Part shown: one piece after another, positions 1-64,000 of the stretch
Numbering within the stretch: position 1 is the first letter of the stretch
How the letters are laid out: the number at the start of each line of letters is the position of its first letter
Assembly (NCBI GenBank): GCA_021018815.1
Contig: JAITYX010000065.1
Coordinates: forward strand, 2,263,501 to 2,327,500
Direction of reading: 5' to 3'
DNA from: Talinum fruticosum
Taxonomy: Eukaryota > Streptophyta > Magnoliopsida > Caryophyllales > Talinaceae
Length of the DNA stretch: 64,000 bases
Notes under the pieces: generated by a model
What the model saw: the letters and a program-made list of their open reading frames with translations, nothing else
The model's database searches: none
Told to the model about the DNA's origin: nothing
Made by a program: the position numbers and the translations under genes

Positions 1-432
1 GAGTTTTAGAATACCGAGATGAAGACGGATAGTCATTATTTATAGTGAGTACGCGCGCCCGTTCACTATCCGTTAAGTAACTCCGTTCGACTTAGCCCGT
101 CCATCGATAATTAATGCCCGGTGTGACGGTTCTTCTTCAACGGTTGAGATATCGGTGGTTTAAAATCTGCGGTTAAGATCCGATCGCAGCGCTCGAGAAA
201 GAGAGAGAAAACGGGTTTGAAATTATAATCCGAAACTCTCCACTGTTCTAGAGATAGCTTCGAGAAAATTTGATGTCCAAATTTCTCTTACGTCCGAGTT
301 TGACTCGGAAAAGTTTCGAGTGACTCGAAACACGAAATAACTATCGGCCCAGTATCACGTGGTCAAGCGAGCCGATGGTTATTAACAATGAAAGCACAAG
401 GCACGTAAATATTCACGAATCATAACACAAAA
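1..432. other. 3' non-coding part of copia-1
   Basis: This stretch follows the pol stop (minus strand). It has no coding frame I can relate to a known domain and no convincing polypurine tract or LTR start. It includes a TATA-like string on the minus strand near 43. It may be 3' UTR or a diverged LTR piece. Confidence 0.4.
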
Positions 433-1030
433 CTAAGCATTTAACATACCAATCTCATTCGAATAAAACGAATTGATCTTCACCAAGAGGCTTAGTAAAG
501 ATATCCGCTAATTGAAGATTAGTAGGAATGAACTCAAGTGTAATATCACCCTTTTACGAGTGATCGCGTAAGAAGTGATACCGACTTCAATATGCTTTGT
601 TTTTGAGTGCTTGGACAGGATTCTTAGTGATACGGATTGCGCTTTGATTATCACACTTGATTGGGACTGAGTTGAGAGATAGTCCAAGGTCCTTCAAGTG
701 TTGTTTTATCCGAGAGAATCCGAGCGCAACAAGCTCCAGCGGCAATATATTCAGCTTACGCAGTTGATAGAGCTACTGAGTTTTGCTTCTTTGAGTGCCG
801 GGATACTAGGGATTGACCCGAAATTGGCAAGCTCCGGATGTGCTCTTTCGATCAACTTTGTATCCTGCATAGTCTGCGTCCGAGTACCCGGTCGAGTCGG
901 TTACGAGTCTCCGGAGTACCATAGTCCTAGATTCCGAGTGCCTGCAAGATATCCGAATATTCTCTTCACCGCAGTGAGATGTGATTCTTTTGGATTAGCT
1001 TGAAATCATGCACATAAGCAAACATCGAAC
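433..1030 (-). pseudogene. pol: copia-1 RNase H domain and pol C-terminus
   Basis: The minus strand reads LADIFTKPLGEDQF, the hallmark C-terminal motif of copia RNase H, near 455-495. It is followed, after a one-base frame change, by a short tail ending at a stop at 433-435. RNase H would remove RNA from the RNA/DNA hybrid during reverse transcription in the cytoplasmic particle. The upstream part is broken by several stops. It joins directly to the RT domain at about 1030. Confidence 0.85.
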
Positions 1031-1960
1031 ATTATATCTAGTGCTGCTTGAAGTAAGTGATCCAATCATACCCCGATAGTGTTTCGATCTCTTGCTTTAC
1101 TGTCTCATCCGAGTCGAGCTTTATCTCTGCTTGCTCATAGGAGTAGATGCGTGCTTTGCATCTTGAAGCTTATATTTCTTCAGCGAGTTCCTTGGTGTAT
1201 TTTGATTGATGAACAAAGATTCCATTTTTGTCTTGTTTGATTTGCAATCCAAGGAAGAAGTTGAGTTCTCCCATCATACTCATTTGGAACTCTTGACTCA
1301 TCAACTCGGAAAATTCTCGGCACGGAAATTCATTAGTAGCACCGAAAATAATATCATCAACATATACTTGAACAATGAGAAAATCTTTCCCTTTGGTCTT
1401 TATGAATAAAGTCTTGTCGATCCGACCTCTTTTAAAATTATTTTGAACCGAGGAAGTCTGCTCGGTCTTTCATACCAAGCTCTAGGGGCTTGCTTAAGAC
1501 CATAGAGAGCCTTTTGAAGTTTGAAAACATGATTTGGAAATTCGAGTTTTCAAAACCGGGAGAGCTGCTCGACATAGACCTCTTCTTCAATAAAACCATT
1601 AAGAAAGGCACACTTAACATCCATTTGATATAATTTAATATGCATGCGGGATGCAAATGCCAACGATATTCTAATGGCTTCAATTCTAGCTCTTGGGGCA
1701 AAGGTTTCCCCACAATCAATTCCTTCTTCTTGATTGTAACCTTGAGCTACAAGTCTAGCTTTGTTTCGACAACTATTCCACCCTCATCCAGTTTGTTTTT
1801 GAAAACCCATTTGGTTCCTATAAGCTGGGTGGTCGGAAGGTCGGTTGGTCGAGTCCGGACTTGGTTTCTTTCAAATTGATTCAGCTCTTCTTGCATGGCC
1901 TCTACCCATTCGGGTTCATTAAGTGCTTCTAGTGCATTTTTGGGTTCGAGTTAGAGAAAT
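1030..1960 (-). pseudogene. pol: copia-1 reverse transcriptase
   Basis: The minus strand carries copia RT motifs. The N-terminal part near 1890-1960 reads ALNEPEWVEAMQEELNQFE. The catalytic box near 1340-1385 reads VQVYVDDIIFGATN, so both aspartates of YVDD are kept. Between them the frame is interrupted by stops and shifts, for example around 1440-1720. The enzyme would copy element RNA into DNA. The active-site box is intact but the reading frame is not, so no functional protein is expected. Confidence 0.88.
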
Positions 1961-2099
1961 GAATGCGGTGAATGCACATAGATTATGAAGAGAAGAACGA
2001 GTTCTTACCCCACTTGTTGATATCGAAATTATGTTTTCTTGGGGATGACTGGAAGTAAATTTGAACGCTTTACCGGTTCTTTGATTCACCGAGGTTTGT

Positions 2100-3197
2100 G
2101 GGCTGAATAGCTTGATCTTCGAAGCTTGTTACGAGTGATCGGCTCCATTGACTTGCTCGCTACGAGCGACTTCTTGAGTTATTTCATTCCGAACTTCCTC
2201 GTTACGAGTGATCTCCTTCGAGTCTTTGAAAGCTCATCTTCATCATCATCCTTTACGAGCTTCGGTTACGAGTATGAAGATTCACTTGGTTTTCCTGTTC
2301 AAGCTCATCAAACACTACGTGGATACTTTCTTCCACTTTGTTAGTTCTCTTGTTGAAGATACGGTAAGCTTTGCTATGAGAAGAGTAACCTAGAAAAATT
2401 CCTTCATCCGACCGAGCATCAAACTTGGTCGGATGATCCTTACCATTGTTGTGGACAAAACACTTACATCCAAAAGGTCCGAAATAGGAAATGTTTGGCT
2501 TCCTCCCTTTGTAGAGTTCATAAGGTGTTTTCTTGAGAATGGGTCCGATGAGGCATCGATTGAGAGTGTAGTTGGCTGTGTTTCTCGCTTACGCCTGAGA
2601 AATAGTAAGGCAAGTTGTGTTCAATCATCATCGTCCTTGCTATTTCTTCAAGGGTTCTGTTCTTTCTCTCAACTACTCCATTCTGTTGAGGAGTTACGGG
2701 TGCTTGAGAAGTTGTGAGAAATTCCATTCTTGTCACAAAACTCCGAGAATTCGAGTAATCGAACTCCCTTCCATGGTCGGTTCGAATCTTTTGAATCCGA
2801 GTTCGGGACTCCACTTGAATCTTTCTACGAGCTTACTTGAATTCCTTGAAGGCTTCATTCTTATGCTTGAGAAAACACACCCAGGTAAATCTTGAAAAAT
2901 CATCAATGATAACAAGTATGTAAGATTTACCTCCGAGACTCTTTACGGGAATTTCGCCACATAGATCCATATGCGGTAATTCAAGCACGTTGGATGTGGA
3001 AGCTGTCTTCAGAGATTTGAATGAAGATCGACTTGTTTTCCTCCGGTGCATGCTTCACATACTTTATCCTTCTCAAACGTACGGTTAGGTAATCCTCTAA
3101 CTAGATGATGAGATGCAAGCTTTTTGATAGTATGCATGCTAATATGACCTAATCTACGATGCCAAGTCCAAGAATCATCTTGAAGAGATGCTTTCAA
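2100..3197 (-). pseudogene. pol: copia-1 integrase (GAG-pre-integrase, catalytic core and C-terminus)
   Basis: Three overlapping minus-strand frames together cover a copia integrase. At 3009-3197 lies the HHCC zinc-binding region (WHRRLGHISMHTIKKLASHH and VCEACTGGK). At 2833-3051 and 2518-2814 lies the DDE core: the first Asp in LPHMDLCGEI, the second in IRTDHGREF and the Glu in NGVVERKNR are all present. The C-terminal part near 2340-2520 reads YFGPFGCKCFVHNN. Catalytic residues are intact, but at least two frameshifts separate the pieces. The protein would join element cDNA to host DNA. Confidence 0.9.
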
Positions 3198-3570
3198 ACG
3201 AGGATAAATTCGACTTGGGTCGAGAAGAGGGATGATGTAGGTATTACCGATCTCTTACCTGAAAGTTTTATCTCTTTGGTGATCTCATCCGTGATGTAGC
3301 ACTTGGATTGAGTGAATTTTACCTCTTGTCCTTTGTCACAAAGCTGGGAGATGCTAAGTAAGTTGTACTTTAGTCCTTTGACAAGGTAGACTGGGCTCAC
3401 TAGACTGTTTCCATTACCAATCTTCCCAATGCCCACTATCTTGCCCTTGCTTGTCATCACCAAAGGTCACCTTTCCTTCTTTATATGACTCCAACTCGGA
3501 AAAGAGTCCTTGGTCACCTGTCATATGTCGTGAGCATCTACTGTCCAGGTACCAATGTCCTTTTGATCTT
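3198..3570 (-). pseudogene. pol: copia-1 aspartic protease, active-site Gly replaced by Arg
   Basis: The minus strand near 3525-3560 reads WYLDSRCSRHMTGDQ. Copia proteases carry Asp-Ser-Gly at this position; here the triad is Asp-Ser-Arg, explained by a single G-to-A change. Downstream, 3194-3463 encodes GLKYNLLSISQLCDKG, the conserved stretch joining protease to integrase. A frameshift lies near 3460. The protease would cut the Gag-Pol polyprotein; this copy should be dead even without the frameshift. Confidence 0.85.
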
Positions 3571-4500
3571 TTCGAGTGACCTGCAAAACAGAGATAATCT
3601 AACCCTTCTCACTTCCTCTAACGAACCCGAGTAACATTTCTTACTGTGGTCCTTTTACGAGGAAGAAGGTGCTTTGGAACCCAGATTTGAATGACTTTGG
3701 GTTTAGTCCGATTACGAGTCTTCATCTTAGAGAGCTGAGTCCGTGTCTCTTTCCTTTTAAAAACCTTTCCTTTTGAAACGAGGAGAAAATGGTTTCCTTT
3801 TGTAGATAGGTGCGGGTTTAGTCCTCCTTTCATTTTTGTGAATGGGACCATGCTCGGCCTTTTTGAACTTAACGGTTACGGAATCCTTTTGAACAATTCG
3901 AGTAAGAATTAGATTCTTCCTCCTTGTTGAACCCAAGACCTTCTTTTCTAAAAGAGACACATTGTGAACCTAAGAGCATATCAAGGTTCTTACTGTCCTT
4001 GAGTAAATTTTAAAACCAGATCTTGAGACTCGGTAAGCTTCTGTTTCGGTTGCTCATTTTCTTTTACGAGTAACTCGGACTCGGTCTCATTAGTTTGAGC
4101 ACTTGTCTTGAGTTCTCCGAGTGTGAGTCTCGGTTTTCCAATTCATTTTTTAAAGAAGTGCTCTTAGAGGTGATTGACTCAAGTTGTTCCTTGAAATGAG
4201 AAGAATCAGAATTGGACTTTTCTTCCAAAGTAAAGATGTATTTAGCTAAATCAACTTTGGAGAATTTGAGGAAGTAGTTTATTACCTCTTGAGGATCGGT
4301 TTCGTCATTATCCGAGTACGTATGCGAGTCGACTCTTTTTCGGCTTACGAGTCGGTGATTGCCATTAGACACTTTGAGTCATCCGAATCCTCGTCGTCTT
4401 CGGATGATTCCTCATCGCTCCAAGTTGCCATCATGGCCTTTTTCTTCTTCCTGTCCCTTCTTCGTTTTGGACGAGTCCTTGACTATGTGGTCTTTGCTTT
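3571..4500 (-). pseudogene. gag: copia-1 gag C-terminal half: broken zinc knuckle and coiled-coil linker
   Basis: Near 4480-4530 the minus strand reads NSGCFECGK, the first half of a CCHC zinc knuckle, but the His and last Cys are lost and a stop follows. The same site in copia-2 (57524-57565) is complete. Downstream (4372-4064) is a Glu/Lys/Ser-rich segment with heptad-like spacing, suggesting a coiled coil. Lys/Arg-rich sequence at 3618-3960 leads to the protease. Confidence 0.75.
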
Positions 4501-5415
4501 GCCACATTCAAAACATCCAGAATTCTTAGACAAAGATAACTTTGAGGGTGAAGAAAACTTACCTTTTACTGTCTCTCTTGTCCTTTTTGTAGAATTCTTC
4601 TTTTGGTCTTTTGTCCCATCTTTTGTGCTTCATCATTTTCTTGAAGCCTCTTGCAATGAGTGCCATGGGATCATCTTCGAGTCGGAGGAGCTTGGACTTG
4701 CTTCTTTGGATTACGAGGCTTTAAGTGCGACATTCCTTTTGGAAGTACCCTCGGCATCCTCTTCTTCCGGATGTATCTCATGAGTCGAAGCTTTCCAATG
4801 AGCTCGTCTGGTTTCAAGAGTGAGAGGTTACGAGCTTCTTCTATGGCGAGTCACCTTAGGACCCCATCGTCTCTTGGGTAGGCTTCGAGAATTTTTCGGC
4901 ACATTTCTTCATGGGAGATCTTCTTTCCCAGAGATTTGAGATTGTTGGTGATCTCGGTGAAGCGTATGAACATCCGAGTAATGTTCTCTTCGGCTCCATT
5001 TTGAAAAGCTCATATTTGTGAAGATACTGGCTGATCTTTGCTTGTCTCACCGACTTGTACCTTCATAGGTGTTGACCGAGTGTCCCACACCTCTTTAGCA
5101 GAGTCACGAGCGGAGACTCGATTATATTCTTACGAGCTTATGGCGCACATGAGGATGTTCATGGCTTTGAAGTTCTTTACGAACTTCTGCGCCTGTCGGC
5201 GTGAACTCGGCCTTTGTCTTTGGAAGGATTCGAATTCATCTGTCTTTGTTGGAATGTAGTTTCCTTGTTGTATGATTTCCCGAGACTTCTTCATCGTGAT
5301 CCATAAGGAAACATTCCATGAGCTTCTTCCAGTGACCGAAATTTGAACCTTTGAATTTTGGTGGCACTGTTGGAAGATCTACCTTCGTCGAACTCTCCGG
5401 TGTTACGAGCCATCC
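4501..5415 (-). pseudogene. gag: copia-1 gag capsid region
   Basis: The frame opens near 5415, about 45 bases downstream of the primer site. It shows FDEGRS..., HWKKLMEC and EEVWEI, then NFKAMNILMCAI and EYNRVSA, the order found in UBN2-type copia gag. The segment 4856-5050 retains a further part (SQYLHKYELFKMEP). The paired segments in copia-2 (9675-9849 and 56811-57300) match clearly. The product would form the virus-like particle. Several frame changes. Confidence 0.82.
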
Positions 5416-5455
5416 GATCTTTAAACCTTAGGACTGTTAGATCCTTTACGAAAGG

Positions 5456-5472
5456 CTAAGCTCGATACCAAT
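5456..5472 (-). other. primer binding site of copia-1 (tRNA-iMet type)
   Basis: On the minus strand TTGGTATCGAGCTTAG directly follows the LTR end ...CCTTCA. It resembles the initiator-Met tRNA complement TGGTATCAGAGC with one base lost. Confidence 0.8.
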
Positions 5473-7025
5473 TGAAGGTTTGCTCGGGGAGAGTCCGAGT
5501 CACCCTAGAGGGGGTGAATAGGGTGATGGAAAAATCTTTGCGAAAACACACACTTTTGTGCGGAAAAGTGACCAAGACAGAATACGAGTCTAAACACGTG
5601 GTCGAAAAGATTGGACTCGAAAGCAATGAATCGGAAGAAGCGGGAGCACTAATGTCTGTCGAGTCTAGAATGAACTCAGAAAGAGAACACGAAATATTTA
5701 CGTGGAAACCCTCACAGGGCGAGAAAACCACGGCCCGTGTCAATCCGGACACGAAGTCAAATCCACTATTTTGAGTCCACAAAATACCGTGAACTTGATG
5801 AGAACCCGAGTTGCTCCCTTAGACAACTCTATACTGATTTTCCTAGACTCGAAGTTACCTTATACGATCTAGTACTTCCTAGCTGAGATAACCCTTACAG
5901 CTAGGGACAACTAAGCTGAGTTAACCTTTATAGCTTAGTCGAGGGACCTTACAAAGAATGTAAGAAGTGTTTGTAACGAAGTACAAGACCTTACAACTCG
6001 AAAGTAATGAATTACGAGTGGGAGTTGTAAGTTGAAGATTGAGAGTAAAAATACAATAACTTTGAACAAGTAAGTGTATAGACAATATGTTACTGCAACC
6101 TTCAAGTCTTGTGAAGTGGCTTCTTCTTATAGATAAGACTAGGCGAGTAGCCGTTATTTCCATCTGCTGACCGAGAGTCCTCTGTGACCGTTGAGAAAGG
6201 CTTTACGAGTCACTCGAAAGTATCCGTTGAAATATGAACGTTGGACAACGGTTTAACTCTCTTGGAAGTCCCAAAACCATCGGTTGTGTCTTGAAAGCGA
6301 GGTGAAAACCATTGTTAGGCTTGGCGTTCCAGTTTTCCGGATATTAAAGCGGACGACTTCTAACACAATCTTACGAGACTAAAGCGGGGAAGGTGAAAAG
6401 CCATATCTGCTGGTGATTTGACGTTACGAAGCCAGGCTACTTTTGTAGTTTTGAAAAGATATCCTCGATTGAATAACCTACAAAAGTAAAACAACTTTGG
6501 TTCTCAAAGTATAAAATACTTTGGTCCAAGGTTAGACACGAGATAACAAAATAATCTTGAGAAATTACGCAATTGATTATACGAGTCGAAAGGAAATGGA
6601 ATATTACGAGTCTAATATCCATGATACTCGGAATTCCATATGACTTAGTCTTAAGAAAAGAAACACGTTCTACAGCGAAATATCAAAGTGAGAAAGAACT
6701 TGATATAGACTAAGCATGAAATGAACTATGAATGCTGACTATGCAAACGATAGAGTAAATAATCACAAGTCGGATTACGAGTGAGAAAGGACTCGGAATA
6801 AAGAACAACTTTTACGAGTCGCTAACTAAAAACGATTAAAGAGATATGTGAATGCCGAATCGCATAGGAAGGATACTATTTAATTCAAGTATGTTTCTAA
6901 GACACGAGAGAATGCCTTGGAATCAAAACTCTATATGAATGACATCGTTATACCCGATTCCTTTTGCATGACTCGTAAAGATATAGAGCGAGTGTCCGAG
7001 TCTTCAAAATTAATTGAAGAGTTCA
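5473..7025 (-). repeat. 5' LTR of copia-1
   Basis: On the minus strand it starts TGAACTCTTC at 7025 and ends AACCTTCA at 5473, next to the primer site, giving about 1.55 kb. The last 350 bp match, in inverted orientation, the end of the copia-2 LTR (9250-9584), including a shared block ending in CACCCTATTCACCCCCTCTA near 5510. Beyond 7025 the sequence changes to MULE-like coding DNA, which supports the border. Confidence 0.8.
6125..6131 (-). promoter_or_regulatory. TATA box of copia-1 5' LTR
   Basis: The minus strand reads CTATAAGAAGAAGCC. The copia-2 LTR has TATAAGTAGAAGCC at the same relative place (9017), so the box and its 3' context are conserved. It would start the genomic RNA. Confidence 0.65.
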
Positions 7026-8103
7026 TTACGGTTTGTTATATATAACGATGGTGGTTGTATTTTTTGGTTTTGGCAAGAATTGACTGAATGTGGTATGTCT
7101 TTTTAAAGAAGTCCGAAAGGGAGGAAGTCGTTGGTTTTGTACTTGTTCTTAGCGGGTAAAGATTGTTTGAAAGGCGGTAGTATTACTTACAAAAGTGGTA
7201 TTCGATCTTGTGTTGTGATGAAAGGAGTTGTGTTTGATATCGTAAGGGCTAGCATTTTCGAGAAATTGTTGGGAGAAAGCAGTGAGGCAAACATGTTAGT
7301 TTACGATGTCATACGCAGCGAACAACCTCGTATACCATTAACTTCTAATGATGCGATCTATGAGTAATTTTTACGAAGCCACGCATATGTGTTTGTGGCT
7401 GGGGTAGACGATCTCGAAATTGATGTTGGTAAAAGTAATGATGTTGACGTGGTTGCCGAGAAGTTGGTCCCAATCGAAGGTACGGAAGCCGAGCAGGAAT
7501 TAAATGTTGTTAATGGGAGTGGTTTGGACGTAACTAGGAAAGTAAATAATGCACATGAATGTTGTCATTTACAACAAAAAAGGCATTGTTCGGAAGTGGT
7601 TTTCAAATAGTAAGTTCTTAATACGATTTCATAATTCCTTAATACAAATTCCTAAGTTCTTAATACAATTTCTTGCGTAATTTATTGTTTGTAGTGTGTA
7701 ATAGCATGACTTTGAGACAACTTATTTATGATAATGATGCATAAACCAGGGACAATGGAGGTCGAAGGGAAGGTGTACATGTTGTAAGAGAAGAAGAGTA
7801 CATCTTATTAGATGACAAATGGGGTGAGGAGAGGTTGTAGATAGGGGGCCATCCGATTGGGATTTTGCAACCGACTATTATGTTTGTGTTAATGCACATA
7901 ATTACAATAGAATGTTGAACATATGGAAGAAAGAAATTGTTGCAATTGGCCATACCTTCAATTATGCTCAAGATTATAAGGACATGATTCAATTAAAAAT
8001 ACTTCGAGGAACGGGGCAAGGAGACTTGAAGTTAAGTGTTATGTAGTGGGATGTCCATTTTATCTCTATGTTGGAGGTGGAAGGGATCGTGTAGACTCAG
8101 GCA
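7026..8103 (+). pseudogene. MULE (MuDR-like) transposase N-terminal fragment
   Basis: This is the sequence into which the two copias are inserted. It has a broken frame resembling the variable N-terminus of plant MuDR transposases (7131-7610, acidic, Val/Glu-rich), then a part resembling the MuDR DNA-binding module: IVAIGHTFNYAQDYKDMIQL near 7937-7997. After a frame change this is followed by CYVVGCPFYLYVGGGRDR near 8040-8091, with the paired cysteines and CPFYLYV core. The DDE core is absent because copia-2 starts at 8104. Assignment rests on motif recognition; a domesticated MULE-derived gene is possible but stops make it unlikely. Confidence 0.65.
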
Positions 8104-9584
8104 TGAACTAATCTCCCTTTATGATTTTGAACTCAAATCATTCTTCCAAAACTTAGACATTCATCTCTTAACTCAGACACATCCTCTATGAGCTTCTAAC
8201 TGAATATATTTCTTAGTCTTAGAAATCGATTATTACTGGTGTTTGATTCACTCGAAACATTTATAAGAATTAAATGAGCACTCGGTTTCAGTGTGTCTGT
8301 CCCACTAAAACAAACTCGGACAAAATGTTTGCCTAAATAATTTCACATACTTAGCTTATATTTTGCACTGACTTGTTTCATATTTCAAAACAGAATTACT
8401 TGGGTTAATTTTAAAATAGCTAGATTTATTTAGTTGAAACTAATTAAATTGGCAAACACTCGAAATATATCTATAAACTCTTTAGTATCTTATTTATTAT
8501 TTCATTTTAGACATAAATGAAATTGGAATATATTGGATATTGGTCTTGAAAAATTCCATTTTATTAGATTAAGGATTTTCGAGTCCTTAATTGGTTTATT
8601 TAACTTAAATCCTTATCTAATCTTATACCAAAGTATTTATATACTTTGAGTACCATTCATATTATGTTTTTGCAGATTTATTAAAGCTGATTAATCTCAG
8701 TTTAAAATCAATAACAACCAACTTCTTACCGTTTTTCTCACAGCAGACAGAAAGGCGCTATTTCCGGGCTCACTCGGACACTATGTCGTGGCTGCTTGTT
8801 CCATTTCCGATAAAATTCCATCTTTGAGTCTAACAACTGTTTCTACCCTGGTTTTCATATACAACAACTTGGTAAGACTGCTTTTTAAGGCTAGAAGCGA
8901 CGCTCAATGGATATAACCCCAAGATTTCACTTTTTGAAGACTCGGACTATCCGTTGTAACAACTATCCGATCCTAAAGCTCAAGCCCGAGGCACACCGGC
9001 TCTCCACTCTGCTGCTTATAAGTAGAAGCCTTTCTACAAGAATTACAAGATTGCTTGAACAACATTGTTAACTCTCATACTCATACTTCTATCATTCAAC
9101 TGTTGTACTTAGATCTTTAACTTTTTAAATTGAACCGAAAAGTCTTGTCATCAATTTTACACTGCCATACACTTTTCTATTCTCTTCTCTTGCCTGAGCT
9201 ATAAGAGTTAACTCAACTAAGTTGTGCCTAATTGTAAGGGTAATCTAAGTTAGAAAGTACTAGTACGGATAAGGTAACTTTTGTGCCTAGGAAAAACTTG
9301 TATTTGAATTGTCTAAGGGAACAATTATCCGAATCACTCCTTTGTATTTTGTAGATTCAAAATAGTGGATTTGAGTTGATGTCCGGAAGGACACTAGCCG
9401 TGGTTTTTGCCCCGGGAGGGTTCTCACGTAAAACCGCTCGTGTATCTCCTTGTGAGTCCAATCTAGACTCATACTATTTTTCGAGTTCTTACTTTTACAA
9501 AGTTTTTTAAATTCCATTATTATTTCCTCATCACCCTGTTCACCCCTCTCTAGGGTGACTTAGACTCTCTTTACAAAACCTTCA
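8104..9584 (+). repeat. 5' LTR of copia-2
   Basis: It starts TGAACTAATC and ends AACCTTCA, about 1.48 kb, immediately before the primer site. Start and end match the copia-1 LTR. The TATA box at 9017 puts about 910 bp in U3. Confidence 0.82.
9017..9024 (+). promoter_or_regulatory. TATA box of copia-2 5' LTR
   Basis: TATAAGTA followed by GAAGCC, conserved with the copia-1 LTR. Confidence 0.6.
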
Positions 9585-9600
9585 ATTGGTACAAGAGCTT
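9585..9600 (+). other. primer binding site of copia-2
   Basis: ATTGGTACAAGAGCTT directly follows the LTR end. It is a slightly altered tRNA-iMet site, as in copia-1. Confidence 0.75.
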
Positions 9601-9674
9601 GACCTTTCACAAGAGGATCTATTAGAGCCTAGCCTTACATAAGAGGATCTAAAAATTCAAGGTCTAAAGATCAT

Positions 9675-9849
9675 ATGGATCTTAACTATGCAAAGTTTGA
9701 TGAAGGAAGGTCATTCACCAGCCCACCTAAGTCCAAAGGGTCCAACGTTACTCACTGGAAGAAGCTTATGGAGTGCGTCATTCAAGATTACGATGAAGAA
9801 GTTTTGGAGGTCATCTCCAATAGAAACTTTATGCCCACCAAGATAGATG
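9675..9849 (+). pseudogene. gag: copia-2 gag, N-terminal piece
   Basis: The frame opens with ATG at 9675 and reads KFDEGRS, then THWKKLMEC and EEVLEVI, matching copia-1 gag at 5400-5250. It breaks after the codons for KID at about 9849, exactly where the Tat-type LTR sequence begins. The continuation DEIQTVAKMK is found at 56812. The piece is in frame and looks little decayed. Confidence 0.85.
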
Positions 9850-11649
9850 GTCTAATCTCTTTTATTTCCGTATTTTATTTTGTCATCCCGATGATGAAAT
9901 CCCGAGTCTGTTTAGGGATTTCGATTACGGTCGGAATCGATTGGCGTGACGAAGCCGATAAACCACAAAAACCCTTTTAGCACAAAAAACAACCTTATTT
10001 GCTTTGGGCTAGTCCACAAATCCTTTAAAACGCTGCATTTTACTCCAAGCGTCCAACCAAGACAGAGAAGCCAACTACACAAAAGGACATGGTATTTGAC
10101 TGCGCCGCATTTCGGGGAATTTTCTCCAAAGCGTTGTGTTTTTCTCTAGAGATCAGCTATAACACGGAAGGTTGGTTTGATCGTATGACGTCATTTCTTA
10201 ACCAACGCTATGATTCTCATCTTTGTCCATGGGATTTCGATTTAAGGAAGATTTGGTTAGTTTTTTTAAATTTTTTGGCTGGTTCACTGTTGCATTTTGG
10301 ATGATTGTTTAAGTTGCTCCTTAGGTCATTTTGTGACCTAATCCCTTCACCATAAATAGAGAGCTTAGTCTCTCATTTTAGAGATGGCAATTTCCTATGC
10401 TAAACTCTTCTGAAATCTAAATAAGAGCTATTGAATGCTTTACGTATTCTGATCTCTTAGTTTCCTTTCACCTAATCCTCATTACAATATCGATATTCGA
10501 TCCCATAACCTTCACCATTCACATAAATAATTTTATCTTCACTAAAATTCACAAAAAGTCGCTCTCAGTTCACCACCGTCCCGCTTCCAAATCCGATTCG
10601 ATATCAAGATCAGCGAGTGGAACAACTTGAGGGCGCTCATTACCTTCGCAATTTTAATGGTTTATTTAATTTGTGCTATTTATCTCTTTCTGTATTGTGG
10701 AGCAAAGATGTAATCAATTTTAATTCCTCCCCTCCCGCTGTAATCTTCTTATATCGTTCGCTTCCCTTTTCGCTTTTCTTTATCGCTATTCTTTACTACT
10801 TTCCTATCTGCTATTTATCGCGTTGCTAACATGTTTGGTTGACTTAATTTCGCACTTAGTATGTTGTGTGCTTGCTTGAAACATGTTTCCTAAACTCACA
10901 TCTCAAATTAGTAAAGTTTGTCGGTTGACGGGTGGAATGGAAGAGCTTATATGTTTCATACCTTCGCCCTCAAATCTAGATTCTCGCTTCTATACCGATG
11001 GAGTCAAATTATAAACCTCTTTCAAGCTTAGTCTTTTCCATACTAAGATTGAAGGAGTCTTTATTTATTTTTGTTAGTTTTTATCTCTCAAAACCGATTA
11101 GCGACTCTTATTTTCCTTTTTATTTCTCTTTAATCTGCTCCTCGACATTTCGACTTAAGATGGCAAAAAGGAAATTTTATTTGTGACAGTTTAAGCCATG
11201 GACCGAGACTCGATCATCTCGGTCACCGCCTATGCCCTGTGCCGGCGACCTTATGGTGCTGGCTCTTGCTAGGCGCCGGACGGTCAACGGGCAAGGTTTT
11301 GGTCCAAGCCGGCGTTTTACACCATTTTGGCCCAAAAGCCTTTCGAGTACAAATAAATTTATTTTATTTTGTTATTTTCTTAAGTTGTGAAATAATATCC
11401 CAAGCCTTCTAAAAATAATTTGTAAAATAAAATATTAACAATACCGCCAATAGTTATTCGGATTAATCTATTTCAAATCAAATTATAAAAATCAAAATCT
11501 TAATAAGAGCCACATCACCATTTCGATAAACTTTCAAAAAACCATCTACAAAAATCATCTTAAAAAATAGAGACCCGACATTCGTGGGAAAGTTTCGGTG
11601 CAGATCTGGTACCCTCTATGGAGGGAAGCGAGGGCCGGTGGTTCCTACA
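9850..11649 (+). repeat. 5' LTR of element C
   Basis: It matches 54850-56810 along its length: shared TATA region, a GC-rich block at 11215-11300 and the end GGTTCCTACA. Compared with the 3' LTR it lacks the first 25 or so bases (TGTACAAGCC...) and about 100 bp near 10020. The end is set by the adjoining primer site. Confidence 0.82.
10351..10360 (+). promoter_or_regulatory. TATA region of C 5' LTR
   Basis: CATAAATAGAGAGCTTAGTC; the 3' LTR has TATAAATAGAGAGC and element D TATAAATAGAGACG at the same place. The 5' copy has T changed to C in the first base of the box. Confidence 0.6.
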
Positions 11650-11667
11650 GCGGCGACTCACTCGGGG
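11650..11667 (+). other. primer binding site of element C (Tat type)
   Basis: GCGGCGACTCACTCGGGG follows the LTR end. It resembles the TGGCGACTC... primer site of plant Tat/Ogre elements, which I recall as tRNA-Arg based. Confidence 0.65.
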
Positions 11668-11888
11668 GTACTATCATTTATTAAAAGAGTGAGACTTAAA
11701 AGTTTAAGTTGTGAGTTTTCATGATGTGTTTTGCATCGGACATCTTGCATTTAGGCACCCTCGAACATAGTTGCTTTTAATTTTAGCTTTTAGGCTTTAC
11801 CCTTAAGAACAATTTTGGAGGAGGTTTGAACTGCTAACGCAGAAGGGCTCAATTAGGCTTGATTATTAGGGAGGTGGCACCTCTTCCC
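11668..11888 (+). other. leader of element C, first part
   Basis: Non-coding sequence between the primer site and element A. It resumes at 34975 after the TTCCC duplication. No gene seen. Confidence 0.6.
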
Positions 11889-13122
11889 TGGAATGCCCCC
11901 AAACCCCATAATCACCAGGTTAACCATAAGGATCGATCAACTAGTAATTAGTGCAGCGGAAAGAAAGGTTAGAGGCGTTACCGCCGCTCCAAACAAGGAA
12001 CAAGGCAACATTCAATTAGATTACATACAATACTTGCTAAGGTCTGAATTCGAAAGTACAACGTCCGATGAAGAACAACATAAGCAGAGATAATTAAATA
12101 CATGCCGTCGGGGTAATGGCTTAAAGACACAACCAAAACAACTCAAGTCACGACAGGTCACCACCACTTGTGAGCCCCTAAGACACTTTTGGCCAGTAGA
12201 CAACCTACTTCTTGCTCTCTTCCGGAGTAGCTTTACTTAAAACAAAACAGATAACATTTCAAAATAATGAGCCAAGGCTCAACACGCTTATCCATGTACT
12301 CGTAAATAATTAAGTGAAGACATAAGATTTGAGCGCATGCATTTTAATTCATTTATAAATCGGATAGGAAGAATATAGGAAGAAAATTATTCATTTATTA
12401 TCCGAGTGGTTCCTTATGATCATCGGTTTCCCTAAATATGCGCATATCCAAACTGATAAGCAAAGTCCGGTTGATAATGGCCAAATATATATGGGTGTGA
12501 TCACAAGTCCGATCACACTGGTATGATTGACATGGGCGGGCTACATAATTAGGTGACAAATAATATTTGAAATGGTTCATTTCATTAAGCAAACCATTTA
12601 ATATTGTTATGTATAAACATATGGGTTTTCGTAAGGTACAAGCAATAAACGTACCTTTGTAACAACCCGACCTTAAATCACATTATTTATTTTGCTAATT
12701 ACAATATAATTGAGCGCGTGCACTTCAATTCGATATTTTGAATTTACATTATCCTTATACATGTGTTATGAAGCTAAGGCGACGAAGTGGCCCTAATAAA
12801 AATCTCATAATAACGATTATAAAGTACGCGTATGTAAATTTCAAAAATTTACATGAGTTGGTGTATAATTACAAGGTCGCTAATATTATATTTCAAGCGA
12901 ACGATTATATTTATAAGTTACAAACATCATCGGTAAGATAAAATAAAATTAAAGAGTAACAAAGATAACAAATGAATAAATAGATACATAAAAACAAACA
13001 TAAAAATAAAGCAAAGATAATAACAATGAAATTAACCAGATTTTTTATAGGAAAAATCCGAACTTGAATTATCCGGAAATTGTAGAAAAAAATAAAAAAA
13101 TAAAAATTTTGAGGTTAATGAA

Positions 13123-13630
13123 ATGAGGAACCTCGGTCACCGACTCCTTTCCCCCGTTCATCCGCTTCCTCTGCCTCCTCTCGCTCCTCCTCCGTTCCCC
13201 CGCTTCTTCCTCCCCGTGAGTGCCGCTACTCCGGCCACCAGCACGACCGACGCCGGCCGGAGGACCGGTGCCGGCCTTCTTCTTCCCTCCCTCTCTCTAT
13301 CCGTCGCATCTTGTGCTGGTTCTCGCTTCGCGGAGCCTGCTCCCTCGTTTCCCGGTTTCCCTTCGCAGCCACCGCCGTTGCCTTCTCTCGGCCACCAAGC
13401 GCCACCAACGCCGGCCGAAGCCGACGCCGGCGTCGTCGGGGAGACGCCTAGCGTCTCTCTCTCGCCACCGCTCTCTCTCGCGCGCGGCAGATGCCCTGCC
13501 TCACCACCGCCGCGACCCACTCGCCGCGAACCACCATCCGCAGCTCGGCCGTCGGGGCTCGACGCCGGTGCTGCCCGCGATCGCCGGAGCAACCGTGCAC
13601 TACCGACATCCTCTCCTTCCTCTCCTTGAC
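13123..13630 (+). other. GC-rich pyrimidine-rich block of LTR G
   Basis: A 500-bp block far richer in G+C than its surroundings, with C/T-rich plus strand and open frames on both strands. The translations are Pro/Ser/Arg low-complexity and match no domain I know. Similar blocks sit in LTR B (30900-31550) and LTR A (34130-34390); they are probably the transcribed R/U5 part of these LTRs. Confidence 0.5.
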
Positions 13631-14693
13631 TCCTCCTCTCGTGAATTCGAAGGTAAAACCTTAAACCCTAAATTATCAAGTTCATTATTTATTTGAGCAA
13701 TTGTAGTTGTGAAATTGAATTATTTGATTTATAAATATGTTTGTGGAGTGAATTTAAAGATTAATTTGGGAAAATTCAAATTGGTGTGGAGGATTTAGGT
13801 TTGGTGTTTTGGTGAAGTGATTGTACGAATGTGAATAAAAGTGATTCCTTTTGGGAAATTATGAATTAACGAATGAGATTGAGGAAGTGTTATTATCGAA
13901 TGGAACAATTTGGTGGAACTGTTACATTTTGGAAATGATTATACTGAGCAAACAAAGGGGAATGCGTGCGTAGAAGTTGAAATTCGGTAATGTGCAAGTA
14001 TACGGGCATGGAAAATAATTGAGTATTAAGCGTACCTAATTGTGGTTGTGAATGTGAAGTTGTCGGGAAACAATGCTTATGACCTTAAAACGGTGTATGC
14101 ATGAGTTTGAGCAATTCGGTAAATTATGGAACCTTCCTAGGGAAGGCATTTGATGGGTTAACTAATTACCTAACTATAGGTTTTGAATGTAATGAAGGGA
14201 GAGGGAAGGAATAAACTAGGGATAAGTGTTTGATTATATAAATAAGTATATCTATATATATCATTTTCAATCCAAGTTAACTAATGAATTGAATTACATG
14301 AATGTCACTGGCCATCTAATTAGCCTAATTAACTTCTTTAATATGCATTGTAATCAATGTTCAAAATGGAAATAATGCAGTAAATTTAATTGATTACGTA
14401 ATAAATATAGAAAATGAAATAATTGTCAATGCTTATACAAATTCAAATATTAAAACTCAAGAGGCATATTATTAACAATAAAAACCTATTTGAAGCGGAA
14501 CTCGGGCCACTTCCGTTGCCGACTAGCTGGTAACTTGGATTTTCATAAAAGGGGAGAAACAAATATTCTCAATTCAGGTACGTTCGTTGCTCGTGCCTTT
14601 CGAAAACTCACATGTTTCATCAAATCTCAACGTTTCTCATATATATAATTAATAATGAATCATTTGCAAATCAAGTTTTGCCACCTAATCAAG

Positions 14694-14765
14694 TGGTCCC
14701 CGCCCAATTATCAATTATCGGGGCTTATGCCCATCAATTATCAATAATCGGGGCTTATGCCCAAC
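14694..14765 (+). repeat. short tandem duplication in LTR G
   Basis: Two near-identical copies of a 31-base unit containing ATCGGGGCTTATGCCC. Confidence 0.7.
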
Positions 14766-16557
14766 CCGCGCGGCTTCAACTCGGGTTCTCGGTCGGCCCG
14801 GGAGGTGTGCACTTTACTAAGATCGTATCAATTATCAAGGGGTTCCACTTTCGGATAATAACCAGCAAGCAAGTTTTAATTATATTCTCTCCCCCGATTT
14901 CAAACTAAAATGAATTGAAATGCGCACGCTCAATCAAAGTGTTTCAAAATTATTTAATCGTGCGAGAACGTTCGTATCGAGTTTCGACTCATTCTTCGAA
15001 TTATTTTAATGTTTTTGTTTTTAGGAAAAGCATATGTCAACAGTCCATTGCCTAAGAAGCCTGACGGGAGCAAGACTTAGCTGAATACCTCACTATCATT
15101 GCTCTATGACGGGTTAGATGCTCACGAGTGATTCTCTTCCTCGTTAAGTTTGGGGTGACCTCGGACTGTAATTAAATATTGCGTATTGTTTTTGCCGTTA
15201 ATATCTGTAAGTATGTAGCAGGACTATACTTTGGGATTGGTTTATTTAAGTTGTTGTCATATCACCTTGTGACGTAGCATTTAATATTTCCCTTGACTCA
15301 CGGAGGCGTAACTAATAGACACAGAGTTGTTATAGTACTTTATTTCAGCCTTGTCCTCTTGTTAGGGCGGCGGTAACACCTTCGATCGTTAACTTCCGCT
15401 GCGACCTTACCTAATATTCTCGAATTAGAGAATTATTAAGTGATGGTAGCTGGGGCGTTACAACCTTAAAATCACGAGTGATATCGTTCCTTTGATCCCT
15501 TTGGAGTTGCTGACTCGGATAAACGATATTTATGCCTTAACAAAATAAAGTGTTTCATTAATATATTCAATACTTTTAGTAATTAAATTTACTATCTTAT
15601 TATTATCGTTGCTATTATTACTACTACTATTAGTACTTATATTATTTTGCTTTTTGTAACTTCCCATGACTAGATGAAGCTAAAAAAAATACACAATCAA
15701 TTCGTAGATTGTTAAAGCGGTTGGTTAAATTTAATAGGTTGATGTTTTAAAGTAACACTCGAAGCTTATACCAACCCCTCTTGTCATGCAATATGAATAC
15801 AAGGTTTACTTGACCATTTCTCCATAAAACACCTAACGTGTTAATCGATTCTCAAATTAAGTCTCTTGCTCATCTAATTGTTTAATCCTCCAATGTTGCT
15901 TAATCCTTCACTCGAACACCTAACCCAATTCTTATAAATCGTCTAAGTTAACCTATTTTTTAATTTCTTCAAACCATCAAATTCACGAATTTCCTTTAAC
16001 TCTTTAAATTGTCAAATTTGCTAATTTCCTCTAACTCTCTAAATCATCAAATTTGCTAATTTTCTTTCACTTTTTACATCATCAATTTGAGTTCTATTCT
16101 TACTACCAAAATTACTTATTCACTTATTTCCTTTAAGTCACTAAAATCCTTTATTTTCTTTTGGATCGCTAAAGTCACTTATTTTCTTAAATCGTCAGCA
16201 TTATTTATTTCCTTTAATTTATTTCAATCGTCCAAATCACTTATTTTCTTTAAGCCCTCAAAATGACTTATTTTCTTTAATCTTCTCAAAATTATTTTGG
16301 GAAGGGAAGCAAATGATGAAGGTGGAGTTTTTGAGATTTTGGGGGCTTAAATAGGCAATTTAAATATGAAAATTCTCTCCCCTCAAATCTGAATCCAACC
16401 CCTTTTTATTTTATTTTTATTTTTATGTGCTTGTCTATTGGGCCATCCACCCTCTACGAGCTCAAGTATCCTAATAACCAATCCCAAGTTAAAAGAATGT
16501 TGGTTTTAGGAATTTCCATCTTGAATAACTATTTACAAACTTTAGGCATATGAATTA

Positions 16558-16558
<1 letters not shown>

Positions 16559-16634
<76 letters not shown>
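16559..16634 (+). repeat. (TTA)n microsatellite
   Basis: About 25 uninterrupted ATT/TTA units in the A 3' LTR. The other LTR has only short tracts at 34680 and 34720. Confidence 0.95.
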
Positions 16635-16883
16635 TCGATAATGTCTTATATTATTATTCCTTGAATTATCACAAGGCATAATTTATTTGATTATTTATTT
16701 ATTTATTTATTTCTTTGCCAAGCGTTGTTATCATCATCCGAGTCCCGCAACGAGATAATATAGTACTTGCACAAGTATATAATACACATGATAATGAGGA
16801 ATGAAAGTGTGAATTGAAGTGCACGTGCTCATTAATATTTATTAATCTTTGTTGATGTATTGGATTAAGGTAGAGGCATTACA

Positions 16884-16902
16884 GTCTCCCCCTTAAAATA
16901 AG
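16884..16902 (-). other. polypurine tract of element A
   Basis: The minus strand reads TTATTTTAAGGGGGAGAC immediately before the LTR start TGTAATGCC; primes plus-strand DNA synthesis. Confidence 0.8.
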
Positions 16903-16944
16903 TTTCGTCCCCGAAACTTGCAAGCAAGACAAGACGACGTTACC

Positions 16945-17240
16945 TTAAAATAGGTGAGGGTATTTCTTTTTCATGTCCTCCTCTGTTTCCCAAGTCGCTT
17001 CCGTGGAAATATGGTTTGCCCACAATAACTTGACTAATGGAATGACCTTATTGCGGAGTTGTTTGATTCTTCGGTCTATTATTTGTATGGATTGTTCTTC
17101 GTAGGCTAAGTTTTGGGCGACCATATTGGGTTCGAGGCTCTATGATGTGGCTTGGATCGGATATGTATTTCCGAAGTTGAGATATATGAAACACATTGTG
17201 CATGTGTCCAAGGTCAGAAGGCAATGCTAGTTTGTAAGCC
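16945..17240 (-). pseudogene. pol: element A integrase C-terminus and chromodomain
   Basis: The minus strand 17150-17240 reads HNVFHISQLRKYISDPSHII, the end of a Tekay/Del integrase. After a frame change there follows a chromodomain: IIDRRIKQLRNKVIPLVKLL, then TEATWETEEDMKKKYPHLF and a stop at 16945-16947. The aromatic and acidic residues of the fold are kept. Such domains direct insertion by reading histone marks. This part is the least decayed of the element. Confidence 0.9.
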
Positions 17241-18050
17241 ACGAGTTCAATTTCTTCACAATCTCGTAAGGTTCCATGTATCTAGGGCTCAATTTCCCTT
17301 TGATGCCGAACCTCTTTACACCTTTTGTTGGGGAAACTCTTAGGAACACCATATCTTCTTCTTGGACCTCCAAGGGCTTTCTCCGTTGGTTTGCATAACT
17401 CTTTTGTCCGCTCCGGGCTTCATGGATATGCTTGTTGTATCATCCTAATTCTTTTAATTATATCTTGTGTCATTTCCGGCCCTACGGTAAATGCTTTATC
17501 CCGATCGTTCCAACTCAACATCTCCTTCCATAAAGGCCTCGGATGGATCCATTTTGATGGTGGCTTGATAGTTGTTGTTCTATTTTAATTATCCCATGTT
17601 GGTATCTCAAGAGGTCGTACCTCCCCTATAGAGCACTGTTGTTCTACTTTCACCCTCCGACATGTAAGATATTTGTCCTTATATTATGCTACCTCTCTCT
17701 TTATTTTAGGTCACCAAAAGTTTGCTTCAAATCTACGTACATCTTTGTTTCTCCATGGTGTATAAAGCACATGGTAGTGTACGCCTCATCTAAAATCCTC
17801 TTTTTAAGGTCTCCTTGATTAGGTATACACCAATGATTCTAAATTCGTAAGCTTCCAGCCTCGTATACCACTAAGCATGGGAATGTAGCCTTGTCTCTGT
17901 TTAGCTCGATCTTTATTAGCTTTTCATCCTTTTCCTACTCCATTTTGATTTCTTCTATAATTGACGATTTAACCTCCAAAACTGCTAACAATTCTCTACC
18001 TCCTTAGTGCTTGGAAATTACAATCCTCGCTGTTTCTAGCCCACGAGTGA
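17240..18050 (-). pseudogene. pol: element A integrase with catalytic core deleted
   Basis: Reading the minus strand, the zinc-finger end is visible near 17640-17760 (TKMYVDL and CRRVKVEQQ), followed by LEIPTWDN near 17600. The sequence then jumps directly to NNNYQATIKMDPSEA near 17540-17580, a motif that normally lies after the DDE core. The roughly 100 residues with the three catalytic acids are therefore missing. Downstream, VQEEDMVFLRVSPTKGVKRF (17310-17370) belongs to the C-terminal domain. Confidence 0.85.
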
Positions 18051-18880
18051 GAGTCAGTTGGGTTATAGCTATAGTGTTCAAACTAGGTTGAGTTTTCCTA
18101 CCCAATGCATCTGCCACCACATTCGCTTTCTCGGGTGGTACTGAATCTCTAAGTCATAGTACTTCAATAGTTCTAGCCGACGCATTTGTCTCAAATTAAC
18201 CTCTTTTTGGATGATGACATACCTCAAACTTTGACGCTCAATGTATATCTTATAAGATACTTCATAAAGCAATGTCTCTAGAACTTTTTTTTTGGGGAAA
18301 GGGTTACTTTTGGAAAACCTTGAACAAACCTTCGATATTATCTAGCTAACCCTAGGAAATTCTTTAAATACCATGTGACCAAAAAATGTCACTTTACATA
18401 AACAAAATTTGTACTCTTGCAATTTGACATATAACTAATTTTCTCTGAAAGCTTGCAATAACATTCTCAAAAGACACGTATGCTCCTCCCTATTCTTAGA
18501 ATATATCAAGATGTCATATATGGATACCATCACGAATTTATCTACATAGGGTCTAATATCTTATTCATCAAATCCATAAACTTTGTAGGTGTAATAGTCA
18601 AGCCAAAGGGCATCACTCGTAAATTCATAATGGTCGTAATTTTTCCCAAATGAGGTCTTAGGTATGTCCTTAGACTTAATCCAAAGTTGGTGGTAGCCGA
18701 ACCTCAAATCTATCTTTGAGAACACCTTGGCGCTTGTAATCGATCCATTAGGTCATCAAGTTTGGCTAGATGATACTTATTTCTGATCGTGATCTTATTG
18801 AACTCCCTATAATCTATAAATAACCTTAGCGTATCATTATATTTTTTCTTCACAATTAATGCTAGCGTTCATATAGAAGT
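18050..18880 (-). pseudogene. pol: element A reverse transcriptase and RNase H, RT active site mutated
   Basis: RNase H end at 18078-18272: SLRYVIIQKEVNLRQMRRLE and LEIQYHPRK. RT motifs on the minus strand: VKKKYNDTLRLFIDYRE near 18790-18840, [11 protein letters not shown] near 18690-18720, VMPFGLTIT near 18590-18620 and the catalytic region VSIYDILIYS near 18490-18530. The position of the first catalytic Asp of the usual pair is Tyr here, so the enzyme is dead. Upstream RT, protease and gag are missing beyond 18880. Confidence 0.88.
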
Positions 18881-19957
18881 GTGTAACTGGCAGCGGTAGA
18901 AAATTTTTGATAAAAATAGTTGGATACTCACTTACTGGGATACTATTATTATATTCTTTTTTTGGAATGGGGTTATTCTTTTCTAAGAGGAATTAATAAT
19001 ATAATGCAACAAGTTCAATATTTTGATATGAATGAGTAAAGTTTGAGAAAACTCCCTTTCATTGGAAAGAAGAGTATAAGAATGGTAATTCAAAGGAAGT
19101 AACAAGATCAGCAATAGATAAAGATTTCTGAGGAGGGAAATGAGTCATTAGATATTGAAAAACATAATAGCTACAAAATAAGCATAATAAGAATCATTAA
19201 GTTAAAGAAGGAAATTTTCGACGTTAATGGTTTAATGAAAGATAGGGAATAAGAATAAGAGGTTAGTATGACTCATATGGGTTTATGGGTTATTATGTGA
19301 TTGGGTAATTGATGAGCTCCCTTAGGAATCAACAAAGGTCTAGAGGGTCATAAGGTTCAAAGAAGAGTTACACAATTATGTTATAATGTTTCTTATGGAA
19401 AGGATTTATTCAGGATTTAATAATGAACATATGTTATTAGATACGATTATGAGTTCATGTAAGTTCATGTGGGGATTCATGTGATAGACAGTATGTAAGT
19501 TTAATCTATCTAAATAAGAATGCTTTAACTTTTCCTCCCTCAAGAAAAGGCTATGCATATCACACTCATTCTTTAATCTTGTATTACTAAATCTAAGGTT
19601 GAACTTTAACAAAAATTACCTTTATTTTTCCCCTACAATACGATGTCTTTTCAATAAATTTAACCAGTCAAAACTCCCATATGAGTTCATGAAATACTCT
19701 AATTCAACAATATGAAGTTCTCATATAACATAAATCATATTGAACTATTACCAAAAAGTTATCCAAATTCCTAACGTAACTTCTCAATCATTAAAAGTTT
19801 GCTTGTACTTGCTCAATTTGATCACCCAATATATATAGAACACAATTTCTCCCTTTTAACTTTATAGTATAACACATTTCCTATACCCTTGAGTATTTCC
19901 CATATGGACACTTCGCCTTTGACTTATACCACTTGGAAAATAAAATGGATGAGCATC
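18881..19957. other. unclassified AT-rich sequence inside A, left part
   Basis: No coding domain seen on either strand. It begins TGTGTAACTGGCAGCGG directly after truncated RT, which resembles a gypsy LTR edge. It continues at 27544 beyond element H. Could be A's decayed leader/gag replacement or a further degenerate insertion. Confidence 0.5.
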
Positions 19958-19962
19958 TACTC

Positions 19963-22154
19963 TGTTAAGTCGTATTTTATACGTATTTTTAATAGTTATT
20001 TAATTTACATTATATAGTTTATTTTATCTAATTTATCCTATTTTGTCTATTTATAGGTAATTATCGAATAAATTGGGGAAGAAGAGAAAAGACGTTAAAA
20101 GTGAGTTTTTAGCTACGGACAAGCATCCAAGAAAAGATATGAAGTCGGTCCATAAAAATAATATGTCATAAAATATTTATTTTATGATATTTTATTTTAT
20201 GAAATCCTAATTTGAAGAGAAAAGGAAACTTTGAAGAGAAGAAAGAGGAATAACCTAACTCCTTCACCTCCTTACTTCACCATATATATATTACTTATAA
20301 TCATCATCAAAGAGGGGAGGGCTGGCCGCCCATCACCTCTTGGCTGCCCATCAACGCACGCTGCCTCCTCTCCTCTTCGCTTCCCACATCCATCCCTCAC
20401 ACTCGCTGCACCTTGCTGCTCCTTTCTACGCTGCCCACGCCCTTGGCTGCCCATCAATCTCTCTTGCGAATATCATCACACACCCTTTTCTTACCCACCA
20501 TCATCATAATAGCTCATCACCATCTTACTTTCTTCTTCTTTCAGCATCATCATCAACTCTCCATCATCACCTTCTTGATCATCACCATGGCAAGGATTAT
20601 TATGGTATTATTATTATTGTAATTTTTATTTTAAAGACTCTATTTTTATTGTTAGTTTAATATTAAAGATGACATTTTTATTTAGTCTATGTGTCCCAAA
20701 TTACATTATGATTAAGTAGTTTTTTTATACTTAGTATAATCTCCTTGAAACCATGTTAAATTATTTATTTTGAAACTTTATTGTCTTATTGATTCGATCC
20801 ATGATTCTATGATAATTTGATTTTAATGTTTATGATTTTATGTCTAATTAATTGGAGTGCACGCTAGTTAGTTTTATATAAATTCATATGATAGTTTAAA
20901 GGGTTTAAGTACGTAATCGCTTGATCTTTTAGACATAAGTATCACCTTAATTAATCATGGATGGCTTATTCCCATATCTTTTAATTAGGAAATTATCATA
21001 GATCCTTCTTAAATCAATTTGCTACTAGATTGGTTATTAGGTTCTAGATGATGTTTTTCTAATACTTAATGCTCTAATTTGATTAAATTCTAGTGCTAAT
21101 GTTAGGGTTATCAATATTAGTAGGGTTTATATTAGGGTTAGGCCTAAGTAAACTAATATTTAAGGAAAAACGGGTAAGATCCGCTAGTGGTTATCTTCTA
21201 CAGTTTAGCTAATGGGTAGATCAATTTATGTGTTAATGATAAATAATAATTTGCATGGTGGATATAGATTATACTAAGTGTTTTTATAAATTTGATATCT
21301 TTGATAATTATTTATTTGCTTTTTAGTTATTTTCTTTAGTTTGTCAATTTTTATTTATAAATTTATAGTCTTTTATTATCAATTTCATTATCCCCCTCCC
21401 CAAAAGATCAGTATTTTAGGTTAGTTTTAGCAATTTTATTTTAATTTTATTTTGAGTCTTTATATATTTTAATTTTCAGATTATTTTTCCGGCAGCTTTT
21501 ATTATTTTTGAGTCGGTTTGTTAGAAATTAGTTTAAAAATAGTTTCTTTTAATATTTTTCATGTTTTATCTTATTTTAGAGTTTAGATAGAGCCCTAGTT
21601 TGATTTGATTAAATTTTAAAATGTTTGGAATTAATTTGATAATTTTTCAGATTTAATTCTTGAGTTTAATTACTGCAAATTTTTAGTTAAATAATTTCGT
21701 AAATTCGATTTTAAATTTTATTTTTAGATTTTTAGGGTCTGGTTAGGTCTAGAAAATTATTTTTAATATTCTAGGTAATTTTAGTATTTATTTTCGTAAT
21801 TAATTTAGTGCAGAATTTTACTTATTTAATTTTCTGTTTTAGAATTTGTTTATTTTGTGCTTTAGTTTTCTGTTTTAATTATTCTAAAAAATATACAAAA
21901 ATATTTCTGGATTATTATAGTTTTTTTAGGTATACATTATTTATTTAGTTTTAGATAATTTTCTATGATTTTTAGTTAATGAATTTTTTAATTTATATTT
22001 TCTATTTTGTTTTTAAGAGTAGTAAATTTAATTAGATTGAAACTTGCATGTTATTATATCTTTTCTCGTGGATTTGATCCCTACTTCCCTATGTTATATT
22101 GTTTATTATAAGTTTAAGTAGTGGTTTAATTTGTAACTGTACGACAAGCTAACA
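19963..22154 (+). repeat. 5' LTR of element H
   Basis: About 2.19 kb, near-identical to 25326-27538. It contains a CT-rich block with CATCAT runs (20340-20600) and long AT-rich sequence. Short frames in the CT-rich block look like composition effects. Confidence 0.93.
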
Positions 22155-22159
22155 AATTT

Positions 22160-22179
22160 TGGCACTGATTACCGGGAAA
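22160..22179 (+). other. primer binding site of element H
   Basis: TGGCACTGATTACCGGGAAA, five bases after the LTR end. It resembles the tRNA-Asp site of Athila (TGGCGCCGTTGCCGGGGAA) with several changes. Confidence 0.75.
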
Positions 22180-22472
22180 GAAAATAATAGTTGTTAGTTT
22201 TATTTAATTTAGATTGACTACTTTTATTTCTTCTTTGTGACACTAATAGTTTATTTTCGTAATTTTTTTAGCATTTTGTTTTATTTTGATAAGGAGCATA
22301 CATTTGACGAAGTTGAAGCCAAGTAAGTGTTTCGATTTTGTTTACGTAAGTTCGAAATTATTGAGATGACTACTTTATGTGAGCTTGCTGCACCTAACTT
22401 GGATATACAACTTCTACCTATCTTATATCCTGCATTAGACCGACCACTAAAATTGAACTCCGGTTTTTAAAT

Positions 22473-23390
22473 ATGTTTCCTAAATTTCATGCACTGCCTG
22501 GTGAGGACCCATATCGTCATATCAATGAGTTTATTATTACATGTTCCATTATGCAACTTGAGGGAATCACCCAAGACCAAATTAAGTTGAGAGCTTTTCC
22601 CTTTTCACTTCAGGAGAAGGCTAAAGATTGGTTCAATTACTTACCACTCGCAACATTCAATACATGGACCGAAGTTCATAAAGCATTTTTAGAGAAATTT
22701 TTTCCTGCATCTAGGATAGGGTCCATTAGAAAGAAAATTTGTGGTATTAAACATATGACTCGGGGAGACTTTTTCTGAATATTGGGAGCATTTTAATAAA
22801 TTATGTGCTAGTTGTCCCCAACATCAAATTTCCGAGCATTTATTGATTCAATATTTTTATGAAGGTTTATTACCAATAGATAGAAATACGGTAGATGTTG
22901 CTAGTGGAGGGGCCTTGTTTAATAAGACTCCAACTCAGGCTAGAGAATTGTTTAATATTATGACCAAAAATACTCAACAATTTGGAATTAGAGATACCCA
23001 ATTTAGGAATGTTAATGAGTTCAATCTAGGTCCATCTATAAAGACTAAATTGTCCCAAATTACTGTTATGTTGAACAAATTGGTCCACAGAGAAGAAATA
23101 GCAGTTTGTAGTATTTGCCATTTAGAGGGTCATATTTCTAATTCATGCCCTACACAACCAAGAGGGCATGTGAATGCTATTTTCTCCAACCAAGGTCAAA
23201 TGAACCATAACCCATTCTCGAACACTTATGAAAAATGGAGTGACTACTCTAACCTTAGGTATGAATTTGAAGAAAACTCTATAGAATTTGATCAATCTAT
23301 TGCTCAGAACAAAACTAATTATCTTTTAGAGCAAATCATTAAGAAGATGGATAATCGAAAAAGGAGACTGACCTTAGGTTCTAAAGCTTA
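22473..23390 (+). pseudogene. gag: element H gag (Athila type), one frameshift
   Basis: The first frame (22473-22778) reads ...PGEDPYRHINEF and LREKAKDWF-like sequence (LQEKAKDWFNYLP). A slip in the T-run near 22771 shifts the frame. The second frame continues with SEYWEHFNKLC, IQYFYEGLLPIDRN and SGGALFNKTPTQAR, all typical of Athila gag. A complete CCHC knuckle CSICHLEGHISNSC lies near 23107-23148. The protein would coat RNA in particles. A single slip and few stops suggest a fairly recent copy. Confidence 0.9.
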
Positions 23391-23940
23391 GAGATGACCA
23401 TTAAGCAGGTTCAAGAGAGACAGATCGCCAATGATACCATAATTAGTAACCTGCAATCCCAAATGCAATCTCAACCTTTCCAAAATCCAAAAGAAAATGT
23501 GAGTGTCATAACACTTAATAGTGGGAAAGACTTAGAGGAACCTACGAAAAACATAGAGGTAGAGCCATAATTAGAGGTTAAGGAATCCGAACATGACCAA
23601 AACAAAGATGACGCCTGTAATGCTAAGGAAATAGGTGAAAATAAGAAAGATCTTTACAGGTCTATCCTACCTTTTCCCAGTAGATTGATAAGCACAACTC
23701 CTAAGATAGACGAGGCAATTGAAGATATTATAGAAATATCTAGAAAGGAAGAAACAAACATTCCTCTTCTAGATACCATGAAACAAGAACCTCGTTATGC
23801 TAAGTCCCTTAAAGATCTATTCACGAACAAATTAAAATTGAAAAGGAACAAAAAGGTAAGTGTGGGGAGAATACATCTACTCTTTTCCAAAAGAAATCTC
23901 CCGCTAATTGCAAGTATGCAGGAGACCAGATCTGTTTAGT
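23391..23940 (+). pseudogene. gag: gag C-terminus and start of protease, then pol deletion
   Basis: Sequence reads VITLNSGKDLEEP, then LPFPSRLISTTPKIDEAIED and NIPLLDTMKQEPRYAKSLK (23761-23817), the region leading into the Athila protease. Similarity ends at about 23940; the following bases belong to the region after pol. This locates the deletion that removed protease, RT, RNase H and integrase. Confidence 0.8.
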
Positions 23941-24478
23941 GTGGGAAATGCAATTAGATGATCCTTTACTCGCAGAGGTGTCGAGCCAAAGACGCTAAAC
24001 AAAGGCACTCGGTTGGGAGGCAACCCAACATTTTTCAGGGAAGTTTCTATAATTTTTACTTTAATTTTATTTATATTTTTATTTTACATGCATTAGGGAC
24101 AATGAACGAATTAAGTGTGGGGAGTGCATCCTGCATTTTAATTCTATGCATTTTATTTTATCTTTTTTTTGAAAAAAATTTCTTGTAAAGAAATGCATGA
24201 ACATGAATATATGCTAGGTTAACTTGCTTAAATTTTTCGGTTTCTAATTTTTCTTTCCCTTTGTAAGTGAGAAATTTGAACATGTTCATTGTCATTCGGA
24301 GTTGTTTGAGTTGATCCTTATATATTTCTTCAATTAGTGACAATCATAATTTTTCGTCGGTTTGATCATGTTATATGATCGTGATATAGGCAATAAATTG
24401 ACTTAAACCGTTCACCTAGACTACCGAACTTAGCAGATTGACTCATTGAAAATTTGATTTTTCTTGTTTTTCCTTCCA

Positions 24479-24539
24479 AAAAAAAAAAATAATAAAACAA
24501 AACAAAACAAAACAAAACAAAACAAAGCAAAAAAAAAAA
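24479..24539 (+). repeat. A-rich tract with (AAAAC)n
   Basis: Eight or so AAAAC units between two A-runs. Confidence 0.9.
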
Positions 24540-24804
24540 TGTTAGTCTACCAACATGGGTCGGAGTTGGTGGCTCGACACTATTTCCCCTTAAGTTTAGG
24601 TCTCAAGTTGAGCCTTATGAATGGAGTAACCCATGTTGGGAGAGTCATGCCCCTTTTGGGCCGATCAATGGCTCGAACCATACTAACAAAAAGAAAAAGA
24701 AAAATAGAGTATTAATTCCAAGCACCTCTATTTGGGTGAGTGGGAGACAGGAGTGTTATATTTCTAAGACCCTATATGGGCCTCGAATATGTGCTTGAAT
24801 GGAG

Positions 24805-24906
<102 letters not shown>

Positions 24907-25310
24907 AATTTAAAATTAAAAAAAAAGAGAAAAAGTTTGCAAAACAAGTTTATTATTGATTTTTAGTGAGTTATCTCGTTGATTCAGCGTCTCTATAACT
25001 ATACCGCACCTTAATTTTTCCCATCCTAAAACATTTTAGACCTCTTGACCGGAATGTACATGTTTGAAAAAGATGGATAATTTTTGACTCTTGCTTAAAT
25101 GAAAGAGATATTGTGAGGTCGATGAATAAACTCTCCGATGACAATGAAATGTTTAGTTTTTCACTTGCTTGGGAAAGACAAATTCTCATCAAACTATTTT
25201 GGGAAGTAAGGCAAACTTAGTGTATACTTTATGTTTTATGTATATCTTTATAATAAAGCGTAATATTAGATCGAGTCTTAGATTTCCTTGCACGAGGAGG
25301 TCCAAAGTCT

Positions 25311-25325
25311 AAGTGTGGGGGAATT
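25311..25325 (+). other. polypurine tract of element H
   Basis: AAGTGTGGGGGAATT directly before the 3' LTR start TGTTAAG. Confidence 0.85.
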
Positions 25326-27538
25326 TGTTAAGTTGTATTTTATACGTATTTTTAGTAGTTATTTAGTTTATATCATATAGTTTATTTTATCTAATTTATC
25401 CTATTTTGTCTATTTATATGTTATTATCGAATAAAGTGGGGAAGAAGAGAAAAGACGTTAAAAGTGAGTTTTTAGTTACGGACAAGTATCCAAGAAAAGA
25501 TATGAAGTCGATCCATAAAAATAATATGTCATAAAATATTTATTTTATGATATTTTATTTTATGAAATCCTAATTTGAAGAGAAAAGGAAACTTGGAAGA
25601 GAAGAAAGAGGAATAACCTAGCTCCTTCACCTCCTTACTTCACCATATATATATTACTTATAATTATCATCAAAGAGGGGACGGCTGGCCGCCCATCACC
25701 TCTTGGCTGCCCAGCAATGCATGTTGCCCCCTCTCCTATTTGCTTCCCACATCCATCCCTCACGCTCGCTGCACCTTGCTCGCTCTCTTCTACGCTGCCC
25801 ATGCCCTTGGCTGCCCATCAATCTCTCTCGCGAACCCTTATCATCACACACCTTTTTCTTACCCACCATCATCATAATAGCTCATCACCATCTTACTTTC
25901 TTCTTCTTTCATCATCATCATCAACTCTCCATCATCACCTTCTTTATCATCACCATGGCAAGGATTATTATGGTATTATTATTATTGTAATTTTTATTTT
26001 AAAGACTCTATTTTTATTGTTAGTTTAATATTAAAGATGACATTTTTATTTAGTCTATGTGTCCCAAATTACATTATGATTAAGTAGTTTTTTTTATACT
26101 TAGTATAATCTCCTTGAAACCATGTTAAATTATTTATTTTGAAACAAAGTTTCGATATTTATTGTCTTATTGATTTGATCCATGATTCTATGATAATTTG
26201 ATTTTAATGTTTATGATTTTATGTCTAATTAATTGGAGTGCACGCTAGTTAGTTTTATATAAATTCATATGATAGTTTAAAAGGTTTAAGTACGTAATCG
26301 CTTGATCTTTTAGACATAAGTATCACCCTAATTAATTATGGATGGCTCATACGCATCTCTTTTAATTAGAAAATTATCATAGATCCTTCTTAAATCAATT
26401 TCATAGTAGATTGGTTATTAGGTGGTAGATGATGTTTTTCTAATAATGCTCTAATTTGATTAAATTCTAGTGCTAGTGCTAGGGTTATCAATATTAGTAG
26501 GGTTTATATTAGGGCTACGCCTAAGTAAACTAATATTTAAGGAAACATGGGGAAGATCCGCTAGTGGTTGTCTTCTACAGTTTAGCTCATGGGTAGATCA
26601 ATTTGTGTGTTAATGATAAATAATAATTTGCATGGTGGATATAGATTATACTAAGTGTTTTTATAAATTTGATATCTTTGATAATTATTTATTTGCTTTT
26701 TAGTTATTTTCTTTAGTTTGTCAATTTTTATTTATAAATTTATAGTCTTTTATTATCAATTTCATTATTCCCCGTAAAGATCGGTATTTTAGGTTATTTT
26801 TCGTAATTTTATTTTAATTTTATTTTGAGTCTTTATATATTTTAATTTTCAGATTAGTTTTCCAGCAGTTTTTATTATTTTTGAGTCAGTTTGTTAGAAA
26901 TTAGTTTAAAAATAGTTTCTTTTAATATTTTTCATGTTTTATCTTATTTTAGGGTTTATATAGAGCCCTAGTTTGATGTGACTAAATGTTAGAATTTTTG
27001 GAATTAATTTGATAATTTTTCATATTTAATTCTTGAGTTTAATTACTGCAAATTTTTAGTTAAATAATTTCGTAAATTCGATTTTAAATTTTATTTTTAT
27101 ATTTTTAGTGTCTGGTTTGGTGAGGTCTAGAAAATTAGTGTTAATATTCTAGGTAATTTTAGTAGTTATTTTCGTAATTAATTTAGTGCAGAATTTTACT
27201 TATTTAATTTTCTGTTTTAGAATTTGTTTATTTTCTACTTTAGTTTTCTGTTTTAATTATTCTAAAAAAATATACAAAAATATTTCTGGATTATTATAGT
27301 TTTTTTTATTAGGTATAAATTATTTATTGAGCTGTTAGATAATTTTCTATGATTTTTAGTTATTGAATTTTTTAATTTATATTTTCTATTTTGTTTTTAA
27401 GAGTAGTAAATTTAATTAGATTGAAACTTGCATGTTATTAGATCATTCCTCGTGGATTCGAACCCTACTTCCTTATACTATATTGTTTATGATAAGCCTA
27501 ACTAGTGGTTTAATTTGTAACTGTACGACAAGCTAACA
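25326..27538 (+). repeat. 3' LTR of element H
   Basis: About 2.21 kb. It matches 19963-22154 along its whole length, with small indels such as an 18-base block near 26145 and transitions. Confidence 0.93.
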
Positions 27539-27543
27539 TACTC

Positions 27544-28628
27544 AATTTGCACTCATATTTTCCCAATGATTCTATCCCAATTATTTTTGATAAGATATGT
27601 ATGCGGTTACTTTTCTTTACTCTTTGAATGCTTTTCTTTTTGTATCCTAATCCACCAAGTATCGATCATCATTTCCAATCAGTTCCTAATATATTACTTT
27701 TCAAAACCTCTAGCAATTTTTTATATTAGGGAACACTTCTTTCATACCTCAAAATTATAATCTTATTTTCCATTTCAAATTCACTTATTAATTTCCACAT
27801 AATTTGTTCATACAAGTCCCATTGTTTATAATTATAACCTAAGCATCTTTTCTCTTATGAAACTTCCAAATATAAGTTAACTATATCAAGTTTCTTAAAT
27901 ACCCTAGACACAATAATATGCTCTAACATAAGTGTTCCTACCTTAACCAAACAATCCTCTTAACCCTTTAGAATCCTTCATTTGTTTCAATAATTTCAAA
28001 GAACAAGTAACCTTATAAAGAATGTATAACTCGTACTTAACAAAAAGAATTATAACATTACGGCATCACATAAGATCGAAATATTCCTCAAATAGCCCAC
28101 AAGAAGAGTTAATATACTTTTATAAGCAATTTTAATGTGCTTCATGTTCAATAACTTTCATTGCTCTCCAACATAATCCAAGCCGATCTCTATTCACATA
28201 ATTACCAATATAATGATTAACTTTTGTCTCTCTACATATCATCTCTTATCTATTCACCAAAACATGAACATATATCCTATAAATATTTCACATAAAAGGC
28301 CATAGTTGATTCTAACATACAATAAATGCTACCTATATATGTTTTATTTTTATCTTATTTATTTATTTTATTTATTTTTCAAATATAATCAATGGAACAA
28401 GTAGATGTATTCATTGCTAATAATGTTCACGAGATGTCATAGATTCCGACTATACTCAATTAAGAATTGACATGCGTTTTAAGACCACAGTACAAGTAAA
28501 AGGATGCATTTTGAAAGTATTTGACGCAACTATTATTTGTGTTTATAGGAGATTATATTAAATTCTCCGATACTATAATGATGAACATTTTGAGAATTAC
28601 TACGATACATCACCTAAGATACATAGGT
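27544..28628. other. unclassified AT-rich sequence inside A, right part
   Basis: Continuation of 18881-19957 across the H insertion. No domain found in six frames. Ends where solo LTR B begins. Confidence 0.5.
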
Positions 28629-28633
28629 GTAAC

Positions 28634-31600
28634 TCGTAACACCCCGAAACACCCCCGGGAGTATTAAATCGCCGGAATTCCTTAAAGGAACTCCCAAGGC
28701 TCTTTTCGGTGTTGGTTTGGCTGTCTAAACTCAACTTAAAAGTAATACCGGTGGTTTTCCCAAAAGAATTTGAGATTCTCTGGAAATTTCGGCAGAGTTC
28801 TGTTTGTAACATGGATTAATCCATAGGCTTCAAGCCTTAAAATCCTGCATAAAAAGCATAATAAAACTCGACGAGCCACACGCTCGGAGTATACAACTCA
28901 ACGGTCACACGCCGGAGTTCAACCAATCATGCGGTAAAACTTAAAACAATCTAACTGGGTTACTATACATTTGGTACAACTATATGCACTAAATTACAAG
29001 TACAATCATCTAGAAACAAGACAATGCATGACAGCCACTTGGGTCGCTTCAACTCGTCAACAATCGCCAGGAGTCCGAAGCGTGTTAAGTGTGGATTATG
29101 CTTCGAAAGTGTACCTGCAACACTCGGTGGGGACAGGGCAATTTGTGGGGGTGAGCAATAATCAACGGGCTCACCGGAGTCTTAAATCCTTAAAATGGAA
29201 ATTCTTTACACATAATACTCATAATAATGAAATCTGCGAAAGCATAATAGTGTAATAGAAATCTATATACTTTTCACTGAAATCTCTTGTAATGAAAAAG
29301 ATTAAGACTCTTTAATCACTTAAAAGCACATAATCACATTCAAGAACACTTCTTTTGGGATTGAATCAACATTCTAGGCCTTCGAGGACCCGAACTAGCA
29401 CTTCTTTAATTCAAGGCGCGACCCCGACAAAAAGGCTCCCGGGACCATTCTTCTAGGAAGTCTCGGAGCGGGCATCCTGTCTCTCCAGGACCCCTATTAG
29501 AACCCTTCCCTCGAAGTCTCTAGCTGGGCGTTCCCGGCTCGAACCCTTCGGTATGCTAAACGATCCGTAGCCAGTCGATTCAAAACAATTTGCACATTCT
29601 CATTCATCACATTCACTTCACACTTTCTCAATCAATTTGGTATCAAGGAAGGCATGACACCACGTGTCACCCTTATAAATTCACTTTCTCAAATCAGCTT
29701 TGCTTCTTTAAAACACATTCACGTTCGAAAGGCGGTTCACAAGAAATTGCATTCAAGAATCATTCACGTAAAATACAAAACTCCTTTCGAAACTATTTTT
29801 GAGCATCACGTAAAGTAATCACATGACACGAATAATCACCATTCATTGCAAGCAATCATCCTCAACTCTTTTCCAACTAAGCTTTTCTCAATTCCTCGGT
29901 TTAGTACGATTGAATCCATTTTATGAGCCACAATAACCGCAAGTAGATATTATTTAACTCGACGTTCTCACTTTTCCCAATCCACTATCTTTACCTCATT
30001 TCCTCATTTCATGACTTCACTTTGTAAACCGACCTCTTTTGCCCTCATTCAACCATATATCCTTAAACTTACTTTACCGAATTTCCTCTATCTCTATTCG
30101 CCTTTTAATTCAATTCTCTCTCCAAGGTCTTAGACATGACTATGGCTTAGTTCCACTTTACCGTCCCCAACTTGCTATTTCCCAACCTCAATTTCCCATT
30201 TAATATCTCTTACCTTATTAATCGATTCTTGCTTGCCCATCCTCAATTATGTACCTCTTACTTACTTTTCATTATTCAATTCCCGTTAGCTACTTACTTT
30301 CACGCTCGGTTCAACCTCGAGGATTTAAATATACTTCGAATGTAATTAATCTCATAATCACCCATCTCTCACATACTTGTCCCAATTGTGCATTACTCAA
30401 TACGAATTCATAGTCCTCTTTATACTTCGACGTACCATTCCCCAATGTTCGTAATTAGCTCTTAATACCGCAAGTTCAAGAATCTCTACAACTTAGTTAA
30501 CTCATGATTCATATCCATAACCCCACTCTTCATCTTTAATAGCTAATCGAAACTTCAATACTACTCCTTTGACCTATGTAATCTAACCTCCTCGGAATCG
30601 GTAGGTTCCAATTCAACCTTAAGTAACTATCAAATCTCTTCGAAATTCCCAATTTAGTTCTACTATTTAACCCAAGTAACTCCTTTCATTTCACGATTCA
30701 GCCCTCTCAATTCCTTAAATCCATTCTAAGCTCTTATTTCAATCATAAACAACGATTAGGTCCGTTTCGCATTACGGATACTCAACGTTCACAACAATTC
30801 AATATTCACATTATACATTCAACATTCACAACAAATCCATTTGGGTTTCGAAATTACTAATAGTTTAGAGTATAAGACTACCCACCTCGATTCGAGGATT
30901 GGAGGTTTGTGGTTTCTTGAGATTCCGGCTCCCTGGTTCGGTTCCTTCTTTCATTTCTCTTTCCTCGCTGCTAGCCTCGGTTTCCGCCGCCCTCCTCTGC
31001 GCTCGACGCCGTCACCGGTTGCCGTCCCGCGTCCCCGGTTGCCCCCGGTTCCCGTTCCTCACTTCCTCTGTTTCGGTTCGTTGTTCTTGGCCTCGGCTAC
31101 CTCTCGACCAGGCCCCGCGCGCTCGACGACGTTCCTCCTCCCTTCTCGCCGCCGCCTTTCCTAGTGTCCAGCCTCTCGGTCCTCGCGCCTGTCCTCGCCT
31201 TCGGTCCGGCTTCCGCCTTCTCTCGCCCTGGTCTCTCGCTCTCTTTTCCTCTTTGCTCGCGCTACTCGCGTCGCCGACCGCCGCCTCAGGTCCTACGGTG
31301 GTCGCCGGTCCTCCTCCTCGGTCTTCTTCGTTCGTGCGCTCGCCTCCTCCCTCTCTTTCTCTCTCTCTTTCCCCGTTCGGTGCTCCTTTCCCCCTCCCCG
31401 TTCCGCCTCTGCGGTTACGCTTCTTCTTTCTTCCTTTCTTTCTTTCTTCGTTTTCTCCCGTGTCCCCCCTCCCTTCGGTCCTCCTTTCTTTTATTTTTGC
31501 ACCTCCTCTCTCCACCGTTTGACAAAGCCCACCCCTTCTTCCCATTGGACCTTCATTAAACCTTATTTGTCTCTTCATGGCCAAAGTAATCTTTTTCCAC

Positions 31601-31885
31601 ATAAAACAAATCCGTGCCTCTTCCTTCCTCCGTCCTCATATGTTTTGTCTTTTAATTTATTTTGATGCATCAATTAGGACATTGCCTAGCCGCACCGAGT
31701 TTTAGCTCAAATAAGAAGGGAGGGTATTTCCTTGATTCCTTATTTGACAACAGCTCTCGAAGGAATACTGAAGTAATACGTCCGACCGCAAATAAAATCG
31801 GTCACTCAACCCCCTAGCTGCGGGGAATTACATTCAATAATTCTATGCTTTCCAGGTGCTTTCTTTAAAATTCCGGGTATTACGA
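28634..31885. mobile_element. solo LTR B inside element A
   Basis: Its ends are TCGTAACACCCCG... and ...GGGTATTACGA, a 6-bp inverted repeat TCGTAA/TTACGA, flanked by GTAAC on both sides (28629-28633 and 31886-31890). It is 3.25 kb without primer site or pol. The ACACCCCG start and GC-rich inner block are typical of plant gypsy LTRs. The ends are TC...GA rather than TG...CA. Strand not determined. Confidence 0.78.
30900..31550. other. GC-rich pyrimidine-rich block of LTR B
   Basis: High G+C, C/T-rich on plus strand, with long open frames on both strands whose translations are Ser/Pro/Leu or Arg/Glu/Gly low complexity. No recognised domain; the frames are explained by composition. Confidence 0.6.
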
Positions 31886-31890
31886 GTAAC

Positions 31891-31992
31891 AAATGAAACA
31901 CTATATAGGTAACGAACTTAATTTCCTCTTTCCTCCAACACTTAATGGCAACATACATAAGATCCTATAGCTCACGGTGACTCTAAACCTAG
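31891..31992 (-). other. leader remnant of element A
   Basis: About 100 bases between the A primer site and solo LTR B; non-coding. Confidence 0.5.
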
Positions 31993-32008
31993 GTTACGAT
32001 ACCACAAC
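31993..32008 (-). other. primer binding site of element A
   Basis: The minus strand reads TTGTGGTATCGTAACC directly after the 5' LTR end. It contains TGGTATC of the tRNA-iMet site used by Tekay/Del elements. Confidence 0.7.
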
Positions 32009-34969
32009 CGTAACGCCCCCAAACCCCATAATCACCAGGGTTAACCATAAGGACTGGTCAACTAGTAATTAGCGCAGCGGAAAGAAAAGTTAGAGGCGTT
32101 TCCGCCTCTCCAAACAAGGAACAAGGCAATATTTAATTAAATTACATACAATACTTGATAAAGTCCGAGTTCAAAAGTAAACGTCCGAAGAAGAACAACA
32201 TAAGCGAGAGAGAATTAAATACATGCCGTCGGGGTAATGGTTTAAAGACACAACCAAAACAACTCAAGACAGGACAGGTCACCACAACCGTGAGCCCCAA
32301 GACACTTCCGCCAATAGACAACCTAGTTCTTGCTCCCTTCCGGAGTAGCTTTACCGAAAACAAAATAGATAAAATATTTCAAAATAATGAGCCAAGGCTC
32401 AAGCACGCTTATCCATGTACTCGTAAATAATTAAGTGAAGACATAAGATTTGAGCGCATGCATTTCCATTCATTTATAAATCAGATAGGAAGAATATAGG
32501 AAAACAATTATTCATTTATTATCTGAGTGACTCCTTACAATTGTCGGTTTCCCTAAATATGAGCATACCCAAACCAATCGGCAAAGTCCGGTTGATAGTG
32601 GCCAAATATATATGGGTGTGATCACAAGTCCGATCACTCTGGTATGATTGATATGGGCGGGCCACATAATTAGGTGACAAATAATATTTGAAATGGTTCA
32701 TTTCATTAAGCAAACCATTTGTTATTATTATGTATAAACATATGGGTTTTCGTAAGGTACAAGCAATAAACGTACCTTAAAATCATAGTGATATCCTTCC
32801 TTTGATCCCTTTGGAGTTGCTTGACTCGATGAACGACGTTGATGCCTTAACAAAATAAAGTGTTTCATTAATATATTCAATACTTTTATTAACTAAATTT
32901 ACTATCTTATTATTATCGTTGCTATTATTATTACTACTGTTATTACTTATATTATTTTCCTTTTTGTAACTTCCCATAACTAGATGAATCTAAAAAAAAC
33001 ACAATCACTTCGTAGATTGTTAAAGTGGTTGGTTAAATTTAATAGATTAAAGTTTTAAAGTAACACTCGAAGCTTATACCAACCCCTCTTGTCACGCAAT
33101 ATGAACATAAGGTTTACTTTACCGTTTCTCCATAAAACACCTAACGTGTTAATCGGTCAATTCTCAAATTAAGTCTCTTGCTCATCTAATTGTTTAATCC
33201 TCCAATGTTGCTTAATCCTTCACTTGAATACCTAACCCAATTCTTATAAATCGCCTAAGTTAATCTATTTCTTTAATTTCTTCAAATCATCAAATTCGCG
33301 AATTTCCTGTAACTCTTTAAATCGTCAAATTGCTAATTTCCTCTAACTCTCTAAATCATCAAATTTGCTAATTTTCTTTAACTCTTTACATCATCAATTT
33401 TTCTTCTATTCTTACTACCACAATTACTTATTCACTTATTTCCTTTAAGTCACTAAAATCCTTTATTTTCTTTTGGATCGCTAAAATCACTTATTTTCTT
33501 AAATCTTCAACATCATTTATTTCCTTTAATTTATTTCAATCATCCAAATCATTTATTTTCTTTAAACCCTAAAAATGACTTATTTTCTTTAATCTTCTCA
33601 AAATTACTTATTCGCTTTAACTTCTTAAAATCATTCAACTTATCTGTTCTCTTTAATTCACATTTTTTATCCACATGCTCTTAACACAACATGCATGCCT
33701 ATTTGTTTTTCTTAGATCCTCACTTAATATCAAATTCCTCCGAAGTCCTATTTTAACTTTTACATGCATACCCATTTTAATTAATCTCTTCCTCCAAAAT
33801 TTTTCAATAAGCTTTGAATCATCTAAAAAACAAAATTTCCTTCCCAAAATTTACAATCCACAATCATCTAACCAATAATCCTAGTACAACAAAATAATTC
33901 TCACAATTCCAATTTTTCCTTTTTTCATGAACATCCAGCCACCTAATTCAAGGCCTTTTATTGCTTTCACCAAGACAACCTCATAAAATCTGATTTTATA
34001 CCATAATCCCTTGCATGCAACATCTGACTAATTATTCTTCAAAATTAAAGAAATTCAATAGTTGAAGGTTGAGGTTTTTACCCAAAACCCACAAGAAAAA
34101 TGAGGTATTTATGGAGGAAGGGGTGGTTGAGCGAAGCTTTAGTGGTTGCGATGGTTGGCGGCGACGACCGGCGAGGTAGCAGGTAGCGACCGGCGACAAC
34201 CGTGGCTGGCTTGGCGGCAAGCGGCAGGTAGCCACCGGCAATGACGACGGTGGCTGGCCTGGCGGCGAGCAGCAGACAACAACAGCAAGACCCGCACTGG
34301 CCGGCTTCGCGGTGGCCGGCGACTTGCGGCTCCGATGACGGCGACTTGCGGCTCCGATGACGGCGACCGACGGAGCTGGGCGGAAGAGAGGAGGTTGAGT
34401 GAAGGAGGTGAATTTCTTTGGGAAGGGAAGTAAATGATGAGGGTGGAGTTTTTGAGATTTTGAGGGCTTAAATAGGCAATTTAAATCTGAAAATTTTCTC
34501 TCCTCAAATCCGAACCCAACCCCTTTTTATTTTATTTTTATTTTTATGTGCTTGGTTACTTGGGCCCTCCACTCTCCACGAGCCCAAATATCCTAATAAC
34601 CAAGCCCAAGTTAAAATAATGTCGGTTTTAGGAATTTCCGTCTTGAATGACTATTTACAAACTTTAGGCGTATGAATTATTATTATTATTATTGTTATTT
34701 CGATAATGTCTTATATTATTAGTATTATTATTATTATTATAATTATTATTCCTTGAATTATCACAAGGCATAATTTATTTGATCATTTATTTATTTCTTT
34801 GCCAAGCGTCACTATATCATCATGCGAGTCTTGCAACACATAATATGATTACTTGTACACGTATATAATACACAGGATAATGAGGAATGAAAGTGTGAAT
34901 TGAAGTGCACGCGGTCATTAATATTTATTAATATTTGTTGATGTATTGGATTAAGGTCGGGGCATTACA
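32009..34969 (-). repeat. 5' LTR of element A
   Basis: 2.96 kb; starts TGTAATGCCCC at 34969 on the minus strand and ends GGGGGCGTTACG at 32009. It keeps the GC-rich block (34130-34390) lost from the 3' copy. The segments 32010-32770 and 32773-33600 match 11890-12657 and 15463-16290. Confidence 0.9.
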
Positions 34970-34974
34970 TTCCC

Positions 34975-36367
34975 TCATAGCATACTTGTCTTTGATTTAA
35001 TAAGAGGAACCAAGGATTCATGCTTTTCCTGTGCTGAGGACTAAATGCTCGGTCTATGAGACACTATGTATCCTACCTAGTTTGATCCCTCTTTTTCACT
35101 ATAAATCCTTAGCTATCTAGGAGGTCCCTTGTCGCTCCATTTGCTTGCTTGGATGAATGTGGTTGTTTTTAGTACTTAAATCTTCTACTTGTGAGCCTTT
35201 AGGTTAGGTTAGGATTGTTGAATAACCGTTGCATGGGTGCGAATAAAATACATTAATTAATTTCCTCGAGTTGGTCCAATGTGTGCATTTTTAGCAAAAA
35301 GACAAAAATTACCTTATTTTTCTAGGTCGGTCCATTAATTACATTTCTAAGTCATCCCAAAAATTCATCTCTCGGTTTAGGTTTCAGGTAGTCATTGGCC
35401 GCTGGGCTTAGCCGGCGCTGGACACCGTTGGTAAGTCCAGGAAGGTCTTGTCTGGGGCCCTCTCTCTCTTCAGTCAATATTTTTTTTTAGATTTTTGACT
35501 TTTGTAGCATCTTTGCAGTCCAATTTTGCATTTGAATTTAACATTTAGCAAAAAATAAATTCATCGCAAAATTAGGTAAGTCCATATTCGCATTTCATTT
35601 TGCAAAAATGAATTAGGTGAGTCCATATTGCATTTTAATTTTGCATTTAGCCAAAAATAAATTTATCTCAAATTAGGTGAGTCCATATTTGCATTTCAAT
35701 TTTGCATGTAGCCAAAAATAAATTCATCTCTAATTAGGTGAGTCCATTTATACATTTCATTTTGCATTTATCCTAAAATAAATTCGTCTCTAATTAGGTG
35801 AGTCCATATTTTCATTTAAATTTTACATTTAACCAAAAATAAATTCAACTCTAATTAGGTGAGTGTATTTATATATTTCATTTTACATTTAACCAAAAAT
35901 AAATTTATCTCTAATTAGATGAGTATAATTTTACATTTTCATTTTGCATTTAGCTAAAAATAAAATTCACCCTTCATTAGGTGAGTCCATATTTGAATTT
36001 CAATTTTGCATTTAGACAAAAAGAAATTAATCTCTAACTAGGTGAGCCCATTTCTACATTTCATTTTACATTTAGTTTAAAATAAAATCTTCTCCAGTTA
36101 GGAGGATCCAGTTGTGCATTAGCCAAATCGAAAATCATCCCAAGTTAAGTCATTAGCATCATCACATTTCATTTCAATTGCTTTGAATTTTTATGTGCAT
36201 CCAAATAAAAGCATTCTTTCTTAGTTCCTTCGGATCTTGCACTTGAGTCCCTTCCTCCCAAAAGTTGGTGTTCCTACACATGGTCCTAAACAATTATCCT
36301 TTGGGTTGCACAATAGGGAAGTCTATCGCCATTGGCTTTCGATGGAATCCAACCTATAAAGGTTAGA
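34975..36367 (+). other. leader of element C, second part
   Basis: Resumes C after element A. Non-coding; includes a GC-rich module (35385-35425) and the minisatellite below. Long leaders with tandem repeats are common in Tat/Ogre elements. Confidence 0.7.
35520..36140 (+). repeat. minisatellite of about ten 60-bp units in C leader
   Basis: Units carry ATTAGGTGAGTCCATATTTG, then TTTTGCATTTAGCC and AAAAATAAATTCATCTC. They begin near 35576, 35612, 35671, 35732, 35792, 35853, 35915, 35978, 36038 and 36096, with point differences between units. The end units are most diverged. Confidence 0.92.
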
Positions 36368-37860
36368 ATGCCTCAACAAGGAGTCCGGTACCTCTTTCCC
36401 TCGCTCTACACGTCAATCTACAGTAGTGCGACCCACCGTGATGCACACAACACCGGTTCGGTCAATCTTTCGTTGTAGGACGGTACCCAAAAATAATTCC
36501 CCTCCAATGGACAAAGTACTAGAACAATCTTCCATCCTTGCTTTGCTTAATGAATCCTCAACCAAGATGGAAGCTCGAGTTGAGGCTGAGGACAAAAAGA
36601 TAGAATCCATATCTAAAAAACTTACGAGTCATCTTAAAGACTTTTGAGGATCATAAGAATGGAGGTGAAGAAGAAAATCGCTCTCCACCTAATCCAGAAT
36701 CTTCTCCGAAATCAGCCACGAACGTAAGCCTAAGTTTGATCCACGCGTAGATCGGATAGAACAAATGTTAAGGGAATTCTCCATATTCAAGAGTCACTAC
36801 TTTGATCTTACGGGATTTACTTCAATCCCCAAAGGGAAGTTACATCCCAAGTTTACTATGCCGGACATTAAGTTTCTTGGTTCGAAAATCCCAGTCATCA
36901 TGTTTGCAACTTCTTAAGAGCAATGACTCTTACAAATGTACCTGAAGATACTTACCATATCATCGTCCCATGCACCTTCTACGGTGATGTAATGAAGTGG
37001 TACAATGCAGTTGACCCATATAAGGTTACTAATTGGAATGATCCGTGTAAGGGGTTCCTAAATCAGTACTTCTATAACACCGATCTACCAGTCACCCTCA
37101 AAGACTTGGAGTTGATCAAACAAGGGGAGAAAGAGAGCTTTATTGACTTTCTCACCAGATGGAGGGCAAAGACTGCCCACATGGTGGACCGACCTTTCGA
37201 GAAAGACCAAGTTAGAATAATTGTGAAGAACCTTCGGCCTGCCTATAGCCATCACCTCAAATTCCTACCGTTCATGAGCTTCACAATCCTTAAAGATGGA
37301 GGCATGCTGATAGAAGAAGAGATGTCCGCCACGAACACAAAAGCCGTGGCTAGATATAGAGGTGATTATCAATATGAAGGCAAGAAAACCTCCAATGAAG
37401 GAAATACTAGAAGGGGTGTAGATGTCAATGCCCTTAATAGGTATAATGACTACACTCCTATAGATACTACTTACGCTCAAGCCCTTGATCATCTATTGTC
37501 TAAGGGGAAGATTGAGTTACCACCTGTAAGAGTAGAATCGAAACTGTAGAACATTTGAAAAGCTGGGATGTAGAACAAGCTAGAGAGTATGTTATGAAAT
37601 GATGAACTCCCTCTCCCTAAGGTCACTCGGAAATCTAACAATAATAAGAATCCATTTAGCAAGTACTTTAGCTATCTTCTCCGAACCCATTCCGGATAAG
37701 TGGGATCCATCAGTCTTCAATCAAGACATCAATGAGTTCAAACCACTTGCTAACTTACCTTCCCTAGACCTAAAAGTCCATGTATTATGGTAAGGTATAA
37801 AGAAGATGTGTACGAAATGAAAAATGATAGTGATGATAACTTCTAGGACACACCACATTT
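36368..37860 (+). pseudogene. gag: element C gag (Tat type)
   Basis: A likely start is the ATG at 36368. The capsid part (36923-37549) reads YGDVMKWYNAV, LKDLELIKQGEKESFIDFLT and RWRAKTAHM, the Retrotrans_gag core. Before it, FTMPDIKFL lies near 36855. After it, YTPIDTTYAQALDHLLSKGK (37450-37510) leads to the linker before protease. Several frameshifts and stops (e.g. near 36914, 37547). The product would form the RNA-packaging particle. Confidence 0.85.
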
Positions 37861-38239
37861 AGAAGAAGATAAGTTTTAGGGAGAACCAAAAAGCCCCGAA
37901 ATCCTGTTCCTTACCGGATCCGGACGATATAATATACAAATGGGTCCACAACAGACTTAAGAAGCCCCAAAAGAAAAAGAAGTTGCTAAAGAAGAAGACT
38001 CAATCATAAAACAGACTTCAAAAACTTAAAGCTAATATCTCCATCTGGAAATTCATATCTCGCCTCCCAAAAGCATAGGCATGCCTTAATTGGTGTACTT
38101 AGTAAAATTGAGGTCTCTCCCAAAAGAACACCTGAGGAGGTGGTAGGATTGGTCAATAATAGGGGTGAAACCATAGCGTTCGACAAAAAGGACCTACTCG
38201 AGGAAGGCATTGCACACAACAATGCCTTTTACTTAATCA

Positions 38240-38780
38240 GTAACTTATATAAACAAGTTTATCCCTTTAACCTTAGTAGATAATGGATCTGTTGTAAATG
38301 TTTGTCCTTGGAGGATCGCAAAAGGTTAGGCATTAGAGAACAATAACTCTCTAAGGAAACTATTCATCTTAGAGCCTATGATAACTCCAAAAGAACAGCT
38401 TTTGGATCGTGACTCTTCCGATCAATGTCAAACCCGTGGTGAAAAACATCTTTCCAAGTCCAAGACATTCCAACTACTTTCAACCTTCTTCTAGGACGCC
38501 ATTGGTTACATGACCACCAGACAATTCCCTCTACACTACATCAGAAAGTTAAAATGATCATCAAAGGTCAAACAATAACCATCAATGGAGACAGCCTTTG
38601 TGCCTCCATCACCTCTAAAGAATCTGTCGTTGAAATTGAGCATGATGCTAATGATGAAGAGCTCTATGAAATTGAGCATGTCGTTGCTTGTAGACAAGGA
38701 TGAAGCACCTTTTAACTTCAATCCTTATGTCAACCCTAGTGTCTACTCAATGCTAAGGAAGAGGGGTATTTTCCTGGCTT
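38240..38780 (+). pseudogene. pol: element C aspartic protease region
   Basis: Near 38262-38310 one frame reads LVDNGSVVNVCPWRIAK: the Asp-Asn-Gly-Ser active-site loop seen in Tat proteases. Downstream pieces are RAYDNSK, INVKPVV, LLLGR.WLHDH and MIIKGQTITINGDSLCASIT (38553-38615), which map the rest of the domain. At least three frame changes and stops. It would process the polyprotein. Confidence 0.8.
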
Positions 38781-39640
38781 AGCTATACGCAGGAGGGTGT
38801 ACCACCCAGTCTTTCCGCCCGTTGAACCCACCAACAACTACAAGTTTGGATTAGGCTATCATCTAACTGCTAAGGAAATAGCCAAAGCTAAATGGGAGAT
38901 ACAAACTAGGAAGACTACACCATTCATATTTCATTCAATCAAACCCTTTCCTCGTACTCTAAATGGGCGATTATTGAAATATGGGGATGACTTTCCCTAC
39001 TATGGTTTTTCCGAGCCTTACTACATAAAAGAGAAGGGTTTCGTGGTACTTGGTTTAGAGGTCTTTAAAGACTACAATGTGCTGGAAAAAGAGGCACCCT
39101 ACCTCCTCGAGGAGGAACAGTCCACAAAAGACTGGACCAATCTGGCTGAGAGAAACATCTTTGGTCCGTTATTCGGACGGGAGAAAAATTAGAGCGGATT
39201 TTAGTTTCGGTACTTGTCCCAAGCTATGTTGCACCCGCAATTTGATCCGTCCAAATTCATCACCGATGTCGACATCGAAGGGTCAAAGCATATCACTTTG
39301 ATTGACATTGAGGAAGGCCAAGAATTTGCTATTATTTTAGGAGAGCATTCTATTTTTGAGTCTAGCACTAGGGTCGTTGTTTCGTTTCTAATTCCGTTAG
39401 TCCATCTTCTACCATTTCTATTTTCGAGTCCGATGTACTCATTTCTTCATTCAATAAGATGAATATTTCCGCTTACTCGTTGCCTCCTCCTATTCTTAAT
39501 TGTTTTTCCTCTTATGATGAACAAGAAATCCCTAAAGAATTAATAAAATCTATGGAAGATCATGAAAATTGCTCACCTATAATAGACGAAACAATAACAA
39601 TTAACTTAGGATATGCAAACGAACCTTAAGAGGTCAAAAT
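38781..39640 (+). pseudogene. pol: element C protease-RT linker
   Basis: Open frame 38797-39192 (FKDYNVLEKEAPYL; TDWTNL-like end) and then SQAMLHPQFDPSKFITDVDI near 39214, parts of the region between protease and RT of Tat elements. No catalytic role is assigned. Frame breaks near 39190 and 39460. Confidence 0.6.
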
Positions 39641-40510
39641 TGGGAAAACATTAAATCCAAAAGAGCAGAAGCAATTCATTTTGCTCCTTACCGAATTGAT
39701 AGACGTCTTTGCATGGTCCTATAAAGACATGCCAGGGATAGATCTAAGTATAGCGGAACATAGAATTCCACTTTACAAAGATGCTAAGCCAATTAAGCAA
39801 AAGCTTAGGAGAATGAAACCTAAATGGGCACTGAAGATTAAAGAAGAAGTTTAGAAGCAATTAGAAGTCGGGTTCATTAAAGTGGTCCAAGTACCCTCGG
39901 TGGGTAGTAAACATAGTGCTAGTTTGAAAGAATGATGGTAGGGTCCGAATGCGCATCGATTTTAGGGATTTGAACAAGGTGAGCCCTAAGGTTGACTTCC
40001 CGTTACCTCATATCGACATTCTTTTGGATAATAAAGCAAGTTATGCTTTACTCTCATTCATGGATGGCTATGTTGGACATAATCAAGTAAAGATGGCTGA
40101 AGAAGACATAGAGAAAACGACCTTTATCACTCAATGGGGGATGTATTATGATGTAGTAATGCCTTTTGGGCTAAAAATGCCGAGCCACGTATCAAAGGAC
40201 GATCACGATGTTACTACATGATATGATACGTAAGGAAGTCGAAATTTACATGGATGACATGATCATCAAATCTAAAGATAGGGTGGGGAACTTACCTAGA
40301 CTTCGAAAATTTTTCGAAAGACTAAGAAAGTATAACATGCTCCTTACCCTACAAAAGTGCGCCTTTGGGGTAACCTCGAGAAAACTGCTAGACTACCTGG
40401 TTAGTCTTAGAGGAATTGAAGTCAATCCATCCACGATCAAAGTCATCCAAGAGATTCCACCACTGAAGACAAAGAAAGAGATACGAGGTTTCCTAGGATG
40501 TTTATAGTAC
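39640..40510 (+). pseudogene. pol: element C reverse transcriptase
   Basis: RT starts with ELIDVFAWSYKDMPGIDLSI near 39690-39750. Then come IDFRDLNKVSPKVDFPLPHI (39952-40011), ALLSFMDGYVGHNQVKMAEE and VMPFGLK. After a frameshift near 40180 the catalytic box IYMDDMIIKS is at 40244-40273, both Asp intact. Stops at 39852 and before 39949. The next part (40430-40500) reads TKKEIRGFLGCL, the RT end. Confidence 0.92.
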
Positions 40511-41040
40511 ATTAGTCATTTCATATCAAAACTAACTATGGTTCGTGAACTCATGTTCAAGAAGCATAAAAAAGGAGCTAAGCCTATTTGGGATGAAGAG
40601 TGCCAAAAATCATTGGAAAAGATTAAGGAGTGTTTGGCCAATCCGCCGGTGCTAGTTTCGCCTCAACTAGGAAAGCCTTTGCTCCTATACCTCGCTACTG
40701 ACGAAACCGCAATGGGAGCCATGTTAGCTCACGGGATGGAAATAAGGAATACGTAGTGTATTATCTAAGCAAGAAATTCTTAGATTACGAGACTTGGTAT
40801 ACGCCCTTAGAGAAAACATCATTGGCTTTAGTCTAGGCTACCAAGAAGCTTAGACACTACATGTTGGCCCACACGGTGCATGTAGTAGCACTAAAGGATC
40901 CCATCAAATACATTCTTGAGCAACCAACCATTAGTAGCAAGATAGCTAGATGGACGAGTCATGTTATCGAAATTTGAACTCAAGTATGTCCCTCAAAAGG
41001 CAATCAAAGAAGGGCAGTATAAGAATTCTTAGCTGATCTA
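40511..41040 (+). pseudogene. pol: element C RNase H (first)
   Basis: 40538-40756 reads WDEECQKSLEKIKECLANPP and KPLLLYLATDETAMGAMLA, the RNase H start with its first Asp. Later pieces near 40850-40990 include a frame with SKFELKYVPQKAIKEGQ. Several stops (40507, 40756 and beyond). Confidence 0.85.
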
Positions 41041-41089
41041 CCGGTGACTTAATCACAACCCGAACATCTTGACTTCCTAGATGAAAACA

Positions 41090-41483
41090 TTCTACAAGTA
41101 AAGGTCAACATGTGAACAATGTACTTTGATGGCACTTCCAACTAGAAGGGCTTTGGAGTAGGGATCCTTCTAGTCTCATTACGATAAATACTCCTATTTA
41201 AGTTAAACTCGATTTTAAGGTCATCAACAACGCTGCAAAATATGAAGCATACATCACAGGACTTCAAGATGCCATAGAAATAGGAGTCAAGAATATCCGG
41301 GTTTTTGGTGACTCTAGTCCGATTATTAACCGGATTTCATAGAAATGGAAGGTATGTAGTAAAGCCTTGGCACCCTACCAAGCACATTTGATGGAGTTAG
41401 CAAAATATTTCGATAATATATCCTACACATACCTTCCAAGGGATGACAACTAATTCGCGGATGCCCTAGCCAAGTTAGCATGC
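41090..41483 (+). pseudogene. pol: element C second (archaeal-type) RNase H
   Basis: At 41117-41175 one frame reads TMYFDGTSN, stop, KGFGVGILL, and near 41300 VFGDS. This is the additional RNase H placed between the first RNase H and integrase, diagnostic of the Tat lineage. It carries several stops. Confidence 0.78.
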
Positions 41484-42838
41484 ATGATTAATATCCCTAG
41501 CGGCATTCATTCAATGCCTATTGATATAGAACGACAGAGTCAACTCGCGCACATATACGCACTCGAAGGGTCTAGTACTGGCCAAACTAGTTTGTACCAT
41601 GACATCTATCGGTACATAGAAAACCAAGAATACCCGTCGGACTCCACACCTAGAGCCCAACGAGCCATTCGTATGCTAGCAGCACAGTTCTTCATAAACC
41701 AAGGGCAGTTGTACACGAAAACCAACATAGAAATTAACTTACTTTGTGTTAATCAACATGAAGCGAGCACATAATGACTGATATTTGTGGTATGTAATAT
41801 GGACTCCATATGAATGGAAGAATGTTGGTTCAAAAATTTCGAAGTTAGGATATTACTTGGTTGACCATGGTGGCGTATTGTCATGAATTTGTTACAAGAT
41901 GTCACAAGTGTCAAGTGTATGCGAACTTGTATCTCCAACCACCTTCCTTTTTAACAACACTTGCATCACCCCGGCAATTTTTAATTTGGGACATTAAGAT
42001 CATCGGTAAAGTGACCCCTAAAGGAATGGGTGGTCACGAGTTGGTGTTATTATCAATTGACTACTTTACCATGTGGGTAGAAGCGAGCATCTTATGCAAC
42101 ACGAACGTCAAAGCACGTGGCGAAGTTCATGCTTGGAACATTATCTATCGATATGGGGTACCACATGAACCGATTAGTGACCATGGTAGTCACTTCAAAA
42201 AGAAGTAGCAGACTGTCTGGACAAGTATAAAATCAAACACTATAGGTCTTCTCCCCGTCGTCCTCGGACCAACGGAGCGAGTCAAGGCCGCTAATAAGAA
42301 TATCTCGAAAGATAGTGGAGAAAATGGTTGTTAGTTATAAGGATTGGCCCAATAAATTTCCCTTCACTTTATAGGGCTATCGGACCTCCATTAGAACCTC
42401 AACGGGAGCAACACACTAGTCCCTAGTATATGGTATGGAAGTAGTCCTTCCAATAGAAATTGCCATTCCTTCGTTGCGAATCATTACAAAATGTTAGATT
42501 CCTAAAGCGAGAATGGACTAAGGCACGCTACGAGGAGTTGGTGTTGCTAGATGAAAGGCGCTTAAATGCGTTACATAATGTCCAAATATATCAAGCACGT
42601 ATATCAAGGGAATTTGACTAGAAGGTTAACCCTTGTAATTTGCATATTGGATATTTGGTCCTTAAGGAGATTAGAGCACTAATTTAGGATCCTCAAGGAA
42701 ACTTTAGGCCCAATCGGCAAGGCCCATTCATACTTAGTCAAATACGGCTGGCGGGAGCGATTAAAGTGACTCGATTTGGATGGAGAAGAAAATTTTTACT
42801 ATACAAACTTGGATCGGTTAAAGAAATACTATGTTTAG
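41484..42838 (+). pseudogene. pol: element C integrase, catalytic Glu changed to Lys
   Basis: Zinc-binding part: YCHEFVTRCHKCQVYANL (41876-41930). Catalytic core: first Asp in LIWDIKIIGKV, second in EPISDHGSHF (42170-42200). Near 42284 the motif around the third acid reads VKAANKNIS; Lys stands where Tat integrases have Glu, one G-to-A change at a CG site on the opposite strand. The C-terminus ends TNLDRLKKYYV and stop at 42836-42838. Frameshifts between segments. Confidence 0.88.
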
Positions 42839-43300
42839 TATGACACTAAACAGTTCTAGTAGTTTGCTAAGTCCAGCCCAACCAAGCCGCAACATAGCCA
42901 GCGCCGGCCACCGTCTAGGAAACGGCCGGATTTCGGACCAAGGAAACCCCGTGAGCTGATGTTTTATCTTATTAAGATTAATTGTTAGTTTTTAGGGCGG
43001 TCCAATCAGATGGTCCAATTAGTTAATTAATTCCTTTAAGTGGGATATTTTGCATTTCATTATTATTTGGGCGGTCCAGTTATTTTTCCTCTTAGTGAGT
43101 GATAAAATAAATGAAGCATAAAAGTGAGCATAAAACTTACTTTTTACTTTATTATTACTAAGAAAAGGTAAGCTTACTACTTGCTCGAATCTATAGCTAA
43201 GTAAAAGGGACATAAAACAAGCATACTACTTAAAAAATAAATTGTTCTAAAGAGCCAAAACTAAAACCTTCATAAATTTTATTTCCTCCTAATCTCAGCC
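42839..43300. other. spacer between C pol and the antisense cassette
   Basis: Non-coding. Contains a GC-rich module (42895-42935, GCCAGCGCCGGCCACCG) and AT-rich DNA. The matching part of D is 63716-64000, only loosely similar. Confidence 0.6.
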
Positions 43301-43453
43301 CTAGTCAATTCTCACTTTCTTCCTTATCGCATCGTCTGGATTCACTCGCATCCTCCTAGGTTTGTTTCTTAAGTTCCTCGATCCTGCGAGCCCTCCTCTC
43401 CTCATCTTCTTTAGCTTCTGCTTCCCTCCAATGAGCGTGTTCATCCATCTATG

Positions 43454-45145
43454 TGATGGAACCTTTGAGCAAGAGGCAAGGATGGGCAAAGAAGGCTTAA
43501 GGTGCAAAATCACACACCGGATAGAATGGTGAATTTGTGCACGGTTTGGGGAAATGAGGGGATGGAGGCCTTTTAGGTGGGGTTGGGGTTTGGGTTTGAT
43601 TTTTAGAGGAGGTGTATGTAAGATCTGGAGGAAGACCTGGGAAAAAGTGGGGAAACAACCAAGAATTCAAACACCCAGAAATGAAGCCAAACAGCAGCTA
43701 CTGAGCGCACGAGATTCCGGATTGACACTTGTTTGTTTATTTTGGGTGTGGGGAACGATAGAGACTTGGGTTGAGCTGAAATTTAGGGGACAACAACTCC
43801 ACTTAATGGGTAAGAAGTGGGGAAAAATTAAAGTGCAATAGGCTAAGGGTTTGGGAGAGGGGAAATTTGTAAGTCAAGTAACCTGGATAGAGAGAATAAG
43901 AACCAAAGGTTAAGATACACCACCTATGGAGACTTAGGGCACCTAAGCAAGGTTGAGATAAGACACACCACTCAAACTCACCAAGGACTTGTTAGAACAC
44001 CATTTATCTTACCAAGGCTAAGATAAGCAAACAAGAATTCGAGGGTTTACAGTGGCAAAGCTTAACATAGATTTCAACATAAATTAATTTTTACACGGTA
44101 GCACTTGAAGTATTTATAATGCTTACAAAATGGGGTTGAAAACATGAAACCCTACGGTTCTAAATTACAAACTTAACCTCCAAGCATTACTTTTACACTC
44201 AGCTCAAAATACACAAAAGCAGAAAGCATAAAGTAAGCTCTAAAATCAGCCGACACAAAAAGTGAAAAGTACGATCGTCGCTTTCATTTTTCAATCGCTT
44301 TCATTTTTCAGGTGCATTTTCCAATGGCTACATCTTCACAGGTTCTAATCCAATTGCTAATCTCTTGGCCTTTCGGGAAATCTTGAAATGTCCGCTTTCC
44401 ATCCATATGCTGTTTGCTTAATTTGACCCCTAATTGAAGAAGTTACACCATAAAGAGTTAACAAAGGTCAACTGGGTGATTTGGATTGTCGACTTGGGCA
44501 AAAGTTGTTTAAACTTATTCTTTCTGTTTTTGGTGGGCAAACCAAGACTCCCGCTTAGGCAAGGACTCAACAAGGGTTTCTCACACAAATTTGGGATCCC
44601 CATCCCAACCTAAACTCAATATATACAGACTTGGAAACGAGTTATGCATGCGCCTAAAGTGGTCCTGTAAGTATCGTTTTTAGGGTTGAATTTAAACGAT
44701 CATATCTCCCGCTAACAACTCCAATTGTGGCATAAAAGGTATGTTTAGAAATCTCAATGAATAATATTTCCAGGGATATGTGGCTTTCCATGGGGATGGA
44801 AAATTGAGGGAGTTATGATTAGTTTACTCGAGAAAGGTCAAGCTGCTCGTTCAAAACACTACCTTCCTTTTGTTAGCTCCTTTCTTTATTGTTTCCATCC
44901 TAAATGAGAAAGCCCATATCCCCCTTCTAGGGTACTCCTTAAGGCTTCTTCTCACAAAATTTGGAGGTTTAACTCCTCCTCAAAGTCGAGTTATGGGGCA
45001 TATAAGTGCATTGCCCAAACGCGTAGGTCAGGCGTAATCATTCAATGCTTTACTTGGTTGTGAAAAGGCCTTCATTTTAGCTTGGCTTAGACTTGGAGAT
45101 TAATCCTCTTCTTTGGAAATATTTTCCCTGGTCACTTTTCCATCA
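43454..45145 (-). repeat. 3' LTR of element F
   Basis: Matches 47124-48806 throughout; ends TGATGG/CCATCA. Confidence 0.9.
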
Positions 45146-45166
45146 TCCTCCCCGGTTGCCCTCAAA
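45146..45166 (-). other. polypurine tract of element F
   Basis: The minus strand reads TTGAGGGCAACCGGGGAGGA just before the LTR start TGATGGAAAAG. Confidence 0.75.
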
Positions 45167-45539
45167 TTTTTGAGGTATCATCTTTGAAATTGAGGGTCAA
45201 GCCGGGATCATTGAAACGAGGTTGAAACACTTTGCTCTCTGGGCAAGGCGATCTTGTGGGGATTGTCATTTATCATGCTTAGACTTGGATTGGACCTTCA
45301 TCTCTAGGTAGTATCTTAGATGTTTCTTGACCCCACGGCTTGGCAAGACTTGGAATATCCAAGAGAATGTAGAGACCTTGCGGTGGCAAGTGGATCATAG
45401 CGAGCATCGCACATTGAACACTTTGTCATGATGCCTTGGACATCTCTCGTCGTGCTAGGCCACCTGGTGTTTCTCTTTGAGCTTCAACAAGATCTTTTAT
45501 TCCCTAAAATAAGTAGCAAGGCAGCCAACATGCACCACT

Positions 45540-47022
45540 TGAATGAACAGCCCACTTGTATTTCATTAGGTACACCAAATCATGCATGCTCGAGCAAGTA
45601 CCCTTCATAAGCTAAGAACTCTTGTTTAGGATGTTTCATACATTTTGGAGGCAGCCTTTTAAGGTTCCTCATAGCAAATGCACCCTTCAACATTAGAAGC
45701 TCTCCTTTATCTTCCACCTTGGTTACCTCTTTAGGTTCCTCCATGAGATAGAGCTCCTTTTCTTGCTTAATTTCATCCACTTTGGGCAGCCCACACTCGG
45801 CTATAACAATAACTCTTCGGTTGGGAAATTTTGATATAAAATGATCAACTCCTTGGCACTTAAAACACCTCTAGGCTCAGTTAGGGCCATGGGATATTTT
45901 GGGAGGAGGGGCTGGAATTTTCAGTGGGGAAACAAGGGCTGGGTAGAATGTTTTTGTGGGTAAAATGAGTTTGTAGGCGTGTGTTTGGTGGGCAAAGGAG
46001 GGAAACTACCCTTGTCAAAGAGATCTTCCTTGGGCATGTCTCGTTTGATGGGTTTGGTTTTGGCTTTTGGCTTATGGAAATTGGTCTTTTGGAGTAGGGT
46101 AGGAGTGAGAGGGGCTATGGACATTTTGTGGTCAACTATGGGGAAGGAATAAGAGACCCTAAACCCATCATAAGCTATTCTCTTATCAAATAACAAGGGT
46201 CATTCCAAAAGACTAAACAAACACCCTCAAACATGTCATCATTCCACATCCCAATAACACTTGACTTCCCAAAACTAAAAGAGAGTCAACAACAAGGATG
46301 AACTAGGAGGCTAATACCTTGACAAAGCCGAGGAATGTCATATTGAAGAAGGTAGACCAAGGCTTGAGTCTCCAAGCTCCCCTTGCTAGTAAGCTCTTCT
46401 ACCTCACTTGGCAATGAAGGGAAGGTAATATCCCATGCTTCTCAAACTCCGGAAGCTCTTGATGGCCATAGTTATCAAAGATTGGAAGTAGTTCATCTTA
46501 GCTTGGATCTCCCTCTTCAAACACCTTGTGGAATTCATTACTTTCAGCCAATGCAAGGCCGTGGGGCTCCTTGGACTGAAGGAGGGAGCTTTTGAGAAGG
46601 AAAGGAGGGAAGGGCCATGAGTTTTGGTAAGGGAAGTGGGGAGCTCTTTTGGTGAGAAGATGGGGTGCTTTGTGGTGAGTAAAGGGGCTGGATGTTTGAG
46701 GTTATGGTCAAGGGTTCTTTTGGTGGGGGAGGGGAAGTTGGACAGTGGGTTTTGGTGATAAAAGGGGCTGGATAGTTTTGGTTAGGGATGGAGAAGAGGA
46801 GAGGGCTGAAAGTTTGGGGAAAGAGAAAACAAACTCCCCTTGTTGATGGGTTTGTTCTTTGTGGGAGGGGGCTTGGGAAACTTACCGTTGGAGGATTGGA
46901 CCTCCTTGTGATTACCTCTCTTGACTCCTCCAAACTAATCCAATGACATTGAGTTTTATCTCCTTCTCAAAAGCCTTCACCAACTTCTCAACCTTCTTCT
47001 TAAGCAAACCATGCCTACTCAT
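45540..47022 (-). pseudogene. gag: element F degenerate gag
   Basis: A frame starts at 47022 with MSRHGLLKKKVEKLVKAFEK, a basic, possibly helical N-terminus. After a frameshift near 46930 a Pro/Ser-rich stretch follows (46933-46544). Near 45826-45872 the minus strand reads CFKCQGVDHFISKFPNRRVI: a CCHC knuckle whose last Cys is Phe, followed by the PNRRVI motif common in Tekay-like gag. 45780-45580 reads PPKCMKHPKQEFLAYEGYLL. No protease or RT follows. Several stops; capsid core not recognised. Confidence 0.65.
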
Positions 47023-47107
47023 TTTGCGGTGTTGGGGCTGAATGTGTTTGGGGTTTTTTTGTAGGGGTATTTAGGCTAGGAAGCTTGTCCAAGGAGAGTA
47101 GCCATAA

Positions 47108-47123
47108 GCTCTGATACCAAATC
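47108..47123 (-). other. primer binding site of element F
   Basis: The minus strand reads GATTTGGTATCAGAGC after the LTR end CCATCA: an exact TGGTATCAGAGC tRNA-iMet complement. Confidence 0.93.
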
Positions 47124-48806
47124 TGATGGAATGTTGGAGCAAGAGGCAAGGATGGGCAAAGAAGGGTTAAGGCGCAAAATCACACACCCGGACAAAATAG
47201 TGAATCATGTACCTTGTTTGGGGTAAATGAGTGGATAGAGACCTTTTACATAGAGTTTAGGTTTTATTTTTATAAGAGGTGTACTTACGATCAGGGGAAG
47301 ACGTGGGAAAAAGTGGGGAAAAAACCAAGAACTCGAACACCCGTAAATGAAGCCAAACGACATCTCCGAGCGCACAGGATTCCAGATTGACACACTTTAT
47401 TTGTTTTGGATATGGGGAATGAGAGAGAGCTTAGGTTGAGCTAAAATTTGGGGGACAACAACTCCACTTACTGGGTAAGAAGTGGGGAAATTTTAAAGTT
47501 CAATAGGATAAGGGTTTTGAAGAGGGGAAATTTGTAAGTCATGTAACCGGATAGAGAGACTAAGCACCAAAGGTTAAGACACACCACCTATGGAGACTTA
47601 GGGCACCTAAGAAAGGTTGAGATAAGACACACCACTTAAACTCGCTAAGGACATGTTAGAGCACCACTTAGCTTGCCAAGGCTAAGATAAGTAAACAAGA
47701 ATTCTTGGGTTTAGAGATCAAAGCTCAACTTAGATTTCAACATAAACTGATTTTTACAAGGAAGCACTTGAAGTATTTATAGTGCTTACAAAATGGAGCT
47801 GAAAACATGAACCCTACTTGTCCTAAATTAAAAAATTAACCTCAAAGCATTGCAAATACACTCAGCTCAAAAGACATAAAAGCATAAAGCATAAAGTAAG
47901 CTGTAAAATCAGCCAACACAAAAGGTGAAAAGTACAGTACGTCACTTTCACTGTTCGAGCGCTTTTCAGTGCATTTTCCAACGGCTATATCTTCATGTAT
48001 TCTAATCCAAATGCTGATATCTTGGAATTTCGGGAAATTTTAAAATTTCCTCTTTCCATCCATATGCCGTTTGCGTAATTTGACCCCGAATTGAAGAAGT
48101 TTCACCGGAAAGAGTTGACAAAGGTCAACCGGGTGATCTCGACTCGCGACTTGGGCAAAAGTGGTTCAAATTTATTCTTTCCATTTTCTAGTGGACAAAC
48201 CAAGACTCCCCTTAGGAAACGACTCATAAAGGTTGTCTTACACAAATTTAGGTTCCCCAACCCAACCTAAACTCAAGATATGCAGCTTGGAAACAAGTCA
48301 TGCATGCACCTAAAGTGGTCGTCCACTTGGCATTTTTAGGGCTGAATTCAAACGATCATATCTCCCAGCTCACAACTCCAATTGAAGTATAAAAGCTATG
48401 TCTGGAACACTCAATGACTAAGCTTTCCATGGATATGTGGCTTGCCATCGGGGATGCAAAATTGAGGGAGTTATGACCAGTTTACTTAGCAAAGGTCAAG
48501 CTGCTTGTTCAAAACACTACCTTCCTTTTGCTAGCTCCTTTCTTTATTGTTTCCATCCTAAATGAGAAAGCCCATATTCCTCCCTTCTAGGGTACTCCTT
48601 AAGGATTCTTCTCACAAAATTTGGAGGTTTAGCTCCTCCTCAATGTCGAGTTTTGGGGCAAACAAGTGCATTTCCTAAACGCCTAGGGTCAGGCGGAATC
48701 ATTCAATGCTTTACTTGGTCGTGAAAAGGCCTTCATTTCAGCTTGGCTTAGACTTGGAGATTGATCCTCTTCTTTGGAAATATTTTGCCTGGTGACCTTT
48801 CCATCA
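47124..48806 (-). repeat. 5' LTR of element F
   Basis: 1683 bp, matching 43454-45145. Confidence 0.9.
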
Positions 48807-50057
48807 TTGTAGGATCACTTCACGAATCCGAAAAGGTGCTGCAATAGGGATAACTCTTCTTCGGTCCCATTCTCGCATTCTCGGTGCCTTGTGTCATTTG
48901 GGGTCAGCCTCTTTTATCCACTCCGGATAAAATTTAGAAACTACGATAGATTTCTTATCTCTAGGTTTGAGTAACCTCGGTAGGTTTTTCCAAGTAATCA
49001 ACGCATATCGGAACCCGCCTCGAGCTGCCAAAGCCCGCAAATATTTTAGAAGTGGTAGGTGAGATGCAATCCGGATAAGGGATCTCTTGGACTCGCCCCA
49101 TTTGCTGCATTACACGCTCGGGAAGTATTACGTACTCGGTTTCTAAACCCAACAAATGTGCAAACGGATGTTTTTAGTATGTATCCAAAATTGGGACATC
49201 CTCCAATGTTCGATGTACCACTAGATGGGATGGCTAGCTCTAAACCGGGCCTCCCACCAAGAAGGTAAATGGTTAGGCAAAGCACTCATTCCGTTGCCAC
49301 CGACAAAACTACGTAGCTAGATACTCGGTCCACTCCTGCCAGTGCTTGAACCAATTTAAGTTGCTCCACCAACCAGATCCGCACACAACATATAGTAAAA
49401 TTATTAGAGTCCTGCATGACCAGATTTATCATTATTTACGACCCAAAAGGAGAAAAATCAAAATAAAAAAATAGCAAAAAGTGAGACATTGGACAAAGCG
49501 AAGGACTTTTTAGCCTCGTCGGCGCCGGATCGCCAATTCTAGGCCAGTGCCGCCCACCTAGCCACACTGGCTAGTTCCTGAATATTTTTTCGCTTACTGT
49601 AATAACAGGGGCTTGCCCACGAAGTCCTCATTTGGATTCACTTCAATCGGTCCATCCCTATAATAGTCTCTACGACGATCAAAGGAGTAAGGGAGCAGTG
49701 ATCCTCCTAACGCTCCATGAAGTTCAACAGCGTAGTAGGAGCCATATCCATGTGGCATCCCACTAAATAGGAAACCACTTATTAGGAATGCAATTATAGC
49801 CCGACACCTTTGAATATGCGCACACCCCGAAGAATACATCGGGTGGTAGTGCGACATCCGGTTCATTAGATGCACTTCGTCCTTGATTAGAATCCAACTT
49901 TGATTCCTATTATTCAGCTTCGAAGACGTTTATATGTTTCATACATATTGGTAGAAGGCGTCGGAACCATAGGTTTGGTCCGACGATGAATGCCTAGGAT
50001 GACTTCGAATTCTTCGAGAAGGGGATATAATTCTTTATCCCCAAACCTAAAGACATG

Positions 50058-50496
50058 GGCCCTGTTAGCTGTTAGTCTGTTTGTATCACCTGTTTGCTAT
50101 TAGTCTGTTTGAATTAGCTGTTTACATTAACTGTTTGAATTAACTGTTTACATTAGCTGTTTGAATTAGTCTGTTTCTTGAAAAGGTGTTTGTTAAAATT
50201 GGCTTTTCGAGAAAAAAATGTTTGGTGAAATTTCATTTATGCCCTTACGTCTAAGTGTCTTTTAAATAAATAAATAAATATTTTTATTCATCATTTTAGT
50301 TTTTTCAAATATAATTATATTGTGTTATGTATACAAATTATCTTCATTTATAAAACTTTATTTTCTTACTATTTTTACAAAATTTATATTTATTTTCTAC
50401 CAAATATAATATTTATTATATTCAATTGAAATAAAAAATAATATCAAGTAGTAGTAGTAGTAGTAGTAATAATAATAATAATAATAATAAATATAA

Positions 50497-50544
<48 letters not shown>

Positions 50545-50819
50545 TAATAAATAAAATAATAAATAAATAAATAAATAAGGGTTGGTGACATATGTGGTAA
50601 TTTCTCCTAACTTGTGGGCAAATGTGTCATTTTCACAAACAGACTCTTCCCCAAAAGGTTAATGGGAAGAGTTGTTTGAGAAAGAGTTGTTTGGGGCTAA
50701 ACAACTCTTTCAAACAGCTGATTAACCAAATACTACCTTAACTTTTTGGACCAAGTCAAAATAGCTAAACCCCCAAACAACTCTTTTTCCCAAACAGACT
50801 GTTACAACCAAACAGGGCC
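50058..50819. mobile_element. MITE, PIF/Harbinger-like, in antisense gene 2
   Basis: Terminal inverted repeat GGCCCTGTT...AACAGGGCC, with further inverted similarity (GTCTGTTTG near both ends), flanked by ATG on both sides (50055-50057 and 50820-50822). 762 bp, no coding capacity, internal (TAA)n. Three-base duplication and terminal sequence suggest Harbinger/Tourist type, though TTA is the usual target. Element D shows the uninterrupted CAT at 63430-63445. Confidence 0.85.
50451..50578. repeat. (TAA)n/(TAG)n microsatellite in MITE
   Basis: (TAG) units followed by long (TAA) tracts and (TAAA) units. Confidence 0.95.
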
Positions 50820-51070
50820 ATGGTATTCTAGACTCCAAAAGGCCACTACAGTCCTTAATAGAGTCCAATAGATTTTTCGGTCATAAAGGGACAACCCTAC
50901 TTTATCAACTTCAGTCATCTCGTGCATTTAGCGGGATAGTTCAAGTAATGAAATTCATCTTTGAGTATTAAAAGGAATGAAAAGGCACTGTGGATTTTCT
51001 TAGGAACTGCTTTTCGAAGGAGTTATAAAGGGAGATTGAAGGTGTAATTTTCAGTGACCAATCATCCTCC

Positions 51071-51078
51071 TTTTTATA
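51071..51078 (-). promoter_or_regulatory. TATA box of antisense gene 2 in C
   Basis: The minus strand reads GCTATAAAAAGGAGG, 113 bp before the ATG at 50958. D has CTATAAATATG at 63183, 89 bp before its ATG. Confidence 0.6.
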
Positions 51079-51508
51079 GCAGATTCCCAGCATCGGAGTC
51101 CTCCTCCATCACATCACTCGTAGTCATCCGGAGCCCGAGTTAGCAGGCGCCAACCAGACTAGCTTTTATCACATCACATCACATCACTGGTTCCCCTGGA
51201 TTTTTTCGGTTCGAGCATTCTTTGTACATTGGGCCAATTATGGTTTTCTACTTCTGGCCCATTTTGACCCAGCTTTTTATTTTTGGACCATGCACTTAAC
51301 ATTCGTCATTTTTTATTTTAATATTTTCTTTTGGGGGAATGGGGGCTAGTGTATTTTTTCGTTTGTCTCGTGCAATTTTTGCTTAGAATTTTTCACATCG
51401 GATAAATGAAAGAAAGCATTTTAGAATTGAGTCTTTGCATTCATCTCATTGTATAGAGTCAAATGATACAAAACATTAATATTAACTAAGCACCCTAGAA
51501 GGAGTTGT
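51079..51508 (-). other. spacer between antisense genes 1 and 2 in C
   Basis: Contains a block matching D 62820-62945 (GGGGGAATGGGGGCTAGTG on the minus-reading comparison). It is a conserved 3' flank of gene 1 and may hold its polyadenylation region. No gene. Confidence 0.6.
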
Positions 51509-54067
51509 TCAATCTTCACCATCGGAGGCATCATCGAAGATATAATTGCCAAAATCCTCCAAGATTGAAGTGGAAACCGATCTGTCCGCATCATCTTGTG
51601 AGGAGCTAGCCCCATAATCCCAAGATCATTGAGAAGTCTCATGAGAAGGTCCGCTATACGACATCCGAGTGAAAATAGTACGGGTTACCATGAGGGTCAA
51701 GCGCTTGTAGAGGCATGACATCCATATAGGCCTCGGAAGAGCTAGGCCCAAGAAGAGAAGAACTAGGCCCATGTACGAATGTACTTGGCCCCGCCACGAA
51801 GCATTAAGCTGGTGACAACATCGTGAAGAATGATGGGAAGTACCAACTCCGACCATGTTACTAGACGACATCTATTGGCTAGAAGGATGTGTTTGAGCCT
51901 CGGAGACGCCAAGGAAACCTCCCAATGGAGGGGACCTAGATCGGCGATCTTACAAAAATAATGGGGTGATTAGCAAATCTACTAAAAGCTCATGAGTTAC
52001 TACTTTAATTAACTAAAGCTCACCCGAAATGTTCGGAACGTCTTTCCGGTAAACAAGTCCTTAGAAGCTTTGAGGGAAGACTGGAGACCGATGGGCATGG
52101 TTCTAGATTGCTCCCGATCGTACTACAAATTCATTGTGTTAGCAAGACACTTTTAGCATCGAACTAAAAGTAAAAAGAGCATAATACTCTTATGCCTTTC
52201 TAGTTTTTGGAAGAGGATGCCCCACACATTCATCTTCGGGAATTTTCGGCATCCTACCTTAGCATGGGGACACCCCGGGTTGAGATACATCGACATCATG
52301 TCTTGGAATGCAGATATCACTCGAGAAAAGATATAGAAGATAAAATTAATTTCCACAAAATAAATTCAATTACATAAAGTGTAGATGAAGACTCACCAAT
52401 CGGGTCATGATTGGTCCCAAATATTGAGCACGGGACGAATTCATATCCAAAAGCTGGGTGTAAAGGTACCCGGTGGTTATTTCCTCTTCCGTCTGTTGAG
52501 TTATGGAGCAAAAATAAAACATCGTTTGTGGAGGATCTTGGGGAACAAAAGGAGTCCACTTGTTATAATGAATTTTGGCGTAACCCACTCACCAAGATAC
52601 CAACAAAAGCCAAATGGAACCTCAAACAAAATCCTCCTTTCGCTCAATTCCCATGCTACGCCTAAGCTTGGAGGAAGTTGAGTTTGGATCCAAGGATGGA
52701 AATTAGCCTGCACAAACAGGACCTATGAGAATATAAACAAGAAACTAGCGAAATTAGGCAGCAAAAGCCCAACCATTTAACCGAAACCGGCCAGCACGGT
52801 TAGTGCCCACACGCCCACCATAGGCAAGTGGTGGGGAAGCAAACTGGACAAAAAGAAGGGGAAATTTCCGGGCCATTCTAGCTTAAAATTGAAAGCTTAA
52901 ATGTGACATACTGTAGCCACACGGTTAAGGGCGAACCTCAAATAGGGAATATAATGTTCCTTTCGCCATTGGAGGTGAACTTTGGCCCATGCTACCGAGA
53001 CTCGGGAAAGAAGGATAGTTCCTTGAATTCGGTGAAAGATAGGAAAGTACTTGTATAGCCACGACTGCAAGTTTGCAAAGCAAGTGAGATCCTTATCCGT
53101 GCAAGATAAGATATTTTAGAAATTAAAAGAAGAGGTCGAGCATACCTAAATAATCTTCCACAAGTCATGTAAGGGCATGTAATTCATCAAGTCGAGTCTC
53201 AGCTATTGTGTGCTTCACCCCGAACATAAACCCCTTATAAGACAAGTGTAGGCGGGCACACCCCAATTAAGGTCCTTAATTTTGTCAAAGTCCACTAAGT
53301 TCACCAAATAATGGGCATACACTTAGGTAGCTTGATCCGAGAAGATAGATGTGCTTAGCATAAGGGCTATTACTATCGAGACTTCTTGTTGTGGAGTATG
53401 TTAAGCTCATAACTCAACATTTTCGAAGGCCTAAAAAGAAGAGTATATTTGAAGAAATTGGCCTTAGGAAACCGACTAGCAATGGGACCAAAAAGGTGAC
53501 GCAAATAGTCACGGTTTTTATACAAGTCATAGTCATAAACTAAAGATTCCGCCGAAAAGCCCACACCCGAAAGAATGACAAAGTCAAGAGGCGTAATAGT
53601 CATTTCCCAAATGAGAGATGAAAGGTGTAAGTGGTATCCCAAAACCGTTCACTAATGGCCCGGGTAGGGTCACCTCCTTCCGGTCACACAAATGGTTTAA
53701 AGTAACAATGAAAGGACCAAACCTAACACTATTCATGATGTGCTTTAATGGGTAATTCCTCTCCTTGAACGTCTCGATGAATTTCCCGATAGCACGAGTT
53801 ACTCGAATAGTGCCCTTCTACAAAATAGAAATCCAACAAGATTTTAGTTAGTAGCAGTACCACTCCAAATATGCAAATGAAGAAATCCAAGGCAACAAGC
53901 TTACCGAAGGAGACATAGCAACAGAAGAGACATGGCTCTCGGCCTCCACCAAGAGGTCATTGAGGCTACGAGTCATGGTGAGGGCGTCATTCCTGTTCCA
54001 AGAAGTTATCATGGACTAGGGCTTCAACTCTTGTCCTCTTAATGGGATGAGCATGTCCTTTAGACAT
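51509..54067 (-). pseudogene. antisense gene 1 of element C: five-exon plant-mobile-domain gene
   Basis: Proposed exons on the minus strand: 54067-53904, 53817-53146, 53064-52912, 52707-about 52190, 51948-51509, with GT donors after exons 1-3, a GC-like donor after exon 4 and AG acceptors. Exon 1 starts MSKGHAHPIKRTRVEA. Exon 2 has the PMD core: EMTITPLDFVILSGVGFSAE, DYLRHLFGPI and LNWGVPAYTCLIRGL. Exon 4 reads ELSERRILFEVPFGFCWYL. The end is DFGNYIFDDASDGED, stop. Frameshifts and stops (exon 1 end, exon 2) make it non-coding now. PMD proteins include MAIN/MAIL1 of Arabidopsis; the TE-borne role is unknown. Confidence 0.82.
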
Positions 54068-54206
54068 TTTTGAAGAAATTGTGTGTGAAAACCAAACTAG
54101 TTTTCTCAAGACAAGAAGGAGAAAACTAGAGCAAAGTTAGAGTAAGCAAGAGGAAGCAAAGAGAGGAGTAAGTGAAGTGTGCAAACTAAACACACCAAAG
54201 CCCTCT

Positions 54207-54213
54207 TTTTATA
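54207..54213 (-). promoter_or_regulatory. TATA box of antisense gene 1 in C
   Basis: The minus strand reads CCCTATAAAAAGAGGGC, about 140 bp before the ATG at 54067. Following bases (TGGTGTGTTT, TTTGCACAC) recur in the same order after the TATA box of D (60041), so the promoter is conserved. Confidence 0.75.
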
Positions 54214-54809
54214 GGGAAACTCGCCCAAGATTGACAATATAAGACAAAATGCAAAAAGTAAGAGGAGACTAAGCATGGAATCCAAGAGCACGCGAGATAA
54301 AGCCTACCCAAAGGCTAGCTGGTGCCAGCCACGAGGCTCGATCGGCATCACCTCAGCAGCAGCTTTGTAGGTGTAGCTGGTGGTTAGGCTTGTGAAGTCC
54401 CATTAGGCGTGGCAAGTGGCTTTTTGGAGCCTTATGCATGCAAGTTGACTTTTGCACCCACAATTCAACTTTATCAAATCAAATTTTTAGTCTAAATATT
54501 GGCTTAATTATTAAGGTAAAGTATTGGACTTTTGTCAATACTATTGTACACTAACAAATGTGCTAGTATAGTAGGATTACTAGGCCAAGCTTCAAATCAA
54601 GTGATGATGAAAGCTTTAGGACTTTGATCAAGCCAAGCTCGGGACTCTTTCACCAAACTTGAGAACTCAAGTCTAGGCTCTCGTCTCAAAGTTTAGGTTT
54701 GATAGCAACTAGTTCCAAGCACTACAAGTCAATCAACATTCGAAGCAATGCCCTAAAGCAAGATAAGTATCCTTTAGTGTCTAGTTTGACCCTTCGTCTG
54801 TCACACTCC
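54214..54809. other. promoter flank between antisense gene 1 and polypurine tract of C
   Basis: No gene. GC-rich module at 54305-54365 (GCTAGCTGGTGCCAGCC). The last 60 bases (TTTGACCCTTCGTCTG) match D in front of its tract. Confidence 0.6.
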
Positions 54810-54824
54810 GTAAAGGGGGCTAAC
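54810..54824 (+). other. polypurine tract of element C
   Basis: GTAAAGGGGGCTAAC before LTR start TGTACAAGCC. D has AAAGTGGGGGCTAAC before TGTGGACACC. Confidence 0.82.
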
Positions 54825-56810
54825 TGTACAAGCCTAAAGCATGTCACTCATGTCTCTTTTATTTCCGTATTTTATCTTTTCAGCCCGGTGATGAAATCCC
54901 TGTCTTGTTTGCAAATTCGGATCATAGTGGGAGTCCGATTGGCATGATGGAAGCTAGTGAACTACAAAAACCTTTTAGAACTAAAAATCAACCTTATTTG
55001 CTTTGGGCCGGTCCACAAACCCATTTCTTTCATCCTGTCCAAGCTCGGGTTAATGCTTAAGGTCAAACCTTGGCCGCGCAGTGAAACAAGCCGTACTATA
55101 TTTTAAACACTACATTTTGTCTTCAACGTCCAACCAAGGCACGGAGCTTAATTCGTCCGTACGACGTCGCATTGGTTAGCACCGCATTTCATGGCAAAAT
55201 TTACGAAAACGCTGCGTTTTACTCCAAGCGTCTAACCGTGACACGAAGCCAACCGCACAAAACGACACCGTATTTGACCCACGTCGCATTTATGAGGAAT
55301 TTTTCCAAAACATTGGGTTTTGCTCTAGAGACCAGCTGTAACACGAAGTGTGCTTTGACCGTGCGACGTCGTTTCTTGACCGGTACTCGTGATTCTAAAC
55401 TTTGTCCATGGGATTCCGGTTGAAGGAAGATTTGGTCCAGATTGTTTCTAATTTTCTGGTCGGGTCACTCGCTGAATTTTTTACGATTATTTAAGCTGCT
55501 CCTTAGGTCATTTTGTGACCTAATCTCTTCACTATAAATAGAGAGCTTAGTCTCTCATTTTAGAGATGGCAATTTCCTACGCTAAACTCTCTCGAAATCT
55601 AACTAAAGCTATTAAATGCATTACGTATTTTGATCTCTTGGTTTCTTTTCAGCTAATCCTCATTACAATACCGATATTCAATTCCTTAACTTTCACCATT
55701 AACATACATCATTCTACCTTTACTAAAATTCACAAAAAGCCACTCTTAGTTCACCACTGTCACGTTTATAGATTCGGTTCAAGATCAAGATCAGCAGGTG
55801 GGACAACCTAAGGGTGCTCATTACCTTCATGGTTTTAACAATTTATTAAATTTATGTTATTTATCGCTTTCTATATTGTGGAGCAAAGATGTAATCGCTT
55901 TTAATTCCTCCCCACTCGCTGTAATCTTTTTTATTTCTTTCACTTCCCTTTTGCTTTTCTTACGGCTTTCCTATATGCTATTTATCACTTTCCTAGCATG
56001 TTTGATTGATTTAATTTCGCACTAAATATGTTGCATGTTTCCTTGAGACACATTTCCTAAACTCACATCTTAAATCAGTAAAGGTCATTTGTTGACGGGC
56101 GGAATAGAAGGGCTTATCCCTATGTTTCGTACCTTCGCCCCGAATCTAGATTCTCGGTTCCGGACTAATAGAGTCAAATTGTAAACCTCTCTCAAACTTA
56201 GTATTTTCCATACTAAGATTAAAGAGTCGTATTTATTTTTATTAGTTTTTATCTCTCAAATCTAACCTAGCGACTCTTGTTTTCATTTTTAATTCTCTTT
56301 AATCTGCTCCTCGATATTTTTAACTTAAAATGGAAAAAATAAAATTTTATTTATGACAGTTTAAGCCATGGACTGAGACCGATCACCTTTGTCACTGCCC
56401 ATTGCTAGTGCTGGCAACCGTACAATGCTGATTCTTGCCGGCACTGGACGGTCATGGGCAAGGCTTTGGTCTAAGCTGGTGTTTTTACACTTGTTTTGGC
56501 CCAAAAGCCTTGTGGCGTAAATAAACCTATTTTGTTTTGTTATTTTCTTAAGTTGTGAAATAATATCCAAAGGCTCCGAAAAGTAATTTCAAAAATAAAA
56601 GATTAACAAAACTCGCTGATCATTATTCCGATTAATCTATTTTAAATCAAATTATAAAAATCGGAAATCTTTTTAAGAGGCACATCCCCATTTCTAACAA
56701 ACTTTCAAAAAACCATCTTAAAAAAATTATCTTAAAAAAAGAGACCGCGGAAGGTTCGATCCAGATCCGATGCCCTCTATAGAGGAAAGGTGGGGGTCGG
56801 AGGTTCTTAT
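54825..56810 (+). repeat. 3' LTR of element C
   Basis: Starts TGTACAAGCC after the polypurine tract and ends AGGTTCTTAT(A) before the flanking AGATG. It matches 9850-11649 with extra sequence at 55020-55150. The final A may belong to LTR or duplication. Confidence 0.88.
55533..55540 (+). promoter_or_regulatory. TATA box of C 3' LTR
   Basis: TATAAATAGAGAGC, conserved in D and, with one change, in the 5' LTR. Confidence 0.65.
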
Positions 56811-57655
56811 AGATGAAATTCAAACTGTGGCCAAGATGAAGTCATAATGCACACCAGACGAGAATGAAAAACACATAAAGAACTTAAAAGCCATGAACAT
56901 ATTGATGTGCACTATTGATGCCTCATAATACAATAGAGTATCAGCTTGTGATATCGCACAAGAGGTGTGGGACACTCTTGTCACCACCTATTAAGGCACA
57001 AGCCATGTGAGATAAGCAAAGATATGTTAGTACCTTCACAAGTATGAAATCTTCAAGATAGAGGCTGACGAGAACATAACTCGGATGTACATTCGCTTCA
57101 CTTACATTGTCAACAATCTCAAATCACTTGTAAAGAAGATGAGCGATGAAGAAGTAGTCCGAAATCTTATGAGGAGTCTTCTGAAGAAAAGATAGGGCCT
57201 AAAGGTGACAGCAATCAAGGAGGCTCAAGACCCGACCAAGCTAAAGTTGGATGAACTCATTTCGAAGCTTCTTACCCATGAATTACATCTTGAGGAGGAA
57301 GAATATTAGGTTAGCACCAAGAAGAACATTTCTCAAAGGAATCTTGTCCTAGTTTGAGCTCCACAAACTCGAAGAAGATCCCATGACACTTTTTACCGGA
57401 GGCTTTAAACATTTGATGAAGTATAAGAAGTGATAGAAGAAGCCTAAACTTGAGATCATCAAGAAAGAAATAAAAGGTAAATTCTCATCCCCTTCAAATT
57501 CTCCTCTAACTAAGAACTCCGGTTGCTTTGAATGTGGTAGAAAGGAACACATTGCAAAAGAATGCCCAAAGAGAAAGAAAGATCGAAAGAAAAAGAAGGC
57601 AATGATGGAAACCTCGAGTAATGAAGAGTCATATTGTGACAATGACTTATGAAAA
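56811..57655 (+). pseudogene. gag: copia-2 gag, C-terminal piece with intact zinc knuckle
   Basis: It continues the gag of 9675-9849 with DEIQTVAKMK, then NLKAMNILMCTIDAS, YNRVSACDIAQEVWDTLV and further UBN2-like sequence. A complete knuckle CFECGRKEHIAKEC (57524-57565) and a basic KRKKDRKKKK tail follow. Stops appear at 56847, 56932, 56991 and elsewhere. Frame ends at 57651. Confidence 0.88.
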
Positions 57656-59407
57656 TGATTTAGGGTTTTGAAGATGCATTTTAGAAAGTAGGGATGAACC
57701 TTTATTAAGATTTTTCGAATTTTATTAATTAGTCAATGTTTGAATGGCAATTTTATTAATTCTTTTATTTTGGAATCTATTTTTAGAATTCTCGGGATCT
57801 TATTTTCTAATTAAGGAATAAAGTAAAATTAGGGTTTTGGTCCTGTCGTGAGGCTTTAAGGCCGGATTGGTGTAAAAACACCAATCTAGACCGAAGCCTC
57901 ACCTGCTCGTGCCAGGAGAAGGCGGGCGTTGGCTAGAGGCGGGGCGACGGAGTTGCCGGTAAGTTTTTAGGACAGAAAAACTAAAAATAAAAAAAATTTT
58001 CTCTTCCAATCTTAGTATGAGAAAACTAAGACTAAAAGAGGTTAAAATGACTCCATCGGTCTTTGAACCAAGAATCGGATTTGGGGGCGAGGGTACGAAA
58101 CGTAGGGAAACCCCTTCCGTTCCTGGTCATCCGAAGACGACCATTACTAGTTATAGTAGTGTACTAGAATGATGTGAGAAAACAAGCATACATCGACGTG
58201 TTAAACGAAATTAAAGCAAGAAAAACATAACAAGGAAAACAATAAGGAAAATGATAAAATTGAAAGTAAAGAAAGCGATAAAGAAAAGCGAGAAATAGAA
58301 AAATTACATCGGTCCGGAAGGAATTTGAAGCGATTACATCTCTTAAACCACAAATCGGAAAGCAATAAAAATAGAAATAAATATAACCGTTTGAAGGCTG
58401 AATTATGGCCCTCACGTTGTCCCACCTTGGTGATATGAATCTTCACACTCGGATCTCTTGATGCAATGGTGACAATCCAAATAAAAGGGCTAGTTTTGTG
58501 AATGGTATATAGGGTGTAGTAATGATTAGTTGAATGAGTGCCCGAGAGATCAAAATAATTGAATATTCTTTAGCTCTTTACATAGATTAAACGATAGCTT
58601 AGTAAAAAGATGAGTGTCTTATGAAAATTTCAGCAGAGTAACGTTTAGATGAGAGTTCTTTGGTTAGCATTCAGCAACGATAATGTTATGGCTGGAAGCC
58701 GCATGGGACCGAGAGCCATACGTCTCTATTTATAGGAGAGGACCTAGGTCACAAATAACTTAGGGTTTGCCTCCATCTAGCCATCCAAAAACTGAAATAA
58801 AACCGGGCCAAATCCTACGAGATAGAACCGGATTAGAAAGAGATAAAAGCGGATCGAACCGGATAAAAGGGGAGAGGCGGGCACCGGCCAACAAGATGCT
58901 CTTAGGGTTTCGTGCCCTAGCTGTGTCTCCAAGGACTCTCCAAGCCAAAACGCAATGTTCCACCATGCTTTTAGAAGGTGAGCGCCGGCCACGACATCGT
59001 TATGAGGGTAAAAGCTTCTAACCTCGTGTGGGCTGTCTTATGAAGCTTAAAACGTAGCACTTTGATGCTCCCGATCAGGTCTTCATCTCCTTGTACTCGG
59101 ATGAAAGTAGAATGCGGTACTCGGACTCGGAATTTCCCAAGTACACAGCATTGGACTCCACAATCTCTAAAGGCTCGGCCGGGTTCTTGGACGGTCCGAA
59201 AGAAAAGAAGATTTATGGACTGACCCAAGGAAAAAGGCGCTTTATTTGGTGCTCGGGGTTCTTTGTTGTTTACTGGCTTATGATGCACCAATCGATCACA
59301 GTCTGAGATCCAAATCCATAAATAGGACTCGGGATTATCATCATTGGGCCAACACAACAAAATATAAAAATAAAGAGATAAAGGACGACACTTTTTAGGT
59401 GTCCACA
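57656..59407 (-). repeat. 3' LTR of element D (end truncated)
   Basis: On the minus strand it starts TGTGGACACC at 59407. It shares with the C LTRs the TATAAATAGAGA box, GATGTAATCGCTT, AATTCCT and the GC-rich block (57840-57960). The last 100 or so bases with the GTTCCTACA end are absent; the border at 57656 is approximate. Confidence 0.8.
58724..58733 (-). promoter_or_regulatory. TATA box of D LTR
   Basis: Minus strand CCTATAAATAGAGACG, as in the C LTRs. Confidence 0.65.
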
Positions 59408-59425
59408 GTTAGCCCCCACTTTGAC
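59408..59425 (-). other. polypurine tract of element D
   Basis: Minus strand GTCAAAGTGGGGGCTAAC before the LTR start. Confidence 0.82.
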
Positions 59426-60040
59426 CGAGTCTAAAAGATGAAGGGTCAAAGTAGAAACTAAAGGGTACGTACCTCGATTTTTGTAAGATATTGTGTGTTG
59501 CCTGGAATTGGTTGTAATCAAACCCGAACTCCAAAAGTGCGACCTAAACTTGATCGTGATGCATGCGCTTTGAAGTTAAGTAAAAGGATCCCGAACTTGG
59601 GTTGATCGAGCTCGAAGCTTGGCATATTCTTATGCTGAAACTTTTATCGCCTTTTGATATGAAGATTGGCTAAATAATCCGCTTTGCTAGCACACTTGTT
59701 AGTGCATAACTAAATTGTCGAAGTTCAGTGTTTTAACCGAATAATTCAAGAAAAATAAACCGATAAAATTATTCTGGAAAAGCTTATTAGTTGGCCCGAA
59801 GCTTCCACTTGCATGCGAAGGGACAAAAATCACATGCTCCAAGTGGATAAGGCCTCACGGACTAGGGAGATGGGCTAGGCTGCAAAAGCCGTCGTCGATT
59901 GGACTCCACGACGCCTCGTAGCAGGAGCCGGCTAACCTTTGGCAAGTGTGGCCGCCGGCGTGCCTGGTCGGATTCCATTGGTTCCCCACTACTTGTTTGA
60001 CTCTTATTTTATGTGCTTGGATGTCTTGACCGAATTTGCC
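59426..60040. other. promoter flank of antisense gene 1 in D
   Basis: Non-coding; includes a GC-rich module at 59895-59960. No other structure recognised. Confidence 0.55.
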
Positions 60041-60047
60041 TATAAAA
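60041..60047 (+). promoter_or_regulatory. TATA box of antisense gene 1 in D
   Basis: GCCTATAAAATGAGG, followed by TGGTGTGTTT and TTTGCACAC as in C. About 130 bp before the first codon. Confidence 0.75.
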
Positions 60048-60171
60048 TGAGGTGCATGGTGTGTTTCATTTTGCACACCTACTCTTTATCTTATTCTTGC
60101 TCTCCTCTTGCATTTCCTTGCTTTGTTCCCTCTTGAAAGTAGTTGGTTCTCAAGAACTCTTTGTCTTCAAA

Positions 60172-62715
60172 ATTCCTAGAAGAAGAGCCCATCCTACAGG
60201 AAGAACTAGAGCCGAGAGCTTTACTCAAGACTCTTTCCTTCAGTGCAAATGGCGAGCCTAGAATGAATGGAACCCAAGCGATCTTCCGGTTGAAGCTGAA
60301 AATCACGTCTCTTCACTTGCTATATCTTCTTCGGTAAGCTAATTGGCTTAAACTTCGTCATTTTCTTATTTAGAGTAAATTTTAACCAAAATCTTGTTGG
60401 ATTTTGTCTTGTAGAAAGGCTCAATTCGAAGTAGTGGAGCCATCCCAAAATTTTTGGAGACATGCGAGAGGATGCGTTTTCCTCTGGAAAATGTCATGTA
60501 TAATGTTGGGTTCAGACCTCTCTACATCGCTTTACGTCACCTTATTGATAGGAGGGAGAGAGATACCATTAGAGCCATTAGTGAATGCTTTTGGGACACC
60601 ACCAACACGTTCCACCTCCCTTTCGGTGATATGACAATAACTCCCTTTAATTTGACGGTTTTATCCGGTTTGGGCTTCTCGAGAGAACCATTGGCCTATG
60701 ATTGGAATTCGTAAAAGAATCGTGACTACCTTCGCCACCTTTTCTGTCCCATATTAGATAGATTTCCACATAGCAACCACTTCAAATATACCGTTCTTTT
60801 TAGGCTTTTGAGGATGATGTTTTCCGGCCTCGACATTCTCCTCAACAACAAGTTAGGATCGTGCTTGCTCTTCTCTTGAGTATTATCCTCTTTTCCGACC
60901 AGGCTGCTAAAATTCATGTTCATTATTTGGTGAACTTAATGGACCTTGATAGAATAAAGAATCTCAATTGGGGTGCTCCTGCATACACTTGCCTCATTAG
61001 GGGCCTCCGTGTCTGGTGTGCAGCATACAAAACTAGAACCGGACTCCACCAACTATCTTTCTTTGAATGGCTTATGGAAGATTATTGAGCTATGCTTAAA
61101 TTCTCTTTTCTTCAATATTTAATTTTCATCTTATGTGTATAAAAAGCCTTACTTAACTTGTCAAAATGTAGCCATGGTTGAATGAATACTTTCCACATGT
61201 CTCTCCCAGCTCAACAAATCATCTCATGTTTCCGGCATCTACGTCATGGGCTATAGTTTATCTTGAACTAGATCAGCCCTCAACCGTGTAAACTCGGTAA
61301 GTTGCCTCTACTCTCAAAACTTGCTCCAAAAATATGCTTAAAGGGACTTTTACCACATTTTTAGCATTCTAGTCATGCCCACAGCCTACACCACTCGCTT
61401 GTGGGCTGCCCGTGGTATGCTCTAGCCCTTTGTATGCACTGTTTTTCGTCCATTTTCTTGTTGTTTTTCATGCTTGCTAGCTGATTTCTTGATAATTCTT
61501 ATATGTAGGCCAACTTCCACCCTTGGGCCCAACTTCAACTTTACCAAAATGTCCTTGTGGCTCGGGAATTAAGTGAAAGAAGGATCTTGTTTGAAGATCC
61601 TTTTGGGTTCTGTTGGTATCTTGGGGAGAGAGTCACTCCTCAAATTCGAGTTAACACGTGGCCTCCGTTTGTTCCGGTCAATCCACCTCCAACCATGTTT
61701 TATTTTCGTTCTCTCCGTCCAAATGAGCAAGTGGCGGCCATAGTGGGTTATCCTTTTACCTCGCTTTTGAACATGAACACCTCCTATGCCCATCATGCAT
61801 CTCTTATTATGACCCAATTGCTCGAGCATTTAACTTCTTCCTTGGAATTTCAATTTCTTGTGTGGAAATTTAATCTTTCCCATTGTTTGTATCAATTCAC
61901 TCCTACCGACATTAATATCCCAAGCCCGGACGTGGATGTTACTCTTCGCAGGGGACCTCCTCGTTTTCGAGAATTCTCGAAATCCCGAAGAGGAATGTTT
62001 TGGGAATCCCTTTCCTTGGAATTAGCGAGGGTAAGAGTTGTATGCTCTCTTCCTTTTATGTGTATGCTAAAGATATCTCCTTTTTGCTGACATCAATAAA
62101 TTTTGTAGTACAACCGGGAACAATCGAGAGCCATATCTATCGGGTTTCGATCGCCTATTCGTGGACTCCAAAGTTTCTTGACCGGGCGATTTTTCTTATC
62201 TTTTCGGGTAAATCCTTAATGAGTGTAGTGCTAATTTCGATGAGCTTCTAGTGCTTTTAGTGATTTGCTAATCACATCTTTTGGATCTTGTAGAGCCGTC
62301 GATCTAGAGCACCTCCTTTCGGTAATCTACCCGGTGCCCCGAGAGATTGTCTCAAGCTCTCGAACAACAAACGCCTTCTACTAGTAATGCTAGAAAAGGC
62401 TTTCCACGGCATTCTTCACGACGTGCTCATCATAGGAGTGCATCCGAGGCAAGACCTAGCACTTCCGAGCCTAGCACCTCCGATATAGGACCTAGTCATT
62501 TCGAGGAGAGTTTGAACATCCTTCCCTTCCGGGCCTTCGATCGTCATGGAAACCCTCTTTACTTCCCTCGGTCCTTTTATAGTGAACCATCCCATGAGGC
62601 TTCCCAAGGTTGGGACCAAGGAGGTAGCTCATATGAAGGTAATGAAGGTGGCCGATTCTCTACATCCGTCTTGGATGACTTCGGGAACTACATCTTCGAT
62701 GACGTCTCTCGATGA
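60172..62715 (+). pseudogene. antisense gene 1 of element D: five-exon plant-mobile-domain gene
   Basis: Exons by comparison with C: 60172-60333, 60415-61087, 61172-61296, 61509-62030, 62294-62715. Donors GT after exons 1, 3 and 4; acceptors TTGTAG, TGTAG, TGTAG and TTGTAG. The start is ATT where C has ATG. Exon 2 contains MYNVGFRPLYIALRHLIDRR, THTFHLPFG-like NTFHLPFGDMTITPF and NWGAPAYTCLIRGLRVW. Exon 4 (522 bp) is fully open: ELSERRILFEDPFGFCWYLG, NTWPPFVPVNPPPTMFYFRS. Exon 5 ends DDFGNYIFDDVSR. A stop and a lost GT donor end exon 2. Long open exons suggest the gene was maintained until recently. Confidence 0.82.
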
Positions 62716-63182
62716 TGATGTGTAGAAGACCCCCATGTTGCTTCTACTTGTTTGTTGATTTGTGGATCCTTGTAGAGTGTTTGTTTATTAACGTTTTATT
62801 ATATTGTAATGAAGACTCTTATGCGATGAGATGAAATGCAGGACCCAATTCTAAAAATGCGTTCTTTTATTTAATAGGATGCACAAAACTTAGGAAAAAT
62901 ACAAAGACAAAATAAAAAAAATGCACTAGCCCCATTCCCCCTAAAAGAAAATAATAATAAGGAAAATGGAAAATCTGAAGTGTATGGTCCAAAAGTATAA
63001 CAAGGCACGCTGCGGGCCAGGACGAAGAAATAAAATGACTAAGGATTGCTTGCCCATAAGAAAATCACGAAACGGGTTGGGCTCAAGCCATGGCCGGCAC
63101 CGGCCATGTTTGATTCCTACAGGGATTGTAATGCCTCGTTGTACTAATTGAAGTAGGACTCGGATAACTCCACAAAAACACC
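62716..63182 (+). other. spacer between antisense genes in D
   Basis: Homologous to C 51079-51508 in part. Has a GC-rich palindromic string at 63090-63107 (GGCCGGCACCGGCC). No gene. Confidence 0.6.
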
Positions 63183-63190
63183 TATAAATA
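63183..63190 (+). promoter_or_regulatory. TATA box of antisense gene 2 in D
   Basis: CCTATAAATATGATCG, 89 bp before the ATG at 63279. Confidence 0.6.
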
Positions 63191-63278
63191 TGATCGACGT
63201 ACGACATAAAATGAACACTAACATCAAAGCATTCAATCCACCATACCATATCTCTTTCTTATCCTAAAAAATAGAACC

Positions 63279-63715
63279 ATGAACTACATGACTGAGTTAA
63301 CTCAATGGATGCATGAGATTAGTAACATGGATAGGTCCGGATTAACCAATTACGGGTTGAATATCCTATTCAGCATTGGCCAGGTGAAAATCTATTGCCC
63401 TTTTTAAGGGCTGCTGTAACCTACTTGGATCATCACCATCATGTCTTTAGGTTTTGGATAATGAATTGTGTCCCCTTCCCGAAGAATTCGATGCCATACT
63501 AGGTAGTTGAATCCTGAAGAAGTTGTCGAGCTACTGCCCCTCTGCAAATTCGTGAAGTAAACCCTCGGATGGCTGAATACGCCCGTCGAAGAGAAACTGG
63601 AGCTAAAGAAGATAAACAAAGGAGGGCTCATCGAATCCAAGAACTAAAGGAACACACCCGAGATGAGGAAGTTGAGTCTAGCGATCCTAAGGGAAAGAAA
63701 GTGAAAATAGACTAG
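63279..63715 (+). pseudogene. antisense gene 2 of element D, internally deleted
   Basis: Starts MNYMTELTQWMHEISNMDRS, continues NYGLNILFSIGQVKIYC and, with a frame change, reaches HVFRFW... as in C. Then it jumps to the end part: TAPLQIREVNPRMAEYARRR, QRRAHRIQELKEH and KGKKVKID, stop at 63715. C has about 1.2 kb between these parts. The tail is highly charged and probably helical; the KGKK string could be a nuclear signal (inference). Confidence 0.72.
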
Positions 63716-64000
63716 GACTTGGACTCTTAGGAGTTTGAATAAAAGGAGGATTAGTTTTTCCTCTATAGAAGAGTGTTTATTTATTTTACAAGTAGTATGC
63801 TTGCAATTAAATTCTTTTTACTAGCTATGTATTTAGGTAAGTATTAGGCTTACCTCTTATTGAATAACATGTAAGTATTATGCTATACTTTTATATTTTT
63901 ATCGCTTACTTAAAGGTAAAATAAAAACATACAAATTGGAATAAAAAAGAATAACAGATTGCCTAGTTGGGCCATCCTGCGGATCGGGGAACACCAGAAT
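63716..64000. other. AT-rich spacer of element D at window end
   Basis: Non-coding; corresponds in position to the spacer after pol in C (42839-43300). Confidence 0.5.

What the first reader, a model, noticed from the sequence alone, without database searches (positions are those of the whole stretch)
43301..54067. Tat-type retrotransposon carrying a two-gene antisense cassette
Between pol and the 3' LTR of element C, and again in D, two genes run opposite to gag-pol. Gene 1 is a five-exon plant-mobile-domain gene; gene 2 has a PMD/DUF7745-like segment and a charged tail. Both copies keep the same order, exon borders and promoters. Introns in an antisense gene survive retrotransposition because they are not spliced from the sense genomic RNA. 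Extra ORFs, some antisense, are known in plant Ty3/gypsy elements; a paired, intron-containing cassette with separate promoters may be new. A role in controlling host silencing is possible because host PMD proteins (MAIN, MAIL1) act in silencing, but that is inference.
Basis: partly seen in the sequence, partly recalled or inferred. Interest (0 to 1): 0.9.

Follow-up and report, generated by a model that had tools for sequence, protein, structure and literature searches.

The report
Retrotransposon carrying two intron-bearing antisense genes
A common plant jumping gene carries two extra genes on its opposite strand that resemble host gene-silencing factors and still hold introns at the same places as a host gene, a link between mobile DNA and a host gene family whose direction is still open.

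Summary
C is a dead Tat-type Ty3/gypsy element; D carries the same cassette, and integrase follows just past the window end. Opposite to gag-pol, between pol and 3' LTR, lie two genes. Gene 1 is a plant-mobile-domain (PMD) gene with six predicted exons, not five. Gene 2 is a DUF7745/PMD relative with a charged tail. Both are broken in both copies.

Of 20 further copies (the best matches in the same genome), 20 keep gene 1's promoter and exon 2, 18 the head and 14 the tail of gene 2. Gene 1 shows selection before insertion: variants shared by copies favour third codon positions (P 6e-9), private ones do not (P 0.84); C versus D gives dN/dS 0.17. For gene 2 such evidence is patchy.

New here: gene 1's first three introns lie at the same positions and phase as predicted introns of a host PMD gene, and gene 2's intron matches one of them. 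So these genes share an intron-bearing ancestor, and the antisense position explains how introns survive retrotransposition.

PMD genes in Gypsy elements and antisense ORFs in Tat elements are published; nine searches found no paired intron-bearing form. Transcription, splicing and any anti-silencing role are untested.

The parts
36872..42205 (+). Element C gag-pol, broken into pieces: gag 36872-37546, RT 39928-40504, RNase H 40508-40974, second RNase H (RVT_3) 41202-41450, integrase from 41849
   Evidence: Pfam hits, some pieces under cut-off
43304..50958 (-). Element C gene 2 (DUF7745/PMD-like, charged tail), interrupted by an LTR element and a MITE-like insert
43451..48807 (.). Separate LTR element inserted in C gene 2; its LTRs are 43451-45146 and 47121-48807 (86% identical)
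50058..50814 (.). MITE-like insert in C gene 2 (inverted ends)
   Evidence: comparison with D
51071..51078 (-). TATA box of C gene 2
51333..51346 (+). Internal polypurine-tract-like motif of C between gene 1 and gene 2
51509..54067 (-). Element C gene 1 (PMD). Predicted exons 54067-53905, 53817-53146, 53064-52912, 52707-about 52199, 52122-52024, about 51950-51509
54206..54213 (-). TATA box of C gene 1
54812..54823 (+). 3' polypurine tract of C; the 3' LTR follows to about 56812
57745..59412 (-). Element D 3' LTR (approximate limits); its polypurine tract is at about 59417
60041..60047 (+). TATA box of D gene 1
60172..62715 (+). Element D gene 1 (PMD). Predicted exons to 60333, 60415-61089, 61172-61296, 61509-62030, 62109-62207, 62294-62715
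62929..62941 (-). Internal polypurine-tract-like motif of D
63183..63190 (+). TATA box of D gene 2
63279..63715 (+). Element D gene 2, most of its middle deleted; charged tail kept

Best explanation
A Tat-clade Ty3/gypsy family carries, between pol and the 3' LTR, two antisense protein genes of the plant-mobile-domain superfamily with ancestral introns. Shown: domain content, order, TATA positions, splice-donor conservation, presence in further copies, codon-level selection on gene 1 before insertion and none detected after, and intron positions shared with predicted introns of host PMD genes. Inferred: each gene is transcribed from its own promoter and spliced; the introns persist because the sense genomic RNA that is reverse-transcribed carries them in reverse complement, where the spliceosome does not see them; the genes came from (or gave rise to) host PMD genes by a step that kept introns, so not through a spliced mRNA; the proteins act in the nucleus on the same chromatin/silencing pathway as MAIN/MAIL1, most likely as competitors or decoys that favour the element.
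For: PF10536 and PF24924 hits. C v D gene 1 exons: pN 0.269, pS 0.695, dN/dS 0.17 in frame against 0.95 and 1.34 in shifted frames and 0.63-0.88 in non-coding DNA; codon-position bias P 4.5e-22 in exons, 0.83 outside. In 18 copies (D plus 17 of 20 fetched), shared variants 99/81/160 at codon positions 1/2/3 (P 5.7e-9), singletons 287/276/277 (P 0.84). GT donors kept in 82 of 88 cells against 76% at control GTs, binomial P 3e-5. Of 20 fetched copies: gene 1 promoter segment and exon 2 in 20, gene 2 head in 18, gene 2 tail in 14, integrase in 12, each time on the opposite strand within the 8-kb stretch; D's own integrase lies on the opposite strand just past the window. Introns 1-3 of gene 1 and the gene 2 intron coincide with those of host genes at C22 and C4, all phase 0.
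Against: No RNA, protein or functional data; host introns too are predicted from GT/AG and open frames, not annotated. D and the fetched copies examined show indels or lost sites in gene 1. The C-D dS is near saturation (1.96; infinite in two exons). Gene 2 selection evidence is patchy: strong in part of its first exon (shared 4/5/22, P 8e-6), absent in its first part (16/11/16, P 0.50) and tail, one piece probably in a wrong frame, and pooled gene 2 singletons are uneven too (240/192/208, P 6e-4); C against family copies shows no third-position excess. The non-coding singleton control for gene 1 is not even (154/193/166, P 0.009). Acceptor retention, 78 of 89, is not clearly above the control 81% (P 0.056); each splice site was scored at its best offset within 2 bases, which favours it slightly. 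In one of four alignments intron 2 was displaced by 16 columns and in another intron 3 by 2. A silencing role rests only on homology to MAIN/MAIL1.
Confidence: 0.7

Rival explanations
1. Antisense RNA, not protein, is what matters: the antisense promoters make RNA that pairs with the genomic RNA and feeds siRNA or limits copy number; the ORFs are passengers.
For: Proposed in general for antisense ORFs of plant LTR elements (passages of PMC7264820). PMD genes generate phasiRNAs in tea (passages of PMC10673657).
Against: Codon-position bias of shared variants and dN/dS 0.17 argue for translation of gene 1. Passenger ORFs would not keep splice donors above background.
Confidence: 0.1
2. The PMD genes are independent insertions (MULE or host gene copies) that landed in two gypsy copies, not part of the element.
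For: PMD is also carried by MULE transposons (PMC5418596 passages); the window is full of nested insertions.
Against: The same order from LTR to opposite-strand integrase in copies at many genomic places, and the same arrangement in C and D although their exons are only 55-69% identical.
Confidence: 0.02
3. Gene 1 and gene 2 are one long gene.
For: They lie head to tail on one strand, about 0.55 kb apart.
Against: Gene 1 ends in a stop and gene 2 has its own TATA and ATG; each matches the PMD family and each has the same ancestral intron.
Confidence: 0.05
4. Direction reversed: the intron-bearing host PMD genes are domesticated copies of the retroelement gene. This shares the anatomy of the best explanation and differs only in direction.
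For: Ikeda et al. favoured domestication but called the ancestry fully open (PMC5418596 passages). An antisense gene could be domesticated with its introns.
Against: Introns in a conserved host gene more simply began in a host gene (inference); I built no rooted tree.
Confidence: 0.3

Closest known systems
Gypsy-encoded PMD clades PMD-A1/PMD-A2 (Ikeda et al. 2017, PMC5418596, passages)
   Same: PMD proteins encoded by plant Gypsy elements
   Different: The passages seen do not give orientation, introns or pairing of the element genes; I could not place gene 1 in their tree
Ogre elements with PMD eORFs (Neumann et al. 2019, PMC6317226, passages)
   Same: Tat clade with second RNase H between RNase H and integrase; PMD in 57% of Ogre elements
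   Different: Their eORFs were single open frames of at least 250 codons, so a gene whose longest exon is about 225 codons would be passed over
Retand elements with antisense ORFs (Vicient 2025, PMC11963269, parts 1-3 of 5)
   Same: [quoted passage not shown] 104 antisense ORFs in 63 clusters
   Different: TRP28 (PF04195) in 97% of clusters; here no PF04195 hit but PMD and DUF7745; the word introns does not occur in that text
Host PMD genes (MAIN/MAIL relatives)
   Same: PF10536 family; three shared intron positions with the C22 gene, all phase 0
   Different: The two host genes C22 and C4 read with open exons; element genes are antisense inside an LTR element and diverged (25-28% identity to the plant PMD proteins found)

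Membership tests
Tat clade of Ty3/gypsy | Additional RNase H domain (between RNase H and integrase in the angiosperm groups Ogre and Retand) | tested here: met
   RT_RNaseH 40702-40974, RVT_3 41202-41450 (1.2e-4, over cut-off), then weak Integrase_H2C2 from 41849; feature from PMC6317226 passages
Ogre | PMD-type extra ORF and PBS for tRNA-Arg | tested here: inconclusive
   PMD met. A PBS-like stretch follows the LTR at 11650, but its match to tRNA-Arg is recalled, and that LTR is only probably C's own
Retand | Antisense ORF with Transposase_28 (PF04195) | tested here: not met
   No PF04195 among Pfam hits of gene 1 or gene 2 readings at E up to 5 and 10
Plant mobile domain (PF10536) | Score over the curated cut-off | tested here: met
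   Gene 1 joined exons: 56.6 (D) and 43.8 bits (C) against 34.9
DUF7745 (PF24924) | Score over the curated cut-off | tested here: met
   Gene 2 of C, joined reading, 26.7 against 26.0; D piece 15.5, below
PMD-A (Gypsy) versus PMD-C (MAIN/MAIL) clade | Position in the PMD tree | not tested
   No labelled reference set was at hand; only intron positions were compared with host genes
Transcribed, spliced antisense gene | Spliced antisense reads | not testable with these tools
   No RNA data available

The most novel reading that the evidence does not exclude
A retrotransposon lineage holds two intron-bearing PMD genes that share ancestral introns with the host's MAIN-like silencing genes, keeps them under selection by carrying them antisense, and uses their proteins to disarm the host pathway those relatives serve. 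The shared introns make this an exchange route between host and element that needs no mRNA intermediate.
Probability: 0.25. Interest if true: 0.85.

Novelty: new variant of a known kind. Interest (0 to 1): 0.62.

Why it matters
Whether Gypsy PMDs came from host PMD genes or the reverse was called fully open in 2017 (PMC5418596, passages). Shared intron positions give a character that can help decide it across plants. They also show how antisense placement lets a retroelement keep and move intron-bearing genes, and why a survey that asks for single open frames of at least 250 codons (PMC6317226) would pass such genes over. If the proteins interfere with MAIN/MAIL silencing, this is a counter-defence system in a common class of plant repeats.

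Tried and rejected
Programmed frameshift in gene 1: C and D both change frame at the same point in exon 2 with codon constraint on either side. Aligned family copies differ in length there, so it is ordinary decay, not recoding. An intron at that point was also considered and dropped by inspection: no donor in the right phase.

Relatives elsewhere: viral contigs gave none (1 stretch matched a pattern, 0 confirmed). Protein searches gave three plant PMD proteins for gene 1 (one of them was already in the profile used) and none for gene 2. PDB, asked with the Rhododendron relative P0001 and not with gene 1: one weak unrelated hit. Rfam and tRNA scans of the window: 0. No structure prediction was run. 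Copy number of the C subfamily was sought but the tool did not complete, nor did the DUF7745 family search of the genome.

Gene 2 codon analysis: C against family copies gave no third-position excess in the frame used. BLAST of gene 1 against gene 2 protein: best E 0.1. One search read exon 1 and exon 3 ends one and two bases too far; one search repeated this at the right bases.
Full report
What is there. The window is plant DNA full of nested LTR elements. It lies in an unnamed 620-Mb genome. Element C runs on the + strand: gag 36872-37546, RT 39928-40504, RNase H to 40974, a second RNase H (RVT_3) 41202-41450 and the start of integrase at 41849; some pieces score under the Pfam cut-offs. A second RNase H before integrase is the arrangement of Ogre and Retand within the Tat clade (PMC6317226, passages). 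After pol, on the minus strand, come gene 2 and then gene 1, then a polypurine tract near 54815 and the 3' LTR. Element D shows the same in mirror image; its integrase lies on the opposite strand about 0.7-0.9 kb past the window end (47.5% identity over 40 residues to C's, E 5e-8).

Gene 1. Alignment of C and D gives six exons. Joined exons score 56.6 (D) and 43.8 bits (C) against PF10536, cut-off 34.9. Three of five donors and at least four of five acceptors are kept in both copies. The TATA box sits at the same column. Both copies are pseudogenes.

Gene 2. A joined reading of C's pieces scores 26.7 bits for DUF7745 (cut-off 26.0) and 23.2 for PMD, below its cut-off; single pieces gave nothing significant. 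C's gene 2 is cut by the LTR element 43451-48807 and by a MITE-like insert; D's lost its middle; the tails match at 71% over 150 bp. Gene 1 and gene 2 proteins show no significant BLAST match to each other (best E 0.1).

Family. A search of the own genome with D exon 2 scored 40 of 1925 candidates, all at 85% identity or more, one being the window's own. I fetched the best 20 of the other 39, so more distant or more broken copies are not represented. Of these 20, exon 2 and the promoter segment were found in 20, the LTR-start segment in 18, the internal polypurine-like segment in 19 (one weak and partial), gene 2 head in 18, gene 2 tail in 14, and integrase in 12, each time on the opposite strand within the 8-kb stretch. 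The cassette is therefore a regular part of this family.

Selection. C against D: pN 0.269, pS 0.695, dN/dS 0.17 over 613 codon pairs (11 with stops left out); dS is near saturation; shifted frames 0.95 and 1.34; non-coding 0.63-0.88. In 18 copies (21 aligned; L012, L023 and L024 dropped because they are broken inside gene 1), variants shared by three or more copies fall 99/81/160 on codon positions 1/2/3 (P 5.7e-9), while singletons fall 287/276/277 (P 0.84). In non-coding segments shared variants are even (67/55/67, P 0.39), though singletons are not (154/193/166, P 0.009). So the protein was under selection while the lineage transposed, and decay after insertion looks neutral. For gene 2 (15 copies) only the middle and end of the first exon show this (3/7/12, P 0.03, and 4/5/22, P 8e-6); its first part (16/11/16), tail (13/9/13) and a later piece (18/36/24, probably a wrong or mixed frame) do not. 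Pooled gene 2 pieces give shared 54/68/87 (P 0.007), but singletons 240/192/208 are uneven too (P 6e-4). C against the copies shows no third-position excess.

Splicing. In the same 18 copies, donors keep GT in 82 of 88 cells (46 control GT sites: 76%, P 3e-5), acceptors AG in 78 of 89 (37 control AG sites: 81%, P 0.056). The 5' UTR is the most conserved of the 13 segments measured. The start ATG is kept in 14 of 21 aligned copies and the TATA box in 20 of 21.

Host relatives. A PF10536 search of the own genome listed 119 matches, a lower bound. Two multi-exon host-type genes were read: C22 (L029, PF10536 1e-107) and C4 (L032, 3e-34). Their introns are my predictions from GT/AG and open frames. 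The C22 protein is 32% identical over 200 residues to a Fagus protein named MAIN-LIKE 1-like; calling it MAIN-like rests on that and on recall. C22 has introns at HVSSAVWEGQ|ERGALR, SLTLLQ|CWSYY and SLKPTD|VEWFPY. Element gene 1 has HVSSLAISSS|KGSIR, LWKIIE|PWLYEYFP and RVAT|ANFHPW; element gene 2 has PLLLQ|IWLMEH. All read as phase 0; since exon 2 holds indels in many copies, the donor side of intron 2 is read back from the border, where LWKIIE or a near variant stands in most copies. In four MAFFT alignments made without intron information, C22 and gene 1 agree within one column for intron 1 in 4 of 4, exactly for intron 2 in 3 of 4 (16 columns off in the other), exactly for intron 3 in 3 of 4 (2 off in the other); the gene 2 intron agrees with host intron 2 in 2 of 2. 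Two other host PMD genes, C52 (profile 1-346) and C106 (1-296), hold the domain in one open frame. Shared introns are hard to get except by descent, so the element genes and this class of host gene most likely descend from an intron-bearing ancestor, and the transfer, in whichever direction, did not pass through a spliced mRNA.

Mechanism. The antisense position is what permits introns: the genomic RNA carries them in reverse complement. A nuclear regulatory or anti-silencing role is inference from MAIN/MAIL1 (PMC5418596 and PMC7156037, passages) and is not tested.

Literature. Seen: PMC11963269 (parts 1-3 of 5: abstract to conclusions); passages of PMC7264820, PMC6317226, PMC9289625, PMC5418596, PMC7156037, PMC10673657 and PMC6431247. 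Steinbauerova et al. 2011, the key earlier survey, is not held and is known to me only by citation and recall. That the paired, intron-bearing form is not in print rests on nine searches of open-access papers and is therefore weak. Confidence in the best explanation was lowered from 0.72 to 0.70 after the recount (gene 2 tail in 14, not 15, copies; uneven gene 2 singletons).

Noticed in passing
window 51333-51346 (+) and 62929-62941 (-): A polypurine-tract-like motif with a T-rich stretch before it lies between gene 1 and gene 2 in both copies; its segment is found in 19 of 20 fetched copies. It resembles the terminal tract and could be an internal plus-strand primer site; function not tested.
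   Followed up: partly
window 9845-11650 and 54824-56812: LTR-like stretches 81% identical in the same orientation. The first is probably C's own 5' LTR; about 25 kb, much of it later insertions, lies between it and gag; a PBS-like sequence follows it.
   Followed up: partly
window 43451-48807: LTR element inserted in C gene 2; in the three minus-strand frames scanned between its LTRs there is no pol hit; one frame, 45583-45870, looks CCHC-like by eye only.
   Followed up: partly
window 35517-36102: About eight copies of a 61-bp tandem repeat just upstream of gag of element C.
   Followed up: no
window 19963-22154 and 25326-27538: Two direct repeats of 2.2 kb, 94% identical, 5.4 kb apart, AT-rich: possibly LTRs of another element.
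   Followed up: no
window 60335-60415: Intron 1 of gene 1 is more conserved between C and D (78%) than the exons (55-69%).
   Followed up: no
G000 C52 and C106 (L030, L031): Two host PMD genes in the same genome hold the PMD in one uninterrupted frame, unlike the C22 and C4 genes.
   Followed up: partly
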